Source: Roseateles sp. (GTDB taxonomy: Bacteria; Pseudomonadota; Gammaproteobacteria; Burkholderiales; Burkholderiaceae_C). From it: a stretch of 64,000 nucleotides of DNA. Numbering within the stretch: position 1 is the stretch's first letter; each line of letters begins with the position of its first letter. This document shows, in pieces, positions 1 to 64,000 of the stretch. Below the pieces are notes generated by a model. That model had not been told where the DNA came from. It saw only the letters and a program-made list of their open reading frames with translations, and ran no database searches. The translations under genes and the position numbers were made by a program. The DNA is taken from assembly GCA_016790285.1 (NCBI GenBank), contig JAEUPJ010000055.1, positions 1 through 64,000 on the forward strand. The letters are read 5' to 3'.

Positions 1-88
1 TGGTCTTGCCCTGGATGATCTCCAGCACCAACGCCGTCTTGCGCTTTGCCGTCCAGCGCTTGATCTCTTCGTCCATCAACGTACTCAC
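1..88 (-). CDS. IS transposase helper (OrfA-like), N-terminal fragment cut by window edge
   Basis: The minus strand starts with GTG at 88 (in-frame ATG at 76), preceded by an AAAGGAAG Shine-Dalgarno-like stretch, and reads through the window edge. The visible product has 29 residues, including MDEEIKRWTAKRKTALVLEI. This resembles the start of small helix-turn-helix transposase subunits encoded by IS3-like elements (the KRWTAKRK and IQGKT segments are typical). Only the N-terminus is present here, so neither the element's completeness nor its family can be judged. It borders a low-GC patch, which fits insertion in or next to accessory DNA. The family assignment is recall of the motif, not a search result. 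Confidence 0.55.
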   Translation of the reverse strand, partial: MSTLMDEEIKRWTAKRKTALVLEIIQGKT

Positions 89-608
89 GGTGTCTTCCTT
101 TCGACGGTAACACCTGAGCAGGTTTTCACTGGGTCAATACAGGTTCGGGGCTTCGGGGCCGGCCGCTCTGCAGGGATTGCTGACGGTCGCGGACGGCGTC
201 AATACGGCAGCAATGTGCCCAAAGCGGTAGGTCGAAAACGGCCGCGATAGACGCCCCCGCAGCGTTTTCGGTCCCTGGATCATCGCGGCCGAGTTCACGC
301 TGTTGGCCAGCAAACTGTCGGTAAGGCACAGCCAAACTTCGTCCTGCGTCAGCGCGCCCTCTCCATTCCCCCCAGGCTGCGCCAACGAGTACGTTGGCGA
401 CTGCACCGGGCTCTGGCACTTCTTGACCATTCCTTTAGTTGGCCTGCGGGGCGACGTCGAACTCCTTGAAGGCGTCAATTCCCGCCAGGGCGACAAGGTG
501 GTCGCCGCCACGGGCCGCTTGAGCAAGCAATTCGGGCACTCTCGAACTCCCTTTTATGCGGAACGAAGTTCAAGGGGGTGTTTGGAGGCAATGACAGTTG
601 GCCGACGA
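89..608. other. Gene-poor stretch between IS fragment and Gly-rich gene
   Basis: Open frames exist here on both strands (for example 134-526 minus and 303-653 plus), but they overlap one another. None shows a convincing ribosome binding site, a recognisable domain or a consistent composition. The part next to the transposase start may be the leader or terminal region of the IS element. I see no inverted repeat pair that would define an IS end. Confidence 0.4.
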
Positions 609-1526
609 CTATCGTTGAGGCAACGGTTGGATGCTTCCTTCATTACCCCGTAGGGAAGACGGCGTGGTCTCTACAGGCTCTCCCCCTGCGTCGCCTATCG
701 GTCCTGGGGGAGGTGGATCGCTGCATACACAGGATGATGAGCCCGAACCCCTCGGGCCCCCATCGCCACCCACCCCGGGATTCCCGGTTTGCCCTGGGCG
801 CCCTCCTGGCCCGCCTTGAACTGTGACAGAGAGCCCAGCAGATCCCAGCATGGCCACTAGTGGAGCGGATAAGTAGACCTTGCCCCCATTGCCCCCCTGT
901 CCGCCCTGTCCACCTGCTCCTTTGGGCCCACCGGGGCCGCCTTTCGAACCCGAGTCAGGACAAGGGCGGCTGCACGGGAACCCGCCGGCATCCCGCCCGC
1001 GCCTTCCCGTGCCGCCTTTTCCTCCTTGACCACCGGTGCCCCCTTGCCCGCCCATCTCCCCTGCGCAATCCACTGTTAAAGATGCGGACGGTTCAACGCT
1101 AAGGCTGGCTATGTCGAGCAAGAATCTCGGAGCACTGTTGCCGGTAGGGCCAGTAACGCCAATACTTCCCTGCGTCCCGACACCTTGCACAACAGGCGAA
1201 GTGGGCGGAGTTGGCGGTATTGCTGTGGGAGGCAGTACTGACGTGCCGTTTGGCGAAAAACTTCGCACAATGAATATACCTCTAACGATAGCGCGAGAGG
1301 CGAAAACGAGTAGGTCTCGCCGGTCTAACTGATAAGTTCCCGCATCAAACACTAGTGTCTGATTTTCTGGGACCTGTATTACAACTGAGCTGCCCAAGCC
1401 CCCTTGAGTGAACAGCTTTGAAAAGAGCACTTCATCCTGGCAGAAGGCTGGTGTGCTGAGCAAGGTGATCAATGCCGTGGCGACACGCCGCAAAAGGGGC
1501 CGTACAAGATTGGAATGCAGCATCAT
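609..1526 (-). CDS. Secreted collagen-like glycine-rich protein
   Basis: 305 residues. The start at 1526 is chosen because an AGAGGTG site lies 5 bases upstream, the ATG overlaps the stop of the preceding gene (ATGA), and it yields a signal peptide (MMLHSNLVRPLLRRVATALI, then a hydrophobic stretch ending near TPAFC). After a beta-strand-like region (about residues 25-150), two blocks of glycine-rich, GXY-like repeats follow (about 155-215 and 235-290) around a hydrophobic segment, VYLSAPLVAMLG. Four cysteines occur in and near the Gly-rich blocks. The composition suggests an exported structural or adhesive surface protein; no enzymatic motif is seen. It is the last gene of a three-gene operon of exported products with much lower GC than the rest of the window. 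The family is not recognised and the function is unknown. Confidence 0.7.
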   Translation of the reverse strand: MMLHSNLVRPLLRRVATALITLLSTPAFCQDEVLFSKLFTQGGLGSSVVIQVPENQTLVFDAGTYQLDRRDLLVFASRAIVRGIFIVRSFSPNGTSVLPPTAIPPTPPTSPVVQGVGTQGSIGVTGPTGNSAPRFLLDIASLSVEPSASLTVDCAGEMGGQGGTGGQGGKGGTGRRGRDAGGFPCSRPCPDSGSKGGPGGPKGAGGQGGQGGNGGKVYLSAPLVAMLGSAGLSVTVQGGPGGRPGQTGNPGVGGDGGPRGSGSSSCVCSDPPPPGPIGDAGGEPVETTPSSLRGNEGSIQPLPQR

Positions 1527-4471
1527 TGGAACACCTCTGTAGCAATCACCAGCTTGTTGATTTTCGGCGCCGAATTCCACCAGCGCTGAATGGATTCCAC
1601 GTTCAAACGCACTCTCAAATGCATTCTCGCCTCACCTGGAGGGTAGGTCACCATCATCGACCGCCCTTGAGTGGGTGCCACGTCCCCGCGGTCAAGATAC
1701 CAATAGCTCTGTTGCGGAGTTTCGGAGAACTGGGTGCCCTTACGGATCTGACCAATCGTGAATTCATAGGGGACAAAATAGTTCTGAGCCGGCGTGCTCT
1801 TGGGTCTCAAATCAACACTGAAACAGCTGGTCGACTGTTTTGGACGAATGCAGGCGGCTCGGTCTCCTATGTTCACGCTAGCCCGCTTTAGTGAATTGAA
1901 TTCCCCCGGTAAAGGATCAATATCCGGAGCGGAGATATCGTTCGATTGCCTTAGATTGCCTACGCGTTCCACATCAATAGTGAAGATCAAATCTGAGTCT
2001 GCAAACTTTGAGGAGGAGGACGCTTCCAGCACGCCGACCTTCAGCAACCTCGCAGGAAAGCGCGCATCTAGCTTCTTTTTTAGATTGAAGGGAATCTCGA
2101 TACGGCGCCTATATAGTATCGCCAGTCTCTTTGTATCGTTCCGAGCTTCGTATTGCTCACGAATCGTAGCGTTGATCAGACGTAGAAATTCTCGCTTTTC
2201 TGCCGGAGCGAACAGTCCGTCGGAGTATTGCTCGGTGGCCAAATTGACAAGCGATGTTCTTCCTCGACTATCAACAAAATTCTGAAATTGCTCTTGACTC
2301 GCTCGCTTGATTCTTCCAGCAAGTAGGCCAACATACTGGCGCCTTTCCTTGAGCAGAGCCACATACTCGTTGGCCACTGCTTGGCTATCAAGTACTTTTG
2401 TCGGGTCAAACGACTCGCCCAATTCTTGCATCAAGAATGCACGCTGCAAGTGCTCCGGGTTTATCGGCAAAGGAGCTCTGTACTCAACTATGCTGGAGCG
2501 TCGGACAAGGTCTGCGCGATTGGTAAATCGAGCAAGTTCTTCCCGAACGCCGTCAAACGAAATTTTCACCAGCTCGCGGCGCTCCTCTTCATTTGCGATT
2601 GACATCGTTCGTATTGCGACCAATGTTTCCGTAATTCCAGTAAGTTCTAGCTGGCGCTCGTCGGCCGACCTAGAGAGGGCTTCTATCTCCTTGGTGGTCT
2701 CTTTAACCAATTCCAACTGGCCTGCAATCGATTCTGCAATGCTCTTGAGGGATTCATCCTCCTCAATGGCGGGCGGCGTATCAGAAGGCGGAGGGACAAA
2801 GTCCTGATATACCTTATATGCGGCTGCTAGTCCGGTGTAGAGCCCCTTCCCCTTGGCTTCCAAATCTTTGAGCGCTTGGTCCCTTGTTATTCTTCTGGTG
2901 GGTGGCTCATTGGGTTTTGGGTTCTCGACAGGAACCTCGATATACTCCTTTATCGTTACATTGCTTAGCTTGAACGACTCTATGAATAGTTCATACGTGT
3001 CTCGCGATGATTTTAGGTCTTTAGCTGCCGCACTCATCGTGCTAAGCGGGCCTTGGATCGCTTGATAAAACTTATAGCCATTTGATAGCGAGGTCCAAAG
3101 AGACTCGTTTGAAACCTGACCCCCTACTGTAGTGATGACGCCTCCAACGGCCGCGCCAGTCGCCGGATTCCCTGTGTATGCTGTTGCGGCAATCGATGCG
3201 GCAGTAGCGACTGCCGATATTATTTGCGCCCTGTTTTGGGCCCCTTCCTTGAGCTCTTGCGCATGCGCCAGCAGCGTCTGCTCTCTGGACTGATATTCGT
3301 TCTTTAGTGTTTCCAAATATCCCAGCGTCTGAGTGAGCGAGTTGCTTTTCTCTGCCAGCAATTGACTTGTGTTTTGATATTCAAGCGTCACCGTTTGGAG
3401 TTTTTGCTCTTGCTGGGCTATTTGTGCATTTTTAGCATTTTGATCGGGGGGTGTATTCTGGGCCGCCCTTTCCAGGGTTTGAATGTAAAAATCCATCGTC
3501 TTGATGCCAGGGCCATCCGTCAAATACTCATCCAGATCTTGGAGAATCATGCTTAACGGACGATTGCTAAGCCATGCTGCCCCGTTGCCTTGCAAATCGG
3601 TGTCGCGATCCATGGCGCGCAGCATTGAACTCATTTGCATGCCATACTTTGCGGAAATCACGTCTTCCAATAGCGGCTGGTAGCGATTTAGATTCTCCTT
3701 TATGTACGCGTGAAGGCAATTGTCAAAGGGCGCGACGGTCATCGATGCGCGCCATACCGCGATTGAATAAGCTGGCCAATCCGCATTCTTCATCGCCGCA
3801 TGCCACGCATCTTGCCCAGGTGAACCAGATGCGACTGAAATCTTCGTTCGGAAATCAAAAAATGGCGCCAGTGTGAACTTTCTGGATAGGAACTCCGTTG
3901 CAGCCGCATCATCAAGTTGCGTGTCGCCTGCTTCAATTGAAGTGGCTTTAATCTTTAGAAGCGTTGCAACATCACTCAGATCGTCGGTCGGGGAACGCAT
4001 TCGGACGTCAAAGTGTCTCAAGCCGCTTTTTGCCAAATGAACCCGATTAGCAGTGAGACTTACTTGAGCCGTCGGACTCGGAACCAGCGATAGAACTGCG
4101 GACGGCGCAATGTCAATTTGCTCTGCAACAAAGTCGATTTGCGCATCTGCGAAAGCAAGGTTTTCGACAAAGCTAATCTTTCGTGCGTCTACTCGAAAGA
4201 CCGAAATGCTTGGGTCGTAAGCCGAGGCAAACTTAATAAGTGAGCCAAGCATTTCCCGGGAAATTCGCAGCTCATCAGCAACAATTCGCACCTCCCTTCG
4301 ATTTCCAACATTTACCACCGATAGGGAGTACTGTAGAAATGGCCTGTCAGGATCTAGGGTAAGCTGCACTACTTTGTTATACGGCTCACAGTATTCAACG
4401 GCGCTCCTCGCAAATCCACTTGAAGAGCTCAAGATAGCGAGAAGCCCTACGCACATTTGAAGCATTCTCAT
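1523..4471 (-). CDS. Large secreted coiled-coil protein of unknown function
   Basis: 982 residues from ATG 4471, which has GGGAG five bases upstream and gives a clear signal peptide (MRMLQMCVGLLAILSSSSGFA). The open frame continues upstream, but a start there would remove the signal peptide and overlap the Nudix gene. Residues about 30-190 are rich in short alternating beta strands (VADELRI, VDARKISFV, FADAQIDFV, TANRVHL), suggesting a beta-solenoid. Residues about 345-412 are heptad-like (Q/E/L-rich). A hydrophobic Ala/Gly segment with glycine-zipper spacing (around GNPATGAAVGGVITTVGG) lies at about 413-452. More charged helices follow at about 560-660, then a mixed C-terminal domain. The coil, hydrophobic segment, coil order recalls alpha-pore-forming proteins, but that is only topology. 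It lies 43 bp after the Nudix gene and overlaps the Gly-rich gene by ATGA. I do not recognise the family. Confidence 0.75.
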   Translation of the reverse strand: MRMLQMCVGLLAILSSSSGFARSAVEYCEPYNKVVQLTLDPDRPFLQYSLSVVNVGNRREVRIVADELRISREMLGSLIKFASAYDPSISVFRVDARKISFVENLAFADAQIDFVAEQIDIAPSAVLSLVPSPTAQVSLTANRVHLAKSGLRHFDVRMRSPTDDLSDVATLLKIKATSIEAGDTQLDDAAATEFLSRKFTLAPFFDFRTKISVASGSPGQDAWHAAMKNADWPAYSIAVWRASMTVAPFDNCLHAYIKENLNRYQPLLEDVISAKYGMQMSSMLRAMDRDTDLQGNGAAWLSNRPLSMILQDLDEYLTDGPGIKTMDFYIQTLERAAQNTPPDQNAKNAQIAQQEQKLQTVTLEYQNTSQLLAEKSNSLTQTLGYLETLKNEYQSREQTLLAHAQELKEGAQNRAQIISAVATAASIAATAYTGNPATGAAVGGVITTVGGQVSNESLWTSLSNGYKFYQAIQGPLSTMSAAAKDLKSSRDTYELFIESFKLSNVTIKEYIEVPVENPKPNEPPTRRITRDQALKDLEAKGKGLYTGLAAAYKVYQDFVPPPSDTPPAIEEDESLKSIAESIAGQLELVKETTKEIEALSRSADERQLELTGITETLVAIRTMSIANEEERRELVKISFDGVREELARFTNRADLVRRSSIVEYRAPLPINPEHLQRAFLMQELGESFDPTKVLDSQAVANEYVALLKERRQYVGLLAGRIKRASQEQFQNFVDSRGRTSLVNLATEQYSDGLFAPAEKREFLRLINATIREQYEARNDTKRLAILYRRRIEIPFNLKKKLDARFPARLLKVGVLEASSSSKFADSDLIFTIDVERVGNLRQSNDISAPDIDPLPGEFNSLKRASVNIGDRAACIRPKQSTSCFSVDLRPKSTPAQNYFVPYEFTIGQIRKGTQFSETPQQSYWYLDRGDVAPTQGRSMMVTYPPGEARMHLRVRLNVESIQRWWNSAPKINKLVIATEVFQ

Positions 4472-4514
4472 GATTTCTCCCATTGGTCGCCAAGTTAAAT
4501 GACCCACCTCCGCC

Positions 4515-5138
4515 TTATTTTTCTTGGCGAAGAGGTTTGGGGTGTGTTTGATTTTGGGAACTGAGGCATGGGTCTGGAACAGGTTTCCCGGATGTCCAGA
4601 GGAGACCGGCCATGGCGCTTGCCGACTCGTGCCAAAGATGAATTGTGTCAACAGAGCCATCGTAAGTAGGTAATCGAGTGCGCGTGCCGGAATTCGGGGC
4701 AACGCCTCTTACGATGTCAGCGTGACGAACCCAAACCCATCTCTCTCTTTCCACATGAGGACATATTGCACGGTTTCTTGCCTCGATATCTCGTGCGGAT
4801 ATGAATGGCACCTCAAGCGAAAATGAAATGAACCCGTTGCTTGACTGGTGAAATTTGACGAGCCGCCGCCGTTGCAGAATTTCTAGGGAATATGCGCAGT
4901 TCGACTCCTCGTGAAACTCTCGAAGTGCAGTTTGATCAGCTGACTCTCCCGAATCAGCTTTTCCACCAAGATGCCCCCAGCCGTCACGGCCGTGCTGGGG
5001 ATCAAACGCCAGTAAGTAAACCGCCGTACCTGCCGGTGTATCGCAAGCATGGGCCAATATGCCCGCTGGCGGTTTCGCTGAAGCTGTCGCGCACGCCAGT
5101 GACGTTAAGAAGGCCACCCAGCGCAGCAATGCGTCCAT
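4515..5138 (-). CDS. Exported Nudix-box hydrolase
   Basis: 207 residues. The ATG at 5138 has AAGGG eight bases upstream. The N-terminus MDALLRWVAFLTSLACATASA reads as a cleavable signal peptide, so the product is predicted periplasmic or secreted. The Nudix signature (G-x5-E-x7-RE-x2-EE) is intact at about residues 58-79 (GGKADSGESADQTALREF followed by HEESN); the glycine usually found after the EE pair is serine. Nudix enzymes cleave nucleoside diphosphate derivatives; no substrate can be read from this sequence, and most family members are cytoplasmic. It is first in an operon with the coiled-coil and Gly-rich exported proteins, and all three have low GC. Role unknown; possibilities are processing of extracellular nucleotides or effector-like activity. 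Confidence 0.8.
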   Translation of the reverse strand: MDALLRWVAFLTSLACATASAKPPAGILAHACDTPAGTAVYLLAFDPQHGRDGWGHLGGKADSGESADQTALREFHEESNCAYSLEILQRRRLVKFHQSSNGFISFSLEVPFISARDIEARNRAICPHVERERWVWVRHADIVRGVAPNSGTRTRLPTYDGSVDTIHLWHESASAMAGLLWTSGKPVPDPCLSSQNQTHPKPLRQEK

Positions 5139-5562
5139 AACGACACCCTTGAGTTGCTAGTTCGACCGCGCCTCCGCATCGCTTGCAAGGCGAGAGACGT
5201 TGAATATATAAGACCATAGCGTTAGGTCTTAGATGGATGCATCCATAGGAGTGATGAGGTCGGTAGCTACTTCCGGCGTATCACTCCCAGGCGTGCCATC
5301 CACTGTTCGCCGACGAGCAGGTCCCTAGGGTGAAGCTACCGTTCGTGTCCGGTGGCATTCAATGACCTGCATTGCCAGCTGCTTGCATTCAGGCACCGAA
5401 CCGTCAATGACTCAGATCAGCCTATTGCCGAGGCTCGGTGAACTTCGGCTTTGGGCACTTTGCTGACTCTCGGATGCCAACTGCAAATGACAGCAACCAG
5501 CCTGAAACCGCCGTAGGACGTCAGCCGCCAGTGGAGCAACACGTGCCGCATCATCACGCCCC
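5139..5562. other. Intergenic region between the low-GC operon and core DNA, with palindromes
   Basis: 424 bp without a credible gene. It contains a perfect 14-bp palindrome ATGGATGCATCCAT at 5233-5246, followed directly by an 8-bp inverted repeat (GGAGTGAT at 5248-5255 and ATCACTCC at 5280-5287) that could form a hairpin. An AT-rich TATATT on the minus strand (5203-5208) could be the -10 of the promoter for the Nudix operon, but no good -35 was found. Composition changes from low to high GC across this stretch, so one boundary of the accessory patch probably lies here. Confidence 0.45.
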
Positions 5563-5841
5563 ATGAAACCGAATCCCGAGCCCGTGGGCGCAGGCGCCTC
5601 GCCCAAAGATCGCGTGCCAAAGAACCCGCTGAGCCCGAAGAAGCTGTTGATGACGAAGTGGACGGCGGTGCAGCCCCGCAACCGCGAAAAACACTTCGTC
5701 GTCACGCGCGTCGTCGAACCTGAGCCGCCCTCCGTGCGCGTCGAGCAGGTCGAACTGGAGGCCGTGCATTCCAAGCAGGTGTATCTGCTGCATTGGCGCG
5801 AACTGACCGACGCGAGTCTTTGGCGTCAAGGCTGGGTTTGA
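5563..5841 (+). CDS. TIGR02450 family Trp-rich small protein
   Basis: 92 residues. The sequence has the hallmarks of the conserved TIGR02450 family: NPLSPKKLLMTKWTAVQPRN near the N-terminus, EKHFVVTRVVEPE in the centre and a WRELTDASLWRQGW tail with several tryptophans. Family members are small cytoplasmic proteins of unknown function found in many proteobacteria. It stands alone; the next plus-strand gene starts 147 bp downstream. The first 15 residues are Pro/Gly-rich and less conserved, so a later start is possible, but no better ATG follows before the conserved NPLSPKKL segment. Confidence 0.85.
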   Translation: MKPNPEPVGAGASPKDRVPKNPLSPKKLLMTKWTAVQPRNREKHFVVTRVVEPEPPSVRVEQVELEAVHSKQVYLLHWRELTDASLWRQGWV

Positions 5842-5988
5842 GGCAAGGCTTTCTTGGCCTCATAGGGCCGGCTGGCCGCAGGCGGCACCCGCCCACTGGC
5901 GGTACTGCGACAACTCGCCGGGCGCAATGCCGCCCGAGCGGCGGGCGACGCCAGCGGCGAGGCCGCCCCAGGCACTAGCATCGCCGCC

Positions 5989-7158
5989 ATGCTGGACCCT
6001 CACATCAACGCCGACGTCATCATCGTGGGGCTCGGCGCCGTCGGCAGCGCCCTCGTGCTCCATCTCGCCCGCCAGGGCGTCAAGGTCGTTGGCATCGACC
6101 GCTTCGACCCGCCGCACGACCAGGGCTCCAGCCACGGCCGCACGCGGATCACGCGGCTGGCCGTCGGTGAAGGGGAAGCCTTCGTGCCGCTGGTGCAGCG
6201 CTCCCACGCGCTCTGGCGCCGCTTCGAGGCCGAGACGGGCGAGCGGCTGATGCAGACCACGGGGCTGCTGGTCGTCGGGGCACCGGCCGGCGACACGGCC
6301 GCGTACCACGGGCAGGCCGGTTTCTTTGCCCGCACGCGCAGCATCGCGCAGCGCTTCGGCATCGAGCACGAGATGCTCAGCCCCGCCGCGGTGCGCGAGC
6401 GCTTTCCGGCCTTCCTGCCAGGTGACGACGAGCATGCCTACTACGAGCCCGAAGGCGGCGTGCTGTTCCCGGAGACGTGCATCCGCGTGCAATTGATGCT
6501 GGCCGAGCGCGCCGGCGCGCGGCTGCTGCGCCGCTGCCGGATGCAGGGGGTGACGCCCGAGGGCGACGGCGTGGCGGTGCAGACCGACGCTGGCGTGCTG
6601 CGCGCCGGCCGCGCCGTGCTCTGCACCGGCGCCTGGCTGCCGGGCCAGGCGGCCGCCTTGCCGCGCCTGCGCGTGTTGCGCCAGGTGCTGCATTGGGTCG
6701 AGCCCGAGGTCCCGGCGTGGTTCGATGCCGGCGCCTTTCCTGCCTTCCTGTGGCTGCATGGGCCGGACGCGTCCGACGCGTTCTACGGCTTCCCGCGGGT
6801 CGATGGGCAGGCGGGCGTGAAGCTGGCGACGGAACAGTTCACGCAGTTGTCCGATCCCGATCACGTGGACCGGACAGTGGCGCCTGCGGTGGAGCAGGCT
6901 CTCCTTGACGACCACGTCGCCGGCCGCCTGCGAGGGCTGGCGCCGCGCGTGCTGACATCCACCACCTGCCTCTACACGATGGCGGACGACGGCAACTTCG
7001 TCATCGCACCGCACCCGGACACCGAGCGCATCACCCTCGTGAGCGCCTGCTCGGGCCACGGCTTCAAGCACTCAGCGGCGCTGGGCGAGTCCCTCGCCCA
7101 GCACATCACCGGTCAGCCGACGCGCTGCGACCTCGGCAGCTTCATCGCGCCGCGCTGA
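5989..7158 (+). CDS. solA: N-methyl-L-tryptophan oxidase-like FAD enzyme
   Basis: 389 residues, the usual length for the MTOX/monomeric sarcosine oxidase family. These enzymes demethylate secondary amino acids, giving formaldehyde and hydrogen peroxide. The N-terminal Rossmann motif is VIIVGLGAVGSALVLHLARQ, followed by the FAD-binding acidic end of strand 2 (GIDRFDPPHDQGSSHGRTRI). Near the C-terminus, the segment with TCLYTMADDGNFVIAPHP carries the cysteine that covalently binds FAD in the family, and ACSGHGFKHSAALG completes the FAD site. Substrate (N-methyltryptophan or sarcosine) cannot be fixed from sequence alone. It is convergent with the following glycosyltransferase operon (6-bp gap) and is probably monocistronic. 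Confidence 0.88.
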   Translation: MLDPHINADVIIVGLGAVGSALVLHLARQGVKVVGIDRFDPPHDQGSSHGRTRITRLAVGEGEAFVPLVQRSHALWRRFEAETGERLMQTTGLLVVGAPAGDTAAYHGQAGFFARTRSIAQRFGIEHEMLSPAAVRERFPAFLPGDDEHAYYEPEGGVLFPETCIRVQLMLAERAGARLLRRCRMQGVTPEGDGVAVQTDAGVLRAGRAVLCTGAWLPGQAAALPRLRVLRQVLHWVEPEVPAWFDAGAFPAFLWLHGPDASDAFYGFPRVDGQAGVKLATEQFTQLSDPDHVDRTVAPAVEQALLDDHVAGRLRGLAPRVLTSTTCLYTMADDGNFVIAPHPDTERITLVSACSGHGFKHSAALGESLAQHITGQPTRCDLGSFIAPR

Positions 7159-7164
7159 GGGCGG

Positions 7165-7839
7165 TCAATCGCCCCACTTCCCCACATACTTCTTGTAGCT
7201 CTCCAACCACCCATTCGACCCGAACCCACCCTCGCTCTGGTGCGTGATGGCGATCGGCCAGGTGGCCAGGCGCAGGCCGGCGGCGCGGGCGGTGCGGCAG
7301 AAGTCCATGTCGTAGAAGTGGAAGTCAAAGCGCTCGTCGAAGCCCACCTGCCTGGCGCGCAGCGTGTCGCGCTTGGCGATGAGCAGCACGCCGTCGAGCA
7401 GTTCGCATTCGGCCGGCACGGCGCCGAAGGCCGAGATGGTGCCGAAGGGGGACGGGCCGTGGGAGACGACGCCGCTCAGGTTGGCGCGGTCGTCCCACTG
7501 GAACTGCAGCGTTGGGAAGGCCCAGCTCGGCTGCATCGGCGCGCGGCGCTTGTTGCCGGCCACGCCGATGACGTCGAAGCTGTGCACGGCCGCCAGCGCG
7601 TGCTCGAAGAAGAAGTAGTCGTCGAGCCAGACGTCGTCGTGGATGAAGGCCAGCACGGGCGCGGCGTCAGCGGCGGCGATGCGCTCGTTGTAGAGCGCCG
7701 GGAGGCCGCGGCGGTTCTCGAAGAAGACGCGCGGCAGCAGCCGGTTCTCGTGCGACATGCGGCGCAGCGACAGGCCCAGGGCGGACTTGTTCCAGAACTC
7801 CGCTTCGGTGGCGCGCGTGGCGCAGACAAGGTCGATCAC
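7165..7839 (-). CDS. Glycosyltransferase, GT-A/StrF-like
   Basis: 224 residues beginning with GTG at 7839; GAGG lies 9 bases upstream and the gene starts 6 bp after the previous stop. It has the short glycosyltransferase fold of the StrF-like (Glyco_tranf_2_5) type: N-terminal LPALYNERIAAADA, a DDVWLDDYFF acidic motif likely to bind metal and nucleotide-sugar, then ELLDGVLLIAKRDTL and the FHFYDMDFCRTARAAG segment typical of GT2-like active sites. It probably adds a sugar to a glycan or protein in the cytoplasm. It is the last gene of the 12-gene secretion/glycosylation block, so it may extend the glycan begun by the GT41 enzyme encoded at the block's start (inference). Confidence 0.8.
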   Translation of the reverse strand: MIDLVCATRATEAEFWNKSALGLSLRRMSHENRLLPRVFFENRRGLPALYNERIAAADAAPVLAFIHDDVWLDDYFFFEHALAAVHSFDVIGVAGNKRRAPMQPSWAFPTLQFQWDDRANLSGVVSHGPSPFGTISAFGAVPAECELLDGVLLIAKRDTLRARQVGFDERFDFHFYDMDFCRTARAAGLRLATWPIAITHQSEGGFGSNGWLESYKKYVGKWGD

Positions 7840-7845
7840 GGCGGC

Positions 7846-9192
7846 CTACCTCAGGAAGAGTGCGAGGGTGTCGCAGGGCACGCTGCGCACGGGTGGCACT
7901 GGCGCCGTCATGCGCGCGTTGTTGACCGCGTAGGCCAGCTCGCGCGGGTGGTGCCAGGTGTCGTAGTACAGGCGTGAGGCGCGCGCCTGCTCTGCCAGCA
8001 CGGCCGGCGTCACGTCGCGCAGCACACGCACGAGGTCGTCAGGCGTCTCCCACCACAGCGCCTCGGGGTAGGCGATGTCGCGCGTGGAGTGCAGCCGGGC
8101 CAGGGTGCTCTGCTGCACCAGCACCGGGATGCCGGCTCCCATGGTCTCGACGATGCCCTTGGCGCCCTGCACGGGGAAGGACGAGATGCACAGGTCCACT
8201 CCGCTCTCGCGCAGCCAGCCCCACAGGCTGGGCACGGGCGTCTGGTGATGGAAACGCGCCGGGTCGACCCCGGCGGCATCGAGCCGCGCACGGAAGGCCG
8301 CCAGTTGCTCCGGCGGCAGTGTGCCGACGTGGATGTGGCTGCCGCCGACCTCGGTCAGCCGCCGCAGCAGCACATCGAAGTAGCCGTAGCGCCCTGGTGC
8401 CAGGAACTTGTTGGCCGAACCATGCGCGCAGGTGAGGAGTTCGCCCTGCGGCCTGAAGGCATGGCCGGTGCGCGCGCCCTGGTCGGGCGCCACCAGCGGC
8501 CAGTAGGCCTGGCGGCCCACGCCGAGGTGGTGCCGGCACTGGTAGTGGCTCAAGTGGGTGCAGTCCACGTGCAGCGCGTGCGGCAGGTACACGCCCAGGG
8601 CCATGTCGTGGTCGCAGTGGTGGAAGTACACCGTCTCGCGCGCCACGCCGGGCTGGGCGGCGCCGATGGCGGCCACGTCGTAGTGGTGGTTGAACAGGGT
8701 CAGCAGGCCCGGCTTGAGGTTGGCCAGCTGCATCTGCAGCCAGCGCAGCTTGTCGGGCAGCGAGAGCGCCGGCGCAGCGACGATCTGCACCGGGCGCGCC
8801 ATGTCGCGGTTGAAGCTGTCCAGCGGCAGCGCGCGGTCGTGCAGGTTGGTGACGATGACGACATGGGTCAGGTCGGGCCGCGCGCGGATCACGTCCTTGA
8901 GCGCCAGCGTGTGGCCGCCCTGGGCCTCGTAGACCTCGGTGACGAGGTGGATGGCGAGCTGGTCGTTGTAGCTGTCTGGCGCGGCAAGCGCGAGCTGGCG
9001 GGCCGACATCTCCCCGGCGGCCTGGCAGAAGCGGTCCATCTCGGCGGAGCCGTACACCACGCCGCGGGCGCGGGGGTCGTTCACCATCGCGATGACGAGG
9101 TTGCTGATCTCCAGCAGCATCGCCGGCCATTCGCCTGCCGCTTGGTGGGCTTCGAGGCGCTGCACCAGGTCGAGGAACTTGAGTTGGCTCAT
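7846..9192 (-). CDS. Putative GT-B type glycosyltransferase
   Basis: 448 residues from ATG 9192, which overlaps the stop of the upstream acyltransferase (ATGA). The open frame extends much further upstream, but only as an antisense-like shadow of that gene. The N-terminal ~120 residues are helical; the C-terminal half looks like a GT-B nucleotide-sugar domain: FLAPGRYGYFDVLLRRLTEV, then SGVDLCISSFPVQGAKGIVE and TMGAGIPVLVQQ, with the acidic/Gly residues used to bind the donor. A His-rich stretch (VYFHHCDHDMALGVY, about residue 205) is unusual. Similar proteins occur in flagellin and surface-glycan islands. Donor and acceptor are unknown; the block suggests an acylated amino-deoxyhexose donor. 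Confidence 0.7.
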   Translation of the reverse strand: MSQLKFLDLVQRLEAHQAAGEWPAMLLEISNLVIAMVNDPRARGVVYGSAEMDRFCQAAGEMSARQLALAAPDSYNDQLAIHLVTEVYEAQGGHTLALKDVIRARPDLTHVVIVTNLHDRALPLDSFNRDMARPVQIVAAPALSLPDKLRWLQMQLANLKPGLLTLFNHHYDVAAIGAAQPGVARETVYFHHCDHDMALGVYLPHALHVDCTHLSHYQCRHHLGVGRQAYWPLVAPDQGARTGHAFRPQGELLTCAHGSANKFLAPGRYGYFDVLLRRLTEVGGSHIHVGTLPPEQLAAFRARLDAAGVDPARFHHQTPVPSLWGWLRESGVDLCISSFPVQGAKGIVETMGAGIPVLVQQSTLARLHSTRDIAYPEALWWETPDDLVRVLRDVTPAVLAEQARASRLYYDTWHHPRELAYAVNNARMTAPVPPVRSVPCDTLALFLR

Positions 9193-9974
9193 GCGTGCTC
9201 GCTCCCGGGGGTGCCGAAGTCGAAGCGCTCGACGCCCTCGGCCCAGGCCTGCACGACCGCCTCCGGGTAGCCGCGCACGAAGCGGTGGCGCCAGGGGTAG
9301 GCGCGCTGGCGCAGGTCGCCCTTCACGCGCAGGTCGCTGGCTTTGCACATGCGCTTGGCTGGCGCGCCGGAAACGAGCGAGTCCTCGGGCATGTCCTGCC
9401 CCACGAGGGCATGCGCCGCGACGAAGCTGCCGCGCCCGATGGTGACACCGGCCAGCAGCGTCGCCTTCACCGCCACGACGACATAGTCTTCGAGCGTGAC
9501 ACCGAGGAGATCGTTGCTCGGCGGGTTGGGGTCGTTGGTCAGCACCACGCCGGGGAAGAGCCAGACGAAGTCCCCCACCACCGATTTCTGGCCGATCGTG
9601 ACCGAGCTTTGCGTGCGCACGTGGTGCCCGATCTCGCAATGCCCCTGGATGTCGCCCAGCGTGCCGATCTGGAAGTTCTGCCCGGCCTGCGTGAGTTCCC
9701 GCACCGTGACGCGGTGGCCCGTGACCAGGCCCTGCCCGAAGCGGGACCCCGCGTAGAAGACGCTGTGCGAGCGGATCAGCGCGCCCGCGCCGATGATGAG
9801 GGGCTGCCCCTGTGCCAGCGGCGTCGGGTAGCCGATCTCGCAATGCCCGTCGATGCGCGAGCCGTCGCCGATCTCCACGTCCTCGTGCACGACCGTGAAC
9901 GGCCCGATAGACACGCCGGCACCCAGCCGCGCCCGCGGCGACACCAGGGCCGTGGGGTGGATGAGCGCGCTCAT
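9189..9974 (-). CDS. Left-handed beta-helix (LpxA-like) acyltransferase
   Basis: 261 residues, almost entirely hexapeptide repeats ([LIV]GxxxxX) from HPTALVSPRARLGAGVSIG to about residue 190, giving the left-handed parallel beta-helix of the LpxA/WbpD class. The order resembles LpxA: HPTA start, an external loop, and the conserved HCEIG and QSSVTIG turns. Such trimeric enzymes move an acyl group from ACP or CoA to an amino sugar or other amine. Next to an ACP, an adenylating enzyme and a FabG-like reductase, it is a good candidate for attaching an acyl (perhaps 3-hydroxyacyl) chain to the amino sugar made by the adjacent genes. It overlaps its neighbours on both sides by ATGA, so all three are translationally coupled. 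Confidence 0.82.
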   Translation of the reverse strand: MSALIHPTALVSPRARLGAGVSIGPFTVVHEDVEIGDGSRIDGHCEIGYPTPLAQGQPLIIGAGALIRSHSVFYAGSRFGQGLVTGHRVTVRELTQAGQNFQIGTLGDIQGHCEIGHHVRTQSSVTIGQKSVVGDFVWLFPGVVLTNDPNPPSNDLLGVTLEDYVVVAVKATLLAGVTIGRGSFVAAHALVGQDMPEDSLVSGAPAKRMCKASDLRVKGDLRQRAYPWRHRFVRGYPEAVVQAWAEGVERFDFGTPGSEHA

Positions 9975-10693
9975 GCCGTGCTCCCGTTGTCCACGGTGAG
10001 CGTGGTGCCGTTGATCATGGCGCCGCCCTCGCCCAGCAGGAAGGCCACGCTGTCGGCCACCGCCTGCACCGTCGCGAGCTGGCCCGACGGGCTGCGCCGC
10101 TTGATGGCCGCGAGCTTGTCGCCCTGCAGCCCCCGGGTCATCTCCGTTTCCAGGTAGCCGGGTGCCACGCAGTTGACGTTGATGTTGGCCTTGCCGAGCT
10201 CGCGCGACAGCGACTTGGTGAATCCGATCAGGCCGGCCTTGGTCGCTGCGTACACCGACAGGCCGCTGAAGCCCGTGAAGCCGATGATGGAGGCCACGTT
10301 GACGATGCGGCCCCCGCCACCCAGCAGCATGGAGCGCGACACGTACTTGGTCAGCACGATGGGCGACTGCAGGTTCACCAGCAGCGCCTGCGCGATGTCC
10401 TGCTCATGCATGGTGGCCAGCACCCCGTCCGCCCCGATGGCGGCGTTGTTGACGAGCCCGTAGATGCGGCCGTGGCGCCGCGTGAGCTCGCCCACCCATT
10501 CGTGCATGGCCTCGGTGCGGCTGAGGTCGAAGCGCTCTTCGCTCGCACCACCGGCCTGGCACAGCTGCGTGAGCTCCTCGCTGCCCTGGCGTGCCACGGC
10601 GATGACGTGAAAGCCCTGCTGCACCAGCCGCTGGCTGATCGCCAGCCCCAGGCCGCGGCGCGCTCCCGTCACGATGACGTTTTTCCTGCTCAT
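9971..10693 (-). CDS. FabG-like short-chain dehydrogenase/reductase
   Basis: 240 residues from ATG 10693 (ATGA overlap with the upstream adenylating enzyme; longer in-frame starts would run antisense-like through that gene). It is a classical SDR: the NADP-binding VTGARRGLGLAISQRLV, NNAAIG at about 85, the serine region VASIIGF and the catalytic YAATKAGLIGFTKSLSRELG, then the FabG-like VNCVAPGYLETEMT. FabG-type enzymes reduce 3-oxoacyl-ACP to 3-hydroxyacyl-ACP. With an ACP and an acyltransferase in the same operon, it probably makes a 3-hydroxyacyl group for sugar decoration, as the analogous reductases do in the Pseudomonas flagellin glycosylation and viosamine islands (family knowledge; substrate here inferred). 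Confidence 0.88.
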   Translation of the reverse strand: MSRKNVIVTGARRGLGLAISQRLVQQGFHVIAVARQGSEELTQLCQAGGASEERFDLSRTEAMHEWVGELTRRHGRIYGLVNNAAIGADGVLATMHEQDIAQALLVNLQSPIVLTKYVSRSMLLGGGGRIVNVASIIGFTGFSGLSVYAATKAGLIGFTKSLSRELGKANINVNCVAPGYLETEMTRGLQGDKLAAIKRRSPSGQLATVQAVADSVAFLLGEGGAMINGTTLTVDNGSTA

Positions 10694-12033
10694 CCCCTGT
10701 CCCTCGACATCTTTCCCGCGGCGTTGACCCGGATGTTCTCCGCCGACACGACGAAAGCCGGCACCTTGAAGGCCTCCAGCCGCTGCCGGCAATGCGCCGT
10801 CACGCGGCGCTTGAGCTCGGTGTCCAGGGCCGCCCCGGCTGCCGGCAGCACCGCCGCTTCCACGAGGCTGCCCAGCACGGCGCTGGCGCGCGCGCGCACC
10901 TGCACGAAGGCGATCTCCGGCAACTCCAGGATCACCGACTCGACCTCTTCCGGCATGACCTTGTTGCCACCGACGTTGATGGAGCCGTTGGCCCGCCCGA
11001 CGAAATGGATGCGCTCGGCCTCCACGCGCACCACGTCCCCGCTGTCCAGCCAGTCCGTCGCCCCAGGCTGGCGCAGCCACAGGTGCCCTTCCTCGCCCAC
11101 GCGCAAGCCGACCGGCAGCACGTCAGGCGCCAGGTAGGCCTTCGGGAACCCGGCGATGCCGTCGCGCACCGCAAAGCCGACACCGGCTTCGGTGGACGCG
11201 TAGATGTGGGTGATGCGCGCCTGCGGGAAACGTCGCGCCAGCATGTCGAGCACGGGCTGGTCGACGATCTCGCCCCCCAGCGTGATCTGGCTCAGGGCCA
11301 GGGCGTCGGACTGCGGCAGCATGGCGAGCTTGCGCCACATGGAGGGCGTGGCCGACAGGGCGCTGCAGCCTTCGCGCGCCAGCACCTGCAGGCGTTCGCC
11401 CAGGTCCACGTCGTCTTCGCACAGGATCAGCGGCGCGCCTTCGCTCCAGGCTTGAAGAAACACCTGCAGGCCGGCGAACCGGCGCAGGCTGTACAGGCTG
11501 GCCCACACCAGCGGCGCACGCGGCGCGCCACGCCGCGCACTGCGCGTGAGCGAGGCCAAGGTGTGGGCGATGAGCTTCGGCGCGCCCGTGGTGCCCGAGG
11601 TGGGCAGCAGCCACTCGGTCGTGAAGGCCGCCGGCGCGGCCAGCGCCCTGCCCTGCGGAGCGGCTTCAGGGGCTTCAGACGCATCGGGGGCGTCACGCGT
11701 TTCAGCCCCCGCCTGCGGCAGCAGCCCCAGGCCCTGCGCGCCGAGCACGGCGTCGACGCGGGTCAGCCCCAGCCGCGTCTCGCGCGCCGGCCCGGTTTCC
11801 TCGGCCGGCAAGAGCACCAGCGCCTCGGCCACGCCGTCCAGGGCGACCAGCGCCGTGAGGAAGCTCAGCACCGGCATCTCGGCCAGCGCCACGCGCTTGC
11901 CACGCCAGGCCGCCACGTCCAGCCCGGCGACGGCGCTGCGCAGGGCACCGGCGCTGATGCGTTCGCCCGACGACGTCACCCACACCACCGCGTCGGCGGG
12001 GGCGGACTGCAATCGCTCGGAGAGGCAGGTCAT
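10690..12033 (-). CDS. AMP-forming acyl-adenylating enzyme (ANL superfamily)
   Basis: 447 residues. The adenylation core is recognisable: P-loop-like LLPTSGTTGAPKLIAHT at about 142-158, the A5 motif HIYASTEAGVGF, WLDSGDVVRV (A7 aspartate) and the C-terminal hinge FVGRANGSINVGGNKVMPEE with AGKMSRDRG carrying the catalytic lysine. Enzymes of this type activate a carboxylic acid with ATP and load it on CoA or a carrier protein. It is a little short for an acyl-CoA synthetase because the N-terminal subdomain is reduced. The gene starts on the last base of the ACP stop (TGATG), so ACP is the obvious acceptor. The acid is unknown. Confidence 0.85.
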   Translation of the reverse strand: MTCLSERLQSAPADAVVWVTSSGERISAGALRSAVAGLDVAAWRGKRVALAEMPVLSFLTALVALDGVAEALVLLPAEETGPARETRLGLTRVDAVLGAQGLGLLPQAGAETRDAPDASEAPEAAPQGRALAAPAAFTTEWLLPTSGTTGAPKLIAHTLASLTRSARRGAPRAPLVWASLYSLRRFAGLQVFLQAWSEGAPLILCEDDVDLGERLQVLAREGCSALSATPSMWRKLAMLPQSDALALSQITLGGEIVDQPVLDMLARRFPQARITHIYASTEAGVGFAVRDGIAGFPKAYLAPDVLPVGLRVGEEGHLWLRQPGATDWLDSGDVVRVEAERIHFVGRANGSINVGGNKVMPEEVESVILELPEIAFVQVRARASAVLGSLVEAAVLPAAGAALDTELKRRVTAHCRQRLEAFKVPAFVVSAENIRVNAAGKMSRDRG

Positions 12034-12284
12034 CAGGGTGCGTAGCGCTCGTAGATGCTGACGAACTCGCCCAGCGTGCGCGGGTAGACCGGCTCGGACA
12101 TCTTGACGAAGGGGTCGTAGCCCAGCGTCTCCTCCAGGCGGGCCACGAGGATGGCAAAGCCCAGCGAGTCCAGACCCGATTCAAGCAGCAGCGTGTCGTC
12201 GGTCATGGTGCCCACCACGGCGGCGCCGCGGCTGTCGGCAGCCTCGGCCAGCGCGGCAAGGATCTCGGATCTCAGGTTGTTCAT
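12033..12284 (-). CDS. Acyl carrier protein
   Basis: 83 residues. The phosphopantetheine attachment site is the serine of ESGLDSLGFAILVARLEE (about Ser 38), in the standard GxDSL context with the following amphipathic helix. Size and charge fit a stand-alone ACP, but the sequence is not that of the fatty-acid AcpP. It is stop/start coupled (TGATG) to the adenylating enzyme gene that follows, and upstream of FabG-like reductase and LpxA-like transferase genes. The set forms a dedicated acyl supply for the amino-sugar pathway (inference). The preceding aminotransferase ends 36 bp upstream. Confidence 0.9.
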   Translation of the reverse strand: MNNLRSEILAALAEAADSRGAAVVGTMTDDTLLLESGLDSLGFAILVARLEETLGYDPFVKMSEPVYPRTLGEFVSIYERYAP

Positions 12285-12320
12285 GCAGTGACTCGGTTCG
12301 TGTTCAGTGAAGAGGGCCCG

Positions 12321-13418
12321 TCAGGCGCAGGCGCGCACCGCCGCGACGACGGCGTCGGTCTGGGCGTCGGTCATGCCCGGCCACAGCGGCAGGCTCAGCA
12401 CCTCGCGGTGGATGGCCTCGGCCACGGGGAAGTCCCCCGCGGCGTGGCCCAGCTCGGCGTAGGCCGGCTGCAGGTGCGGCGGCACGGGGTAGTGGATGAG
12501 GGTGCCGATGCCACGCTCGCCGAGCGCAGCCTGCAGGCGGTCACGCGCCTCGTGGCGGATGACGAAGAGATGCCAGGCGGGCTCGGCGCCCTCGGGCACG
12601 AAAGGCAGGCCCACGGGGGCGCCGGCCAGGCCGTCGAGCAGGCGCGCGGCGATGGCGCGGCGTTGGTCGGTGAGCGCGTCCAGCTGCGGGAGCTTGGCGG
12701 CCAGCACGGCCGCCTGCATCTCGTCCAGGCGCGAGTTCAGGCCCTTGACCTCGTTGTGGTACTTGATGCGCGAGCCGTAGTTGCGCAGCACGCGCACGGC
12801 GTCGGCCACGGCGGCGTCATCGGTCGTCAGCCCGCCGCCGTCGCCCATGGCGCCGAGGTTCTTGCCGGGGTAGAAGCTCCAGGCCGACACGTCGGCGAGC
12901 GCACCGACGCGCCGGCCCCGCCAGCGCGCACCGTGCGCCTGGGCGCAGTCGTCCAGCACCTTCAGGCCGCGGCGCTGCGCGATGGCGTTGATGGCGTCCA
13001 TGTCCGCCGGCTGGCCGTACAGGTGCACGGGCAGGATGGCCTTGGTACGTGGCGTGATGGCCGCTTCGATGCGGGCCGGGTCGAGGTTGTAGGTGCGGGC
13101 GTCGGGCTCCACGGGCACCGGGCGCGCGCCGCACTGGCTCACCGCCAGCCACGTGGCGATGTAGGTGTTGCTCGGCACGATCACCTCGTCGCCCTCGCCC
13201 ACGCCGAGGGCGCGCAGGCCCAGGTGCAGCGCGTCCAGGCCGTTGCCCAGGCCCACGGCATGGGCGCTGCCGCAGTAGTCGGCCCACTGGCGCTCGAAGG
13301 ACTCCAGCTCGCGGCCGAGGATGAACCAGCCACTGCCGGCCACGCGTGCCAGCGCCGCGTCGATGGCTGCCCGCGACGCCGCGTAGGTGGGCTGCAGATC
13401 CAGGAAAGGCAGTTTCAT
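12321..13418 (-). CDS. DegT/DnrJ/EryC1/StrS family sugar aminotransferase
   Basis: 365 residues. A PLP-dependent nucleotide-sugar aminotransferase: FLDLQPTY start, GNGLDALHLGLRALG, SNTYIATWLAV, the LDDCAQAHGARW aspartate, and the PLP-binding lysine in SFYPGKNLGAMGDGG (about residue 188). These features match the FdtB/QdtB type, which transaminates dTDP-3-keto-6-deoxyhexose to the 3-amino sugar. The assignment is strengthened by the upstream gene, a fused 3,4-ketoisomerase/acetyltransferase whose stop overlaps this start (ATGA). The configuration of the product (3-amino-fucose or 3-amino-quinovose) cannot be read from sequence. dTDP-sugar precursor genes rmlA and rmlB are not in this window. 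Confidence 0.88.
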   Translation of the reverse strand: MKLPFLDLQPTYAASRAAIDAALARVAGSGWFILGRELESFERQWADYCGSAHAVGLGNGLDALHLGLRALGVGEGDEVIVPSNTYIATWLAVSQCGARPVPVEPDARTYNLDPARIEAAITPRTKAILPVHLYGQPADMDAINAIAQRRGLKVLDDCAQAHGARWRGRRVGALADVSAWSFYPGKNLGAMGDGGGLTTDDAAVADAVRVLRNYGSRIKYHNEVKGLNSRLDEMQAAVLAAKLPQLDALTDQRRAIAARLLDGLAGAPVGLPFVPEGAEPAWHLFVIRHEARDRLQAALGERGIGTLIHYPVPPHLQPAYAELGHAAGDFPVAEAIHREVLSLPLWPGMTDAQTDAVVAAVRACA

Positions 13419-14371
13419 GCGGTGGACCGTCCCGTCAGGGACAGGAATTCGTCATAGCTGCGGATGTAGTCCTGCGCATCGTAGGTGTCGGAGGCGAGCA
13501 CCATGAGCAGGGCATCGGCGGTGAACTGGTACTGGATGCCCCAGACCATGGGCGGGATGTGCAGGCCGACCTTGGGCGAATCCAGCCGCACCTCGTCGCG
13601 GTGCTCGGCATCGTCCAGCACGATGGTGCAGGCGCCCTTCAGGCACACGAGGAACTGGTGGCAGGCCTTGTGCGCATGCTCGCCGCGCACCTCTTCCCCG
13701 GGCACGTCGTACACCGCGAAGAAGCGCTTGGGCTGGAATGGCAGGTGCGCGCCGATCTCGCCGAAGCTCAGCGCGCCGCGCAGGTCGATGATCTTGGGCA
13801 GCGCGTGCAGCGCGGCGCCGCGGGCGGAGAGCGCGGGCAGCTGGTCGCCCAGCGCGGCGGCCGTGATGGCCGCGCCGGTGACCTTGACCTCGGGCGTGTC
13901 CAGGTAGCCGACGATGTGCGCCGGGTTGCCGGCCACGATGGCCCGCGGCGGCACGTCACGCGTCACCACGGCGCCGTCGGTCACGAGCGCGCCGGGGCCG
14001 ATGGTCAGGCCCGCCTGGATGGTGGCGTTGGCGCCGATGCTGGCGCCCGCGCGCACGCGGGTCTTGAGGAACTCGGCCGGCTTCTGGCGGCTGCGCGGTG
14101 CGGGGTCGTTGCTGAAGGCGGCGTTGGGGCCGACGAAGACGTCGTCCTCCAGCGTGAGGCCGTCCCACAGGTAGACGCCGCACTTGACGGTGACGCGGTC
14201 GCCCACGGTCACGTCGTTCTCGATGAAGACGTGGTCGCAGATGTTGCAGTCTGCCCCGATGCGGGCCCCCGGCAGCACGTGGGCGAACGCCCAGACCCGC
14301 GTGCGCGGCCCGACCTGCGTGGACTCCACCAGGGCGTGCGAGTGCACGAAAGCGTCGCTGCCGTCCGTCAT
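13415..14371 (-). CDS. Bifunctional sugar N-acetyltransferase / dTDP-4-keto-6-deoxyglucose 3,4-ketoisomerase (FdtD/WxcM-like)
   Basis: 318 residues, two domains. Residues about 5-150 are a left-handed beta-helix acetyltransferase (HVFIENDVTVGDRVTVKCGV, VYLWDGLTLEDDVFVGPNAA, FSNDPAPRS). Residues about 185-312 are a WxcM/FdtA cupin (KRFFAVYDVPGEEVRGEHAH, CHQFLVCLKGACTIVLDD) with the conserved HxH. The same fusion is known in Shewanella FdtD, which isomerises dTDP-4-keto-6-deoxyglucose and acetylates the 3-amino sugar made by the aminotransferase. The ATG at 14371 has GGGGAG eight bases upstream. It follows the TolC gene after 70 bp and couples to the aminotransferase gene. Whether the helix domain uses acetyl-CoA or another acyl donor is open, since a second LpxA-like gene sits downstream. 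Confidence 0.88.
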   Translation of the reverse strand: MTDGSDAFVHSHALVESTQVGPRTRVWAFAHVLPGARIGADCNICDHVFIENDVTVGDRVTVKCGVYLWDGLTLEDDVFVGPNAAFSNDPAPRSRQKPAEFLKTRVRAGASIGANATIQAGLTIGPGALVTDGAVVTRDVPPRAIVAGNPAHIVGYLDTPEVKVTGAAITAAALGDQLPALSARGAALHALPKIIDLRGALSFGEIGAHLPFQPKRFFAVYDVPGEEVRGEHAHKACHQFLVCLKGACTIVLDDAEHRDEVRLDSPKVGLHIPPMVWGIQYQFTADALLMVLASDTYDAQDYIRSYDEFLSLTGRSTA

Positions 14372-14441
14372 CGATTCGTCTCCCCAAGCATGGAGGTTTC
14401 AGTATCTCTCGGCCGCCCGCGCGCGCCGAGGCTCGCGAGGC

Positions 14442-15872
14442 TCAGCGCAGCGGCGTGGACACGCCCCGCCCCATGCTCCAGATCAGCGCCACGACCTGCT
14501 GCGCGTCGAACATCGCGTTCACGTGGGCCACGCGCATCGAGTAGTAGTCGCCCTCGGCGGCCATCACGTCGAAGAGCGAGCGCCGGCCGAGCTGCTGCCA
14601 CTGCTGCAGCGTGGACGCGCGCACGCGGTCGCTGTTGCGCAGGATCTCGACGATGCGGCGTGCGCGGTCCAGCGTCGACACGCCGACCTCGTTCATCTCC
14701 AGCAGCCGGTAGCGCTTGGCCTCGATGGCCTCGTCGCGCTGCAGCACCGTGGCGCGGTAGCGCTGCACGGCAGCGCTGGCCTGGGCCTGGGCGCCGGGCT
14801 GCAGGATGGGAATGGTGACGGAGATGCCCGCGCCGATGTCGGTCTGGCGCTGGTCGTTGGGGCCGCCACTGCGCAGCAGCGCGCTGGCGCTGCTCGTGAG
14901 GTTCACGGTGGGCTTCTGGCCGGCGATGACGGACTCGGCAAAGCTGCGCTGCGAGCGCGCCTGTGCCTCGGCCTGCGCGACGTCCGCACCCAGCAGGATG
15001 TCGCTCTGCATCTGCTCCAGGTCGGGCATGACGGACAGCTGGGACGTCATGCCGATGCTCGGCGGCAACGGCTCGCCCACCAGGCGCTTCATGCGCACCT
15101 CGGTCTGGCGCAGGGCCGACATGGTCTGCTCCAGCGACAGGTCGGCCTGCTGCAGGCTCTTCTGCGCCTGCACCAGTTCGCTGGCGCGGCCGCGGTCGGC
15201 CTTGGTGATGATCTCCAGCGCGTCCACGAGGCAGGCCATCTTGCGCACGTACTGCGTGTACACCTGGCCCTGCAGCACGTAGCGGCTGCGGTCCAGCGCC
15301 AGCGACACGACGTTCAGCGACAGCTGCTCCTCGGCGCTGCGCTGCCCCTGCTGCGCGACTTCGGCGAGCTCCTTGCGCCACTCGGTGAGCTTGGCAATGC
15401 GGCCGGCGTCCCACAGCGGCATGCCGGCACTGATGGTGGCGCCGAACTGGCCGCCGCTGCCCACGGTCGTGCCGCCCACGCTCTGGCGGATGCCGTTGGC
15501 CGACAGGCTGAGCGTGGCCGTGGGCATGGCCAGGGCGCGCGTCTCTTCCAGGTCGAAACGGGCGGCCTCGCTGAGCAGGCGCACGGCGCCCAGCGCCTTG
15601 CTGCGCGAGAGCGTCTTGTCGATGAGGATCTGCAGCGCGGCACGCGGGTCGCCGTTGTCGGTCTCCAGCGACGTCATGTCGCGGCCCAGGCGCGAGAGCC
15701 CGGCGTCGTCTTCGTTGCAGCGGCCACCCTGGGTGGGCGCTTCGGCGACTGGCGCGGCAGGCGGCGGGGCGGGCTTCTTGGACGGGCGCGCCTGCGCAAG
15801 CGCGAGCGAGCCGAACAGGGCAAGGCCGAGGGCGAGCAGGTGGGCAGGCAGATGGCGGATGGGGTACAGCAT
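14442..15872 (-). CDS. TolC-family outer membrane protein of a type I secretion system
   Basis: 476 residues from ATG 15872, chosen because it gives a signal peptide (MLYPIRHLPAHLLALGLALF, cleavage near ALAQA); an upstream ATG would add 12 polar residues. The mature protein shows the internal repeat of the outer membrane efflux family: long coiled helices (SKALGAVRLLSEAARFDLEE; VSTLDRARRIVEILRNSDRV) alternating with short beta segments. It would form the outer-membrane channel for the exporter encoded just upstream. The central linker (RCNEDDAGLSRLGRDM) and two cysteines are less typical. There are 66 bp between this gene and the HlyD gene. Confidence 0.85.
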   Translation of the reverse strand: MLYPIRHLPAHLLALGLALFGSLALAQARPSKKPAPPPAAPVAEAPTQGGRCNEDDAGLSRLGRDMTSLETDNGDPRAALQILIDKTLSRSKALGAVRLLSEAARFDLEETRALAMPTATLSLSANGIRQSVGGTTVGSGGQFGATISAGMPLWDAGRIAKLTEWRKELAEVAQQGQRSAEEQLSLNVVSLALDRSRYVLQGQVYTQYVRKMACLVDALEIITKADRGRASELVQAQKSLQQADLSLEQTMSALRQTEVRMKRLVGEPLPPSIGMTSQLSVMPDLEQMQSDILLGADVAQAEAQARSQRSFAESVIAGQKPTVNLTSSASALLRSGGPNDQRQTDIGAGISVTIPILQPGAQAQASAAVQRYRATVLQRDEAIEAKRYRLLEMNEVGVSTLDRARRIVEILRNSDRVRASTLQQWQQLGRRSLFDVMAAEGDYYSMRVAHVNAMFDAQQVVALIWSMGRGVSTPLR

Positions 15873-15938
15873 GGCCCCATCACTAGACCACCCGCCCTCC
15901 CCGGCCAAAGCCCGGAAAAGCGGCTGGCCGCCCGCGCA

Positions 15939-17138
15939 TTACCGCTCGCGCAGGGCTTCCTGTGACTTCATCATCGGCCGCAGCAGGTAGCTCAGCACCG
16001 AGCGCTCGCCGGTCTTGATCTCGACGACCGAGGTCATGCCCGGGATGACGGGCAGCTTCTCGCCCTTGTACTTGAGGTTGTTGCGCTCGGCCGTGACGAT
16101 GACGCGGTAGTGGCCCTCGCCCGTCTTGTCGCCCTCGGTGACGGCGTCCGGGCTGATGTAGGTGACCTTGCCTTCCAGGCCGCCGTAGGTGTTGAAGTCG
16201 TAGCCGGCGAGCTTGACCTCGGCCGTCTGCCCGAGGCGCACGAAACCGATGTCCTTGGGCTTGATGCGCGCTTCCACGAGCACCTTTGGCCCGATGGGCG
16301 CGATCTCGAGGATGGGCGCCCCGCTGCCGATCACGCCGCCGATGGTGCCGGCCTTGACGCTCTTGACGACGCCATGCACGGGCGACTTGAGCACGGTGCG
16401 CGTGAGCGCGTCCTGGCGCACCACCATCTGCTCGTCCATCTGCGCCATTTCGCTTTGCACGCGCACGAGTTCCTGGCTGGCCTCCTGCCGGTAGCGGCTC
16501 AGCCGCTCGGTGCGCTGCTGCTGGATCTCGTTGACCTGGCGGTTCAGCCGCATCACCTCCACGTCGCTCATCAGGCCGCTGCGGCTCATGTCCTGCGCGA
16601 GCTTGAGCTCCTTGGAGATCATGCCGAGGCTGCGGTTGATGGCGCCCACGGCCTCCTCGAGCAGGCGCCTGCGGGCCTCGAAGGACTCGGCCTCGGCAAT
16701 GGCGTAGCGGGCCTTGGGGTCGACGTCGGCCGGCCAGCGCACGGTGGCGCGGCCGTTGGCCTCGGCCTCCAGGCGGGCGGCCGCGGCCTTGAGCGACAGC
16801 AGCTTGGCCTGGCCTTCGGCCTGCTGGGCCTCGACGCGTGTCGGGTCGAGGTAGGCCAGCTCCTGCCCGGCCTGCACCTCCTGGCCCTCGCGCACCTTGA
16901 GCTCGCGCAGGATGCCGGCGTCCAGGCTGGCGATGACCTGCTCGCGGCCGTCGGGCACGACCCGGCCGTCGCTGCGGGTGATCTCGTCCACCTTGGCCAG
17001 GGCCGACCAGGTGATGGCCACCGTGACGACGGCGCACAGCAGGTACAGCGCCCAGGTCGCACGCGGCAGCGGCTCGTCGATGTGCGCGGCGTGGATGGCG
17101 CTGACGAAGACGCCTTCTTCCTTGGTCAGCACGCTCAT
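15939..17138 (-). CDS. HlyD-family type I secretion membrane fusion protein
   Basis: 399 residues. A short cytoplasmic N-terminus is followed by one membrane helix (about 29-48, WALYLLCAVVTVAITWSALA), the lipoyl half-motif DGREQVIASLDAGILRELKV, a long coiled hairpin (about 95-250) and the second lipoyl/beta-barrel part (VLKSPVHGVVKSVKAGTIGG, then GMTSVVEIKTGERSVLSYLL, the typical HlyD C-terminus). It bridges the inner-membrane ABC exporter and the TolC-type channel. The start codon overlaps the ABC gene stop (ATGA). The C-terminal ending near RPMMKSQEALRER is characteristic of LapC/HlyD adaptors. Confidence 0.9.
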   Translation of the reverse strand: MSVLTKEEGVFVSAIHAAHIDEPLPRATWALYLLCAVVTVAITWSALAKVDEITRSDGRVVPDGREQVIASLDAGILRELKVREGQEVQAGQELAYLDPTRVEAQQAEGQAKLLSLKAAAARLEAEANGRATVRWPADVDPKARYAIAEAESFEARRRLLEEAVGAINRSLGMISKELKLAQDMSRSGLMSDVEVMRLNRQVNEIQQQRTERLSRYRQEASQELVRVQSEMAQMDEQMVVRQDALTRTVLKSPVHGVVKSVKAGTIGGVIGSGAPILEIAPIGPKVLVEARIKPKDIGFVRLGQTAEVKLAGYDFNTYGGLEGKVTYISPDAVTEGDKTGEGHYRVIVTAERNNLKYKGEKLPVIPGMTSVVEIKTGERSVLSYLLRPMMKSQEALRER

Positions 17139-19501
17139 ACGGAGGCGGAACGCTGCACGGGTTGGGCCGACGGGTGCATGTGCACGCCGCCCTCGGCGCC
17201 ACCGGCGGGCGCGGCCGGGCGCACGCCGGACAGCGCCGCCAGCACCTGGTCACGCGGGCCGTCCATGACGACGCGCCCGCCATCGACGACGACGATGCGC
17301 TGCACCAGCTCCAGCACGGCGGGCCGGTGGGTCACGACCACCAGGGTCGCGCTGCCGGCCGCATCGCGCAGCTGGCGCAGGAAGGCCATCTCGCTTTGGG
17401 CGTCCATGGAGCTGGTGGGTTCGTCCATCAGCAGGATCTGGGGCTTGGTGACCAGGGCCCGCGCGAGTGCCACGAGCTGGCGCTGGCCGCCGGAGAGCAG
17501 CTGGCCCATTTCGCCCACGGGCAGGTCCCAGCCCATCGGGTGGCCGGCGACGACGCGGTCCAGGCCGGTCAGCTTGGCGACTTCGACGAGCCGGCCCGCG
17601 TCCAGGTGGCCGCGGCCCATCAGCACGTTGTCGCGCAGGGTGCCGAGGAACAGGCGCGGCTCCTGGCTGACGAAGCCGACGCGGGCGCGGTACTCGGCCG
17701 GGTCGACCTGGCGCAGGTCGATGCCGTCCACCTCCACCATGCCCTCGGTGGGCAGGTACAGGCCGCCGAGCAGGCGCAGGATGGTGGACTTGCCACTGCC
17801 GATGCGCCCGAGGATGGCCACGCGCTCGCCGGCCTCCAGGCGCATGGTCACGCCGCGCAGCACGCGGGGCGAGGCAGCCTCGGCCGTGGTCTGGCTGTGC
17901 GAGGTGGCGGCCGCCGGGTAGGCGAAGCCCACGTCATGCAGGCCGACCTTGCCCGTCACGTTCGCCAGCGGCACGTAGTTGCGGGCGCTGTCGCGCTCCA
18001 CCGGCGCGTTCATCATCTGGTTGAGCGCGAGCATCGCGGCACGCGCGCCCTGGTAGCGGGTGGCCAGGCTCACGAGGCTGCCCAGCGGCGCGACGGCCCG
18101 GGTGGCGAACATGACGGAACCGATGAGCGCACCCGCGCTGATGACGCCGTCATGGATGAGGTACACGCCCCACACCAGGATGATGAGGCTGATGGCCTGC
18201 TGCAGCGTGCTGGAGAGGTTCATGCTCCAGCTCGACAGCGCGCGCGACGTGAGCGCCGTGTCCGCCACGATGGCCGTCGTGCGCTCGTAGCGGCGCAGGA
18301 AGCGGCCTTCGGCGCCGGATGTCTTGAGGTCTTCCAGGCCTTCGAGGGACTCGACCAGGGTGCCGTGCAGGTCCGCCGTCTCCTGCATGTTGGTGCGCAT
18401 GGCGCGCCGCAAGGCCCCTTGGATGGCCCAGCTCAGGCCGATGATGACCGGCACCGCCAGCACCAGCACCCAGCCCAGCGGCCCGCCGATGACGAAGGTC
18501 ATCCCGATGAAGATGACGAGGAAGGGCAGGTCCGACAGCGCCGAGAGGGTGGCCCCGGTGAAGAACTCCCGCACCATCTCCACCTGGCCCAGGTAGGCCG
18601 CGTAGGCACCGGCCGAGGCGGGCTTGTGCTCCATGCGCACGCCCAGCGTCTGGCGGTAGAGCTTGGCGCCGATGACGAGGTCGGCCTTGCGGCCGGCGAG
18701 GTCGATGAGGTGGGAGCGCAGCTGCCGCGCGAACAGGTCGAACAGCAGCGCCACGCCGGCCCCGACGGCCAGCGTCCACAGCGTGACCATGGCCTGGTGC
18801 GGGATGACCTTGTCGTAGATGACCGACGTCACCAGCCCCGACACCAGCATCAGCACGTTGGACAGCAGCGCCGCCAGCATGGACGCGCGGTAGTACGGCG
18901 TGAAGCGCTTGAGCGTGCCCCACAGCCAGTGCGAATCCAGCCCCTTGTCGCCGAGCTTGAGCAGCGGCGACTCCGACGGCGAGGCCGACTCCAGCGGCGA
19001 CACCGCCAGCAGGAAGCCGCTGTACTCGGGCTCCAGCTCGGCCGTGGTGGCCGGCACGGCGGCCGCCTCGGGGCCGGGGAAGACCACCTCGTAGCGGCAG
19101 CTGCCGGGCGCGGCGCTGGCCGGGTCGTCCAGCCGGCGCACCAGCACGCAGGCGTCGCCGCCGTTGAGCAGCAGCACGGCCGGCAGCAGCAGGCTGTTGA
19201 TCTCGTCGATGCCCTTGCGCAGCAGCCCGGCGTTGTAACCGGCCTCGCGCATGACGCGGATGGCGGAGTCGGGCGTCAGCGCCCCTTCGACCGGCGTGCC
19301 CGCCCGCAGCGACTGCGGCGAGCGCGGCTTGCCGTGGTGGGCGGTCAGCCACGACAGCGCCTGCAACAGCGGGTCGCCGGCCGGCTGGCTGGCGAGGTCA
19401 TCCAACGGGTCCGGCGGCGGCGGCGGCTCGCCGTTCGCGGCCAGGCGCAGCCCCGCGACCTGGGGCTGGCCGTCGAAGAAGGGGTCGTGGCGTTGCGGCA
19501 T
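17135..19501 (-). CDS. Type I secretion ABC transporter with degenerate C39-like domain (LapB-like)
   Basis: 788 residues. Residues about 40-150 form a C39 peptidase-like domain (PLLQALSWLTAHHGKP), but the position normally holding the catalytic cysteine is not cysteine, so it should bind rather than cleave the substrate. An ABC membrane domain follows at about 190-490. The nucleotide-binding domain has Walker A GRIGSGKST (about 565-573), signature LSGGQRQLVALARAL (about 669), Walker B ILLMDEPTSSMD and the switch VTHRP. Such exporters with a C39-like domain usually secrete RTX proteins or large adhesins. The substrate gene is not in the window. The gene directly abuts the GT41 glycosyltransferase gene, which suggests that the exported protein is glycosylated (inference). 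Confidence 0.9.
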   Translation of the reverse strand: MPQRHDPFFDGQPQVAGLRLAANGEPPPPPDPLDDLASQPAGDPLLQALSWLTAHHGKPRSPQSLRAGTPVEGALTPDSAIRVMREAGYNAGLLRKGIDEINSLLLPAVLLLNGGDACVLVRRLDDPASAAPGSCRYEVVFPGPEAAAVPATTAELEPEYSGFLLAVSPLESASPSESPLLKLGDKGLDSHWLWGTLKRFTPYYRASMLAALLSNVLMLVSGLVTSVIYDKVIPHQAMVTLWTLAVGAGVALLFDLFARQLRSHLIDLAGRKADLVIGAKLYRQTLGVRMEHKPASAGAYAAYLGQVEMVREFFTGATLSALSDLPFLVIFIGMTFVIGGPLGWVLVLAVPVIIGLSWAIQGALRRAMRTNMQETADLHGTLVESLEGLEDLKTSGAEGRFLRRYERTTAIVADTALTSRALSSWSMNLSSTLQQAISLIILVWGVYLIHDGVISAGALIGSVMFATRAVAPLGSLVSLATRYQGARAAMLALNQMMNAPVERDSARNYVPLANVTGKVGLHDVGFAYPAAATSHSQTTAEAASPRVLRGVTMRLEAGERVAILGRIGSGKSTILRLLGGLYLPTEGMVEVDGIDLRQVDPAEYRARVGFVSQEPRLFLGTLRDNVLMGRGHLDAGRLVEVAKLTGLDRVVAGHPMGWDLPVGEMGQLLSGGQRQLVALARALVTKPQILLMDEPTSSMDAQSEMAFLRQLRDAAGSATLVVVTHRPAVLELVQRIVVVDGGRVVMDGPRDQVLAALSGVRPAAPAGGAEGGVHMHPSAQPVQRSASV

Positions 19502-21367
19502 TTAGGCCTTGGAGCGGGCGTCGAGCGCCAGGCGCTCGAACTCATGCTCTATATCGCGCACGATGGCCGGGATGTCAAACAGCGGCGAGCTGCGGCCATG
19601 CTCGGCCAGGTAGCGCTTGTACGACGCCGCCCGCGCCGGCTGGTTGCCGATCTGCACCGCGCGCTGCTCGTACTCTTCCAGCGTCGTCGTGATGAGGTCG
19701 GGCAGGCCCACGGCCGTCAGCAGGCTGCCGGCCATGCGCGAGATGTAGGTGCGCCCCGAGCGGGTGAGGATGGGCGTGCCCATCCAGAGGCAGTCGCTCG
19801 CGGTGGTGCCGGCGTTGTAGGGGAAGGTGTCCAGGAACAGGTCGGCCAGCGTGAAGCGGGCGAGGTAGTCGGCCGGCTGGGCGCGGCCGGCGAACACGAG
19901 CCGCTCCGGGGCGATGCCCTCCTCCACCGCCACGCGGGTGAGGTTGGCCTTGGCGAAGGGGTTGTCTGCCAGCAGCCACAGCACGCTGCCCGGCACCTGG
20001 CGCAGCACGCGCATCCAGCAGCGCCAGACCTGCTCGCTCATCTTGTGGTTGTTGTTGAACGCGCAGAAGACGAAGGCGTCTTCCGGCAGCCCGACCTCGG
20101 TGCGCGTGGGCGCCGGGTTGGCGACGCGCTGGCGGTCGCTCACCTGGTAGCAGTGCGGCAGGTAGATGGGCTTTTCGGTGTAGTAAGGCAGCGACTTGGG
20201 CGGCATGACGAAACGGTCCGCCAGGATCCAGTCCACGCCGGGGATGGCCGAGGTGGCCGGCAGCCCGAGGTAGCTCACCTGCACCGGCGCGGCGCGGTGG
20301 GTCAGGATGGCGGCACGCGCGCCGCTGGTCAGGCCCTGCAAGTCCACCAGCACGTCGATGCCGGCTTCGGCAATCATCTCGGCCGCCTGGCGGTCGCCCA
20401 CGCCGTGCAGCGGGTGGTAGTGGTCCATGCCGGCCCTGATGCGGGCACGCAGCGGCGTGCCGTCCTCGCGGCTCCAGCTGAAGGCATGGATCTCGAACTT
20501 GCTGCGGTCGTGCAGTTCGTACAGCTCGGCCGTCAGCAGGCCCACGGCGTGCATGTGCAGGTCACCGGACAGGTAGCCGATCCGGATCTTGCCTTCGCGC
20601 TTGCGGCCCAGGTGCAGCGGCGGCGCGCTGACCTTGGGGAGCTTGTCCATGACGAAGCGCTGCGAGGTGAGCAGCTGCAGCGCCGGGTCGTCGCTCTCGT
20701 CGAGCATGGCCAGCAGCGAGGTGCTCATCAGCAGGTGGTTGTGCGTGACCTCGCCGAAGGTCTCGTACACCGGCCAGGCGCACTGCTTCTGGCGGATGTG
20801 CACGTAATGCTGGGCGACGTCGCTCTGGCGCGGGTCCAGCGCGAGCGAGCGGCGCATCAGCGCCTCAGACTCGTCGTAGCGCTTGAGCTGCTCCAGCAGC
20901 CGTGCGGCGTTGTTGAGCGCATGCAGCACCAGGCTTTGCGGCTCCGCGCCCAGGCTGTCGGCGGTGGGGTTGTCATAGACGGCGCGCCACTCGGCCAGCG
21001 CCTCTTCCTCACGGCCCTGGTGCTCGAGCTGGTGGCCGAGGTTCAGCCGGGCCTGCGCGAAGTTCGGCGCCAGGCCCAGGGCCATGCGGTAGACGGTCTC
21101 GGCGTCGGTCGGCCGGCGCAGCTCGCCGAGGATGGCGCCCCAGTTGAAGCAGGCCACGTGGCGCATGGGCGAGGCCGTGGCGGCCACCCAGGTCTGGTAG
21201 AGCAGCGCGGCAGCGTCCAGGGCGCCAGCGGCCTGCAGGCGGGACGCCGCCTCCATGACGTTGGGCAGCGGCCACTGGCCACTGCGGGCCAGGCCCAGCC
21301 ACTGTTCGACCACGGCAATGCCCTGGATCCCGGAGGGTTGGGCGGCGGAGGGCGTCGACATGTCCAT
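19502..21367 (-). CDS. SPINDLY-family (GT41, O-GlcNAc transferase-like) protein glycosyltransferase with TPR repeats
   Basis: About 621 residues. ATG 21367 is taken; 21361 (MSTPSAAQ) and TTG 21406 are alternatives and none has a clear Shine-Dalgarno. Residues about 30-230 contain TPR-like repeats (ETVYRMALGLAPNFAQARLN, LGHQLEHQGREEEALAEW). The catalytic part shows the GT41 motifs: IRIGYLSGDLHMHAVGLL, APVQVSYLGLPATSAIPGVD, FVFCAFNNNHKMSEQVWRCW and LFLDTFPYNAGTTASDCLWM. Enzymes of this family transfer a sugar from a nucleotide donor to Ser/Thr of proteins in the cytoplasm. It is first in the block and directly followed by the exporter, so its acceptor is probably the type I secretion substrate (inference). 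Confidence 0.88.
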   Translation of the reverse strand: MDMSTPSAAQPSGIQGIAVVEQWLGLARSGQWPLPNVMEAASRLQAAGALDAAALLYQTWVAATASPMRHVACFNWGAILGELRRPTDAETVYRMALGLAPNFAQARLNLGHQLEHQGREEEALAEWRAVYDNPTADSLGAEPQSLVLHALNNAARLLEQLKRYDESEALMRRSLALDPRQSDVAQHYVHIRQKQCAWPVYETFGEVTHNHLLMSTSLLAMLDESDDPALQLLTSQRFVMDKLPKVSAPPLHLGRKREGKIRIGYLSGDLHMHAVGLLTAELYELHDRSKFEIHAFSWSREDGTPLRARIRAGMDHYHPLHGVGDRQAAEMIAEAGIDVLVDLQGLTSGARAAILTHRAAPVQVSYLGLPATSAIPGVDWILADRFVMPPKSLPYYTEKPIYLPHCYQVSDRQRVANPAPTRTEVGLPEDAFVFCAFNNNHKMSEQVWRCWMRVLRQVPGSVLWLLADNPFAKANLTRVAVEEGIAPERLVFAGRAQPADYLARFTLADLFLDTFPYNAGTTASDCLWMGTPILTRSGRTYISRMAGSLLTAVGLPDLITTTLEEYEQRAVQIGNQPARAASYKRYLAEHGRSSPLFDIPAIVRDIEHEFERLALDARSKA

Positions 21368-21476
21368 GCGGCGGGCGGCGTGAGCGGATGTTCTCTCGAT
21401 TTTCAAGCCGCCAGCCGCCGTCGGGCGGGGGGAATAGGCTGCGTTTTGAGCAGCAATTCCCGCCCGGGGGGCCGGA

Positions 21477-21986
21477 TCAGCCCCCGAGATAGTCGGTTTT
21501 GCCCAGCGGCACGCCCGCGTGGCGCAGCAGCGCGTAGGTCGTCGTGGCGTGGAAATAGAAGTTCGGCAGCGCGAAATGGCGCAGGTAGGTGCTGCCGTCG
21601 AACTTCAGCGGGTCGCCCGCGCGGCGCGGGATGGTGATCTCGCGGCCCTCGCTGCCGTCCACGGCCTGGGCGGGCACCGAGAGCACGTAGTCGCGGGTCT
21701 TCTTGATGCGCTCCACCAGCTCGTCCAGCGTTGCTTCGTTGTCCTCGAACTTCGGCGGCTCCTGCCCCGACAGGCGCGCGATGCAGCCCTTGGCGGCGTC
21801 GCTGGCGATCTGGATCTGCTTGGTGAAGGGCAGCATGTCGGGCGCCAGGCGCAGCGTCAGGTAGACGTCGGTCGAGAACTTCTTGGACTCGGCGTGGGCC
21901 TTGGCGGCCTCCAGCCAGAGGAGCATGTTGCCCAGCATCTTGGCAAAGACGGGGGCGCTGGCGGCGTGCATGGAAAGCGGGGTCAT
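21477..21986 (-). CDS. DUF1993 family protein
   Basis: 169 residues from ATG 21986 (MTPLSMHAASAPVF), the usual start of DUF1993 proteins, with GGAG upstream; earlier in-frame codons lack a site. The family features are FAKMLGNMLLWLEAAKAHAE, LAPDMLPFTKQIQIASDAAK and a FALPNFYFHATTTYALLRHA C-terminus, which resembles DinB-like helical bundles. The product is probably cytoplasmic and its function is unknown. It lies upstream of the glycosylation/secretion block on the same strand (110 bp gap) but is probably separate from it. Confidence 0.85.
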   Translation of the reverse strand: MTPLSMHAASAPVFAKMLGNMLLWLEAAKAHAESKKFSTDVYLTLRLAPDMLPFTKQIQIASDAAKGCIARLSGQEPPKFEDNEATLDELVERIKKTRDYVLSVPAQAVDGSEGREITIPRRAGDPLKFDGSTYLRHFALPNFYFHATTTYALLRHAGVPLGKTDYLGG

Positions 21987-22111
21987 CGGGTGGGTCTCCA
22001 TTGAGGGAAAACTATCGTAGCCAGCAAGCCCGGTCCTTGCAGCAGCCGAGGGCACAATGCCCCCAAACACGCTGCCCCACGCACATGTCGTTCACTGCGC
22101 GGGCCCCGACC

Positions 22112-23119
22112 ATGAATGTGATCATCCTCGACGACTACCAGGATGCCGTGCGCAAATTGCGCTGCGCGGCCAAGCTGGAGCCGCTGAACGCCAAGGTCTT
22201 CACCAACACCGTCAAAGGCATCGGGCAGCTGTCCGTGCGGCTGCGCGACGCCGAAGTGCTGGTGCTCATCCGGGAACGCACGTCCTTCCCGCGCCAACTG
22301 CTCGAAAAACTACCCAAACTCAAGCTCATCTCCCAGACGGGCCGGGTCGGCAGCCACATCGACGTCGACGCCTGCACGCGGCTGGGCATCGCCGTCGCCG
22401 AGGGCGTGGGCAGCCCCGTCGCCCCGGCCGAGCTGACCTGGGCCCTCATCATGGCCTCCATGCGCCGGCTGCCGCAGTACATCGGCAACCTCAAGCACGG
22501 CGCCTGGCAGCAGGCGGGGCTGAAGGCGGCGTCCATGCCGGCGAATTTCGGCGTGGGCATGGTGCTGCGCGGCAAGACGCTGGGCGTGTGGGGCTACGGC
22601 AAGATCGGCCAGCTCGTGGCCGGCTACGGGCGTGCCTTCGGCATGCAGGTCATGGTCTGGGGCAGCGAGGGCTCGCGCCTGAAGGCCGAGGCCGACGGCT
22701 ACCGCGCCGCCCCGAGCCGCGAGGCCTTCTTCGCCGAAGCCGACGTGCTCTCCGTGCACCTGCGGCTGTGCGATGCCACGCGCGGCATCGTCACGCCGGA
22801 AGACCTCGCCCAGATGAAGCCCACGGCCCTGTTCGTCAACACCTCGCGCGCCGAGCTCGTCACCGAAGGCGCCCTCGTCTCCGCGCTGAACCGCGGCCGC
22901 CCCGGCATGGCCGCCATCGACGTGTTCGAAAGCGAGCCCATCCTGCAGGGCCACCCGCTGCTGCGGCTGGAGAACGCCGTGTGCACGCCCCACATCGGCT
23001 ACGTAGAGCAGGACAGCTACGAGCTCTACTTCGACGCCGCCTTCGACAACGTGCTGAACTTCATCAAGTCCCAGCCCACCAACATCGTCAACCCGGACGC
23101 CTTGAAGGTCATCCGCTGA
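22112..23119 (+). CDS. D-2-hydroxyacid dehydrogenase family protein
   Basis: 335 residues from ATG 22112 (MNVIILDDYQDAVRKL, the common start of this subfamily); ATG 22085 is possible. It has the catalytic-domain segment SQTGRVGSHIDVDACTRLGI, the NAD-binding glycine motif LGVWGYGKIGQLVAGYGRAF, the arginine/glutamate/histidine triad in NTSRAELV, the acidic residue of AAIDVFESEPI, and TPHIGYVEQDSYELYF. This places it with phosphoglycerate dehydrogenase-like enzymes that act on D-2-hydroxyacids. The substrate is unknown. It is divergent from DUF1993 and followed after 10 bp by the chromate transporter genes. Confidence 0.85.
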   Translation: MNVIILDDYQDAVRKLRCAAKLEPLNAKVFTNTVKGIGQLSVRLRDAEVLVLIRERTSFPRQLLEKLPKLKLISQTGRVGSHIDVDACTRLGIAVAEGVGSPVAPAELTWALIMASMRRLPQYIGNLKHGAWQQAGLKAASMPANFGVGMVLRGKTLGVWGYGKIGQLVAGYGRAFGMQVMVWGSEGSRLKAEADGYRAAPSREAFFAEADVLSVHLRLCDATRGIVTPEDLAQMKPTALFVNTSRAELVTEGALVSALNRGRPGMAAIDVFESEPILQGHPLLRLENAVCTPHIGYVEQDSYELYFDAAFDNVLNFIKSQPTNIVNPDALKVIR

Positions 23120-23129
23120 AGGCGTCGCG

Positions 23130-23681
23130 TTGAACCGTCCCGAGTCCCCGCGCCACCTGTTCCTGGCTTTCACGCGGCTGGCCCTGCAGGGCTTCGGCGG
23201 CGTGCTGGCCGTGGCGCAGCGTGAGCTGGTCGAGCGCCTGGGCTGGCTCACGAAGGAAGAGTTCGTCGAAACCCTGGCCATCGCCCAGGTGCTGCCCGGG
23301 CCCAACGTGGTGAATCTGTCCATGATGGTGGGCGACCGGTTCTTCGGGCTGCGCGGTGCGGTGGCGGCGCTGGCCGGCATGCTGGCCGCGCCGGCGGTCA
23401 TCGTGCTGGGCCTGGCCATGCTCTACGGCGAGCTCTCGCGCCACCCGATGGCCGTGAACGCCCTGCGCGGCATGGGGGCGGTGTCGGCCGGCCTCATCCT
23501 GGCCACGGGCATAAAGCTGCTGCCGGCGCTCAAGACGAGCCCGCTCGGGCGTCCGCTGGCGCTGGGCCTGGCGGCCGCGGCCTTCGTGCTGATCGGCGTG
23601 CTGCGCTGGCCGCTCATCCAGGTGCTCGGGCTGCTGGGCGGCATCGGCATGCTGGTGGCCTGGCTGAGGTTGCGCGCATGA
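23130..23681 (+). CDS. Chromate transporter, N-terminal-type half
   Basis: 183 residues, starting with TTG 23130 (GAAGG seven bases upstream). It is one CHR domain: FTRLALQGFGGVLAVAQREL, GWLTKEEFVETLAIAQVLPG, PNVVNLSMMVGDRFFGLRG, then hydrophobic helices. CHR proteins are inner-membrane anion transporters linked to chromate efflux. In short-chain systems two half-size proteins from adjacent genes work together, and the next gene (ATGA overlap) is the other half. No regulator such as chrB is beside it, so chromate resistance is a family-based guess. Confidence 0.85.
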   Translation: MNRPESPRHLFLAFTRLALQGFGGVLAVAQRELVERLGWLTKEEFVETLAIAQVLPGPNVVNLSMMVGDRFFGLRGAVAALAGMLAAPAVIVLGLAMLYGELSRHPMAVNALRGMGAVSAGLILATGIKLLPALKTSPLGRPLALGLAAAAFVLIGVLRWPLIQVLGLLGGIGMLVAWLRLRA

Positions 23682-24214
23682 GCGTCGACCTGTTCAGCCT
23701 CTTCCTGCACTTCCTGACGCTGTCGCTGCTGTCCATCGGCGGCGCCATCACGACGGTGCCCGAGATGCACCGCTACCTGGTGGACCGCACGGGCTGGCTG
23801 ACGGACGAATCCTTCACGGCGTCCGTCGCCCTGGCGCAGGCGGCGCCCGGCCCCAACATCCTGTTCGTGGCCGTGCTGGGCTACAACGTGGCAGGCCTGG
23901 CGGGCGCTGCGGCGGCCATGGCGGGCATCATGCTGCCGTCCAGCGTGCTGACCGTGACGGCCACGCGCTGGGCCCGGGCGAACCGCGCCCATGTCAGCGT
24001 GCGCGCCTTCTCGGCCGGCATGATGCCGCTGACGCTGGGGCTCATCGTCGCCACGGGCTGGCTGCTCGCGGCGCCTTTCGTGCGGGCCGAAGACCACCGC
24101 TGGGGCGCGATCGCCCTCGTCGCCACGACCGTCGTCCTCACCCTGCGCACGAAGCTGGGCCTCGTGTGGATGGTGCTGGCCGGCGGCGTGGCGGGCGCGC
24201 TCGGCCTGGTTTAG
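23678..24214 (+). CDS. Chromate transporter, C-terminal-type half
   Basis: 178 residues. A second CHR domain: FLHFLTLSLLSIGGAITTVP, GWLTDESFTASVALAQAAPG, PNILFVAVLGYNVAGLAGA. The start codon overlaps the previous stop (ATGA), as expected for a coupled two-subunit transporter. The last codons overlap the stop of the convergent hypothetical gene by 4 bp. The pair is intact rather than a frameshifted single gene, because each half has its own conserved start region and the overlap is a standard coupling junction. Confidence 0.85.
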   Translation: MSVDLFSLFLHFLTLSLLSIGGAITTVPEMHRYLVDRTGWLTDESFTASVALAQAAPGPNILFVAVLGYNVAGLAGAAAAMAGIMLPSSVLTVTATRWARANRAHVSVRAFSAGMMPLTLGLIVATGWLLAAPFVRAEDHRWGAIALVATTVVLTLRTKLGLVWMVLAGGVAGALGLV

Positions 24215-24675
24215 ACGCCGATGCCCGCCGTGATGGTGGCCGAGCGCTTGGTCACGGGCGCCATGCCCAGCGTGACCTTGGCATAGACCTCGTCGGCGCG
24301 CGGCATCAGGATGGGCGTGTTGATGTCCGCCCAGCCCACGATCTCGGTGCCGGCGTCCTCGTCGAGCTTGGCGGTGTCGATGGCCCGCTTCTCCGAGTAG
24401 TTGACCGTGCCGGCCGCCAGCACCGTGACGGCCTTGTACGAGCGCAGCAGCACGCCGCTGGCCAGCCACATGAAGGTGCTGATGAGGTCGTCGGCGCCGC
24501 TGTCGCCCGAGGGCAGCTTGTCGCCCGCGAGGTCTTCGCCGTAGAGCTCGATCTCCAGCCGGTAGGTGCGGCCGACGTCGCTGGCATCGAAGCTCATCGA
24601 GCCGGCGACGGTGACGTCGCGCTTGCCGCCGCTGATGGCGCCAAGGGTGACGGTGGGAGTGGAAAGCGTGGCCAT
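24211..24675 (-). CDS. Hypothetical protein, beta-rich, family not recognised
   Basis: 154 residues from ATG 24675 with a strong AAGGAGATTCAC site just upstream. There is no signal peptide or membrane segment. The sequence alternates short beta-prone stretches with acidic loops (VTLGAISGGKRDVTVAGSMS, GRTYRLEIELYGEDLAGDKL, VLAAGTVNYSEKRAIDTAKL), suggesting a small soluble beta-sandwich. The strong ribosome binding site argues for real and possibly abundant expression. It is convergent with the chromate genes (4-bp overlap) and 110 bp downstream of the GlxA-like regulator on the same strand. I do not recognise the family. Confidence 0.7.
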   Translation of the reverse strand: MATLSTPTVTLGAISGGKRDVTVAGSMSFDASDVGRTYRLEIELYGEDLAGDKLPSGDSGADDLISTFMWLASGVLLRSYKAVTVLAAGTVNYSEKRAIDTAKLDEDAGTEIVGWADINTPILMPRADEVYAKVTLGMAPVTKRSATITAGIGV

Positions 24676-24785
24676 GTGAATCTCCTTGAGGGCAGTTGCG
24701 TTGCACGGGGCTCGCCGGAATGGCTTGCCTGCCTGTACGGACGCAAGCGCAGCCCCGCAGGGATCACGCCCACCGACGTGAAAGT

Positions 24786-25763
24786 TCACCCGGCCTTGGC
24801 ACCCCCCGGCCGGAACGCCGCCGGCGGCCGGCCCAGCAGCCGCAGGAAGGACCGCCGCATGCGCTCGGTGTTGCCAAAGCCACAGTCCTGCGACACCCGC
24901 AGCACCGACGCCGCCCCGCCCTCCAGCGCGGCGCGCGCCGCCTCCACGCGCAGCCGCTCCACCACCTGCGCGGGCGTGGCGCCCGTCTCGGCGCGGAAGC
25001 ACCGCGCAAAGTGGCGCGGGCTCATGCAGGCCTGGGCGGCGAGGTCTTCTACGCGGTGTTCGCGGCGCAGGTCGCGGCGAACGTCGTCCAGCAGCGCAGT
25101 GAACCGGCCTTCGGGCCGCTGCAGCTCCAGCAGCGGCGAGAACTGCGACTGCCCGCCGGGGCGGCGGCGCTCCACGACGAGCTGGCGCGCCGCCTCGCGG
25201 GCCACGTCCTCGCCGTGGTCGTGCGCCACCAGCGCCAGGCACAGGTCGATGCCGGCCGTCATGCCCGCACTCGTCCAGAGCTCCGGCCACTGCTGCTCGC
25301 GCACCGCGGGCTCGCGCACGTAGATGCGGTCGGGCTGCAGGCGCACGGCGGGGAACTCGGCCTCGAACTGCCGGCCGCGCGACCAGTGCGTGGTGGCTGT
25401 GCGGTGGTCCAGCAGCCCGGCGGCGGCCAGCACGAGGCTGCCGCTGCAGATGCTCGCGATGCGTGCGCCCGAGCGCGCCGCGCGCCGCAGCCAGGCGACC
25501 AGACGCTCATCCCGGCCGGCAGCGTCCACGCCGTCCCCGCCGATGACCATGACCAGGTCCAGGTCGCCCAGGCGCCGCGGCAGGGCCTGCACCGGCCAGT
25601 CCACCCCGGCCGAGCTGCGCGCCACGGGCGGCGTGCTGGCCACCAGACGCCAGTCGTAGCTGCCCGGTCGCTCCAGTCGCGCCACCTCGAACACGGCCAT
25701 CGGGCCGGCCAAGTCGAGCTGCTGAAAGCCCGGGAAGAGCACGAAGGCGATGCGACAGGTCAT
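24786..25763 (-). CDS. GlxA-family AraC-type regulator with DJ-1/PfpI domain
   Basis: 325 residues. Residues about 1-190 form a DJ-1/PfpI-like domain (AFVLFPGFQQLDLAGPMAVF, then ICSGSLVLAAAGLLDHRTAT with the nucleophile-elbow cysteine). Residues about 215-320 form an AraC helix-turn-helix pair (LAAQACMSPRHFARCFRAET, VSQDCGFGNTERMRRSFLRL). Regulators of this type sense small amine or betaine compounds in other species, but the ligand here is unknown. It is divergent from a gene encoding a stand-alone DJ-1 protein and an aminotransferase, across 108 bp, so it may control that pair (inference). Confidence 0.9.
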   Translation of the reverse strand: MTCRIAFVLFPGFQQLDLAGPMAVFEVARLERPGSYDWRLVASTPPVARSSAGVDWPVQALPRRLGDLDLVMVIGGDGVDAAGRDERLVAWLRRAARSGARIASICSGSLVLAAAGLLDHRTATTHWSRGRQFEAEFPAVRLQPDRIYVREPAVREQQWPELWTSAGMTAGIDLCLALVAHDHGEDVAREAARQLVVERRRPGGQSQFSPLLELQRPEGRFTALLDDVRRDLRREHRVEDLAAQACMSPRHFARCFRAETGATPAQVVERLRVEAARAALEGGAASVLRVSQDCGFGNTERMRRSFLRLLGRPPAAFRPGGAKAG

Positions 25764-25871
25764 GGCTGCATCTTGGCAGAAAACGTGGGAACTGTGTCAT
25801 GGCGGCCATCACCCATGCACCGCACACTGCCGGGCATCGACAACGACGACGCGGCAGGAGGCCGCATCACC

Positions 25872-26474
25872 ATGCACGTGGGCATCCTGCTTTTCGACGA
25901 CGTGGAGCTGCTGGACATGGCTGGTCCCTACGAGGTGTTCACCACCGCCAGCCGGGTTCATGCCCGCACGCAGGCGGCCGGGGCCGACCCACTGTTCACG
26001 GTGACCACGCTGGCACGCACCACCTCGCCGGTGCGCGCCCGCGCCGGCCTGCAGCTGACGCCGGACGCGACGCTTGCCCACCACCCCGCGCTGGACTGCG
26101 CGCTGGTGCCCGGTGGTGTGGTGAACGCCGAGCTGCGCCAGCCGCTGACGCTGGGCTGGATCGCCGCCCAGCGCCGCACCGCCCGCGTGGTGGCGTCGGT
26201 CTGCACCGGCGCCCTGCTGCTGGCCGAGGCCGGCGTGCTGGACGGCCTGGCCGCCACCACGCACTGGGAGGACCTGGACGAGCTGCGCGCCCTGCGCCCG
26301 GCGGTGCAGGTGCGCGAGGGCGTGCGCTGGGTGGACGAAGGCGCGGTCGTCACGTCAGCGGGCATCTCCGCCGGCATCGACATGTGCCTGCACCTCGTCG
26401 CGCGGCTGCACAGCCGCGACCTGGCGCTGCGCACCGCGCGGCAGATGGACTACGACTGGAAGGACACCCCGTGA
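25872..26474 (+). CDS. DJ-1/PfpI family protein
   Basis: 200 residues from ATG 25872 (AGGAGG ten bases upstream; an earlier ATG at 25815 would add 19 poorly conserved residues). It shows the single-domain DJ-1/PfpI fold: VGILLFDDVELLDMAGPYEV start, and VASVCTGALLLAEAGVLDGL with the elbow cysteine. It resembles the sensor half of the divergent GlxA-type regulator but has no DNA-binding domain. Relatives include isonitrile hydratase-like and chaperone-like proteins; no activity can be chosen from sequence. It overlaps the downstream aminotransferase by GTGA. Confidence 0.85.
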   Translation: MHVGILLFDDVELLDMAGPYEVFTTASRVHARTQAAGADPLFTVTTLARTTSPVRARAGLQLTPDATLAHHPALDCALVPGGVVNAELRQPLTLGWIAAQRRTARVVASVCTGALLLAEAGVLDGLAATTHWEDLDELRALRPAVQVREGVRWVDEGAVVTSAGISAGIDMCLHLVARLHSRDLALRTARQMDYDWKDTP

Positions 26475-27652
26475 GCGCCCTGGACGAGCACCTCATCACC
26501 ATCACCCAGCGTCCCGACACCGTCTTCGTCGAAGGCCACGGCGCCTGGCTCGTCGACGAGGCCGGCAAGCGCCACCTCGACCTCATGCAGGGTTGGGCGG
26601 TCAACAGCCTGGGCCACAGCCCAGCCCTCATCACCGAGGCGCTGCTGGCGCAGTCGCAGCGCCTCGTGAACCCGAGCCCCGCCTACTTCAACCGCCCGAT
26701 GCTGGACCTGGCGGCCGCGCTCTCGCGGGTGAGCGGCTTCGACAGGGTCTTCCTGGCGAACTCGGGCGCCGAGGCCAACGAAGGCGCCGTCAAGCTGGCG
26801 CGCCGCTGGGGCAGCCGCCACCGGGGCGGTGCGCACGAGGTGGTCGGCTTCGAGCAGGGCTTTCATGGCCGCACGCTGGCGATGATGAGCGCTTCCGGCA
26901 AGCCGGGCTGGGGCAGCATTTACGCGCCCATGCCAACGGGTTTTGCCAAGGCACGGCTCAACGACCTCGCATCGGTCGAGCGCGCACTGACGCCACGGAC
27001 GGTCGCCGTGATGATCGAATTCGTGCAGGGCGAGGCGGGCGTCGTCCTGGCCGACCCGGGCTTCGTGCGCGAATTGCGCGCGCTGACCCGCGAGCGCGAG
27101 GTGCTGCTCATCGCCGACGAGGTGCAGACGGGCGTGGGCCGCTGCGGCACCGCCTTCGCCTTCGAGCACTACGACGTGGAGCCCGACATCCTGACCCTGG
27201 CCAAGGGCCTGGGTGGTGGCGTGCCGCTGTCTGCGCTGCTGTGCCGCGAGCGACTCAACTGCTTCGAGCCCGGCGACCAGGGGGGCACCTTCTGCGGCAA
27301 CCCGCTGATGGCGGCCGTGGGGCTGGCCATCGTGAACGAGGTCTGTCGGCCCGCCTTCCTGGCCGAGGTGCACGCGCGCTCGCAGCAGTTGGCGCAAGGC
27401 CTGCAGGCCATCGTGCGGGATCACGGCCTGGTGGGCGAGCGCGGCCTGGGCCTGCTGCGGGCGCTGGAGCTGCCGTCGGACAAAGCGCCCGCCGTCGTCG
27501 CCGCCGCGCAGGCGCTGTCGCCGGTGGGGCTGCTGATCAACGCACCGCGCCCTCACCTGCTGCGGCTGATGCCGGCGCTGAACATCAGCGCGGCGGAGGT
27601 GGACGAAGGCCAGGCGCTGCTGCGCGAGGCGCTGCGCATCGCGCTGGGTTGA
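26471..27652 (+). CDS. Class III aminotransferase, acetylornithine transaminase-like
   Basis: 393 residues from GTG 26471, which overlaps the previous stop (GTGA). It is a PLP-dependent ArgD/ornithine transaminase type: YFNRPMLDLAAALSRVSGF, FLANSGAEANEGAVKLARRW, LIADEVQTGVGRCGTAFAFE, the PLP lysine in LTLAKGLGGGVPLSALLCRE, and GTFCGNPLMAAVGLAIVNEV. ArgD converts N-acetylglutamate semialdehyde to acetylornithine. The neighbours (DJ-1 protein, GlxA-type regulator) are not arginine biosynthesis genes, so it may act on another omega-amino acid. Its stop lies inside the first copy of a 132-bp tandem repeat. Confidence 0.85.
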   Translation: MSALDEHLITITQRPDTVFVEGHGAWLVDEAGKRHLDLMQGWAVNSLGHSPALITEALLAQSQRLVNPSPAYFNRPMLDLAAALSRVSGFDRVFLANSGAEANEGAVKLARRWGSRHRGGAHEVVGFEQGFHGRTLAMMSASGKPGWGSIYAPMPTGFAKARLNDLASVERALTPRTVAVMIEFVQGEAGVVLADPGFVRELRALTREREVLLIADEVQTGVGRCGTAFAFEHYDVEPDILTLAKGLGGGVPLSALLCRERLNCFEPGDQGGTFCGNPLMAAVGLAIVNEVCRPAFLAEVHARSQQLAQGLQAIVRDHGLVGERGLGLLRALELPSDKAPAVVAAAQALSPVGLLINAPRPHLLRLMPALNISAAEVDEGQALLREALRIALG

Positions 27653-27907
27653 TCGCCTCGCGGGCCGAGCGCCGGGCCGCCCCAAGCCGGCCCGCCTGGG
27701 GCGATATGCGAGTGGGGCAGGCTCCACGAGCATCGCCGTCCCCTCGGGGGACCGCCTGGGCAAGCCCGCGTTCAGCTGGGTTGATCGCATCGCGGGTCGA
27801 GCGCCGGGCCGCCCCAAGCCGGCCCGCCAGTGGCGATGTGCGAGTGGGGCAAGGTCCACGAGCATCGCCGTCCCCTCGGGGGACCGCCTGGGCAAGCCCG
27901 CGTTCAG
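27644..27907. repeat. Two tandem copies of a 132-bp GC-rich repeat
   Basis: Copy 1 (27644-27775) begins with the last codons and stop of the aminotransferase gene (CTGGGTTGA); copy 2 (27776-27907) repeats it with about a dozen changes. Each unit contains short palindromes, including TCCCCTCGGGGGA. Copy 1 has CGCCCCA (27678-27684) pairing with TGGGGCG (27697-27703); copy 2 has lost the right arm. The repeat lies between convergent genes and probably acts as, or derived from, a REP-like structure or transcription end. Confidence 0.9.
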
Positions 27908-27931
27908 CGCGGCTTGACCAGGCGAGGGGCC

Positions 27932-28558
27932 TCACCTCGTGCCAAAGATCTTGTCGCCCGCGTCGCCCAGGCCCGGGATGATGTAGCCGACATCGTTGAG
28001 GTGGCTGTCGATGGCGGCCGTCCAGCAGCGCACGTCGGGGTGGGCCGCGCTCAGGGCCTTCACGCCCTCGGGGGCGGCCACCAGCACCAGGGCACGGATG
28101 TCCTTGCAGCCGCGGGCCTTGAGCAGGTCCACGGTGGCGATCATGCTGCCGGCGGTGGCCAGCATCGGGTCGATGATGAGCGCCGTGCGGGCTTCGAGGT
28201 TGCCGACGAACTTGTCGAAGTAGTTCACCGGTTTGAGGGTTTCGTGATCGCGCGCCAGGCCCACGACCGAGACCTTGGCGTTGGGCAGGATGTCGAGCAC
28301 GCCGTCCAGCATGCCCAGGCCCGCGCGCAGGATGGGTACTACGGTGACCTTGCGGCCGGCGATCTGGTCGACCTCGGCCGGGCCGCTCCAGCACTCGATC
28401 GTGACCTTCTCCAGCGGGAAGTCCTCGGTCGCCTCGTAGGTCAGCAGCCGCGCCACCTCGCCCGTCAGTTCGCGGAACTTCTTGGTCGAGATGTCGGCCT
28501 CACGCATCAGGCCGATCTTGTGCTTGACGAGTGGGTGCTTGACTTCGATGACGGCCAT
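27932..28558 (-). CDS. upp: Uracil phosphoribosyltransferase
   Basis: 208 residues, the normal length. It makes UMP from uracil and PRPP in pyrimidine salvage. Visible are [20 protein letters not shown] at the N-terminus, [20 protein letters not shown], the PRPP-binding loop [17 protein letters not shown], and the uracil-binding C-terminus [16 protein letters not shown]. It is the last gene of a minus-strand run with rlmB (33-bp gap) and convergent with the aminotransferase across the 132-bp repeats. Confidence 0.97.
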
Positions 28559-28591
28559 GGTGGGCTTCCTTTTTCTACTGAGTAGTCGGAA

Positions 28592-29344
28592 TTATCGGCT
28601 GACCGGTGCGCTGCGCTGGCGCAGCACCTCGTACAGGCACACGCCCGAGGCCACGGAGACGTTCAGGCTCTCGACCGCGCCGGCCATCGGGATACGCACG
28701 AGCTCGTCGCAGGTCTTGGCGGTGAGCTGGCGCATGCCCTCGCCTTCCGCGCCCAGCACGAAGGCGATGGGGCGGGTGAGGTCCAGGTCATAGATGGAGC
28801 GTTCGGCCTGGTCGGAGGTGCCGACCACCCAGATGTCGCGCTCCTTGAGCTCGCCCAGCGTGCGCGCCAGGTTGGTGACCATCAGGTAGGGGACGGTCTC
28901 GGCCGCGCCGCTGGCCACCTTGGCCACCGTGGCGTTCAGGCCCACGGCCCGGTCCTTGGGGGCGACGACGGCATGCGCCCCGGCGCCGTCGGCCACGCGC
29001 AGGCAGGCGCCGAGGTTGTGCGGGTCGGTCACGCCGTCCAGCACCAGCACGAGCGGCGGGCCCTGCACGGCGTCGAGCACGTCGTCCAGCGAATGGGGCT
29101 GCGCCAGCGCCGTGACGCGGGCGACGACGCCCTGGTGGCGCGGGCTGCCTGCCAGCTGGCTCAGCCGTTCGTCCGTGCTCTCCACGAGTTTGGCGCCCGC
29201 TTCCTTGGCCCGCTCGATGAAGGCGCGCATGCGCTGGTCGCGCCGGGCGGGGTCGAAATGCACCTCGGCGACCGAGCCAGGGTGGGTCTTGAGGCGGACG
29301 GTGACGGCATGGAAGCCGAACAGGACGGACTTGGGGGAACTCAT
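28592..29344 (-). CDS. rlmB: 23S rRNA (guanosine-2251-2'-O)-methyltransferase RlmB
   Basis: 250 residues. It is a SPOUT methyltransferase with the RNA-binding N-terminal substrate domain ([20 protein letters not shown]) and the trefoil-knot catalytic domain: [40 protein letters not shown] and [20 protein letters not shown]. It methylates G2251 in the ribosomal P loop, using SAM. It lies 15 bp after the deacetylase gene and 33 bp before upp on the same strand. Confidence 0.95.
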
Positions 29345-29359
29345 GCCCGCATTGTCGGC

Positions 29360-30151
29360 TCAGCGGCCAGCCTGCCGGCGCGCGTTCTCCATGATGGTCA
29401 CGAAGCTGTCGGTCCAGAAGCGGTCCTTGTGGCGCGCCAGGTGGTCCAGCAGCTGGTCGTGCGCCTCGCGCGTGACGCTCAGGTGCTCGGCGCCCACGCC
29501 GTGGAAGAGCAGTGACACCAGCGCGCCCTGGGCAGCCGCCTGGTCAACAAGCGCGATCAGCTGCTCGCCCGTCATGCCTTCCACGAAGTACACGGGCATG
29601 GCGTAGGGCTGGAGCTGCGTGGTGTCGGTCACCATGCCCGGCCCCGCCGCGCGGAAGGCCACGAAATGCGGCTGCAGCGCGGCGACGAAGTCCTGGCCGC
29701 CAGCGGTCAGGTCCAGGCAGGGCGGCGTGAAGGTGCGGCGCGTGCGGCTGTCCAGCGCCTGCAGCCAGGTGTTGGCGGCGATGACCTGCTCCTGCACCTG
29801 CGCGGGCAGCTGGCGGTCCAGGTCGCGGTGCGGGGCGACCCACTCGCGCCCCGGCGGCTTGGCGGAGCAGCCGTGAAAGAGGCTGTGGTTGCCCAGTTCA
29901 TGCCCCGCAGCGGCCGCGGCCCGCCACTCGGCCTGCCGGCCCGGCACGGTCGGGCTGTTGATGGGCACGTAAAAGCTCGCCCGCAGGCCACGGCGGTTGA
30001 GCGCCGGCACGACGTGGTCGAGCTGGCTGGCCAGGCCGTCGTCATACCCCAGGCTGACGGCGGCGCGCGCACCGTTGGGCCACGTGAACGGCGCAGCCTG
30101 TGCGGCGGCGCCAGCGAGCAGGCCGAGCACGGCCAGCAGCAGCTTGTTCAT
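29360..30151 (-). CDS. Secreted polysaccharide deacetylase (NodB-type)
   Basis: 263 residues from ATG 30151, with a signal peptide (MNKLLLAVLGLLAGAAAQAA). NodB homology motifs: AVSLGYDDGLASQLDHVVPA (the DD pair of motif 1), GHELGNHSLFHGC (metal-binding HxxxH of motif 2), and LFHGVGAEHLSV in the position of the late His motif. It should remove acetyl groups from a periplasmic or extracellular polysaccharide; the substrate is unknown. The start is stop/start coupled (TGATG) to the DUF1624 acyltransferase-like gene, so the two may act on the same glycan (inference). Confidence 0.85.
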   Translation of the reverse strand: MNKLLLAVLGLLAGAAAQAAPFTWPNGARAAVSLGYDDGLASQLDHVVPALNRRGLRASFYVPINSPTVPGRQAEWRAAAAAGHELGNHSLFHGCSAKPPGREWVAPHRDLDRQLPAQVQEQVIAANTWLQALDSRTRRTFTPPCLDLTAGGQDFVAALQPHFVAFRAAGPGMVTDTTQLQPYAMPVYFVEGMTGEQLIALVDQAAAQGALVSLLFHGVGAEHLSVTREAHDQLLDHLARHKDRFWTDSFVTIMENARRQAGR

Positions 30152-30858
30152 CAGCTTCCCTTCAGGGCCTGAACGGCCATCAGCGCACCGATCAGGACCG
30201 GCTGGTGCAGCATGTAGAAACTCAGGGACCACCGGCCCAGCACCGCCAGCGGCCGGGGCGCCGGGCCGTTCCATAACGCCGGCCTTGCACGGGTCACGAC
30301 AAAGCCCAGCAGCATCACGCCCAGCCACGGCAGCACCGGCACGTAGTCTTCGGTGACCGGCTTGTGCGTGATCAGGCCGACCCAGTTCGTCCAGCGCGTG
30401 TCGAACAAGGGCGACTGCAGCAGCGACGGGGCCGCGATGGCCAGTGCCGCCAGCCCGAGCAAGACCGGCGCCGGCAGCCGCGGGAGCCCCAGGCGCAGCA
30501 GCAGCAGCATGACCGCGATGCCGTGCAGCACGCCGAAGCTGATCCAGCTGTTCGGGAACATGAACCACGAGCCCGCCGACACCAGCAGCGCACAGCCCGC
30601 CACCTGCGCCCAGCGCCGCCAGAAGCGCCGCGCGCCCTGCCCCGCCAGCACGGCCAGGGCCTGCCCGCCGCCGGCGCAGAACAGGAAGAGGCTGACGATG
30701 CAGGTGCGCTGCCAGGTCCAGACCGGGTCGCGGTAGAAGTCCTGGCGGATCCAGCCGAAATGGTTGAGGTCGAAGCTGAAGTGAAACGCCGCCATCCAGA
30801 CGATGGCCAGGCCGCGCAGGGCGTCGAGTCGGTCGGAGCGTGAGGCGGGCGCGGGCAT
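30151..30858 (-). CDS. DUF1624 (heparan-alpha-glucosaminide acetyltransferase-like) membrane protein
   Basis: 235 residues with about seven membrane helices. The N-terminus RLDALRGLAIVWMAAFHFSF, FDLNHFGWIRQDFYRDPVWT and C-terminal WSLSFYMLHQPVLIGAL are DUF1624 landmarks. Related proteins move acetyl groups across the membrane to sugars. Together with the polysaccharide deacetylase that overlaps its stop by one base, it suggests a small acetylation/deacetylation module acting on a cell-surface glycan. Its start lies within an 11-bp tandem repeat. Confidence 0.82.
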   Translation of the reverse strand: MPAPASRSDRLDALRGLAIVWMAAFHFSFDLNHFGWIRQDFYRDPVWTWQRTCIVSLFLFCAGGGQALAVLAGQGARRFWRRWAQVAGCALLVSAGSWFMFPNSWISFGVLHGIAVMLLLLRLGLPRLPAPVLLGLAALAIAAPSLLQSPLFDTRWTNWVGLITHKPVTEDYVPVLPWLGVMLLGFVVTRARPALWNGPAPRPLAVLGRWSLSFYMLHQPVLIGALMAVQALKGS

Positions 30859-30889
30859 CAGGGGCAGATCAGGGGCAGATCAGGGGCTG
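30857..30889. repeat. Three 11-bp tandem repeats at a gene junction
   Basis: ATCAGGGGCAG occurs three times in a row (last copy ATCAGGGGCTG). The array spans the start codon of the DUF1624 gene and the stop codon of the DUF4124 gene on the minus strand. On that strand each copy reads CTGCCCCTGAT, so the array supplies the TGA stop of the upstream gene and sits where the ribosome binding site of DUF1624 should be. Confidence 0.9.
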
Positions 30890-31494
30890 GGCGTGGACGC
30901 CGCATTCTGGCCCCGCAGCAGCGCGCGCTGCTGGCGTTGCTGCAGCCGTTCCTCGGCGATGCGGCGGCGGGCGATGCGGTCGGCTTCCTCGGGGTCGGCG
31001 GCGCTGTGCATGGCCTCGGCCCTCACACGGGCGTCGCGGCGCGCCCGCTCGCTGAGCTGCGTCTGCGCGGCCTGCGCGGCGCGGCTGATGCTCCAGTCGG
31101 CGTCGGTGTAGCGGCCCCGCCCGGCCCGGCACTGCAGCGCCCGGCGCACCTCTTCCTGCATGAACTGCCGCTCCGGGTCGCCCAGGGTCGTGGAGTTGCC
31201 GCGCGTCTCCATGCTGCGGATCTCGCCGTCGCCCGGGCAGACGTTGCCCGCGGGGCCGGCGGGTGCCGACGCCGCAGCCGGCCGGCCGAGCGCCTCGCGC
31301 ACCGTCTCGGGCTTCAGGCTCTCCACCACATTGGGCTGCAACGTGCGCTCGGACACCGGCTGCCCGCTGCCCGGGCAGGGCTTGTCGCTGAACCGCACCT
31401 GGCCGTCGACCTCGCATTTCCAGACCTGCTGGGCAGACGCCCCCGACACGAGCAGCACCATCGCCGCCGCCACACCACTGCACCACCGTTTCAT
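30880..31494 (-). CDS. DUF4124 domain secreted protein
   Basis: 204 residues. A signal peptide (MKRWCSGVAAAMVLLVSGAS, cleavage near ASA/QQ) is followed by the DUF4124 core VWKCEVDGQVRFSDKPCPGS, a small disulphide-bearing domain widespread in betaproteobacteria. The C-terminal part (about 120-195) is an Arg/Glu/Gln-rich helix, likely coiled (QLSERARRDARVRAEAMHSA, EEADRIARRRIAEERLQQRQ). The product is probably periplasmic and its function is unknown. It is the first gene of the minus-strand run toward rlmB and upp; DUF1624 begins 21 bp downstream. Confidence 0.85.
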   Translation of the reverse strand: MKRWCSGVAAAMVLLVSGASAQQVWKCEVDGQVRFSDKPCPGSGQPVSERTLQPNVVESLKPETVREALGRPAAASAPAGPAGNVCPGDGEIRSMETRGNSTTLGDPERQFMQEEVRRALQCRAGRGRYTDADWSISRAAQAAQTQLSERARRDARVRAEAMHSAADPEEADRIARRRIAEERLQQRQQRALLRGQNAASTPSP

Positions 31495-31655
31495 CGTTGA
31501 CCTTCCCTGGACATGAAGCGTGCATAACGCAACGTGCGCGCGTCAGGCTGACAGGCGCGGCTCACGCCTGCCGCATGGCCCCGGCAGCATACCGGCGCCC
31601 CGGGGGCATTGAATGACCCGCTGCCGGCTCAAAATGCCGGCGTCGTGACCTCCTG

Positions 31656-32774
31656 ATGCCTCCGTTCATGGCCTTCAATCTGCCCCGACTCCTGCCGCAC
31701 TGCCTGCCCCTGGCCCTGTTGGCCCTCACGCTGGCCGGCCTGGCCCCCGCCGCCAGCGCCAAGGCGCCCGCCCAGCCCCGGGCGGTCAGCGCCCGCGGCG
31801 CGCTCGATGCCGAGGAGAACAACAACATCAGCGTGTTCAAGCGCGTGTCGCCGTCGGTCGTGCACATCACGACGCTGGCCGTGCAGCGCGACTTCTTCTC
31901 GCTGCGCACCAGCGAGCAACCCAGCGGCACGGGCACGGGTTTCGTTTGGGACGACACCGGCCACGTCGTGACCAATTTCCACGTCATCCAGGGCGGCGAC
32001 CGGGCCACCGTGACGCTGAACGACCAGAGCAGCTACCCCGCCCGGCTGGTGGGCGCCTTTCCCGACCGGGACATCGCGGTGCTGCGCATCGAGGCGCCGC
32101 GCGAGAAGCTGCCGGCCATTGCCGTCGGCAGCAGCCGCGACCTGCAGGTGGGGCAGAAGGTCTACGCCATCGGCAACCCCTTTGGCCTGGACCAGACGCT
32201 CACCACGGGCATCGTCTCGGCGCTGAACCGCGAGATCGAGTCGGTCACGCGGCGCACGATCAAGGGCGCCATCCAGACCGATGCCGCCATCAACCCGGGC
32301 AATTCGGGCGGCCCGCTGCTGGACTCCGCAGGGCGCCTGATCGGCGTCAACACGGCCATCTACAGCCCGAGCGGCGCGAGCGCGGGCATCGGCTTCGCCA
32401 TCCCCGTGGACGAGGTCAACCGCATCGTGCCCCGGCTGATCCGTGACGGCCGCTTCATCCGCCCGGCGCTGGGCGTGACCGCCGGCCCCGAGAACCTGGC
32501 CAAGGCGCTCGGCGTGCCCAAGGGCGTGCTGCTCGTGAACGTGGCCAGCGGCAGCCCCGCCGCCGCCGCCGGCCTGCAGCCCTTCGGCCGTGACCGCAGC
32601 GGGCGCATCGTGCAGGGCGACGTCATCACCGCCGTCGACGGCCAGGCCGTGGGCGACCTGGACGACATGCTGTCGCTGCTGGAGACGCGCCAGATTGGCG
32701 AGAAGGTCACGCTCACCGTCTGGCGGGCCGGGCAGACGCGCAAGGTGGCGGCGACACTGGGCAGTTCTGACTAG
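31656..32774 (+). CDS. HtrA/DegP-family periplasmic serine protease
   Basis: 372 residues. A signal peptide (hydrophobic LPLALLALTLAGLAPAASA) leads to a trypsin-like domain with the triad His ~108 (HVVTNFHVI), Asp ~138 (FPDRDIAVLRI) and Ser ~217 (INPGNSGGPLLDSAG). One PDZ domain follows (about 265-365, GVLLVNVASGSPAAAAGLQP). A single PDZ domain makes it closer to DegS/short HtrA proteins than to DegP, but it lacks an obvious membrane anchor if the signal is cleaved. It likely takes part in envelope protein quality control. The start could also be ATG 31668; neither has a good ribosome binding site. Confidence 0.92.
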   Translation: MPPFMAFNLPRLLPHCLPLALLALTLAGLAPAASAKAPAQPRAVSARGALDAEENNNISVFKRVSPSVVHITTLAVQRDFFSLRTSEQPSGTGTGFVWDDTGHVVTNFHVIQGGDRATVTLNDQSSYPARLVGAFPDRDIAVLRIEAPREKLPAIAVGSSRDLQVGQKVYAIGNPFGLDQTLTTGIVSALNREIESVTRRTIKGAIQTDAAINPGNSGGPLLDSAGRLIGVNTAIYSPSGASAGIGFAIPVDEVNRIVPRLIRDGRFIRPALGVTAGPENLAKALGVPKGVLLVNVASGSPAAAAGLQPFGRDRSGRIVQGDVITAVDGQAVGDLDDMLSLLETRQIGEKVTLTVWRAGQTRKVAATLGSSD

Positions 32775-32812
32775 CGAGTGGGCCTCGGGCGCGCCCACCC
32801 CGGGGGACAACC

Positions 32813-33640
32813 ATGAACACGGACGTGATCAAGCACGTGGAGGGCCTGACGAAGTCCCTCGAGGGCGACACCGCGGCCCTGCGCACGCTGGCCAAGACCC
32901 AGAAGCTGCTCATCGCGGCCTGCTGCCTGCTGCTGCCGACCGCCGTCGTCCTGAAGTCCATGGGCGCGCTTTCCTCCGTGGTCATTTCGCTGGCGTTGCT
33001 GGCGTCTGCCTGCGGGTTCGGCGCCGCGCTGGTCGGGCGGAGGTTCGCCTCGACCCAAAAGAAGGCCGAGGCCCGCCGGGAAGAGCTCATGCGCATCATC
33101 CAGGCCGCCGAACAGCACGAGCGCGCCCCCCGCACGCCGCTGGCCATCGGGTTCGCCAACCTGTCGGGCCCGGACCTGGACGACCTCGCCGCGCAGGACG
33201 CACAGACGCTCGGCCCGCTGTTCATGCGCGCCAGGGTCGCCCAGCACCGCCAGATCCCGAGCGCCGAGGTGCTGTTCGTGTACGCCCATCTGAACGAAGA
33301 CGGCACCCTCCAGGGCCCCAAGCCCACGGGCATCCGGCAGATCGTGCAGGCCACGGATGCGGCCATCGTCGTGCTCGCGTCGCCGAACTCGCCGCAAAGC
33401 ATCCAGAACGCAGTCGGGTTGCCGGGGCCGAAGTCAGCCAACCTCGTGTTCACGCTGGACCGCAACGGCAGCGGCTTCGGGCGCTTCTTCAAGGAGCTCT
33501 TCGAGAACATGCAGGGCGGGCAGGACATGCTCAGCGCCTGGGTGGCCATCGCGCCCCAGCATCCGGACGCGAATCCGGCCTACGCGCCAAGCACGATGCT
33601 CGTGGCCGAAGGTGGGAAGATCGCCTTCCCGCGCGCCTGA
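32813..33640 (+). CDS. Hypothetical protein with two N-terminal membrane helices
   Basis: 275 residues; GGGGGA precedes the ATG. After a charged N-terminus, two hydrophobic helices (about 33-48 and 53-75: [37 protein letters not shown]) are followed by a helical linker and a cytoplasmic alpha/beta-looking domain ([53 protein letters not shown]). The family is not recognised. It lies 38 bp after the protease gene and may be co-transcribed with it. Confidence 0.7.
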
Positions 33641-33713
33641 GCCACGGCTCACAGCGAGATCCTTCGCTCGCGCCGCCTCCCGACATCTCATCACCGCAAC
33701 AGGAACGAACGCC

Positions 33714-34427
33714 ATGGGCGCCCAATGGAAAGCCAAGCACAAGGACATCGCCGCCAACGCCAAGGGCAAGCTGTTCGGCAAGCTGGCCAAGGACATCATG
33801 ATCGCGGCCCGCAACGGCGCTGACCCCAAGGACAACGCCCGTCTGCGCATGGCCGTCGAGGCGGCCCGCAAGGTGTCCATGCCCAAGGACACGCTGGACC
33901 GGGCCATCAAGAAGGGCGCCGGCCTGACCGGCGAGACCGTCCACTTCGAGCACGTCATCTACGAGGGTTTCGCGCCGCACCGCGTGCCGGTGATGGTGGA
34001 AGTGCTGACCGACAACACCAACCGCGCCGCGTCGGACATGCGCGTGCTGTTTCGCAAGGGGCAGCAGGGCACGCCGGGCTCGGTGAGCTGGGACTTCGAC
34101 CACCTGGGCCTGATCGAGGCCGAGGCCGCGACGCCCGGGGCGGACGCCGACATGGCCGCCATCGAGGCAGGCGCCCAGGACCTGCTGCCGGTTGACGAGG
34201 ACGGCGTGGTGGTCTTCCTGACCGACCCGACCGACCTGGACCTGGTGTCTCGCGCCCTGCCCCAGCACGGCTTCACCGTCCTCAGCGCCAAGCTGGGCTA
34301 CCGCCCGAAGAACCCCGTCGACCCGGCCAGCCTCAGCGCCGAGCAACTGGAGGAGGTGGAGAGCTTCCTGGCGGCGATGGACGACAACGACGACGTCCAG
34401 CACGTCTACGCCGGTTTGGCAGCCTGA
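33714..34427 (+). CDS. yebC: YebC/PmpR family (TACO1-like) protein
   Basis: 237 residues. Family features: [20 protein letters not shown] at the start (most relatives begin MAGHSKWANIKH; the GAQWK form is a second YebC paralogue common in proteobacteria), [35 protein letters not shown] and [20 protein letters not shown]. Members were described as transcription regulators and more recently as ribosome-associated factors easing translation of difficult sequences. Since canonical yebC is usually beside ruvC, this copy is probably the paralogue; another may exist elsewhere in the genome. Confidence 0.93.
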
Positions 34428-34510
34428 TCGTCGACGCGGTGACCATTCACCTCCGTGCGGCGGCAAACGTCGGCTACAACCCAGGGAACCCTCACCGCCA
34501 CGAAGACCGC

Positions 34511-35245
34511 ATGCCCACGATCCGACGCCTTCTCGCTGCCACCGCAGCCGCGCTGACCTTGGCCTGCGCCAGTGCTGGGGCTCAGCCTGACTCGCAGGCG
34601 TCGCTCTACAACCGCCTGGCTTCGCTGGCGCCTTCCGGCAACCCGGAGGTCCAGTACAACCTGGGCATGTTCCTGAACAACGGCATCGGCACCGCGCCCG
34701 ACCGGGCGGCTGCCTTCAAGCAGTTCTCGCAGGCCGCTGAGGCCGGCCACCCGTTGGCGGCCTACAAGGTGGGCTGCTACCACGCGGGTCAGTTCCCGGG
34801 TGTCGTGCCGACGGACGCGGCTCAGGCGCTGCAGTTCAAGCTCCGCGCCGCCGAAGCCGGCTACGAGCTGGCCCAGCTCGACGTGGGCACGCTGTTCGCG
34901 CGCCGGGGCGAGGCCGGCCAGGCGGCACGCTGGTGGGAGAGCGCCTCCCGCCAGGGCAACCTGCAAGCGACAGCGCGGCTCGCCCACGCGTTGTCGGGCG
35001 ACGCGGCCCATGCAGCGAAGGCCTACGCCCTGATGGGCTTGCTCAAGACGATGTCCCCAGCGGCCCCGAAGGAGCTGCTCACGCGCATCGATGAGTTGCA
35101 AGCGCGGCTGACAGACCAGGACAAGGCCACCGCGGCGGAGATCAGCGCGTCCTGGCTGCAGGCCAAGACGCCGCTGACCCTGCGGGCCAACGAGGGCATG
35201 GCGGCCGTGCCCGCGCTGTTGGCCTCGCTGGAACGCCGGCCCTGA
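34511..35245 (+). CDS. Secreted Sel1-repeat protein
   Basis: 244 residues from ATG 34511, chosen because it gives a signal peptide (MPTIRRLLAATAAALTLACA) with a cysteine near the cleavage site; the frame is open 24 codons further upstream. Residues about 40-165 contain Sel1-like repeats (NPEVQYNLGMFLNNGIGTAP, FKQFSQAAEAGHPLAAYKVG, KLRAAEAGYELAQLDVGTLF). Such solenoid proteins serve as scaffolds in the envelope. The partner is unknown. It is convergent with the LysR gene. Confidence 0.82.
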   Translation: MPTIRRLLAATAAALTLACASAGAQPDSQASLYNRLASLAPSGNPEVQYNLGMFLNNGIGTAPDRAAAFKQFSQAAEAGHPLAAYKVGCYHAGQFPGVVPTDAAQALQFKLRAAEAGYELAQLDVGTLFARRGEAGQAARWWESASRQGNLQATARLAHALSGDAAHAAKAYALMGLLKTMSPAAPKELLTRIDELQARLTDQDKATAAEISASWLQAKTPLTLRANEGMAAVPALLASLERRP

Positions 35246-35254
35246 AGCGCGCCG

Positions 35255-36217
35255 TCAGGGCGCGGCGCACTCGGCAAGCAACCAACGCTCGAAGGCCTGG
35301 ACCGCGGGCCGTGAACGCGCCGCCGGGTCGACGATGAGCCGGTAGGACCGGGCCGACGCGATGCCGGCGTCGAACGGCGTGACCAACCGGCCATCGGCGA
35401 GCAGCCCGTCCACGAGCGGGCGGCGCCCGAGCGCCACGCCCTGCCCCGCCACGGCCGCGGTGATGGCTTCCGCGTAGCTGGAGAAGCTCAGCCGCGCCGC
35501 CGGCCTGAGGTCCGCCAGGCCCCAGGCGTTGAGCCAGGGCTCCCATTCCGCGGGCATGCCACCGGTGTCGCCGTCCATGGCCAGGTGCAGCAACGTGTGA
35601 CGCGCCAGGTCGGACGGCTCGCGCAGCGGCAGGCCCAGCTCGCCCGTGAGCCGCGGGCTGCACACGGGCAGCATGGACTCGGCGAACAGCTGCTGCCCCT
35701 GACCCGTGCCCACCGGGCTGTAGCGGATGGCCAGGTCGAAGCCCTCGCTGGCGAGGTTGCGGTTGCCCAGGCCCGCGTCCAGCCGCACGTCGATGCCCGG
35801 GTGGGCGCGCGTGAAGGCCGTGAGCCGCGGGATGAGCCACAGCGAGGCGAAGCCCGGCGTCGTGGTCAGGGCCAGCACCTGGCGCTGGTGCGGCTCGCGC
35901 ACCGTGCGCACCGCCACGCGCAAGGTGTTCAGCGCCGCCGCGCAGGCCGCATGCAGGCGCTGGCCGTCCTCGGTCAGCGCGAGCGCCCGGTGGCGGCGCT
36001 CGAACAGCGGAACGCCCAGGGCCTCCTCCAACGCGCGGATCTGGCGGCTGATGGCCGATTGCGTGACGAAGCGCTCCTCGGCCGCCTGCGTGAAGCTCAG
36101 GTGGCGGGCCGCGGCCTCGAAGGCCGCGAGCAGCGGCAGCGGCGGCAAGTGGTCGAGCGGTTTGTCTGGCATGAGCTGGCGGAATGCGAAGCCTTCCGAA
36201 TCATCGTTTGTCGGCAT
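35255..36217 (-). CDS. LysR-family transcriptional regulator (GcvA-like)
   Basis: 320 residues. The winged helix-turn-helix (about 27-85: PLLAAFEAAARHLSFTQAAE, VTQSAISRQIRALEEALGVP) and the periplasmic-binding-like effector domain (LTTTPGFASLWLIPRLTAFT, LDAGLGNRNLASEGFDLAIR, GQGVALGRRPLVDGLL) match the GcvA subgroup. The gene is divergent from DUF2917/GNAT across 87 bp and probably regulates that pair, as LysR proteins commonly control divergent genes. The ligand is unknown. The start could be the internal ATG 16 codons later. Confidence 0.92.
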   Translation of the reverse strand: MPTNDDSEGFAFRQLMPDKPLDHLPPLPLLAAFEAAARHLSFTQAAEERFVTQSAISRQIRALEEALGVPLFERRHRALALTEDGQRLHAACAAALNTLRVAVRTVREPHQRQVLALTTTPGFASLWLIPRLTAFTRAHPGIDVRLDAGLGNRNLASEGFDLAIRYSPVGTGQGQQLFAESMLPVCSPRLTGELGLPLREPSDLARHTLLHLAMDGDTGGMPAEWEPWLNAWGLADLRPAARLSFSSYAEAITAAVAGQGVALGRRPLVDGLLADGRLVTPFDAGIASARSYRLIVDPAARSRPAVQAFERWLLAECAAP

Positions 36218-36304
36218 GGGGCCGGTTCGCCACTATCCGCGCCAGGCGGGCGCACCGCAAGCATGCCAACCCGGCATGCGAGCGCGCCGCCCCAGGAGCT
36301 CACC

Positions 36305-36556
36305 ATGCTGATCGACGTTCCCCGCACCCATCTGCTGCTGCAGCGCGGCCAGACCTCCCGCCTGCCCGACGCACGCGCCACCCACCTCTGCAGCGCCGCC
36401 GGCACGCTGTGGATCACCGTCGACCACGACCCGCGCGACATCGTGCTGGAGCCCGGGCAGTGCTTTGTCGTGCCCAGCGACGAGATGGTCACCATCAGCG
36501 CCCTGAGCGGCCCGGCCGTGCTGGACCTGCGCCCGGCAACCGCGGAGCAGCCATGA
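36305..36556 (+). CDS. DUF2917 family small protein
   Basis: 83 residues, with CAGGAG 6-7 bases before the ATG. It is a small cupin-like beta protein of the DUF2917 family, with CSAAGTLWITVDHDPRDIVL, EPGQCFVVPSDEMVTISAL, typical of betaproteobacteria. Function unknown. It overlaps the following GNAT gene (ATGA) and is divergent from the LysR regulator. Confidence 0.85.
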   Translation: MLIDVPRTHLLLQRGQTSRLPDARATHLCSAAGTLWITVDHDPRDIVLEPGQCFVVPSDEMVTISALSGPAVLDLRPATAEQP

Positions 36557-37113
36557 GCCACGCCGCTGCCGTCGCCCCGGCTGCCGCCGAGCGCTGGCAG
36601 CTGCCGCAGGGCGAGTGCGTCTGGCTTCGGCCCCTTGGCCCGTCGGATGCCGAGGCCGAGCGGCGCTTCTTCAACGGGCTGTCGCTGGACTCGCGCCACC
36701 AGCGCTTCCACGTGGGCCTGCGGGAGGTCAGCACGTCGCTGCTCACGCTGCTGACGGTGGTAGACCAGCAGTGGCACCGCGCCTGGGTGCTGGAGCGGCG
36801 CACGCCAGCAGGGCCCGTGGTCATTGCCGACGCGCGGCACGTGCGCGACCCGGCGCTGCCTGCTCAACAGGCCCGCGCCGAGTTCGCGCTGGCCGTGGCC
36901 GATGAGTGGCAGGGCCGCGGCCTCGGGCGCCGGCTGGTGGCCCACCTGATCGCCGATGCGCGCCGCCAGGGCGTGCCGCTGCTGTTCGGCGAGGTGCTGA
37001 CGGAGAACCGGCGCATGCTGGGGTTGATGCGCGAGTTCGGCATGCGGCTGCAGGCGCATCCGGACGGCGCTCAGCTGGTGCGGGCCACGCTGGCGCTGGG
37101 CACGGCGGATTGA
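36553..37113 (+). CDS. GNAT family N-acetyltransferase
   Basis: 186 residues. GNAT fold: WLRPLGPSDAEAERRFFNGL at the N-terminus, core strand ARAEFALAVADEWQGRGLGR with the acetyl-CoA pyrophosphate loop WQGRGLGRRLV, then LLFGEVLTENRRMLGLMREF. It resembles the acetyltransferase domain attached to protein acyltransferases (Pat-like) but stands alone. The substrate is unknown. It is co-translated with DUF2917. Confidence 0.85.
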   Translation: MSHAAAVAPAAAERWQLPQGECVWLRPLGPSDAEAERRFFNGLSLDSRHQRFHVGLREVSTSLLTLLTVVDQQWHRAWVLERRTPAGPVVIADARHVRDPALPAQQARAEFALAVADEWQGRGLGRRLVAHLIADARRQGVPLLFGEVLTENRRMLGLMREFGMRLQAHPDGAQLVRATLALGTAD

Positions 37114-37116
37114 ACT

Positions 37117-37220
37117 GATGATTCAGGACATCCGCAAGGCGACCTTCCAAGCAAGTAATTGTTTCATATAGATTTTCTTCACCAATATTCAGGCCAAAAT
37201 TCGAGACAAAGTCTTGAATC
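37117..37220 (+). promoter_or_regulatory. AT-rich promoter region with inverted repeats before the HipA-like gene
   Basis: This 107-bp gap is clearly lower in GC than its surroundings. GATTCAGGAC (37120-37129) and GTCTTGAATC (37211-37220, ending just before the ATG) are inverted copies with one mismatch; counting flanks, 12 of 14 positions pair. A third partial copy, ATTCAGG, lies at 37187-37193. A possible promoter is TTGTTT (37159-37164) with CAATAT (37183-37188), 18 bp apart. The arrangement suggests operators for an autoregulator, perhaps the HTH domain of the next protein (inference). Confidence 0.45.
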
Positions 37221-38579
37221 ATGGCCACCGACCCAACCGCCCTGGAACACCTCCTGCGCCCGCGCGGGCCGCTCGGCCTTGCCGAAATCGCCCGTGCGCT
37301 CGGCTGTTCAACCAAGACCGTCCAGCGCCTGATCATCGCGGCAGGCGACGCCGTGGTGGCCGCCGGCCAGACCCGGCGCCGACGCGTTGCCTGGCGGCGC
37401 AACATCCGCGGCCAGCGGCTGGCCGTGCCGGTCTATCGCATCGATGCCGACGGCCAGCCACGAACGGTAGGCCTGCTGCGCCCGACAGCGCCGGGGGGCT
37501 GCCATTTGGAGGCGGCCTCGCCCGCATGGCCGACCGCGGGCGAAGCCCGGGATGGCTGGCATGACGGGTTGCCGTATCCGGTGTACGACCTGCGCCCGCA
37601 AGGCTTCCTGGGCCGCGCCTGGGCGCACCGCCACGGCCCGGCGCTTGGCCTGCCCATGGACGCACGCCAGTGGGACGACGACGCCCTCCTGCTGAGTCTG
37701 CCCGGCCTCGGCAGTGACCTGCCCGGCGATCTGGTCCTGGGTGACGCTGCGCTGCGCCACGCGCTGGACGCACGCCTGCAACCCGCGGCCTGCCTTCCCG
37801 AAGCCGGCCTGGCTGCGGCCTATGCCCGTCTCGCCGAGCAGGCCATGGCAGGCGCCCTGCCCGGGTCATCCGCGGGCGGCGAGTTCCCGAAGTTCACGGC
37901 CGCGCGGGCGCTGACGGGCATGGCCACGCCGCATTGCGTGGTCAAGTTCAGCGGCGCCGACGATTCAGCCACCGTGCAGCGCTGGCGCGACCTGCTCGTG
38001 TGCGAACACTTGGCGGCGCAGGCTCTCGGCGACGAGGCCGCGCGCACCAGGCTGCTGGCGCATGGCGGGCGCCACTTCCTGGAGAGCGAACGCTTCGACC
38101 GCATCGGCGGTGACGGGCGCCGCGGCGTGGTGAGCCTGGAGGCGGTGAACGCGGGCCTTGTCGGCGCACCCGGCGACGACTGGACCCGCGTGGCCCTCGC
38201 CCTCGCCCACCAGAGGCTGCTGAGCGACGCGGACGCCGAACGCGTGTCGGAGCGCCAGCTCTTCGGGCAGCTCATCGGCAACACCGACATGCACGGCGGC
38301 AACCTCGGCTTCTACTGCGCCGCCGACGGCTTCACCCTCGCGCCGAGCTACGACCAGTTGCCCATGCGCTACGCGCCGCTGGCCGGTGGCGAGGTCCTGT
38401 GGCCGCCGCTCACGCCGAGCCTGCCGCTGCCGGCCGCGCGCGCGCGCTGGCTGCGCGTGGCGCCTCGGGCACTCGCCTTCTGGCAGTCCGCTGCGGCCGA
38501 CGGGCGCATCAGCCCGGCGTTTCGCGCCTTGTGCGAGGGCAACGCCGCCGCACTGGCCCGCGGCATGGACATCGCATGA
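37221..38579 (+). CDS. yjjJ: HipA-family kinase with N-terminal HTH (YjjJ-like toxin)
   Basis: 452 residues. N-terminal helix-turn-helix GLAEIARALGCSTKTVQRLI, then a HipA kinase fold: GEFPKFTA nucleotide loop (about 215), CVVKFSGADDS with the ATP-binding lysine, LESERFDR, catalytic GNTDMHGGNLGF (about 352) and the metal-binding aspartate of LAPSYDQLPMRYAP. This architecture and length match E. coli YjjJ, a stand-alone HipA relative with its own DNA-binding domain, rather than HipA of a hipBA pair. No hipB-like antitoxin gene is adjacent. It may autoregulate through the inverted repeats upstream. It is followed by two ATGA-coupled genes. Confidence 0.85.
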   Translation: MATDPTALEHLLRPRGPLGLAEIARALGCSTKTVQRLIIAAGDAVVAAGQTRRRRVAWRRNIRGQRLAVPVYRIDADGQPRTVGLLRPTAPGGCHLEAASPAWPTAGEARDGWHDGLPYPVYDLRPQGFLGRAWAHRHGPALGLPMDARQWDDDALLLSLPGLGSDLPGDLVLGDAALRHALDARLQPAACLPEAGLAAAYARLAEQAMAGALPGSSAGGEFPKFTAARALTGMATPHCVVKFSGADDSATVQRWRDLLVCEHLAAQALGDEAARTRLLAHGGRHFLESERFDRIGGDGRRGVVSLEAVNAGLVGAPGDDWTRVALALAHQRLLSDADAERVSERQLFGQLIGNTDMHGGNLGFYCAADGFTLAPSYDQLPMRYAPLAGGEVLWPPLTPSLPLPAARARWLRVAPRALAFWQSAAADGRISPAFRALCEGNAAALARGMDIA

Positions 38580-39460
38580 AACGCGTGGTGCTCGGGTTCA
38601 CCGCGGCCCTGCTGCTGGGCCTCGGGGCGGCCAGCCTCGTCGCCGGGGAATGGCTGACAAGGCCGGTGCGCAGCGTTGTCGACGCCCCACCGGCCGGCCT
38701 GGACGCCCACGCCGTGCGCATCGACCACGGGGCCGCGCAGCATCTTGCCGGCTGGTACCTGCCCGGGCGCCCGGGCCACGGCGCCGTGCTGCTGCTGCAC
38801 GGCGTGCGCGGCAACCGGCTGCAGATGCTCGGCCGCGCCCGGTGGCTGCAGCGCGAGGGCATTGCCAGCCTGCTCGTCGACCTGCCCTCGCACGGCGAAA
38901 GCAGCGGCGAGCGCATCGGCTTCGGGCGCCTGGAGGCCCCCGCCGTGGACGCGGCCCTGGCGTGGCTGCGCGAGCGCGTGCCGGGCGAACGCGTGGGCGC
39001 CATCGGCGTGTCGCTTGGCGGTGCCTCGCTGCTGTTCGCGGCGCGCACGCCGGAGCTGGATGCGTTGGTGGTGGAGTCGGTCTACCCCACCATCGAAGAC
39101 GCCGTGCGCGACCGCCTCACGATGCGCCTGGGCGCGCCGGTCGGCCGGGCGCTCACGCCGCTGCTGCTGGCCCAGGTGCCGCTGCGCCTGGGGTTCGGGA
39201 CCGACGCGCTGCGACCCATCGACGCCATCCGCAGCGTGCGCGCGCCGCTGCTGATGGCGTCGGGCACCGAGGACCTGCACACCCCCTGGCCCGAAACCGA
39301 GGCGCTGTTCGCCGCGGCGCGTGCGCCCAAGGTGCTGTGGCCAGTGCCCGGCGCGGCCCACGTGGACCTGCACGCTTTCGCGCCCGGTGCCTACGAGGCC
39401 CGCCTGGGCCCCTGGCTGCTGGGACACTTGCGGCGAACACCCGCCACGCCCGCACCATGA
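38576..39460 (+). CDS. Alpha/beta hydrolase with N-terminal membrane anchor
   Basis: 294 residues. One N-terminal hydrophobic helix ([20 protein letters not shown]) is either a signal anchor or an uncleaved signal. The hydrolase core shows the oxyanion segment [11 protein letters not shown], the nucleophile elbow GVSLGGAS (Ser about 146), the acid in [13 protein letters not shown] and the histidine in [10 protein letters not shown]. Relatives include BEM46/YqhA-type esterases; substrate unknown. It starts within the stop of the HipA-like gene (ATGA). Confidence 0.85.
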
Positions 39461-39921
39461 ACATCGCTCTCGAGTCACCCAACCAGCCCGACGTCATCGC
39501 CCTCATCGGCGAACTCGACGCCTACCAGGACAGCCTCTACCCGCCCGAAGCCCGCTACGCGCTGGACCTGGCCGCGCTGTGCCAACCCAACGTCGCCTTC
39601 GCCGTGGCGCGGGATGCGAGCGGCGCAGCCATGGGCTGCGGCGCGGTGGTGCTCGGGACCGACCATGGCGAGGTCAAGCGCATGTACGTGCGCCCGACGG
39701 CCCGGGGCCACGGCGTGGCGCAGCGGCTGCTGCAGGTGCTGGAAGGCGCCGCGCGCGCCCAGGGCTGCCGCGAACTGCTCCTGGAGACGGGCCCCTACCA
39801 GCCCGAAGCCCTGGCCTTCTATGCACGGCAGGGTTTCGTGCGCCGCGGCCCCTTCGCCGGCTATCCCGACCACCCGCTGAGCGTGTTCATGGGCAAGGCG
39901 CTCGACATGGCCCCGCGCTGA
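39457..39921 (+). CDS. GNAT family N-acetyltransferase
   Basis: 154 residues. GNAT motifs: [21 protein letters not shown]-terminal segment, [20 protein letters not shown], acetyl-CoA loop [19 protein letters not shown], and [20 protein letters not shown]. This small acetyltransferase type (YesJ/YsnE-like) acts on small molecules. Its start overlaps the hydrolase stop (ATGA), making a three-gene operon with the HipA-like kinase. GNAT enzymes can be toxins, but those are shorter and lie beside a ribbon-helix-helix antitoxin, which is absent here. Confidence 0.85.
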
Positions 39922-39953
39922 CGGGGGCAAGGGCGTCTTGGCAAGATGGCGGC

Positions 39954-40949
39954 ATGCCGTCCCTGCCCCCGCTGTCCATCCTCGATCTCGCGCCCGTCGT
40001 CGAAGGCGACTCGACCCGCCAGGCGCTGCTCAACAGCCTGGACCTCGTCCGCCTGGCCGACGAGCTCCGCTACCAGCGCTACTGGGTGGCCGAACACCAC
40101 AACATGGAAGGCGTGGCCAGCTCGGCCACCGCGGTGCTCATCGGGCAACTGGCGGCCGCGTCTTCCCGCATCCGCGTGGGTGCCGGCGGCATCATGCTGC
40201 CCAACCATGCGCCGCTGACGATCGCCGAGCAGTTCGGCACGCTGGCCGAGCTCTTCCCGGGCCGCATCGACCTGGGCCTGGGCCGCGCGCCCGGCACCGA
40301 CCGGCCCACGATGCGCGCCCTGCGCCGCAGCCTGGAGAGCACCGGCGAGGACGCCTTCCCGAACGATGTGCTGGAGCTGCAGGCCTACCTCGCCCCCGCG
40401 AAGGACGACGCGCAGGTGCGCGCCGTGCCTGGCCAGGGCACGGAGGTGCCGATCTGGCTGCTCGGCTCGAGCCTGTACGGCGCGCAGCTCGCCGCCTACC
40501 TGGGCCTGCCCTTCGCGTTCGCGTCGCATTTCGCGCCCGAGATGTTGATGCAGGCGGTGCAGATCTACCGCAGCACCTACCGGCCGAGCGCACGCCACCC
40601 CAAGCCCCACGCCATGGTGGGCCTGAACGTCATCGTGGCGCCGACGGACGAGGAGGCGCGCTTCCTGTTCACGTCCGCGCAGCAGCGGTTCCTCGGCATG
40701 GTGCGGGGCCGCCGCGGCAAGCTCCCGCCGCCCGTGGCGAGCATGGCGGCACTCTGGACGCCGACCGAGGAGATGCAGGTGGCGCGCATGCTGAGCGAGT
40801 CGGTCGTGGGCTCACCCGAGACGGTGAAGGCGGGCCTGCGGGCGACAGCCGAGCGCACGGGAGCCGACGAGTTCATCGTCGCCTGCGCAGTGCACGACCA
40901 TGCGCTGCGCCGGCGCAGCTACGCGCTGCTCGACGAACTCGCAGCTTGA
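39954..40949 (+). CDS. LLM-class flavin-dependent oxidoreductase (YhbW-like)
   Basis: 331 residues. Luciferase-like monooxygenase fold: [20 protein letters not shown] start, [59 protein letters not shown] and [20 protein letters not shown]. It uses reduced FMN to oxidise an organic substrate, which is unknown. It lies 32 bp downstream of the GNAT gene and could be in the same transcript. It is convergent with the regA-like gene. Confidence 0.9.
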
Positions 40950-40965
40950 GCGGTGCCCGCGGCGG

Positions 40966-41529
40966 CTACTTGATCCGCTGCTTTTCCAGCTTGCGCGCCA
41001 GCGTGCGACGGTGCATGCCCAGGCGGCGCGCCGTCTCGCTGATGTTGAAGTCGGTCTCGGCCAGCACCTCGTGGATGCGCTCCCACTCCAGCGTCTTGAT
41101 GGAGGCCGTCTGGCGCTCGGTCACTTCCACCTCGGCGTCGCCCTGGCGGCGGGCGAAGGCGGCCTCGATGTCATCGGTGTTGGCGGGTTTGGCCAGGTAG
41201 TGGCAGGCGCCGAGCTTGATGGCCTCCACGGCGGTTGCGATGCTCGCGTAGCCCGTGAGCACGACGATGAGGACCTCCGGGTCCCAGGCGTGCAGGGCCT
41301 GCACGCAGGCCAGGCCCGAGGCGCCGCCGGCGAGCTTGAGGTCCACCACGGCGTGGCCGAGCTCGTCGTCCTCGGGCAGCGCGTCCAGCAGCGCTTTCAT
41401 GTCGTCCAGGCCCGTGGCGCGCATGACCCGCCAGCCGCGCCGCTCGAAGGAGCGGGTCAGGGTGCGGGCAAAGCTGTCGTCGTCCTCGACGATCAGCAGG
41501 AAACGGTCTTCTTCAGCGGAGGCGGGCAT
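40966..41529 (-). CDS. regA: RegA/PrrA-type redox response regulator
   Basis: 187 residues. Receiver domain with phospho-acceptor Asp63 (HAVVDLKLAGG), acidic pocket LIVEDDDSF, and LTGYASIATAVEAIKLGA. The Fis-type C-terminal DNA-binding helix-turn-helix (about 150-187, ISETARRLGMHRRTLARKLE) is the highly conserved RegA/PrrA/ActR/RoxR recognition region. In other proteobacteria it activates respiratory and energy genes when the quinone pool is reduced. It overlaps the regB-type kinase gene by 17 bp and ends the oxidase operon, which makes the oxidase a likely target (inference). Confidence 0.93.
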   Translation of the reverse strand: MPASAEEDRFLLIVEDDDSFARTLTRSFERRGWRVMRATGLDDMKALLDALPEDDELGHAVVDLKLAGGASGLACVQALHAWDPEVLIVVLTGYASIATAVEAIKLGACHYLAKPANTDDIEAAFARRQGDAEVEVTERQTASIKTLEWERIHEVLAETDFNISETARRLGMHRRTLARKLEKQRIK

Positions 41530-42856
41530 CGGTTGCGGATTGTCGCGGCAGCAGCGATGCCAGCGGCAGCGTCAGGGACACCTCGGCGCCGCCTTCGTCA
41601 CGGTTGGCCGCCTGCAGCCGCCCACCCAGCGTGCGCGCGACGTTGACGCTCAGGAACAGGCCCATGCCCCGCCCAGGCTGGCCCTTGCTGCTCTGGTAGG
41701 GCTCGCCGAAGTGCTCCAGCATTTCGGCGGTGAAGCCCGGCCCGCGATCGAGCACGCTGAGCATGAGGGTGTCCTCGTCCGGGCAGCTGGCGTGCAGTGT
41801 GAGCGGGGTGCCGGGGGCGGCCTCGGCCGCGTTGTCCAGCAGGTTGCCGATGACCTGCTGCAGCGCCGTGTCGGAAATGATGTCCACCTCCGGCAGTTCG
41901 TCGCTCACCAGGGTCAGCGCCGTCTGGGGGCGTGCACTGCGCCAATCGGCCGCCAGGCGCTCGACGAAGCTCGGCAGCCGGGTGAGGCCAGGGGCCTCCC
42001 CGCGCATCTCGCCGGCCGACATCAGGATGCCCGTGACGATGGCCTTGCAGCGCAGGATCTGCCGCTGCATCTCTTCGATTTCCTCGCGCAGCTCGGGCTC
42101 AGCGGCAAACGGGGCCATGTGCGCCCAGTCGCCCAGGATGACGCTGAGCGTGGCCAGCGGCGTGCCCAGCTCGTGCGCGGCGCCGCTGGCCAGCAGCCCC
42201 ATGCGCACGATGTGCACCTCCTCCGCCGCGCGCTGCTGCAGCTCGGCCAGCTCGGCATCGCGCTGGCGCAGGTTGCGGTTGATGCGCACGATGAAGATGC
42301 TCAGCAGCCCGACATTGAGCAGGAAGCACAGCAGCAGCCCGCCGAGGTAGTTGGGCGACAGCGTCGTAGGGGAAGACGGGTCCAGCAGCAGCGGGCGGTG
42401 CCACTGCATCAACGCCACGAACCCCGACACCGCGCTGCAGATGACCGCCAGCAGGTAGACCGGCCGCAGCAGCACCGAGGCCACGGCCACCTGCAACAGG
42501 TAGAGGTAGATGAAGGGGTTGTCACTGCCACCGGCGAGGTAGAGCTGGCCGGTCAGCACGCCCACGTCCACGAGCAGCGCCACGGTCAGCTCGATCTGCG
42601 AGACCGGCTGCGACAGCCGGTTGCGCCAGAGGCTGAACAGGTTGAACGCCACCAGGATGCCCAGCAGGCTCAGCATCTCGGCCCACGGCAGGCTGATGCT
42701 CAGCCCGGCGTGGACGACCAGCACGGTCGCCAGCTGCCCCCCCACGGCCAGCCAGCGCAGCTCGATGAGCTGGCGCAGGTTGGCGCGGCCGGCACGGCGC
42801 TCCGGCGCGACGGCAACGGCTTCGACGGGCGCGGCGGTGATGGGGGAAGGGTTCAA
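41513..42856 (-). CDS. regB: RegB/PrrB-type redox sensor histidine kinase
   Basis: 447 residues, starting with TTG 42856 (TTGA overlap with the SURF1 stop). Six membrane helices in residues about 28-195 contain the ubiquinone-binding motif GGSDNPFIYLYLLQVAV. The kinase part has the H-box SGAAHELGTPLATLSVILGD (His ~226), a cysteine in QRQILRCKAIVTGILM that corresponds to the redox-active cysteine region, the N-box IGNLLDNAAEAAPG and the G-box GRGMGLFLSVNVART. It senses quinone redox state and phosphorylates RegA. Its place directly behind the oxidase genes is noteworthy. Confidence 0.92.
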   Translation of the reverse strand: MNPSPITAAPVEAVAVAPERRAGRANLRQLIELRWLAVGGQLATVLVVHAGLSISLPWAEMLSLLGILVAFNLFSLWRNRLSQPVSQIELTVALLVDVGVLTGQLYLAGGSDNPFIYLYLLQVAVASVLLRPVYLLAVICSAVSGFVALMQWHRPLLLDPSSPTTLSPNYLGGLLLCFLLNVGLLSIFIVRINRNLRQRDAELAELQQRAAEEVHIVRMGLLASGAAHELGTPLATLSVILGDWAHMAPFAAEPELREEIEEMQRQILRCKAIVTGILMSAGEMRGEAPGLTRLPSFVERLAADWRSARPQTALTLVSDELPEVDIISDTALQQVIGNLLDNAAEAAPGTPLTLHASCPDEDTLMLSVLDRGPGFTAEMLEHFGEPYQSSKGQPGRGMGLFLSVNVARTLGGRLQAANRDEGGAEVSLTLPLASLLPRQSATDARLR

Positions 42857-43560
42857 GACGGCGTGCGCCGGCGCTCTTCGCGGACGAGGTAGATCGCCGC
42901 CGCGGCCGACATCGCCGCGAGCGCCAGCCAGGTGATGGCGTAGACGGCGTGATTGTTGGCGAAGTTCAGCACGGTCAACCCGGGGCGGGGCCAGCGCTGG
43001 GGCTGGGCGGGGTCGGCCACCTCGTCGACGAAGTACGGCGCCACCACGCCGCCGAGCTGCAACTGCGCGGCAATGCCGGCCACGTCTCTCGAATACCAGC
43101 GGCCCTGGGCCGGCTCGTTGCGGCGCAGCGGGCCGCCGCCGGTTTCGGTCAGGCGCAGCAGGCCGATGAGCTCGACAGGCCCGTCAGGGGCGGCATGCTG
43201 CTCGGGCGCGCGCTGCTCCGGCGGCACGAAGCCGCGGTTCACGAGAAGGGTGCTGCCGTCGTCCAGCCGCAGCGGCGCCAACACCCAGTGGCCGCCGCCC
43301 AGGGCCGTGGTGGCCTGGACGAGCACCTCCCGGCGCTCGAACTGCCCCCGCAGGCGCAGGCGGCGGTATTCGTCGGCTTGCGTGACGGCGACGATGCCGG
43401 CCGGTGGCGGCACCGGCTCGGCCCCCACCCGCTGCTCGATGCGGGTGATGAGGTCCTGCTTCCAGGCCAGGCGTTGCACCTGCCAGGCGGCCAGCGCCAG
43501 GAAGGCCAGGCTGGCCAGCGCCGCAGCGACGATCAGGGCGACGCGTGCGGCGCGGCCCAT
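42853..43560 (-). CDS. SURF1-family oxidase assembly protein
   Basis: 235 residues from ATG 43560; the open frame extends 25 codons further upstream but there runs over cyoD. Two membrane helices (about 8-28, VALIVAAALASLAFLALAAW, and about 207-225, AVYAITWLALAAMSAAAAIY) flank a periplasmic beta domain with YRRLRLRGQFERREVLVQ and VNRGFVPPE, the SURF1 landmarks. SURF1 helps insert heme in cytochrome oxidases and is best known with aa3-type enzymes. Here it directly follows cyoD, where cyoE (heme O synthase) is usually found; cyoE itself is not in the window. Confidence 0.9.
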   Translation of the reverse strand: MGRAARVALIVAAALASLAFLALAAWQVQRLAWKQDLITRIEQRVGAEPVPPPAGIVAVTQADEYRRLRLRGQFERREVLVQATTALGGGHWVLAPLRLDDGSTLLVNRGFVPPEQRAPEQHAAPDGPVELIGLLRLTETGGGPLRRNEPAQGRWYSRDVAGIAAQLQLGGVVAPYFVDEVADPAQPQRWPRPGLTVLNFANNHAVYAITWLALAAMSAAAAIYLVREERRRTPS

Positions 43561-43562
43561 GG

Positions 43563-43955
43563 TCAGGGCATGTTGCGCATGGCCGCAGGGTCGGGCGTGG
43601 GCATCATGTTGGCGTTCATGTGATACATGACCCACACCGAGCCGGCCAGCATGATGACGACCAGCGCCACCGTGAACAGCAGGGCCAGCATCGACCAGCC
43701 GCCCTCGACCTTGGCGTTCATGTGCAGGAAGTACACCATGTGCACGACCATCTGCACCGCCGCGAAGGCCAGGATCACGAGGCCCGTCATCTTGGGCGTG
43801 GGCAGCACCTTGCCCATGACCAGCCAGAAGGGAATCGCCGTCAGGATGACCGACAGGATGAAGCCCGTGGCGTAGCCCTTGTAGCTGACGTGGAAGTCCT
43901 GCTCGCCGTCGAAATGGTCGTCGTCGTGATGACCGTGGTTGTGTTGGGCTGCCAT
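43563..43955 (-). CDS. cyoD: Cytochrome o ubiquinol oxidase subunit IV
   Basis: 130 residues from ATG 43955 (start of the conserved part; a longer frame is antisense-like over cyoC). A His/Asp-rich N-terminus (MAAQHNHGHHDDDH) precedes three membrane helices (YKGYATGFILSVILTAIPFW, VILAFAAVQMVVHMVYFLHM, MLALLFTVALVVIMLAGSVW), the CyoD pattern. It supports assembly of the CuB site. The start is one base inside the cyoC stop (TGATG). Confidence 0.93.
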   Translation of the reverse strand: MAAQHNHGHHDDDHFDGEQDFHVSYKGYATGFILSVILTAIPFWLVMGKVLPTPKMTGLVILAFAAVQMVVHMVYFLHMNAKVEGGWSMLALLFTVALVVIMLAGSVWVMYHMNANMMPTPDPAAMRNMP

Positions 43956-44578
43956 CACATGGACCCCATCAGGTAGACGAAGGTGAAGACGCCGATCCAG
44001 ACGACGTCCAGGAAGTGCCAGAACATGGACAGGCACATGAGCCGGCGGCGGTTGGGCGCCGTGAGGCCGTGCTTGTTGACCTGCAGCATCAGCGTGACCA
44101 GCCAGATGCAGCCGAAGGTGACGTGCAGGCCGTGCGTGCCCACCAGCGTGAAGAAGCTCGACAGGAAGGCGCTGCGCCCCGGGCCGGCACCCTCGTGGAT
44201 GAGGTGGTGGAACTCGTAGATCTCGATGGCCAGGAAACCGAGGCCCAGCAGCCCCGTCACCGCCAGCCAGCCCAGCACCTGCGCCTTGCGGCGGGCCTGC
44301 ATGCCGATCATGGCGAAGCCGTAGGTGATGGACGAGAACAGCAGCAGGGCCGTGTTGATGGCCACGAGCTGCAGGTCGAAGAGGTCCGCCCCCGACGGGC
44401 CGGCCGCGTAGTTGCGGCCGAGCACGGCGTACACGGCGAACAGCACCGCGAAGATGAGGCAGTCGCTCATCAGGTAGAGCCAGAAGCCCAGCATGGTGCT
44501 GTTGGGCGGGTGGTACTGGCCGCCGTGGTCGTAGTAGGCCGGCGCGCCGTTCACGTGCGTGGCAACAGTTGCAGTCAT
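43955..44578 (-). CDS. cyoC: Cytochrome o ubiquinol oxidase subunit III
   Basis: 207 residues with five membrane helices. TMLGFWLYLMSDCLIFAVLF is the CyoC first helix; EIYEFHHLIHEGAGPGRSAF and GTHGLHVTFGCIWLVTLMLQ are conserved. It is an integral subunit of the bo3-type quinol oxidase, without redox centres. It lies 17 bp downstream of cyoB on the minus strand. Confidence 0.95.
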   Translation of the reverse strand: MTATVATHVNGAPAYYDHGGQYHPPNSTMLGFWLYLMSDCLIFAVLFAVYAVLGRNYAAGPSGADLFDLQLVAINTALLLFSSITYGFAMIGMQARRKAQVLGWLAVTGLLGLGFLAIEIYEFHHLIHEGAGPGRSAFLSSFFTLVGTHGLHVTFGCIWLVTLMLQVNKHGLTAPNRRRLMCLSMFWHFLDVVWIGVFTFVYLMGSM

Positions 44579-44595
44579 GTCAGCAGTTCTCCAGG

Positions 44596-46623
44596 TCAGG
44601 CGGAGGCAGCGGCCAGGGCGCGCGTGCGCTCGTCCTCGGTGCGGGTGACCTCATCGGCCTGGATGTGGTAGTCGCGGCTGTAGTTGAAGGTGTGCACGAT
44701 GGACGCGATGACCGTGGCGGCCAGGCCCAGCGCGGCCAGGATGTACATGTGCCAGACCAGCGCGAAGCCCATGGCCGTGGCCAGCATGCCGATGATGAAG
44801 CCGGCACCGGTGTTCTTGGGCATGTGGATGGCCACGAAGCCCGACTTGGGACGCTCGATGCCGCGCTGCTTCATGTCGTGCCAGGCGTCCATCTCGTGGG
44901 CGATGGGCGTGAAGGCGAAGTTGTAGTCCGGCGGCGGCGAGGACGTCGACCACTCCAGCGTGCGGCCGCCCCAGATGTCGCCGGTGGTGTCGCGCAGCGC
45001 CTTGCGGCGCAGCACGCTCACGGCGATCTGGATCAGGAAGGCCGCGATACCCATGGCCACGATGCCGCCACCGATGGCCGCCACGACGAAGTAGGGCTGC
45101 AGCGACATGTCGTCGAAGTGGCTCACGCGGCGCGTGATGCCCATCAGGCCCAGCACGTACAGCGGCGTGAAGGCGACCCAGAAGCCGATGAACCAGCACC
45201 AGAACGACACCTTGCCCCAGAAGGCGTCCAGGCGGAAGCCGAAGGCCTTGGGGAACCAGTAGTTGATGCCGGCGAACACGCCGAACACCACGCCACCGAT
45301 GATGACGTTGTGGAAGTGCGCGATCAGGAACAGGCTGTTGTGCAGCACGAAGTCCGCCGCGGGGACGGCCAGCAGCACGCCGGTCATGCCGCCGATGACG
45401 AAGGTGACCATGAAGCCCACGGTCCACAGCATCGGCACCTCGAACTTGATGCGGCCGCGGTACATCGTGAACAGCCAGTTGAAGATCTTGGCCCCCGTCG
45501 GGATCGAGATGATCATCGTCGTGATGCCGAAGAAGCTGTTCACGCTCGCCCCGGAGCCCATCGTGAAGAAGTGGTGCAGCCAGACGAGGTAGGACAGGAT
45601 CGTGATCACGACCGTGGCGTAGACCATGGACGCGTAGCCGAAGAGCTTCTTGCGGCTGAAGGTGGACACCACCTCCGAGAAGATGCCGAAGACCGGCAGC
45701 ACCAGGATGTAGACCTCGGGGTGGCCCCAGATCCAGATCAGGTTCACGTACAGCATGGCGTTGCCGCCGAGGTCGTTCGTGAAGAAGTTGGTGCCCAGGT
45801 ACCGGTCAGCCGTCAGCAGGGCCAGCGTGGCCGCCAGCACCGGGAACGTGGCCACGATCAGCACGTTGGTGCACAGCGACGTCCAGGTGAAGACGGGCAT
45901 CTTCATCAGCGTCATGCCCGGCGCGCGCATCTTGACGATGGTCGCGATCAGGTTGATGCCTGAGAGCGTGGTGCCCACCCCCGCGATCTGCAATGACCAG
46001 AGGTAATAGTCCACCCCCACGTCCGGGCTCGCCAGGATGCCCGACAGCGGCGGGTAGGCCAGCCAGCCGGTCTTGGCGAACTCGCCGACGAACAGCGAGA
46101 TCATCACGAGCACCGCGCCGCCGGCCGTCATCCAGAAGCTGAAGTTGTTCAGGAACGGGAAGGCCACGTCGCGCGCACCGATCTGCAGCGGCACGACGTA
46201 GTTCATGAACCCGGTCACGAAGGGCATCGCGACGAAGAAGATCATGATCACGCCGTGGGCCGTGAAGACCTGGTCGTAGTGGTGCGGCGGCAGGAAGCCG
46301 GCGTTCTCGCCGAAGGCCATGGCCTGGTGGGCGCGCATCATCAGCGCGTCGGCGAAGCCGCGCAGCAGCATGACCACCCCGAGCAGGATGTACATGATGC
46401 CGATCTTCTTGTGGTCGATGCTGGTGATCCAGTCACGCCACAGGTGGCCCCAGAGCTTGAACTTCGTGATCAGCGCGAACACCAGCGCGCCGCCCAGGGC
46501 GACGGCGATGAAGGTGGCGACGAGGATGGGCTCGTGCAGCGGCAGCGCGTCCCAGCCGAGCCGGCCGAGGATGGGGTGCAGCTGGTCGAGCGCTTGATGT
46601 TGGGCAACGACGGGATTGGACAT
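44596..46623 (-). CDS. cyoB: Cytochrome o ubiquinol oxidase subunit I
   Basis: 675 residues, the usual 660-680. The catalytic heme-copper subunit has about 15 membrane helices. It shows the low-spin heme histidine in [18 protein letters not shown], the CuB histidine/tyrosine cross-link and proton-channel glutamate in [18 protein letters not shown], the HH pair in [13 protein letters not shown], and [15 protein letters not shown] near helix X. It reduces oxygen to water and pumps protons. It is 3 bp downstream of cyoA. Confidence 0.97.
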
Positions 46624-46626
46624 GGC

Positions 46627-47712
46627 TCAGTTCTTCTGCGTGGCCGTGGAGAAGGCCGAGGCGTCGGCGGTCTCGAGGGGCAGGCCCAACGGGTTGGTCG
46701 GCGTGCACAGCGCGGCCACGACGCGGCGCTCGCGGGTGCCGCCGTACAGGTCGCGCCAGGCGGTGCGCATGGTGCCGGCCACGCCGCCCTTGCCGGCGCC
46801 GCCGGCGGCGTCGATGGCCATCATGGTGCTGGCGCACATCTTCTTGCCGTCGACGCAGCGGTCGACGATGGCGCCCCACAGGCCCGGCTCCACGCTCGCA
46901 AAGCGGCGGATGGGGTCCTTGGTGCTGGGCTGCTCAAGTTGCAGGTAGTCGGCGCGCGTCAGCACGGCGCCGCCGGCCTTGTTCGTCTCCACCCAGCGAG
47001 CGAAATCCTCATTGGACAGGCCGTGGAACTTGAAGCGCATGTCCGAGAAGCCCGCGCCGCTGTAGTGGGCCGACAGGCCGTCGTACACGCCGGGCTTGTT
47101 GATGACGGCGTGCAGCTGGGTCTCCATGCCCGGCATCGCGTAGATCATGCCGGCCAGGGCGGGCACGTAGAAGGTGTTCATCACCGTCGTGGACGTGAAG
47201 CGGAAGTGGATCGGGCGATCCACCGGCGCGGCCATCTCGTTGACCAGGGCGATGCCCTGCTCGGGGTAGATGAAGAGCCACTTCCAGTCCATGGCCACGG
47301 CGTACACCTCCAGCGGCTTGACGTCGGCCGCCAGGGGCTTGTCTTCCGAGATGCGGTCCAGCGGGCGGAAGGGGTCGAGCTTGTGGGTGCTGATCCAGGT
47401 GATGGCGCCCAGCGCGATGATGATCAGCAGCGGCGCGCCCCAGATGACCAGCTCCAGGCGGGTGGAGTGGTCCCAGTCGGGGGCGTAGGTCGCCTCGGTG
47501 TTGGACTGGCGGTAACGGTAGGCAAAGATCAGCGTCAGCGCGATCACCGGGACGATGATCAGCAGCATCAGCAGCGTCGAGGTGACGATCAGGTTGGCCT
47601 GCTGCTGGGCGATGTCGCCGTGGGGCTTCATCACAATGCCGCTGCAACCGCTCAATGCGACGATGGCTGACAAAACCAGGCCGCGAGTAAGGAGAGACTT
47701 GTTGGGGTACAT
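46627..47712 (-). CDS. cyoA: Cytochrome o ubiquinol oxidase subunit II
   Basis: 361 residues. It is a lipoprotein: signal peptide with lipobox LSGC (Cys23), two membrane helices (about 43-65 and 90-108), then a periplasmic cupredoxin-like domain with MDWKWLFIYPEQGIALVNEM and FMALPGM-like segments. CuA ligand cysteines are absent, consistent with a quinol rather than cytochrome c oxidase. The C-terminal extension (about 290-361, KMCASTMMAIDAAGGAGKGG) is longer than in E. coli CyoA. The upstream region is shared with a divergent MFS gene and carries an FNR-like site. Confidence 0.95.
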   Translation of the reverse strand: MYPNKSLLTRGLVLSAIVALSGCSGIVMKPHGDIAQQQANLIVTSTLLMLLIIVPVIALTLIFAYRYRQSNTEATYAPDWDHSTRLELVIWGAPLLIIIALGAITWISTHKLDPFRPLDRISEDKPLAADVKPLEVYAVAMDWKWLFIYPEQGIALVNEMAAPVDRPIHFRFTSTTVMNTFYVPALAGMIYAMPGMETQLHAVINKPGVYDGLSAHYSGAGFSDMRFKFHGLSNEDFARWVETNKAGGAVLTRADYLQLEQPSTKDPIRRFASVEPGLWGAIVDRCVDGKKMCASTMMAIDAAGGAGKGGVAGTMRTAWRDLYGGTRERRVVAALCTPTNPLGLPLETADASAFSTATQKN

Positions 47713-47764
47713 CCTGAGTGGCGCGCGAGGGTTAACGATCTTGCGTGCAGTGCCGGAATGTAAG

Positions 47765-47782
47765 TTGATTGAGCTAAATCAA
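47765..47782. promoter_or_regulatory. FNR/ANR-like box in an 18-bp palindrome between cyoA and MFS gene
   Basis: TTGATTGAGCTAAATCAA is palindromic except for one pair. Its last 14 bases read TTGAG-CTAA-ATCAA, nine of ten defined positions of the FNR consensus TTGAT-N4-ATCAA. A second small palindrome, GGACA-TTT-TGTCC, lies at 47788-47800. The site is central in the 113-bp divergent region, 52 bp from cyoA and 43 bp from the MFS start, so it could control both. Binding is inferred. Confidence 0.5.
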
Positions 47783-47825
47783 CGATTGGACATTTTGTCC
47801 TAGTCACCGACGGAGACAAGCCGCC

Positions 47826-49160
47826 ATGGCAAGCGCAAGCAGTACCTTCCAAACCCCTCAGTCCGGCCCTTTCACGACCCGTACGGATGAAGAACTGGCC
47901 CCCGGCGACATCGCCGTGGGCGTCATCATCGGCCGGGCGTCCGAGTACTTCGACTTCTTCGTCTTCGGCATCGCGTCGGTGCTGGTATTTCCGCAGCTCT
48001 TCTTCCCCTTCGTCGACCCGCTCACGGGTACCCTTTACGCCTTCCTGGTCTTTGCCCTCGCTTTCGTGGTGCGCCCGATCGGCACCCTGATCGGCATGGA
48101 GATCCAGCGCCGCTTCGGCCGCTCCACCAAACTGACCGCCGCGCTCTTCCTGCTGGGCTCCTCGACCGTCGCCATGGGCCTGCTGCCCAGCTTCGCCGAA
48201 GCCGGCAGCACGGCCATCGTGCTGCTGGCGCTGTGCCGGGTCGGCCAGGGCCTGGCCCTCGGTGGCTCCTGGGACGGCCTGCCCTCGCTGCTGGCGCTGA
48301 ACGCCCCGCCGCACCGCCGCGGCTGGTATGCCATGCTGGGGCAGCTCGGCGCGCCGCTGGGCTTCTTCGTCGCCTCGGGCGTGTTCCTGTACGTCTACAG
48401 CAGCCTGTCGCCCAAGGACTTCCTCTCCTGGGGCTGGCGCTTCCCGTTCTTCACGGCCTTCGCCATCAATGTGGTGGCGCTCTTCGCCCGGCTGCGCCTG
48501 GTCGTGACGCATGAGTACGAAAAGCGCATGGAAGAGCACGAGCTCGACCCCGCCCACCTGCACGAGCTGCTGCCCGCCCAGGGCCACCACATCGTCATCG
48601 GCGCGCTCGCGGCCCTGGCCAGCTACGCCCTCTTCCACCTGGTCACGGTCTTCCCGCTGTCGTGGGTGAACCTGTTCGCCGAAGACCGCGGCGTGGTGGA
48701 TTTCATGAAGATGGAGCTGCTCGGCGCCGCGTTCGCAGCGGCCGCCATGCCCATGTCGGGCCTCATCGCCGACAAGATCGGCCGTCGCAGCTTCCTGGGC
48801 AGCCTGGCCGTCGCCATCGGCGCGTTCGCGCTGTTCGCCCCCTTCATGCTGGGCGGCGGCAAGCCGGGCCAGGCGGCGTTCATCCTGGTGGGCTTCGTGC
48901 TGCTGGGGCTGTCCTACGGCCAGGCGGCCGGCTCGGTCACCTCCAACTTCCTGCCGCACTTCCGCTACACCGGCGCGGCCCTCACGGCCGACATGGCCTG
49001 GCTGCTCGGCGCGGCCTTCGCGCCTGTGGTGGTGCTCTACCTGTCCTCGCGTTTCGGCCTGGGCTCGGTCAGCGTTTACCTGCTGTCGGGCGTGGTCGGC
49101 ACGCTGCTGGCGCTGCGGCTGAACAAGCGCCTGCAAGCCGCGGCCGTCGTGCAGGACTGA
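47826..49160 (+). CDS. MFS transporter, MHS (metabolite:proton symporter) type
   Basis: 444 residues with twelve membrane helices. GRASEYFDFFVFGIASVLVF is the MHS-type first helix, ALAFVVRPIGTLIGMEIQRR the loop 2-3 region and LADMAW-like segments the later helices; a central hydrophilic stretch (about 225-250) contains His/Glu-rich HEYEKRMEEHELDPAHLHEL. Relatives carry organic acids, betaines or osmolytes; the substrate is unknown. It is divergent from cyoA and followed by a strong terminator. Confidence 0.85.
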   Translation: MASASSTFQTPQSGPFTTRTDEELAPGDIAVGVIIGRASEYFDFFVFGIASVLVFPQLFFPFVDPLTGTLYAFLVFALAFVVRPIGTLIGMEIQRRFGRSTKLTAALFLLGSSTVAMGLLPSFAEAGSTAIVLLALCRVGQGLALGGSWDGLPSLLALNAPPHRRGWYAMLGQLGAPLGFFVASGVFLYVYSSLSPKDFLSWGWRFPFFTAFAINVVALFARLRLVVTHEYEKRMEEHELDPAHLHELLPAQGHHIVIGALAALASYALFHLVTVFPLSWVNLFAEDRGVVDFMKMELLGAAFAAAAMPMSGLIADKIGRRSFLGSLAVAIGAFALFAPFMLGGGKPGQAAFILVGFVLLGLSYGQAAGSVTSNFLPHFRYTGAALTADMAWLLGAAFAPVVVLYLSSRFGLGSVSVYLLSGVVGTLLALRLNKRLQAAAVVQD

Positions 49161-49180
49161 ACCCGACATCTTCGACACCG

Positions 49181-49206
49181 GGGCGGGCTCGAGGCCCGCC
49201 CTTTTT
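49181..49206 (+). terminator. Rho-independent terminator after the MFS gene
   Basis: GGGCGGGC (49181-49188), a TCGAG loop, GCCCGCCC (49194-49201), then five T. The 8-bp stem is perfect and GC-only. It lies 20 bp after the MFS stop and separates this transcript from the GST gene. Confidence 0.85.
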
Positions 49207-49225
49207 CTTGCCGACCCCTGACCCC

Positions 49226-49900
49226 ATGGCCCTGACGCTGCACTACCACCCGCTGTCCTCGCATTGCTGGAAGCTGCTCATCGCGCTGGCCGAGAACGGC
49301 ACGCCGTTCGAGGCCCGCGAGGTCAACCTCGGCGACCCGGCCGCGCGCGCTGCCTATGCCGCCCTGTGGCCCACGGCCAAGATCCCGCTGCTGGTGGATG
49401 GCGAGCGCGTCGTGCCCGAGACCTCCATCCAGATGGAGTACCTCGATCACACCCACCCCGGCGCCACGCGCCTGCTGCCCGACGGCTTCGACGCCCAGCT
49501 CCAGGTGCGGCTGTGGGACCGCCTGTTCGACCAGTACGTGATGGACCCGATGCAGCGCTACATCGCCCAGGTGCTGCGCCCCGAGGCCGAACGGGACGCG
49601 CAGGCCATGGCCGCGCACGAGGCCGCCTTGGGCCTCGCCTACGACATGATCGAAGCGCGCCGCGGCGAGCACACCTGGGCCACGGGCGAGTCCTTCACGA
49701 TGGCCGACTGCAGCGCGGCACCCGCGCTCTTCTACGCCACGGTCATCCGCCCGCTGCCCTCCTCGCACACGCGGCTGGCCGCGTACTACGAGCGGCTGCT
49801 GGCCCGCCCCTCGGTGTGGGCGGCCATCCGGCAGGCGCGGCCGTGGTTCCAGTACTACCCGCTGCGCGAGCGGCTTGCCGCCCGCTTCCTCGGCGACTAG
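49226..49900 (+). CDS. Glutathione S-transferase family protein
   Basis: 224 residues. Thioredoxin-like N-terminal domain ([20 protein letters not shown], with Ser/Cys in the active-site turn; [20 protein letters not shown] including the glutathione-binding ES-type motif as TS) and an all-helical C-terminal domain with [20 protein letters not shown], the N-capping box of the family. It probably conjugates or reduces with glutathione. The substrate is unknown. Its last four bases overlap the convergent purL stop. Confidence 0.9.
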
Positions 49901-52900
49901 CCGAGCGCCTTGCGCGCGTTCTGGAACATGCGCAGCCACGGGCTGTGCGCGCCGCGGTCGCCGGTCGTCCAGCTCATCTGCACGTTGCGGAACACGCGCT
50001 CGGGGTGCGGCATCAGTGCCGTGAAGCGGCCGTCAGGCGTCGTGACCGACGTCAGGCCGCCCGGGCTGCCGTTCGGGTTGAACGGGTAGGCCTCGGTCGG
50101 CTGGCCATGGTGGTCGACGAAGCGCATGGCCGGAATCACGCGAGACGCGTCGCCCTGGCGGGCGAAGTTCGCAAAGCCCTCGCCGTGCGCCACGGCGATC
50201 GGCAGACGGCTGCCGGCCATGCCCTGGAAGAAGACGCTGGGCGAGTCCAGCACCTCCACGAGCGACAGGCGCGCCTCGAACTGCTCGCTCTGGTTGCGCG
50301 TGAAGCGCGGCCAGGCGTCGGCACCCGGGATGATGGGCGCGAGGGCCGCCAGCATCTGGCAGCCGTTGCACACGCCCAGCGCCAGCGTGTCGGGCCGCGC
50401 GAAGAAGGCGCGGAACTGCTCGGCCAGCACGGGGTTGAACATGATGGAGCGCGCCCAGCCTTCGCCGGCGCCCAGGGTGTCGCCGTAGCTGAAGCCGCCG
50501 CAGGCCACGAACGCCGCGAAGCCATCGAGCTTGACGGCGCCCGACTGCAGGTCGCTCATGTGCACGTCAAAGCTCTCGAAGCCGCCCTGCGCCATCGCGT
50601 AGGCCATCTCGACATGCGAGTTGACGCCCTGCTCGCGCAGGATGGCCACCTTGGGCCGCGCGCCGGTGATGACGGCGGGCGCCTCGGGCGCGAACGTCAG
50701 CTGCACATGCAGGCCCGGGTCGCCCGCCTGGCCGGCCGCAGCGTGCTCGGCGTCGGCGCAGGCCGGGTTGTCGCGCAGCTGGGCGATGCGCCAGGACACC
50801 TCGTCCCAGGTCTGCTGCAGGGTGGTCAGGTCGGCGTGGAAGACCTTCTTGGCGTCGCGCCAGACTTCCATCTGGCGGCTGGCGTTGGGCTTGGCCACCA
50901 CATGCGCATGGCGCGACAGGCCATGGGCGCGCAGCACCTGCAGCACGGCGTCGCGGTCGGCCGCGCGCACCTGGATCAGCGCACCCAGCTCCTCCGAGAA
51001 CAGCGCGCGCAGCGTCAGCTCGTCGCGGCGGCCGCTGACCTGGGCCGCCCAGTTCTTGGAGTCGCCCGTGTCGGCGCGGCTGTCGCTGATGCCGTCGCCC
51101 TCGGTCACGAGCAGGTCCACGTTCAGGCTCAGGCCGGTCTGGCCGGCAAAGGCCATCTCGCAGGCTGCGGACCACAGGCCGCCGTCGGAACGGTCGTGGT
51201 AGGCCAGCAGCTTGCCGGCGCGGCGCAGTTCGTTGACGGCGTTGACCAGCGCGACGAGCTGCTGCGGGTCGTCCAGGTCGGGCACCTCGTTCCCGAACTG
51301 GTTCAGCGTCTGCGCCAGGATGGAGCCGCCCAGGCGGTGCTTGCCCTGGCCGAGGTCCACGAGGATCAGGCACGAATCTTCGCGCTGCCACTCCGGCGTC
51401 AGCGTGCCGCGCACGTCGGCGATGCTCGCGAAGGCGCTCACGATGAGGGACACCGGTGCGGTGACCTGGCGGTCGTCCCACTTGGTGCGCATCGACAAGG
51501 AATCCTTGCCCACAGGGATGGACACGCCCAGCGCCGGGCACAGTTCCATGCCCACGGCCTTGACGGTGTCGAACAGCGCGGCGTCTTCACCCGGCTCGCC
51601 GCAGGCCGCCATCCAGTTGGCGCTGAGCTTCACGCGCGACAGCTCGATGGGCGCGGCCAGCAGGTTGGTGATGGCCTCGGCCACGGCCATGCGGCCCGAA
51701 GCGGGCGCGTTGACGGCGGCCAGCGGCGTGCGCTCGCCCATGCTCATCGCCTCGCCGGCGAAGCCGTTGAAGTCGGCCAGCGTGACGGCGCAGTCCGCCA
51801 CGGGCACCTGCCAGGGGCCGACCATCTGGTCGCGGTGGTTGAGGCCACCCACGGTGCGGTCGCCGATGGTGACGAGGAAGCGCTTGCTGGCCACGGTCGG
51901 GTGGCGCAGCACGTCGAAGGCCGCCTTCTCCAGGCTCACGCCGGTCAGGTCCAGCACGCCGCCGTCACGGGCCACGCGGGTCACGTTGCGGTGCGTCTTG
52001 GGCGGCTTGCCCAGCAGCACGTCCATCGGCATGTCGATGGGGTGGTCGTCGCCAGCCAGGTCGTCCACCAGCTGCAGCTGGCGTTCTTCCGTCGCCACGC
52101 CGATGACGGCGAACGGGCAGCGCTCGCGCTCGCACAGCGCCTGGAAGAGCGGCAGGCTGTCCGGCGCGATCGCCATGACGTAGCGCTCCTGGCTCTCGTT
52201 GCACCAGATCTCCTTCGGCGCGAGGCCGCTCTCCTCGAGCGGCACCTTGCGCAGGTCGAAGCGCGCGCCGCGGCCGGCGTCGTTCACGAGTTCAGGGAAG
52301 GCGTTGGAGATGCCGCCCGCGCCCACGTCGTGGATGGCCAGCACCGGGTTCTCGGCACCGAGCCCCCAGCAGTGGTTGATGACCTCCTGCGCGCGGCGCT
52401 CGATCTCGGGGTTGCCGCGTTGCACGGAGTCGAAGTCGAGGTCGGCCGTGTTGGTGCCCGCCGCCATCGACGACGCGGCACCGCCGCCCATGCCGATGCG
52501 CATGCCCGGGCCGCCGAGCTGGATCAGCAGCGTGCCCGCGGGGAACTCGATCTTCTTCGTCAGGTCCGAGCGGATGGTGCCGAGGCCCCCCGCGATCATG
52601 ATGGGCTTGTGGTAGCCGCGGCGCACGCCCGCCACCGTCTGCTCGAACACGCGGAAGTAGCCCGCCAGGTTCGGCCGGCCGAACTCGTTGTTGAAGGCTG
52701 CGCCGCCGAGCGGCCCGTCGATCATGATCTGCAGCGCGCTGGCGATGTGGGCCGGCTTGCCGACCGGGTTCTGCTCCCAGGGCTCCGCGAGGCCCGGCAG
52801 GTGCAGGTTGCTCACCGAGAAGCCCGTCAGGCCCGCCTTGGGCTTGGAGCCGCGGCCGGTGGCGCCTTCGTCGCGGATCTCGCCACCGGCGCCCGTGGAG

Positions 52901-53859
52901 GCGCCCGGGTGCGGGGAGATGGCGGTCGGGTGGTTGTGCGTCTCGACCTTCATCAGCACCTGGGCCTGCTCGGCGCGGGCCGCGTACGCTGCCCCGGGGC
53001 GCGGCGCCGGCTGCCAGCGCTCGATGGCGTGGCCTTCCATGACGGCCGCGTTGTCGGAGTAGGCGATGACGGTGTGCTGCGGGTTGAGCTTCTCGGTGTT
53101 GCGGATCATGCCGAACAGCGACAGCGGCTGCTGCTCGCCGTCCACCGTGAAGGACGCGTTGAAGATCTTGTGCCGGCAGTGCTCGCTGTTGGCCTGCGCG
53201 AACATCATCAGCTCGACGTCGCTGGGGTTGCGGCCGAGCTTCTTGAAGTTGGTGTCGAGGTAGTCGATCTCGTCGGCAGACAGCGCCAGGCCGAACTCGA
53301 CGTTGGCCTTTTCCAGCGCCGCACGGCCGGCGCCCAGCACGTCCACATGCGCCAGCGGCTCGGCGGTGCGCTCGTCGAACAGGTGGGCGGTGTCTTCCCG
53401 GTTGAAGCAGGCCGACTCGGTCATGCGGTCGTGCAGCAGGGCAGCGCAGGCCTGCAGCTCGTCCGTCGTCAGCGGCTTGGCGCCGCCCAGCAGGCCGCTC
53501 TTGGTGGCGATGCGGTACTCGACGACGCGCTCCACGCGCTTGAGCGTCAGGCCGCAGTTGCGGGCGATGTCGGTGGCCTTGGAGGCCCAGGGGCTGACGG
53601 TGCCCAAGCGCGGCGTGACGACGACCAGGTCGCCCTTGGCGTCGGCCACGGCCGGCTCGCCGTAGGTCAGCAGCGCGGCGAAGCGCTCGGCGGCGGCGGC
53701 GTCCAGCGGGGCGTCCGTCCAGACCCAGTGCACCGCCCGGGCCGTGATGCCGGTGATGCGTTCGCTGACCCCCTGCAGCCGGGCCAGCAAGGCCTTGGCG
53801 CGAAAGTCGGAAAGGGCGTTGCCGCCCTCGAAGGGGGTCAGGTGCGGGGTCTGGGCCAT
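49897..53859 (-). CDS. purL: Phosphoribosylformylglycinamidine synthase
   Basis: 1320 residues, typical of the large single-chain form in gamma- and betaproteobacteria. Order: N-terminal PurS-like domain, linker, two AIRS-type ATP-binding halves ([20 protein letters not shown], with the conserved His; [20 protein letters not shown]; and [20 protein letters not shown]), then a class I glutamine amidotransferase domain with the nucleophile cysteine of [20 protein letters not shown] and C-terminal [10 protein letters not shown] carrying the catalytic His/Glu. It converts FGAR to FGAM in purine synthesis. It stands alone on the minus strand. Confidence 0.98.
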
Positions 53860-53950
53860 GGAGTCCGAAAGGAGGCAGGGCGCGAGTCGGGGCTCGCGGT
53901 TCTCGGGGAGGCGCCACCCCGGGAAGACGGGAAGGCGTGCGGCGCCCGGG

Positions 53951-53978
53951 ATTCTACTAAGCAGCCTTGCGTCCCAAG
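53951..53978 (-). promoter_or_regulatory. Possible sigma-70 promoter of purL
   Basis: On the minus strand CTTGGG (53978-53973) and TAGAAT (53956-53951) are 16 bp apart, about 90 bp before the purL start, in the only AT-richer part of the gap. The -10 is good (5 of 6) and the -35 weak. Confidence 0.35.
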
Positions 53979-54038
53979 AGGTACGGCCGGCACATCACGG
54001 ACCAGGTCCTGGCGGCATTCGGGCAGTCGACGGATGGC

Positions 54039-54521
54039 CTACTGACGCTGGACCTGAGGTTGCGCGCGCTGGGCCGAAGACGGCGACTGGTAGGTCGAGG
54101 GCCGCTTCTGCGCCACCATCGGGAAGGAATCGCCGCCGTGGTAGGTCACCGTGCCGCACATGAAGTCGCCTTTGGCCGAGAGCTTGCCGTCAAAAAGGAC
54201 ATCGCCCTCGCGCGAGGCAACGACCATTTGTATCTTGTTGCCGGTCAAGGTGATCTTTCGCAGCACGACCGGCGCCGTCCTTGCCGGGATCAGCGAACCT
54301 CCATATTCGGATCCGACGAAGCCAATCGACATCAGCCCGAAGCTGGGTATTCCGTGGGGAACCATCAGGAAATCCCAAGACCCGTGAAGATTCGGGGCCT
54401 CACCGTCTGCCGTAGCGGCTCCCGCGTCACAGTCCACGACCATCGATGCTGCGGGCTTTGCAGCATGCGCGGCAGGGACAGCGAAGCCGAACGCCAGGAC
54501 GAGCGCCATCAAAGGCTGCAT
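54039..54521 (-). CDS. Small secreted hypothetical protein
   Basis: 160 residues from ATG 54521, which gives a signal peptide (MQPLMALVLAFGFAVPAAHA); the frame is open 18 codons upstream. The mature part looks beta-rich, with two cysteines (MVVDCDAG, DFMCGTVTYHGGD) that may pair and segments such as LHGSWDFLMVPHGIPSFGLM and PVVLRKITLTGNKIQMVVAS. Its composition is somewhat lower in GC than that of the neighbours. The family is not recognised; it could be a lipocalin-like or small envelope protein. No operon partner. Confidence 0.65.
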   Translation of the reverse strand: MQPLMALVLAFGFAVPAAHAAKPAASMVVDCDAGAATADGEAPNLHGSWDFLMVPHGIPSFGLMSIGFVGSEYGGSLIPARTAPVVLRKITLTGNKIQMVVASREGDVLFDGKLSAKGDFMCGTVTYHGGDSFPMVAQKRPSTYQSPSSAQRAQPQVQRQ

Positions 54522-54847
54522 CTTGATTCTCGATACTGAGGGGACAGGGTTTGGTGCTTCGAGGGGTGCGATCATGGTTGGAGACTCCAGCTAAAGCATG
54601 CCGTCGGGTGGATGAAGGTGAAGCGAGAGGGCATGCCTTGCAGTGTTCCGGGCCGCGTCGGCTGGGGCATCGCCCGTAGGAGCCAATGGCGCCGGGCCGA
54701 CGGGCCATGCCCAGGCTCGGGGCGCTCGTCGACTGCCGGCGCCCGCATCGTCGCCCTGCAGCGCGCCGCATCCTCTTTGCGCTTCCCGCTTCACCCGAAG
54801 TGACGCGGGCAGCTTGACGGAGCGGTCAAGAGGCGCCTGCCGGCGCG

Positions 54848-54882
54848 CCAGGTCGGCCAGGTCTGCCAGGTCTGCCAGGTCG
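54848..54882. repeat. 9-bp tandem repeat, about four copies
   Basis: CCAGGTCGG, CCAGGTCTG, CCAGGTCTG and CCAGGTCG follow one another without gaps. The repeat length is a multiple of three, and on the minus strand it reads as repeated Asp-Leu-Ala. That would fit an expanding coding repeat, but no gene is supported here. Confidence 0.85.
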
Positions 54883-54985
54883 AAAAGGCAGACGTCGTCC
54901 TGCGCCAGCGCGCGGCAGGAGCTGCGCGTCGCGGGCCACGCCATCCGCGGGGAAGTACGGAGCGCCGGGCGCCAAGCTGCCGTTA

Positions 54986-54999
54986 GGATAGCGCTATCC
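54986..54999. promoter_or_regulatory. LacI-type operator upstream of gntK operon
   Basis: GGATAGCGCTATCC is a perfect 14-bp palindrome with the central CG typical of LacI-family operators. It lies 47 bp before the gluconokinase start. The same 14-mer precedes the TonB receptor gene and a one-mismatch copy precedes the LacI gene, so a shared regulator is very likely. Confidence 0.85.
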
Positions 55000-55046
55000 A
55001 ATCCACACCCAGCCCGCAGCTCTTCGGCCCCTTGCGCCCCCACCCG

Positions 55047-55547
55047 ATGCCCTCCCACGTGTTCCCGTCCCTCGTCGTCATGGGTGTCGCCGGCAGCGGC
55101 AAATCGACGCTCGCGGCCAGCCTGGCCGCGAAGTTGCAGCGGCCCTGGCTGGAAGGCGACGCCTTCCACAGCGAACCGAGCCGGCGCAAGATGGCCGAAG
55201 GCGAGCCCCTGACCGATGACGACCGGGCCAGCTGGCTCGCGAGCCTGTGCGAGCAGCTGCGCGGGCAGCCCGGGGCCATCCTGGCCTGCTCGGCGCTCAA
55301 GCGCAGCTACCGCGAGCAGCTGCGGGCGGCCTCGCCCGGCCTGCGCTTCGCCTTCCTGGACATCGACCGGGCCGAGGCCGGCCGGCGCGTGCGCACACGC
55401 GGCGGGCACTTCTTCGCCGCCAGCCTCATCGACAGCCAGTTCGACACGCTGGAGCCGCCCACCGGCGAGCCGGGCGTGCTCCGCCTGGACGCGCTGCGCC
55501 CCCTGGCCGCGCTGCAGTCGAGCGTCGCCGAATGGCTGACGCCATGA
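55047..55547 (+). CDS. gntK: Gluconokinase
   Basis: 166 residues from ATG 55047 (MPSHVFPSLVVMGVAGSGKS); TTG 55032 is an alternative. P-loop GVAGSGKST, the gluconate-binding region GDAFHSEPSRRKMAEGEPLT, DDDRASWLASLCEQLRGQ, and GGHFFAASLIDSQFDTLEPP are GntK signatures. It makes 6-phosphogluconate from gluconate and ATP. It is first in an operon with a GPH carrier (ATGA overlap) and a GH94 phosphorylase, which fits removal of the gluconate released from an aldobionic acid. Confidence 0.95.
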   Translation: MPSHVFPSLVVMGVAGSGKSTLAASLAAKLQRPWLEGDAFHSEPSRRKMAEGEPLTDDDRASWLASLCEQLRGQPGAILACSALKRSYREQLRAASPGLRFAFLDIDRAEAGRRVRTRGGHFFAASLIDSQFDTLEPPTGEPGVLRLDALRPLAALQSSVAEWLTP

Positions 55548-56896
55548 CGACGCGCCTGACCCGGCGCGAGATCGTCGGCTACGGCCTGGGCGACATGGGG
55601 TTCAACTTCTACTGGACCAACATCTCGACCTTCCTGCTGATCTTCTACACCGACGTCTTCGGCATCACCGCCGCCGCCGCGGCGAGCATGCTGTTCGTCG
55701 TGAAGATCTTCAACGCGTTCACCGACCCGCTCATCGGCGCGGTGGCCGACCGCACCCGCACGCGCTGGGGCAAGTTCCGCCCCTTCCTGCTGTTCATGCC
55801 GCTGCCGCTGGCCGTGGCCGGCGTGCTGGCCTACTCCACGCCGGACTTCGGCCCCACGGGCAAGCTCGCCTGGGCCTGCGGCACCTACCTGCTGCTGATG
55901 ACGCTCTACACGAGCGTGAACCTGCCCTACAGCGCGCTGTCAGGCGTGCTCTCGGGGGACGCGCGCGAGCGCAACGCCATCAACGCCTCACGCTTCGTGG
56001 CGGGCTTTGCGGGCGGCACCCTCGTGACGGCCGCGTCCCCGCGGCTCGTCGCCTGGCTCGGGGGTGGCGACCCCGCCCTGGGCTGGACGCTCACCATGGT
56101 GTTCTGGGGCGTGGCGGCGGCAGTCATCTTCGCCATCACCTTCAGCACGACGACCGAGCGCGTGCAGCCCCCGCAGGCCGAGCCGGTGAGCGTGTGGCAG
56201 GACGTGGCGGACCTGCGCAGCAACCGGCCGTGGATCCTGCTGTTCTTCCTGGCCCTCATCATCATGGGCAGCATCACGCTGCGCATGACCAGCACGGCCT
56301 ACTACTTCAAGTACGTGGTCAACCGCCCCGAACTCCTGGCCACCTTCATGCCGGCCTATCTGCTGGCCGCCGCCGCGGGCACGGCGCTCACGCCGCTGCT
56401 CACGCGCTTCATCGACAAGCGCAAGCTCATGATCGCCCTGATGCTCGCCTCGACGGTGCTGTCCACGGCCTTCCTGTTCGTGCCGGCCGACAACATCGTG
56501 GCGATGTACGCGCTGCAGATCGCGCTGGGCCTGGCGCTGGGACCGAAGTCGCCGCTGTCGTTCTCCATGCTGGCCGACACCGCGGACTTCAACGAATGGC
56601 GCCATGGCCGACGTGCCACGGGCATGACCTTCGCTGCCAGCTCGTTCGCGCAGAAGCTCGGCACCGCGCTCGCGGTGGCGGTCATCGGCGCCATCTTCTC
56701 GGCGCTGGGCTATGTGCCCAATGCCGTGCAGTCGGCCGGCTCGCAGGCGGGCATCGTCTGGCTGATGTCGGTCATCCCGGCCGCGTTCACCTTGATGGCG
56801 GCCGCCCTCATGGTGTTCTATACCCTCGACAACCCGGCCATGGCGCGCATCCAGGCAGACCTGGCCGCGCGCAAGGCCGCCACCACCCCGCACTGA
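55544..56896 (+). CDS. GPH-family sugar:cation symporter
   Basis: 450 residues from ATG 55544 (overlapping the gntK stop), twelve membrane helices. The first segment [20 protein letters not shown], the loop [20 protein letters not shown] and the second-half [20 protein letters not shown] are hallmarks of the glycoside-pentoside-hexuronide family (relatives of MelB and LacS). It likely brings the disaccharide acid across the inner membrane with protons or sodium. It ends 1 bp before the GH94 gene. Confidence 0.92.
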
Positions 56897-56897
56897 C

Positions 56898-59228
56898 ATG
56901 CTCAGCCACCACGACGATGGCGCGCGCTGCGACCTGCACAGCCCCACCGCCCTGCCCCAGGCCGGCGCGTTCCTGTGGAACCGCCGCATGATGATCCAGC
57001 TGACCTGCCGCGGCTACGCCACCGCGCAGTTCATGCAACCCGAACCGGCCAAGTACGCGCATGCACCCAACCTGGAGGCCAAGACCTTCATGCAGCCGGA
57101 GCAGGCCTACTACGCCCACCATCCCGGCCGCTTCGTCTACGTGAAGGACGAGGACACCGGCGCGCTGTTCTCCGCCCCCTACGAGCCCGTGCGCGCCCCG
57201 CTGGCGAGCTTTCGCTTCCACGTCGAGCGCCATGCGCTGGGCTGGACGGTGGAGCACCTCGGTTTGCGCGTGGAGATGACGCTCGGGCTGCCCACCGACG
57301 ACGTCGCCGAGCTGTGGACGCTCCGCGTGACCGACCTGTCAGGCCGCGCGCGCCGCATCAGCGTGGTGCCCTACTTCCCGATCGGCTACATGTCGTGGAT
57401 GAACCAGTCCGCACAGTGGCGGGCCGACCTCGGCGGCATCGTGGCCAGCAGCGTGACGCCCTACCAGAAGGTCGCCGACCATTTCAAGAACCGACACCTG
57501 AAGGACAAGACCTTCTTCCTGTGCGAGCGCACGCCCGACGCCTGGGAGGCAAGCCAGGCCGCGTTCGAAGGCGAAGGCGGCCTGCACGCGCCCAGCGCCC
57601 TGCGGGCCGAGCGCCTGGCCGGCGGCGACGCCCGCTACGAGACGCCCGCTGCATGCGTGCAGTACCGCGCAGCATTGGCGCCCGGCGCCTCGCAGACCTG
57701 GCGCTTTCTCTTCGGCCCCGCGCTGGACGATGCCGAGATCGCCCGGCTGCGCGACACCTACCTGAGCGAAGCCGGCTTCGCCCGCACCGCGGCCGACTAC
57801 GCGGCCTACGTCGACAGCGGCCGCGGCTGCCTGCGCATCAGCTCGCCTGACCCAGACTTCGACCGCTTCGTGAACCACTGGCTGCCGCGCCAGGTCTTCT
57901 ATCACGGCGACGTCAACCGCCTGAGCACCGACCCGCAGACGCGCAACTACCTGCAGGACAACCTCGGCATGGCCTTCATCCGCCCTGCCGTCACGCGCGG
58001 CGCGCTGCTGCACGCGCTGGCGCAGCAGGCCGAGACGGGCGCCATGCCCGACGGCATCCTGCTCGTGGAGGGCGCGGAGCTGAAATACATCAACCAGGTC
58101 CCGCACACCGACCACTGCGTCTGGCTGCCGCTGTGCCTGCAGGCCTACCTGGCCGAGACGGGTGATCTCGCCCTGCTCGGCGAGACGGTCAACGGCCGCA
58201 CCGTGGCGGACCGGCTTGATGCCTCCATGGCCTGGCTGCACCAGGACCGCGATGCGCGGGGCCTGAGCTTCATCGCCCAGGGCGACTGGTGCGACCCGAT
58301 GAACATGGTGGGCTGGCAGGGCCGCGGCGTGTCTGGCTGGCTCACCGTGGCGGCGGCCTACGCCATGAGGCTGTGGGCCGGCATCTGCACCGACGCCGGC
58401 CTCACGGCGGCGGCCACACGCTGGCAGGCCGCGGCGCAGGAGCTCAACGACGCGGCCAACGCGCACCTCTGGGACGGCGACTGGTTCGCCCGCGGCATCA
58501 CCGACGACGGGGTGGTGTTCGGCGTGAAGGCCGACACCGAGGGCCGGCTCTACCTCAACCCGCAGGCCTGGGCGATGCTCGGCGGCGCTGCGAGCACGAC
58601 GCAACGCGAGCAGATGATCGCGGCCATCGACGCCCAGCTCGAGACGCCGCACGGCGTGGCCATGTTCAACCCGCCCTACTCGGCCATGCGCGAGGACGTC
58701 GGCCGGGTCACGCAGAAGCACCCCGGCTCGGCGGAGAACGGCGCCGTCTACAACCATGCGGCGAGCTTCTACGTGCATGCGCTCTACGAAACCGGCGACG
58801 CCGATCGCGCGTACAGCGCGCTGCGCCGCATGATCCCGGGGCCCCACGAGGCGGACCTGCTGCAGCGCGGGCAACTGCCGGTGTTCATCCCGAACTACTA
58901 CCGCGGTGCGCACGAGCATTACCCGCGCACGGCGGGGCGCTCCAGCCAGCTCTTCAATACCGGCACGGCGGCCTGGGCCTACCGCAGCGTCATCGAAGGG
59001 CTGTGCGGCCTGCGCGGCGTTGCCGAGGGCTTGTGCGTGCGGCCGCAGCTGCCTTCAGGCTGGCCGCAGCTTCAGGCCGAGCGGGAGTTCCGCGGCGCGA
59101 GCTTCGCGCTGCATGTGCGCCGCACCGGGCGCGACCGTGTGCTGCTGGACGGGCAGCCCCTGGCCGACGGCATCGTGCGCGGCATCGAGCCCGGCCGCCG
59201 CTACCGGCTGGACGTCGAGCTAGCTTGA
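56898..59228 (+). CDS. GH94 glycoside phosphorylase, probably cellobionic acid phosphorylase
   Basis: 776 residues, no signal peptide, so cytoplasmic. A beta-sandwich N-terminal domain ([35 protein letters not shown]) leads to an (alpha/alpha)6 barrel with [20 protein letters not shown], then [20 protein letters not shown] carrying the catalytic acid aspartate, and [20 protein letters not shown] binding phosphate. These match the GH94 subgroup characterised as cellobionic acid phosphorylase in Xanthomonas campestris and Neurospora crassa, which gives glucose 1-phosphate and gluconate. The adjacent gluconokinase supports gluconate as product. Other aldonic disaccharides cannot be excluded. Confidence 0.85.
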
Positions 59229-60266
59229 GGCTCGCTGCACGACCCGGAAACCCAGGTCCAGATGAGGCGTGGGCACCGGCTGCCCGCGCATCAGGGCCAT
59301 CAGCATCTGCGCGGCCTGCTCGCCGATCTCGCGGCGGGGCGTGGCCACGGTGGTGAGCGGCGGCACCATCTGGTCGCTGCCGGGCAGGTCGTTGAACCCG
59401 GCCACGGCCAGGCGGCCCGGCACGTCGAGACCCATGCGCAGGGCGGCGAGCAGCGCGCCCTGGGCCAGGTCGTCGTTGCAGAAGAAGATGGCGTCCGTCC
59501 CGGGCGACTCGCGCAGCACGCGCTCGAGCAGCACGCCACCCAGCGCCATCGACGAGGGCTCGGCGCTCAGCACCTTGTTGACGTGCCCGGCGAGGCCCAC
59601 GGCCTGCATCGCCTCGGCATAGCCCTCGCCCCGCTCCAGCGTGCGGGGGTCGAGCTGCGCGGCCACGTAGGCGACGTGGCGCCGCCCGCGGTCCAGCAGG
59701 TGCTGCGTGAGGGCACGCCCGGCCTCGCGCTGCGAGAAGCCGACGCTGAAACCGCCCTCCTCGCTGCCGACCTCCATCACCCGCACGCAGGGCACGCCGC
59801 TGCCCTGGATCATGGCCTCGGCCGCCGCGCTGCGGTCGCTGCCGGTCACGATCAGCCCGGCCGGGCGGTGGGCCAGGAAGCTGCGCAGCACGGCCTCTTC
59901 CTCGCCGGCGTCGTAGTGGGTCACGCCGATGAGCGTCTGGTAACCGGCTGGAACCAGGCTGATCTGGACGGCATCCAGCAATTCCACGAACAGCGTGTTG
60001 CTCAGCTTGGGAATGAGCACCGCCACGTGCGAGCTGCGGCTGGACGCCAGGGCTCGCGCGGCGGGGTCGGGCACGTAGCCCAGGGCTGTCGCTGCGGCCT
60101 GCACGCGCTCGACCAGCTCGGCCGCCACCGCGCGCTCGCCCCGCAAGGCGCGGGAGACGGTGATCGGGCTGACGCCGGCGGCCTCGGCGACGTCGGCGAG
60201 CGTGACGCGGCCAGTGGCCCGGGCACGACGATGGGGCGCAGCGGAATCGGGCTTGCGGGGGGGCAT
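59220..60266 (-). CDS. LacI-family repressor of the sugar-acid locus
   Basis: 348 residues from ATG 60266; the frame is open for another 94 codons upstream, but these are lacking in relatives. It has the LacI helix-turn-helix [20 protein letters not shown] with the hinge [20 protein letters not shown], and a periplasmic-binding-like effector domain ([60 protein letters not shown]), nearest to GntR-type gluconate repressors. The effector is probably gluconate or the disaccharide acid. It is convergent with the GH94 gene (9-bp overlap) and divergent from the receptor. An imperfect operator lies 45 bp before its start, implying autoregulation. Confidence 0.93.
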
Positions 60267-60310
60267 GGCTAGAGAGTATCCCCCATACCCGCGGGGCGAT
60301 CGGCGACCTA

Positions 60311-60324
60311 GGATAGCGCAATCC
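60311..60324. promoter_or_regulatory. LacI-type operator, one mismatch, upstream of the lacI-family gene
   Basis: GGATAGCGCAATCC differs from the palindrome GGATAGCGCTATCC at one base. It lies 45 bp before the regulator start, in the divergent region with the receptor gene, where binding could also affect the receptor promoter. Confidence 0.7.
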
Positions 60325-60422
60325 CAATCGGAAACCCGCTGTACCTGGCGGGGTGACACCCCGGGCAGTCCCGCTGGCATCGCCAGAAAAATGGAGACTG
60401 ACCCCATTTTTTTAAGCCGATT

Positions 60423-60436
60423 GGATAGCGCTATCC
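60423..60436. promoter_or_regulatory. LacI-type operator upstream of the TonB receptor gene
   Basis: GGATAGCGCTATCC; the palindrome extends to 16 bp (TGGATAGCGCTATCCA, 60422-60437). It is 22 bp before the receptor ATG and just after an AT-rich stretch (CATTTTTTTAAG) that may contain the promoter, so binding should block transcription. Confidence 0.87.
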
Positions 60437-60457
60437 AGACCACAACAGGAGACAGAC

Positions 60458-63397
60458 ATGCAGACCCCCGGCCATCGAACCCTGATTCACCTCGCCGCCC
60501 TCGCGGCCTGCGGCAGCCTGGCGCTGGCCGCGCAGGCGCAGGAGGCACCGTCGCCAGCGGCGTCGGTGCCTGAGGGGGCGACCCCGGTGCTCAGCCCGGT
60601 CATCGTGTCCGGCTCACGCATCCAGTCGCGCGGGTTCACGCAGCCCACGCCCACCACGCGCATGGTCGCTGCCGACCTGGACAAGGCTGCCAAGCCCAAC
60701 CTGTTCAATGCCATCGCCGAGCTGCCGGCGTTGCAGGGCAGCACCGGCCGCACGACGAGCACCAACAGCACCAGCAGCGGCATCCAGGGCCTGAGCTCGC
60801 TGAGCCTGCGCGGGCTGGGGCCGATCCGCACGCTGACGCTGCTGGACGGCCAGCGCGTCGTGGGCGCCAACGTGACCGGCGTGACCGACGTGAGCCAGTT
60901 CCCGCAGCTGCTCGTGCAACAGGTCGATGTGGTGACCGGTGGCGCGTCGGCCTCCTACGGCTCCGACGCCGTCGGCGGCGTCGTCAACTTCATCACCGAC
61001 AAGCGATTCACCGGCTTCAAGGCGCATGTCGAAGGCGGCCAGACGAACTACGGCGACGACGAGAACGCCACGCTGCAGGCGGCCTGGGGTCGCGGCCTGC
61101 TCGGCGGGCGCGCGCACCTCAGCGCCAGCGTCGAGTACAGCCGCGAGCGCGGCGTGCCCTCCCCTCGCTTTGGCGGCGCGGGCGCCAATGGCCGCACCTG
61201 GTTCAAGAACCCGGCCTTCCAGGTGCGCCCGCTGGGCCAGACAACCGACGGCAAGCCCCAGTACACCTTCATCGAGAACGCCCAGCAGTTCCAGTACGCC
61301 AAGTACGGCCTCATCACCAACGGTCCGCTGCAGGGCACGGCCTTTGGCAAGGACGGCGTGCCTTTCCAGTTCCAGTACGGCTCGGGCGGCGTGCCCACCG
61401 GCACGGGCGCCGTGACGGGCTGCGTGACGCCATTCTGCGTTGGAGGCGACCTCAGCGGCACGGTCGGCGGCGGCACCACGCTGGGCATGAACATGACGCG
61501 CCAGGTGGCCTACACGCGCGGCAGCTACGAGCTCAGCGACGACCACGAGCTCTTCTTCACGCTGAACTACGCCAAGGTCGACTCGCTGTTCACGCCCAAC
61601 CCCGGTGCCGCCAAGAACGCGAACCTCACCATCCAGTGCAGCAACCCCTTCCTGCCCGCCTCCATCGTGACCGCCTGCGCGGCCAACAACATCACGAGCT
61701 TCCAGTACGGCGTGGCCAACGCCGTGTTCCCGAAGGACATCGAGGTGAACCCCGTGCGCACCCAACTGCGCGCCGTGGTCGGCGCCAACGGCCGCTTCGA
61801 CGCCTTCGGCCAGCCGTGGACCTATGACGCCTACGTCACCCATGGCCAGAACACCATCGACATACGCGTGGCCAACATGACGCTCAATGCCCGCTACAAC
61901 GCGGCCATCGACGCCGTGCGCAGCCCCGGCGGCACCATCGTCTGCCGCAATGCGGCTGCCGCGGCATCGGGCTGCGTCCCGCTGAACATCATCGGCGACG
62001 TGCCCATCGACCCGGCCGCCTGGGCCTACATCGCGCCGGCCAACGGGCCGCGCCAGCAGTCGCGGCAACGCCAGACGGTGGGTGGCATCAACGTCAACGG
62101 CGAACCCTTCTCGCTGTGGGCCGGGCCGGTTGCCCTGGCCTTTGGCGCGGAAGCGCGGCGCGAGCAGTACTACGTGCTGGGCGACCCCTACGGCAACGGC
62201 GTCTCCGCCACCAGCCCCAACTCCGCCCAGTACCCGGCCGACCCGCTGCTCAACACCACTGTCGGCAACAACTGGTACGCCGGCAATTACCACAACGCCG
62301 AAGGCGCCTACGACGTGACGGAGGCCTACGTCGAGCTCAACGCGCCGCTGTTCAAGTCAGCCAGCTTCGGCGAGGGCAGCCTCAACCTGGCTGCCCGCCA
62401 GACGCACTACAGCACCTCGGGCAACGTCGACAGCTGGAAAGTGGGCGGCCTGTGGAAGACGGGCGTGAACGGCCTGCGCCTGCGTGCCGTCACGTCCAAG
62501 GACGTGCGCGCCCCCAACCTCAGCGAGCTGTACGCCGCGCCCGTGGTCGTCAACAACACCGTCAACTACCAGGGCACGACCCTGACCGTGCAGCAGCGCA
62601 CCATCGGGAACACCCAGCTGCGCCCCGAGATCGGCCGCAACACGACGGTCGGCATCGTCCTCGCGCAACCCACCTGGGCCCCAGGCTTCAGCGCCTCCGT
62701 CGACTACTTCGACATCAAGGTCAACGACGTCATCTCCTCGCTGAACGCGCAGCAGCTCGTCGACCTGTGCGTGGCCGGCAACCAGGAGGTCTGTGCGTCG
62801 ATGGACCTGGCCAGCGCCACCAAGTACGTGACGCTGCAGGCCTTCAACCTCGCGTCCATGCGCAACAAGGGCGTGGACCTCGAGGCTCTCTACCGCTTCA
62901 ATCTCAGCAGCCTCGGCCTGCCCGGCAACGTCACGCTGCGCGGCCTGGCCACCCACACGCGCACGTTCAAGACCAACTCCGGCGTGGTCGGCACCATTCC
63001 CACGGAGGCGGCCGGCGTGAACCTGGGCAACACGCCGAAGTGGAAGGGCCAGTTCTCGCAGTCCTGGGAGAGCGACACCGCCAGCTTCACGCTGTCCCAG
63101 CGCTGGATCAGCGACGGCGTCTACAGCAACGAGTTCATCGAGTGCCAGACGAGCTGCCCGACCTCCACGGTGACGCGGCCCACCATCCTGAACAACCAGA
63201 TGAAGGGCGCCTTCTACTGGGACATCGGCGGCTCGTACAAGGTCAGCAAGCAGGTCACGCTGTACTTCAAGATCGACAACCTGACCGACGTCGACCCCGT
63301 GGCCGCGCCGCAGACCGGCACCGGCTACGGCATCAACCCCTTCCTGTACGACGTCCTCGGCCGCCAGTACCGCGTGGGCGCCCGGCTGCAGTTCTGA
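60458..63397 (+). CDS. TonB-dependent receptor for the sugar acid
   Basis: 979 residues; AACAGGAGACAG precedes the ATG. A signal peptide (MQTPGHRTLIHLAALAACGS, cleavage near AQAQE) is followed by a TonB-box-like PVIVSGSRI, a plug domain (about 50-190: LFNAIAELPALQGSTGRTTS, SLRGLGPIRTLTLLDGQRVV, VTGGASASYGSDAVGGVVNF) and a 22-strand barrel ending in VLGRQYRVGARLQF with terminal phenylalanine. Four cysteine pairs lie in the barrel loops. It is a large carbohydrate-type receptor of the kind found in Xanthomonas and Caulobacter loci. It shares the LacI operator with the catabolic operon, so it probably imports the same oligosaccharide acid. Confidence 0.92.
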   Translation: MQTPGHRTLIHLAALAACGSLALAAQAQEAPSPAASVPEGATPVLSPVIVSGSRIQSRGFTQPTPTTRMVAADLDKAAKPNLFNAIAELPALQGSTGRTTSTNSTSSGIQGLSSLSLRGLGPIRTLTLLDGQRVVGANVTGVTDVSQFPQLLVQQVDVVTGGASASYGSDAVGGVVNFITDKRFTGFKAHVEGGQTNYGDDENATLQAAWGRGLLGGRAHLSASVEYSRERGVPSPRFGGAGANGRTWFKNPAFQVRPLGQTTDGKPQYTFIENAQQFQYAKYGLITNGPLQGTAFGKDGVPFQFQYGSGGVPTGTGAVTGCVTPFCVGGDLSGTVGGGTTLGMNMTRQVAYTRGSYELSDDHELFFTLNYAKVDSLFTPNPGAAKNANLTIQCSNPFLPASIVTACAANNITSFQYGVANAVFPKDIEVNPVRTQLRAVVGANGRFDAFGQPWTYDAYVTHGQNTIDIRVANMTLNARYNAAIDAVRSPGGTIVCRNAAAAASGCVPLNIIGDVPIDPAAWAYIAPANGPRQQSRQRQTVGGINVNGEPFSLWAGPVALAFGAEARREQYYVLGDPYGNGVSATSPNSAQYPADPLLNTTVGNNWYAGNYHNAEGAYDVTEAYVELNAPLFKSASFGEGSLNLAARQTHYSTSGNVDSWKVGGLWKTGVNGLRLRAVTSKDVRAPNLSELYAAPVVVNNTVNYQGTTLTVQQRTIGNTQLRPEIGRNTTVGIVLAQPTWAPGFSASVDYFDIKVNDVISSLNAQQLVDLCVAGNQEVCASMDLASATKYVTLQAFNLASMRNKGVDLEALYRFNLSSLGLPGNVTLRGLATHTRTFKTNSGVVGTIPTEAAGVNLGNTPKWKGQFSQSWESDTASFTLSQRWISDGVYSNEFIECQTSCPTSTVTRPTILNNQMKGAFYWDIGGSYKVSKQVTLYFKIDNLTDVDPVAAPQTGTGYGINPFLYDVLGRQYRVGARLQF

Positions 63398-63401
63398 CGC
63401 C

Positions 63402-63424
63402 GCCCCGCGCAGGGCGGGGCATTT
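63402..63424 (+). terminator. Hairpin after the receptor gene, weak T-tract
   Basis: GCCCCGC (63402-63408) and GCGGGGC (63414-63420) form a 7-bp GC stem with a 5-base loop, followed by ATTT. It lies between convergent genes and could end transcription from the receptor side, though the T-run is short. Confidence 0.5.
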
Positions 63425-63428
63425 GGCG

Positions 63429-64000
63429 TCAACCGGCCTTCATGCGGCCCACGACATCACGCACCTCGGCCAGCAGGCCGGGGACGTCGATGGTGGTGGT
63501 TTCGCGGTCGCGCAGCACCTGGCGGCCACCGACCCACACGTTGCTCACGTGCTCGCGACCGGCCACGTAGACGAGCTGCGCCGCGGCGTTGTAGACGGGC
63601 TGGCACTCCAGGCTGTCCAGCGACACGGCCACCACGTCGGCGAGCTTGCCCACCTCCAGCGAGCCGAGGTCGTCACCGCGGCCCATGGCCTTGGCGGCGC
63701 GCAGCGTGGCCATTTCCAGCGCGGTGCGGGCCGAAGCCACGGTCGGGTCGCCCGTGATGCCCTTGGCCAGCAGTGCGGCCGAGCGGATCTCGCCGAACAT
63801 GTCCAGCCGGTTGTTCGAGGCTGCGCCGTCGGTGCCGAGGATGGTGTTCACGCCAGCCGCTTCGAGCGCCTTGAGCGGCATCACGCCCGAGGCCAGCTTG
63901 AGGTTGGAGTTGGGGTTGTGCACGAGGTGCACGCCCTTCCTGGCCATCAGCTCGATCTCGGCTTCGTCCAGGTGGACCATGTGCACGGCGATCATGCGTT
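63429..64000 (-). CDS. 5-methylthioadenosine/S-adenosylhomocysteine deaminase-like amidohydrolase, C-terminal part (cut by window edge)
   Basis: About 190 C-terminal residues are visible and the frame is open through the window edge. Metal-dependent amidohydrolase motifs: VHLVHNPNSNLKLASGVMPL with the family HNPxSN, and ILGTDGAASNNRLDMFGEI with the catalytic aspartate in TDG; the C-terminal beta-domain is GSLEVGKLADVVAVSLDSLE. The pattern fits MtaD/SsnA-type deaminases acting on methylthioadenosine or S-adenosylhomocysteine; other aryl-group deaminases share it. The N-terminal metal-binding HxH lies outside the window. Confidence 0.85.
   Translation of the reverse strand, partial: RMIAVHMVHLDEAEIELMARKGVHLVHNPNSNLKLASGVMPLKALEAAGVNTILGTDGAASNNRLDMFGEIRSAALLAKGITGDPTVASARTALEMATLRAAKAMGRGDDLGSLEVGKLADVVAVSLDSLECQPVYNAAAQLVYVAGREHVSNVWVGGRQVLRDRETTTIDVPGLLAEVRDVVGRMKAG

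Follow-up and report, generated by a model that had tools for sequence, protein, structure and literature searches.

Serine-rich repeat glycoproteins of Gram-positive bacteria and their accessory SecA2/SecY2 system bring together in one region a giant Ser/Thr-rich protein, its cytoplasmic O-glycosylation by core and strain-variable transferases, and a dedicated exporter. Among flagellin glycosylation systems, Pseudomonas aeruginosa has a comparable one in its a-type island. Two further cases are FlmG and HMW1C: FlmG of Caulobacter, composed of TPR and GT-B parts, binds the exported flagellins via its TPR part and modifies them (PMC7591256), and HMW1C is a cytoplasmic transferase for the exported adhesin HMW1, with N-linked hexoses and two-partner secretion (PMC3012730). 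The literature searched yielded no description of strain-specific glycosylation of a giant Thr/Ser-rich repeat protein paired with a dedicated type I exporter.

Genes called from GC content by codon position formed a run of twelve, all on the minus strand, at 7165–21367 of the window (the whole 64,000-nt stretch that was analysed), and the predicted same-strand series of GT41, three-part exporter, sugar, acyl and glycosyltransferase genes proved real. Their eleven junctions comprise five 4-bp overlaps (17135, 13415, 10690, 9971 and 9189), one 1-bp overlap (12033), one abutting pair (19501/19502) and four gaps of 6, 36, 66 and 70 bp. As had been claimed, none of the twelve is a flagellar gene, nor is any of the scanned neighbours DAO, DUF1993 and 2HADH; no LPS gene was recognised in the block.

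The GT41 (OGT/SPINDLY-type) glycosyltransferase (19502–21367, 621 aa), one of three core genes, carries a Glyco_transf_41 catalytic domain (PF13844, 254.5 bits against a Pfam cut-off of 25) and N-terminal TPRs (TPR_2, 38.1 bits, cut-off 27). Its top PDB match is XcOGT (6e-75), with a His and a Lys position both aligned; these also align with human OGT in the aligned part displayed, and we take them to be catalytic. By domain, TPRs and these two residues, the enzyme classes with the GT41 / OGT-SPINDLY family, and it would transfer sugar to Ser/Thr of proteins. The exporter is a type I system of the LssB/LapB type. Its ABC permease/ATPase (17135–19501; TIGR03375, 755.6, cut-off 693.1) and HlyD-family periplasmic adaptor (15939–17138; TIGR01843, 315.5, cut-off 208.65) are the other two core genes and adjoin a TolC-family outer-membrane efflux channel (14442–15872), which scored over the PF02321 cut-off and below that of TIGR01844 (51.6, cut-off 225.15). 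The N-terminus of the ABC protein gave no Pfam match to the C39 peptidase, and SecA2/SecY2 are absent among these exporter genes.

A sugar module follows. LbH-FdtA (13415–14371; PF05523, 172.5 bits, and hexapeptide repeats), annotated as a bifunctional sugar N-acetyltransferase and 3,4-ketoisomerase, is encoded 70 bp behind TolC and overlaps by 4 bp the gene of a DegT/DnrJ/EryC1 sugar aminotransferase (12321–13418; PF01041, 409.9 bits). The top PDB match of LbH-FdtA, 4mzu (6.9e-101), presumably FdtD of Shewanella denitrificans, a bifunctional ketoisomerase/acetyltransferase, is alike over residues 9–311 of 318; the block enzyme sits in an export block. No other FdtA gene was found in the host genome, in which RmlB, an FdtA-type ketoisomerase, an aminotransferase and an acetyltransferase of the dTDP-Fuc3N/Qui3N pathway are present. 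From these genes we infer a dTDP-3-acylamino-3,6-dideoxyhexose as the sugar product, of either galacto or gluco form. The acyl module comprises an acyl carrier protein (ACP, 12033–12284; PF00550, 24.2 bits, cut-off 20.8), an AMP-forming acyl ligase (10690–12033; PF00501, PF13193), a FabG-like 3-oxoacyl-ACP reductase (9971–10693; PF13561, PF00106) and a left-handed beta-helix (LbH), LpxA/NeuD-like acyltransferase (9189–9974; PF00132, with TIGR03570 and TIGR01852 below cut-offs). The block ends with P0001 (7846–9192), an orphan GT-B glycosyltransferase, distantly OGT-like and without Pfam match, which is a candidate transferase of the 3-amino sugar, and with a GT2-like glycosyltransferase (7165–7839; PF13712, 30.2, cut-off 27). 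The latter gene stands at the cassette end in several relatives and is kept at 60–91% in 7/35 named loci.

Conservation was followed in these named loci and in a sample of 200 genomes of the host family, two sets that overlap in five genomes (G030, G034, G062, G111 and G116). GT41, LssB and HlyD were together in all 34 testable named loci (L164, whose contig stops inside GT41, was excluded), so the arrangement of the block is not due to chance. In the family sample, clades were delimited by limits that we set at visible score gaps (LssB above 800 bits, GT41 above 600 bits), five GT41 rows below 600 bits being kept outside the GT41 clade. With GT41 at most 400 bp from the LssB exporter in 32 of 38 exporter-clade genomes, GT41 and exporter can be regarded as one unit, in agreement with the original prediction.

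The candidate cargo is an ALTTAQ protein (PF20080). These proteins are giant, consist of octad repeats with 20–29% Ser+Thr and no Cys, and reach 4,328 aa among the ORFs read; we found no mention of the ALTTAQ repeat in the literature searched. With an E threshold of 1e-3, ALTTAQ occurred in 53/200 family genomes (50 over cut-off). It accompanied the exporter clade in 37 genomes, the exporter clade occurring without it in 1, ALTTAQ without the exporter clade in 16 and neither in 146 (Fisher 1.8e-26, for genomes that are related and so not independent); that is, ALTTAQ was present in 37/38 exporter-clade genomes vs 16/162 of the rest. For the GT41 clade the corresponding numbers were 35, 0, 18 and 147. 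Among the matches listed, exporter and ALTTAQ lay 6.4–32.6 kb apart in 18/24 exporter-clade genomes. In the phylum sample without the host family, where ALTTAQ was counted at E 1e-6, GT41 was found in 18/20 ALTTAQ genomes vs 104/366 others (Fisher 4e-8; 16 of the 20 belong to one family), within 25 kb in 10/20 among the matches listed, and ALTTAQ and GT41 are neighbours in three further proteobacterial families. Several observations speak against the reading favoured below: 16 of the 53 ALTTAQ genomes are those without the exporter clade, exporter and ALTTAQ are on different contigs in four further family genomes and 433 kb apart in G133, and the flanks of nine out-of-family genomes held GT41 in four and ABC plus HlyD in three.

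PF20080 matches in the host genome reached 59.7 bits (cut-off 26.4) on contig C65, where the ALTTAQ gene has a frame of more than 2,100 codons, with a matching C-terminus on contig C48; contig ends cut both, and block and ALTTAQ gene are on separate contigs, which also counts against our reading. The ALTTAQ C-terminus P0005 matched the FrpC module with E 2.3e-34, and 15 further C-termini matched that of P0005 at 59–88%, so that the module was found in 16/16 ALTTAQ C-termini read. According to PMC7078468, this module occurs solely in a subset of the RTX proteins secreted by type I systems. The candidate cargo shares it with FrpC/ApxIVA-type RTX proteins, but differs from them in two respects: RTX repeats (GGXGXDXXX, PF00353) gave no match on C65 or C48, which leave out the middle of the host gene, and the Asp-Pro of the cleavage site was replaced by Thr-Pro or Ser-Pro in 16/16 C-termini and kept in none (12 related genomes, the host's own site not being covered). 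At this site the ALTTAQ proteins depart from self-processing proteins of FrpC type. The tripeptide PLI stands at the very end of 10/16 C-termini. A short hydrophobic stretch opens two ALTTAQ genes (L170 1560 and L180 7787) and fits our reading poorly.

The original prediction is thus partly supported: glycosylation of a secreted protein fits, and a giant Ser/Thr-rich repeat protein co-occurs with the block, usually nearby; an RTX cargo did not hold, the ALTTAQ contigs having no PF00353 match, and the octad-repeat protein took its place as likely cargo. RTX adhesins are a known cargo of LssB-type exporters, and RTX-repeat proteins exist in the host genome (PF00353 matches on C7, C23, C50 and C1); exporter and GT41 might serve such a calcium-binding protein, or another secreted one, with ALTTAQ a mere neighbour. 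We consider this unlikely, since the giant RTX frame on C7 is preceded by an ABC gene (with C39 domain) and an HlyD gene of its own, none of the host RTX proteins shares a contig with the block, and ALTTAQ tracks the exporter clade so closely. From co-occurrence alone, the exporter would carry the ALTTAQ protein as a predicted cargo with a C-terminal signal.

Around the stable core of GT41, LssB and HlyD, the sugar genes differ between loci in the manner of an exchangeable cassette. FdtA and aminotransferase were present in 8/35 named loci and not seen in 27/35 (within flanks of at most 10 kb beyond GT41), a count that weighs against our reading. The close relatives L136, L137 and L138 keep GT41 and exporter with FdtA and aminotransferase absent from the 9–10 kb after GT41; L160 does so over 10 kb and has the acyl module. 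The acylated 3-amino-dideoxyhexose, originally proposed as a fixed part, can no longer be regarded as one. Relatives that keep the exporter without its partner genes, named beforehand as an argument against the proposal, were found as regards the sugar genes, within the flanks covered, and not as regards the pair of GT41 and exporter. In L050 and L052, moreover, genes for FdtA, an aminotransferase and a P0001-like protein stand next to those for flagellin. Sugar genes of such low frequency and with such neighbours could decorate LPS, capsule or flagellin, GT41 and exporter alone belonging together. That reading has little probability in view of the position of the sole host FdtA directly behind TolC and overlapping the aminotransferase, of FdtA-domain genes situated between exporter and ALTTAQ or adjoining the exporter in 7/12 family genomes read widely, and of a block with no recognised LPS or flagellar gene. 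LPS or flagellin may be a further acceptor.

In its TPR part the block GT41 shares on average 57% identity with 24 distant clade members; for two flagellin-linked GT41s the values are 17% and 24%. Against our reading, the TPR part of alphaproteobacterial GT41s adjoining ALTTAQ was just 21–33% identical to that of the block, and 2 of these 4 enzymes grouped with flagellin-linked ones in the GT41 tree (L044, L053 and L221, where the gene finder gave no GT41 ORF, and with them the second GT41 of the host genome and the GT41 of G563, are not included). In animals and plants, GT41 enzymes act on numerous proteins inside the cell, and the block enzyme might likewise be an O-GlcNAc-style regulator of exporter subunits or other cytoplasmic proteins, with the cargo unmodified. 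This appears very improbable: it leaves the sugar cassettes between exporter and repeat protein unexplained, and bacterial FlmG modifies exported, TPR-bound flagellins (PMC7591256).

We favour, with a probability of about 0.7, the reading that, of a system making giant secreted glycoproteins, the block is the half responsible for biosynthesis and export. What the sequences establish directly is gene content, family membership, co-occurrence, closeness in relatives, differences among cassettes and features of the cargo sequence; enzyme activities, the identity of the sugar, glycosylation and export are inferred. In the cytoplasm, the octad-repeat ALTTAQ protein would be recognised by the TPR part of GT41, whose catalytic part would attach the first sugar to octad Thr/Ser. 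Exchangeable cassette genes would then make sugars that differ between strains and lengthen the glycan. In this block the sugar would be the dTDP-3-acylamino-3,6-dideoxyhexose made by ketoisomerase, aminotransferase and acetyltransferase; it would carry an additional acyl group derived from ACP, and P0001 and the GT2-like enzyme would transfer it. LssB-HlyD-TolC would recognise the uncleaved C-terminus, composed of the FrpC-like calcium module and a short tail, and the modified chain would be exported and fold outside in calcium. Type I channels are thought to pass unfolded chains.

There is perhaps an even chance that this extends to a class of type-I-secreted glycoproteins across Pseudomonadota, in which a dedicated GT41 adds dense O-glycans to ALTTAQ proteins in the cytoplasm, sugar cassettes are exchanged in a serotype-like way and the exporter threads the glycosylated chain, as a Gram-negative functional counterpart of serine-rich-repeat glycoproteins. 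If so, PF20080 would gain a class of function, a clade of bacterial GT41 enzymes would be linked to a defined cargo, and passage of glycosylated chains through a type I channel would become testable. By analogy with O-antigens, exchange of the cassette suggests a surface or matrix whose diversity is under selection.

As in flagellin islands, genes for an amino-deoxyhexose and ACP/KAS III genes for an acyl group are found again (G156), but the block has a type I exporter without flagellin gene, and its GT41 clade tracks ALTTAQ. With FlmG it has in common a cytoplasmic enzyme with a TPR acceptor part and a GT-B catalytic part (PMC7591256). The pairing of a cytoplasmic transferase with an exported protein is likewise common to HMW1C/HMW1 (PMC3012730), whereas in the block the GT41 is OGT-like, the exporter is of type I and a cassette serves to build sugars. 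Finally, although we claim no homology of its Gram-negative type I exporter, GT41 and octad repeats with the serine-rich repeat/accessory Sec system, the two would follow a common plan of a giant Ser/Thr-rich cargo, a core transferase with a variable set, and a dedicated exporter.

Gene finding in the window, which covers the first 64 kb of a 68.6 kb contig (C92; genome of 5.88 Mb, 107 contigs, 95% complete), placed twelve genes on the minus strand, running from 21367 to 7165. Seven of the 11 junctions overlap by 1–4 bp or abut and the remaining gaps measure 6–70 bp. Pfam and NCBIfam assign in this block a GT41 transferase, an LssB-type ABC protein, HlyD, TolC, LbH-FdtA, a DegT aminotransferase, an ACP, an AMP ligase, a FabG-like reductase, an LbH acyltransferase and a GT2-like transferase. 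Across 446 residues the GT41 protein matches XcOGT (6e-75), and it retains the His and Lys positions of the XcOGT and human OGT alignment. A further gene, the orphan glycosyltransferase P0001 (7846–9192), had neither a Pfam match nor a PDB sequence match. A stretch within its C-terminal half can be aligned to GT41 (hhalign 87%, E 3.7e-6, 113 columns), its weak matches in four genomes (G136, G048, G143 and G140) coincide with the GT41 genes there, and its structure model (pLDDT 62) is similar to GT-B enzymes, including OGTs. P0001-like genes, encoding large proteins of 757–885 aa, adjoin flagellin genes at three loci (L050, L051 and L052), together with FdtA-like and aminotransferase-like genes at L050 and L052. 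The LbH-FdtA protein matched 4mzu over residues 9–311 of 318 (6.9e-101), it is the single FdtA match in the genome, and RmlB was found on another contig (C70); from these sequence matches a dTDP-3-acylamino-3,6-dideoxyhexose is expected as the product of the block.

Outside the block, the GC content of the first three 2-kb steps (1–5900) was 0.50–0.58 vs about 0.65–0.74 elsewhere in the window, and this segment is possibly acquired DNA. Minus-strand frames there encode an orphan protein of 1059 aa devoid of Pfam match (1523–4702) and a NUDIX protein (4515–5138). On the other side, a 154-aa protein (24211–24675), again with no Pfam match, is 77–85% identical in relatives where it was seen.

We then compared 35 named loci of relatives, one of which (L164) ends inside GT41. 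GT41, LssB and HlyD were all present in the other 34, as anticipated by the original prediction for GT41 and exporter, and TolC was recognisable in 23/34. The sugar genes did not follow as had been proposed: FdtA-like (>40%) and aminotransferase-like (>60%) genes occurred in 8/35 loci and a GT2-like gene in 7/35, counts that miss later genes since flanks reach at most 10 kb beyond GT41. FdtA-domain and aminotransferase-like genes were found in 7 of 12 family genomes for which wider regions were read; these regions also contain NeuB (G154), KAS III (G156) and methyltransferase genes. The acyl module of the predicted acylated sugar does recur, at L160 (ACP 70%, ligase 57%, reductase 74% and acyltransferase 76% identical), behind a methyltransferase-like gene; FdtA, aminotransferase, P0001 and GT2-like genes were not found there within 10 kb, a stretch ending shortly after the module. 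G030, of the same genus, retains the locus with a single GNAT gene (PF13302) replacing ACP, ligase, reductase and acyltransferase, and L132, the closest GT41 relative in the tree, has a 185-aa protein at that place. The acylated sugar is thus not fixed, being one of several. With the core (GT41-LssB-HlyD) constant and the FdtA, aminotransferase and acyl genes variable, the cassette appears to be a unit separate from the core. At L154, the core is followed at 16588 by another, distant GT41 (31%), with an aminotransferase-like gene behind.

In G030, giant repeat ORFs rich in Thr and Ser, matching the ALTTAQ repeat of Pfam (PF20080, 3.8e-57), form a series that starts about 27 kb past LssB. Two adjoining large genes (L048 1233–10565; 1612 and 1484 aa) sit between this series and the glycosylation block. 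The Roseateles sp. genome itself carries an ALTTAQ frame on C65 (2178 codons by gene finder, plus 46 from the first ATG) which runs off the contig, and the end of C48 encodes a C-terminus that shares 69% identity with that of P0005, an ALTTAQ protein. A GSCFA-family gene, assigned by a Pfam run on the L048 gene, and a companion are found close to the ALTTAQ C-terminus in both genomes (L048 13691–14737; L071 4315–5361). Nine ALTTAQ ORFs showed an 8-residue period (identity 0.31–0.37 at lag 8 vs 0.07–0.12 at lags 7 and 9), 20–29% Ser+Thr and no Cys. In P0005, the repeats match a 120-residue PDB chain named HeliScrew4 (1.9e-13), and the C-terminal part matches the FrpC module (2.3e-34). This module was present in all 16 different ALTTAQ C-termini compared (12 genomes), 15 of them 59–88% identical to that of P0005, and 10/16 terminate in PLI. 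Since the cleaved Asp-Pro of FrpC is replaced by Thr-Pro or Ser-Pro in 16/16, clip-and-link is not expected for these proteins. No Sec-type signal was seen by eye at the N-termini of the Roseateles sp. ALTTAQ protein and three others; two ALTTAQ genes (L170 1560 and L180 7787) encode a short hydrophobic stretch at the start.

Among 200 genomes sampled from the family, 53 carry ALTTAQ. The exporter clade (LssB >800 bits) was delimited at a gap in scores, row 38 having 834 bits and row 39 having 606, and the GT41 clade (>600 bits) likewise, with 611 for genome 35 and 489 for genome 36. Exporter clade and ALTTAQ occurred together in 37 genomes; 1 genome had the exporter without ALTTAQ (G043, 80% complete, about 700 contigs), 16 had ALTTAQ alone and 146 had neither; clade GT41 was found in 35 genomes with ALTTAQ and in 0 without. 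P values for this co-occurrence ignore descent, and the exporter clade covers 27 genera of the sample. GT41 lies <400 bp from LssB in 32/38 exporter-clade genomes, another GT41 lies 3.0–7.9 kb away in a further 4, and the last 2 have no GT41 on the LssB contig among the matches listed. For the 24 exporter-clade genomes with ALTTAQ coordinates among the matches listed, exporter and ALTTAQ were 6.4–32.6 kb apart in 18, on separate contigs in 5 (the Roseateles sp. genome included) and 433 kb apart in G133.

Beyond the family, ALTTAQ (E 1e-6) was found in 20/386 other proteobacterial genomes. GT41 was present in 18 of these 20, 16 of which belong to one family (f47), vs 104/366 of the others, and lies <25 kb from ALTTAQ in at least 10 (families f15, f44 and f47). 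Flanks read in nine of these genomes contained GT41 in 4 and ABC with HlyD in 3 (G563, G243 and G232). In a tree of 45 GT41 sequences (midpoint root, few outgroups), two alphaproteobacterial ALTTAQ neighbours grouped with the window clade (support 1.0), and two others joined the pair of flagellin-linked enzymes.

Compared with 24 distant clade members, the window GT41 showed mean identities of 57% in the TPR part and 70% in the catalytic part; for the two flagellin-linked GT41s these values were 17–24% and 42%. Given this conservation, and the binding of the acceptor by the TPR part of FlmG (PMC7591256, in extract), the TPR part may recognise the ALTTAQ octads. The TPR part of alphaproteobacterial GT41s adjoining ALTTAQ is just 21–33% identical to that of the window, which counts against simple generality. 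A conserved GT41 adjoining changing cassettes suggests that GT41 would add a common first sugar, to be extended by transferases of the cassette, for example P0001 and the GT2-like enzyme. LssB-HlyD-TolC would then export the candidate cargo and its calcium module would fold outside, as the relation to FrpC suggests (PMC7078468, in extract).

On contig C7 of the Roseateles sp. genome (L040, 8000–22000, and L041), an ABC protein with C39 domain (1124–3256) and HlyD (3253–4725) are followed by a family-4 glycosyltransferase (4728–6026, PF12000) and, behind these on the same strand, a giant RTX frame (4279 aa), possibly another glycosylation-export pair.

In the literature searched, nothing joined SPINDLY/GT41 or O-GlcNAc transferase and adhesin with type I secretion, nor was the word ALTTAQ found; relative to that literature, the proposed pairing of GT41 glycosylation with type I secretion is new. 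Serine-rich-repeat glycoprotein/accessory-Sec loci work similarly but differ in exporter, transferase class and cargo. Flagellin glycosylation likewise resembles the proposed system in its working, although exporter and cargo differ.
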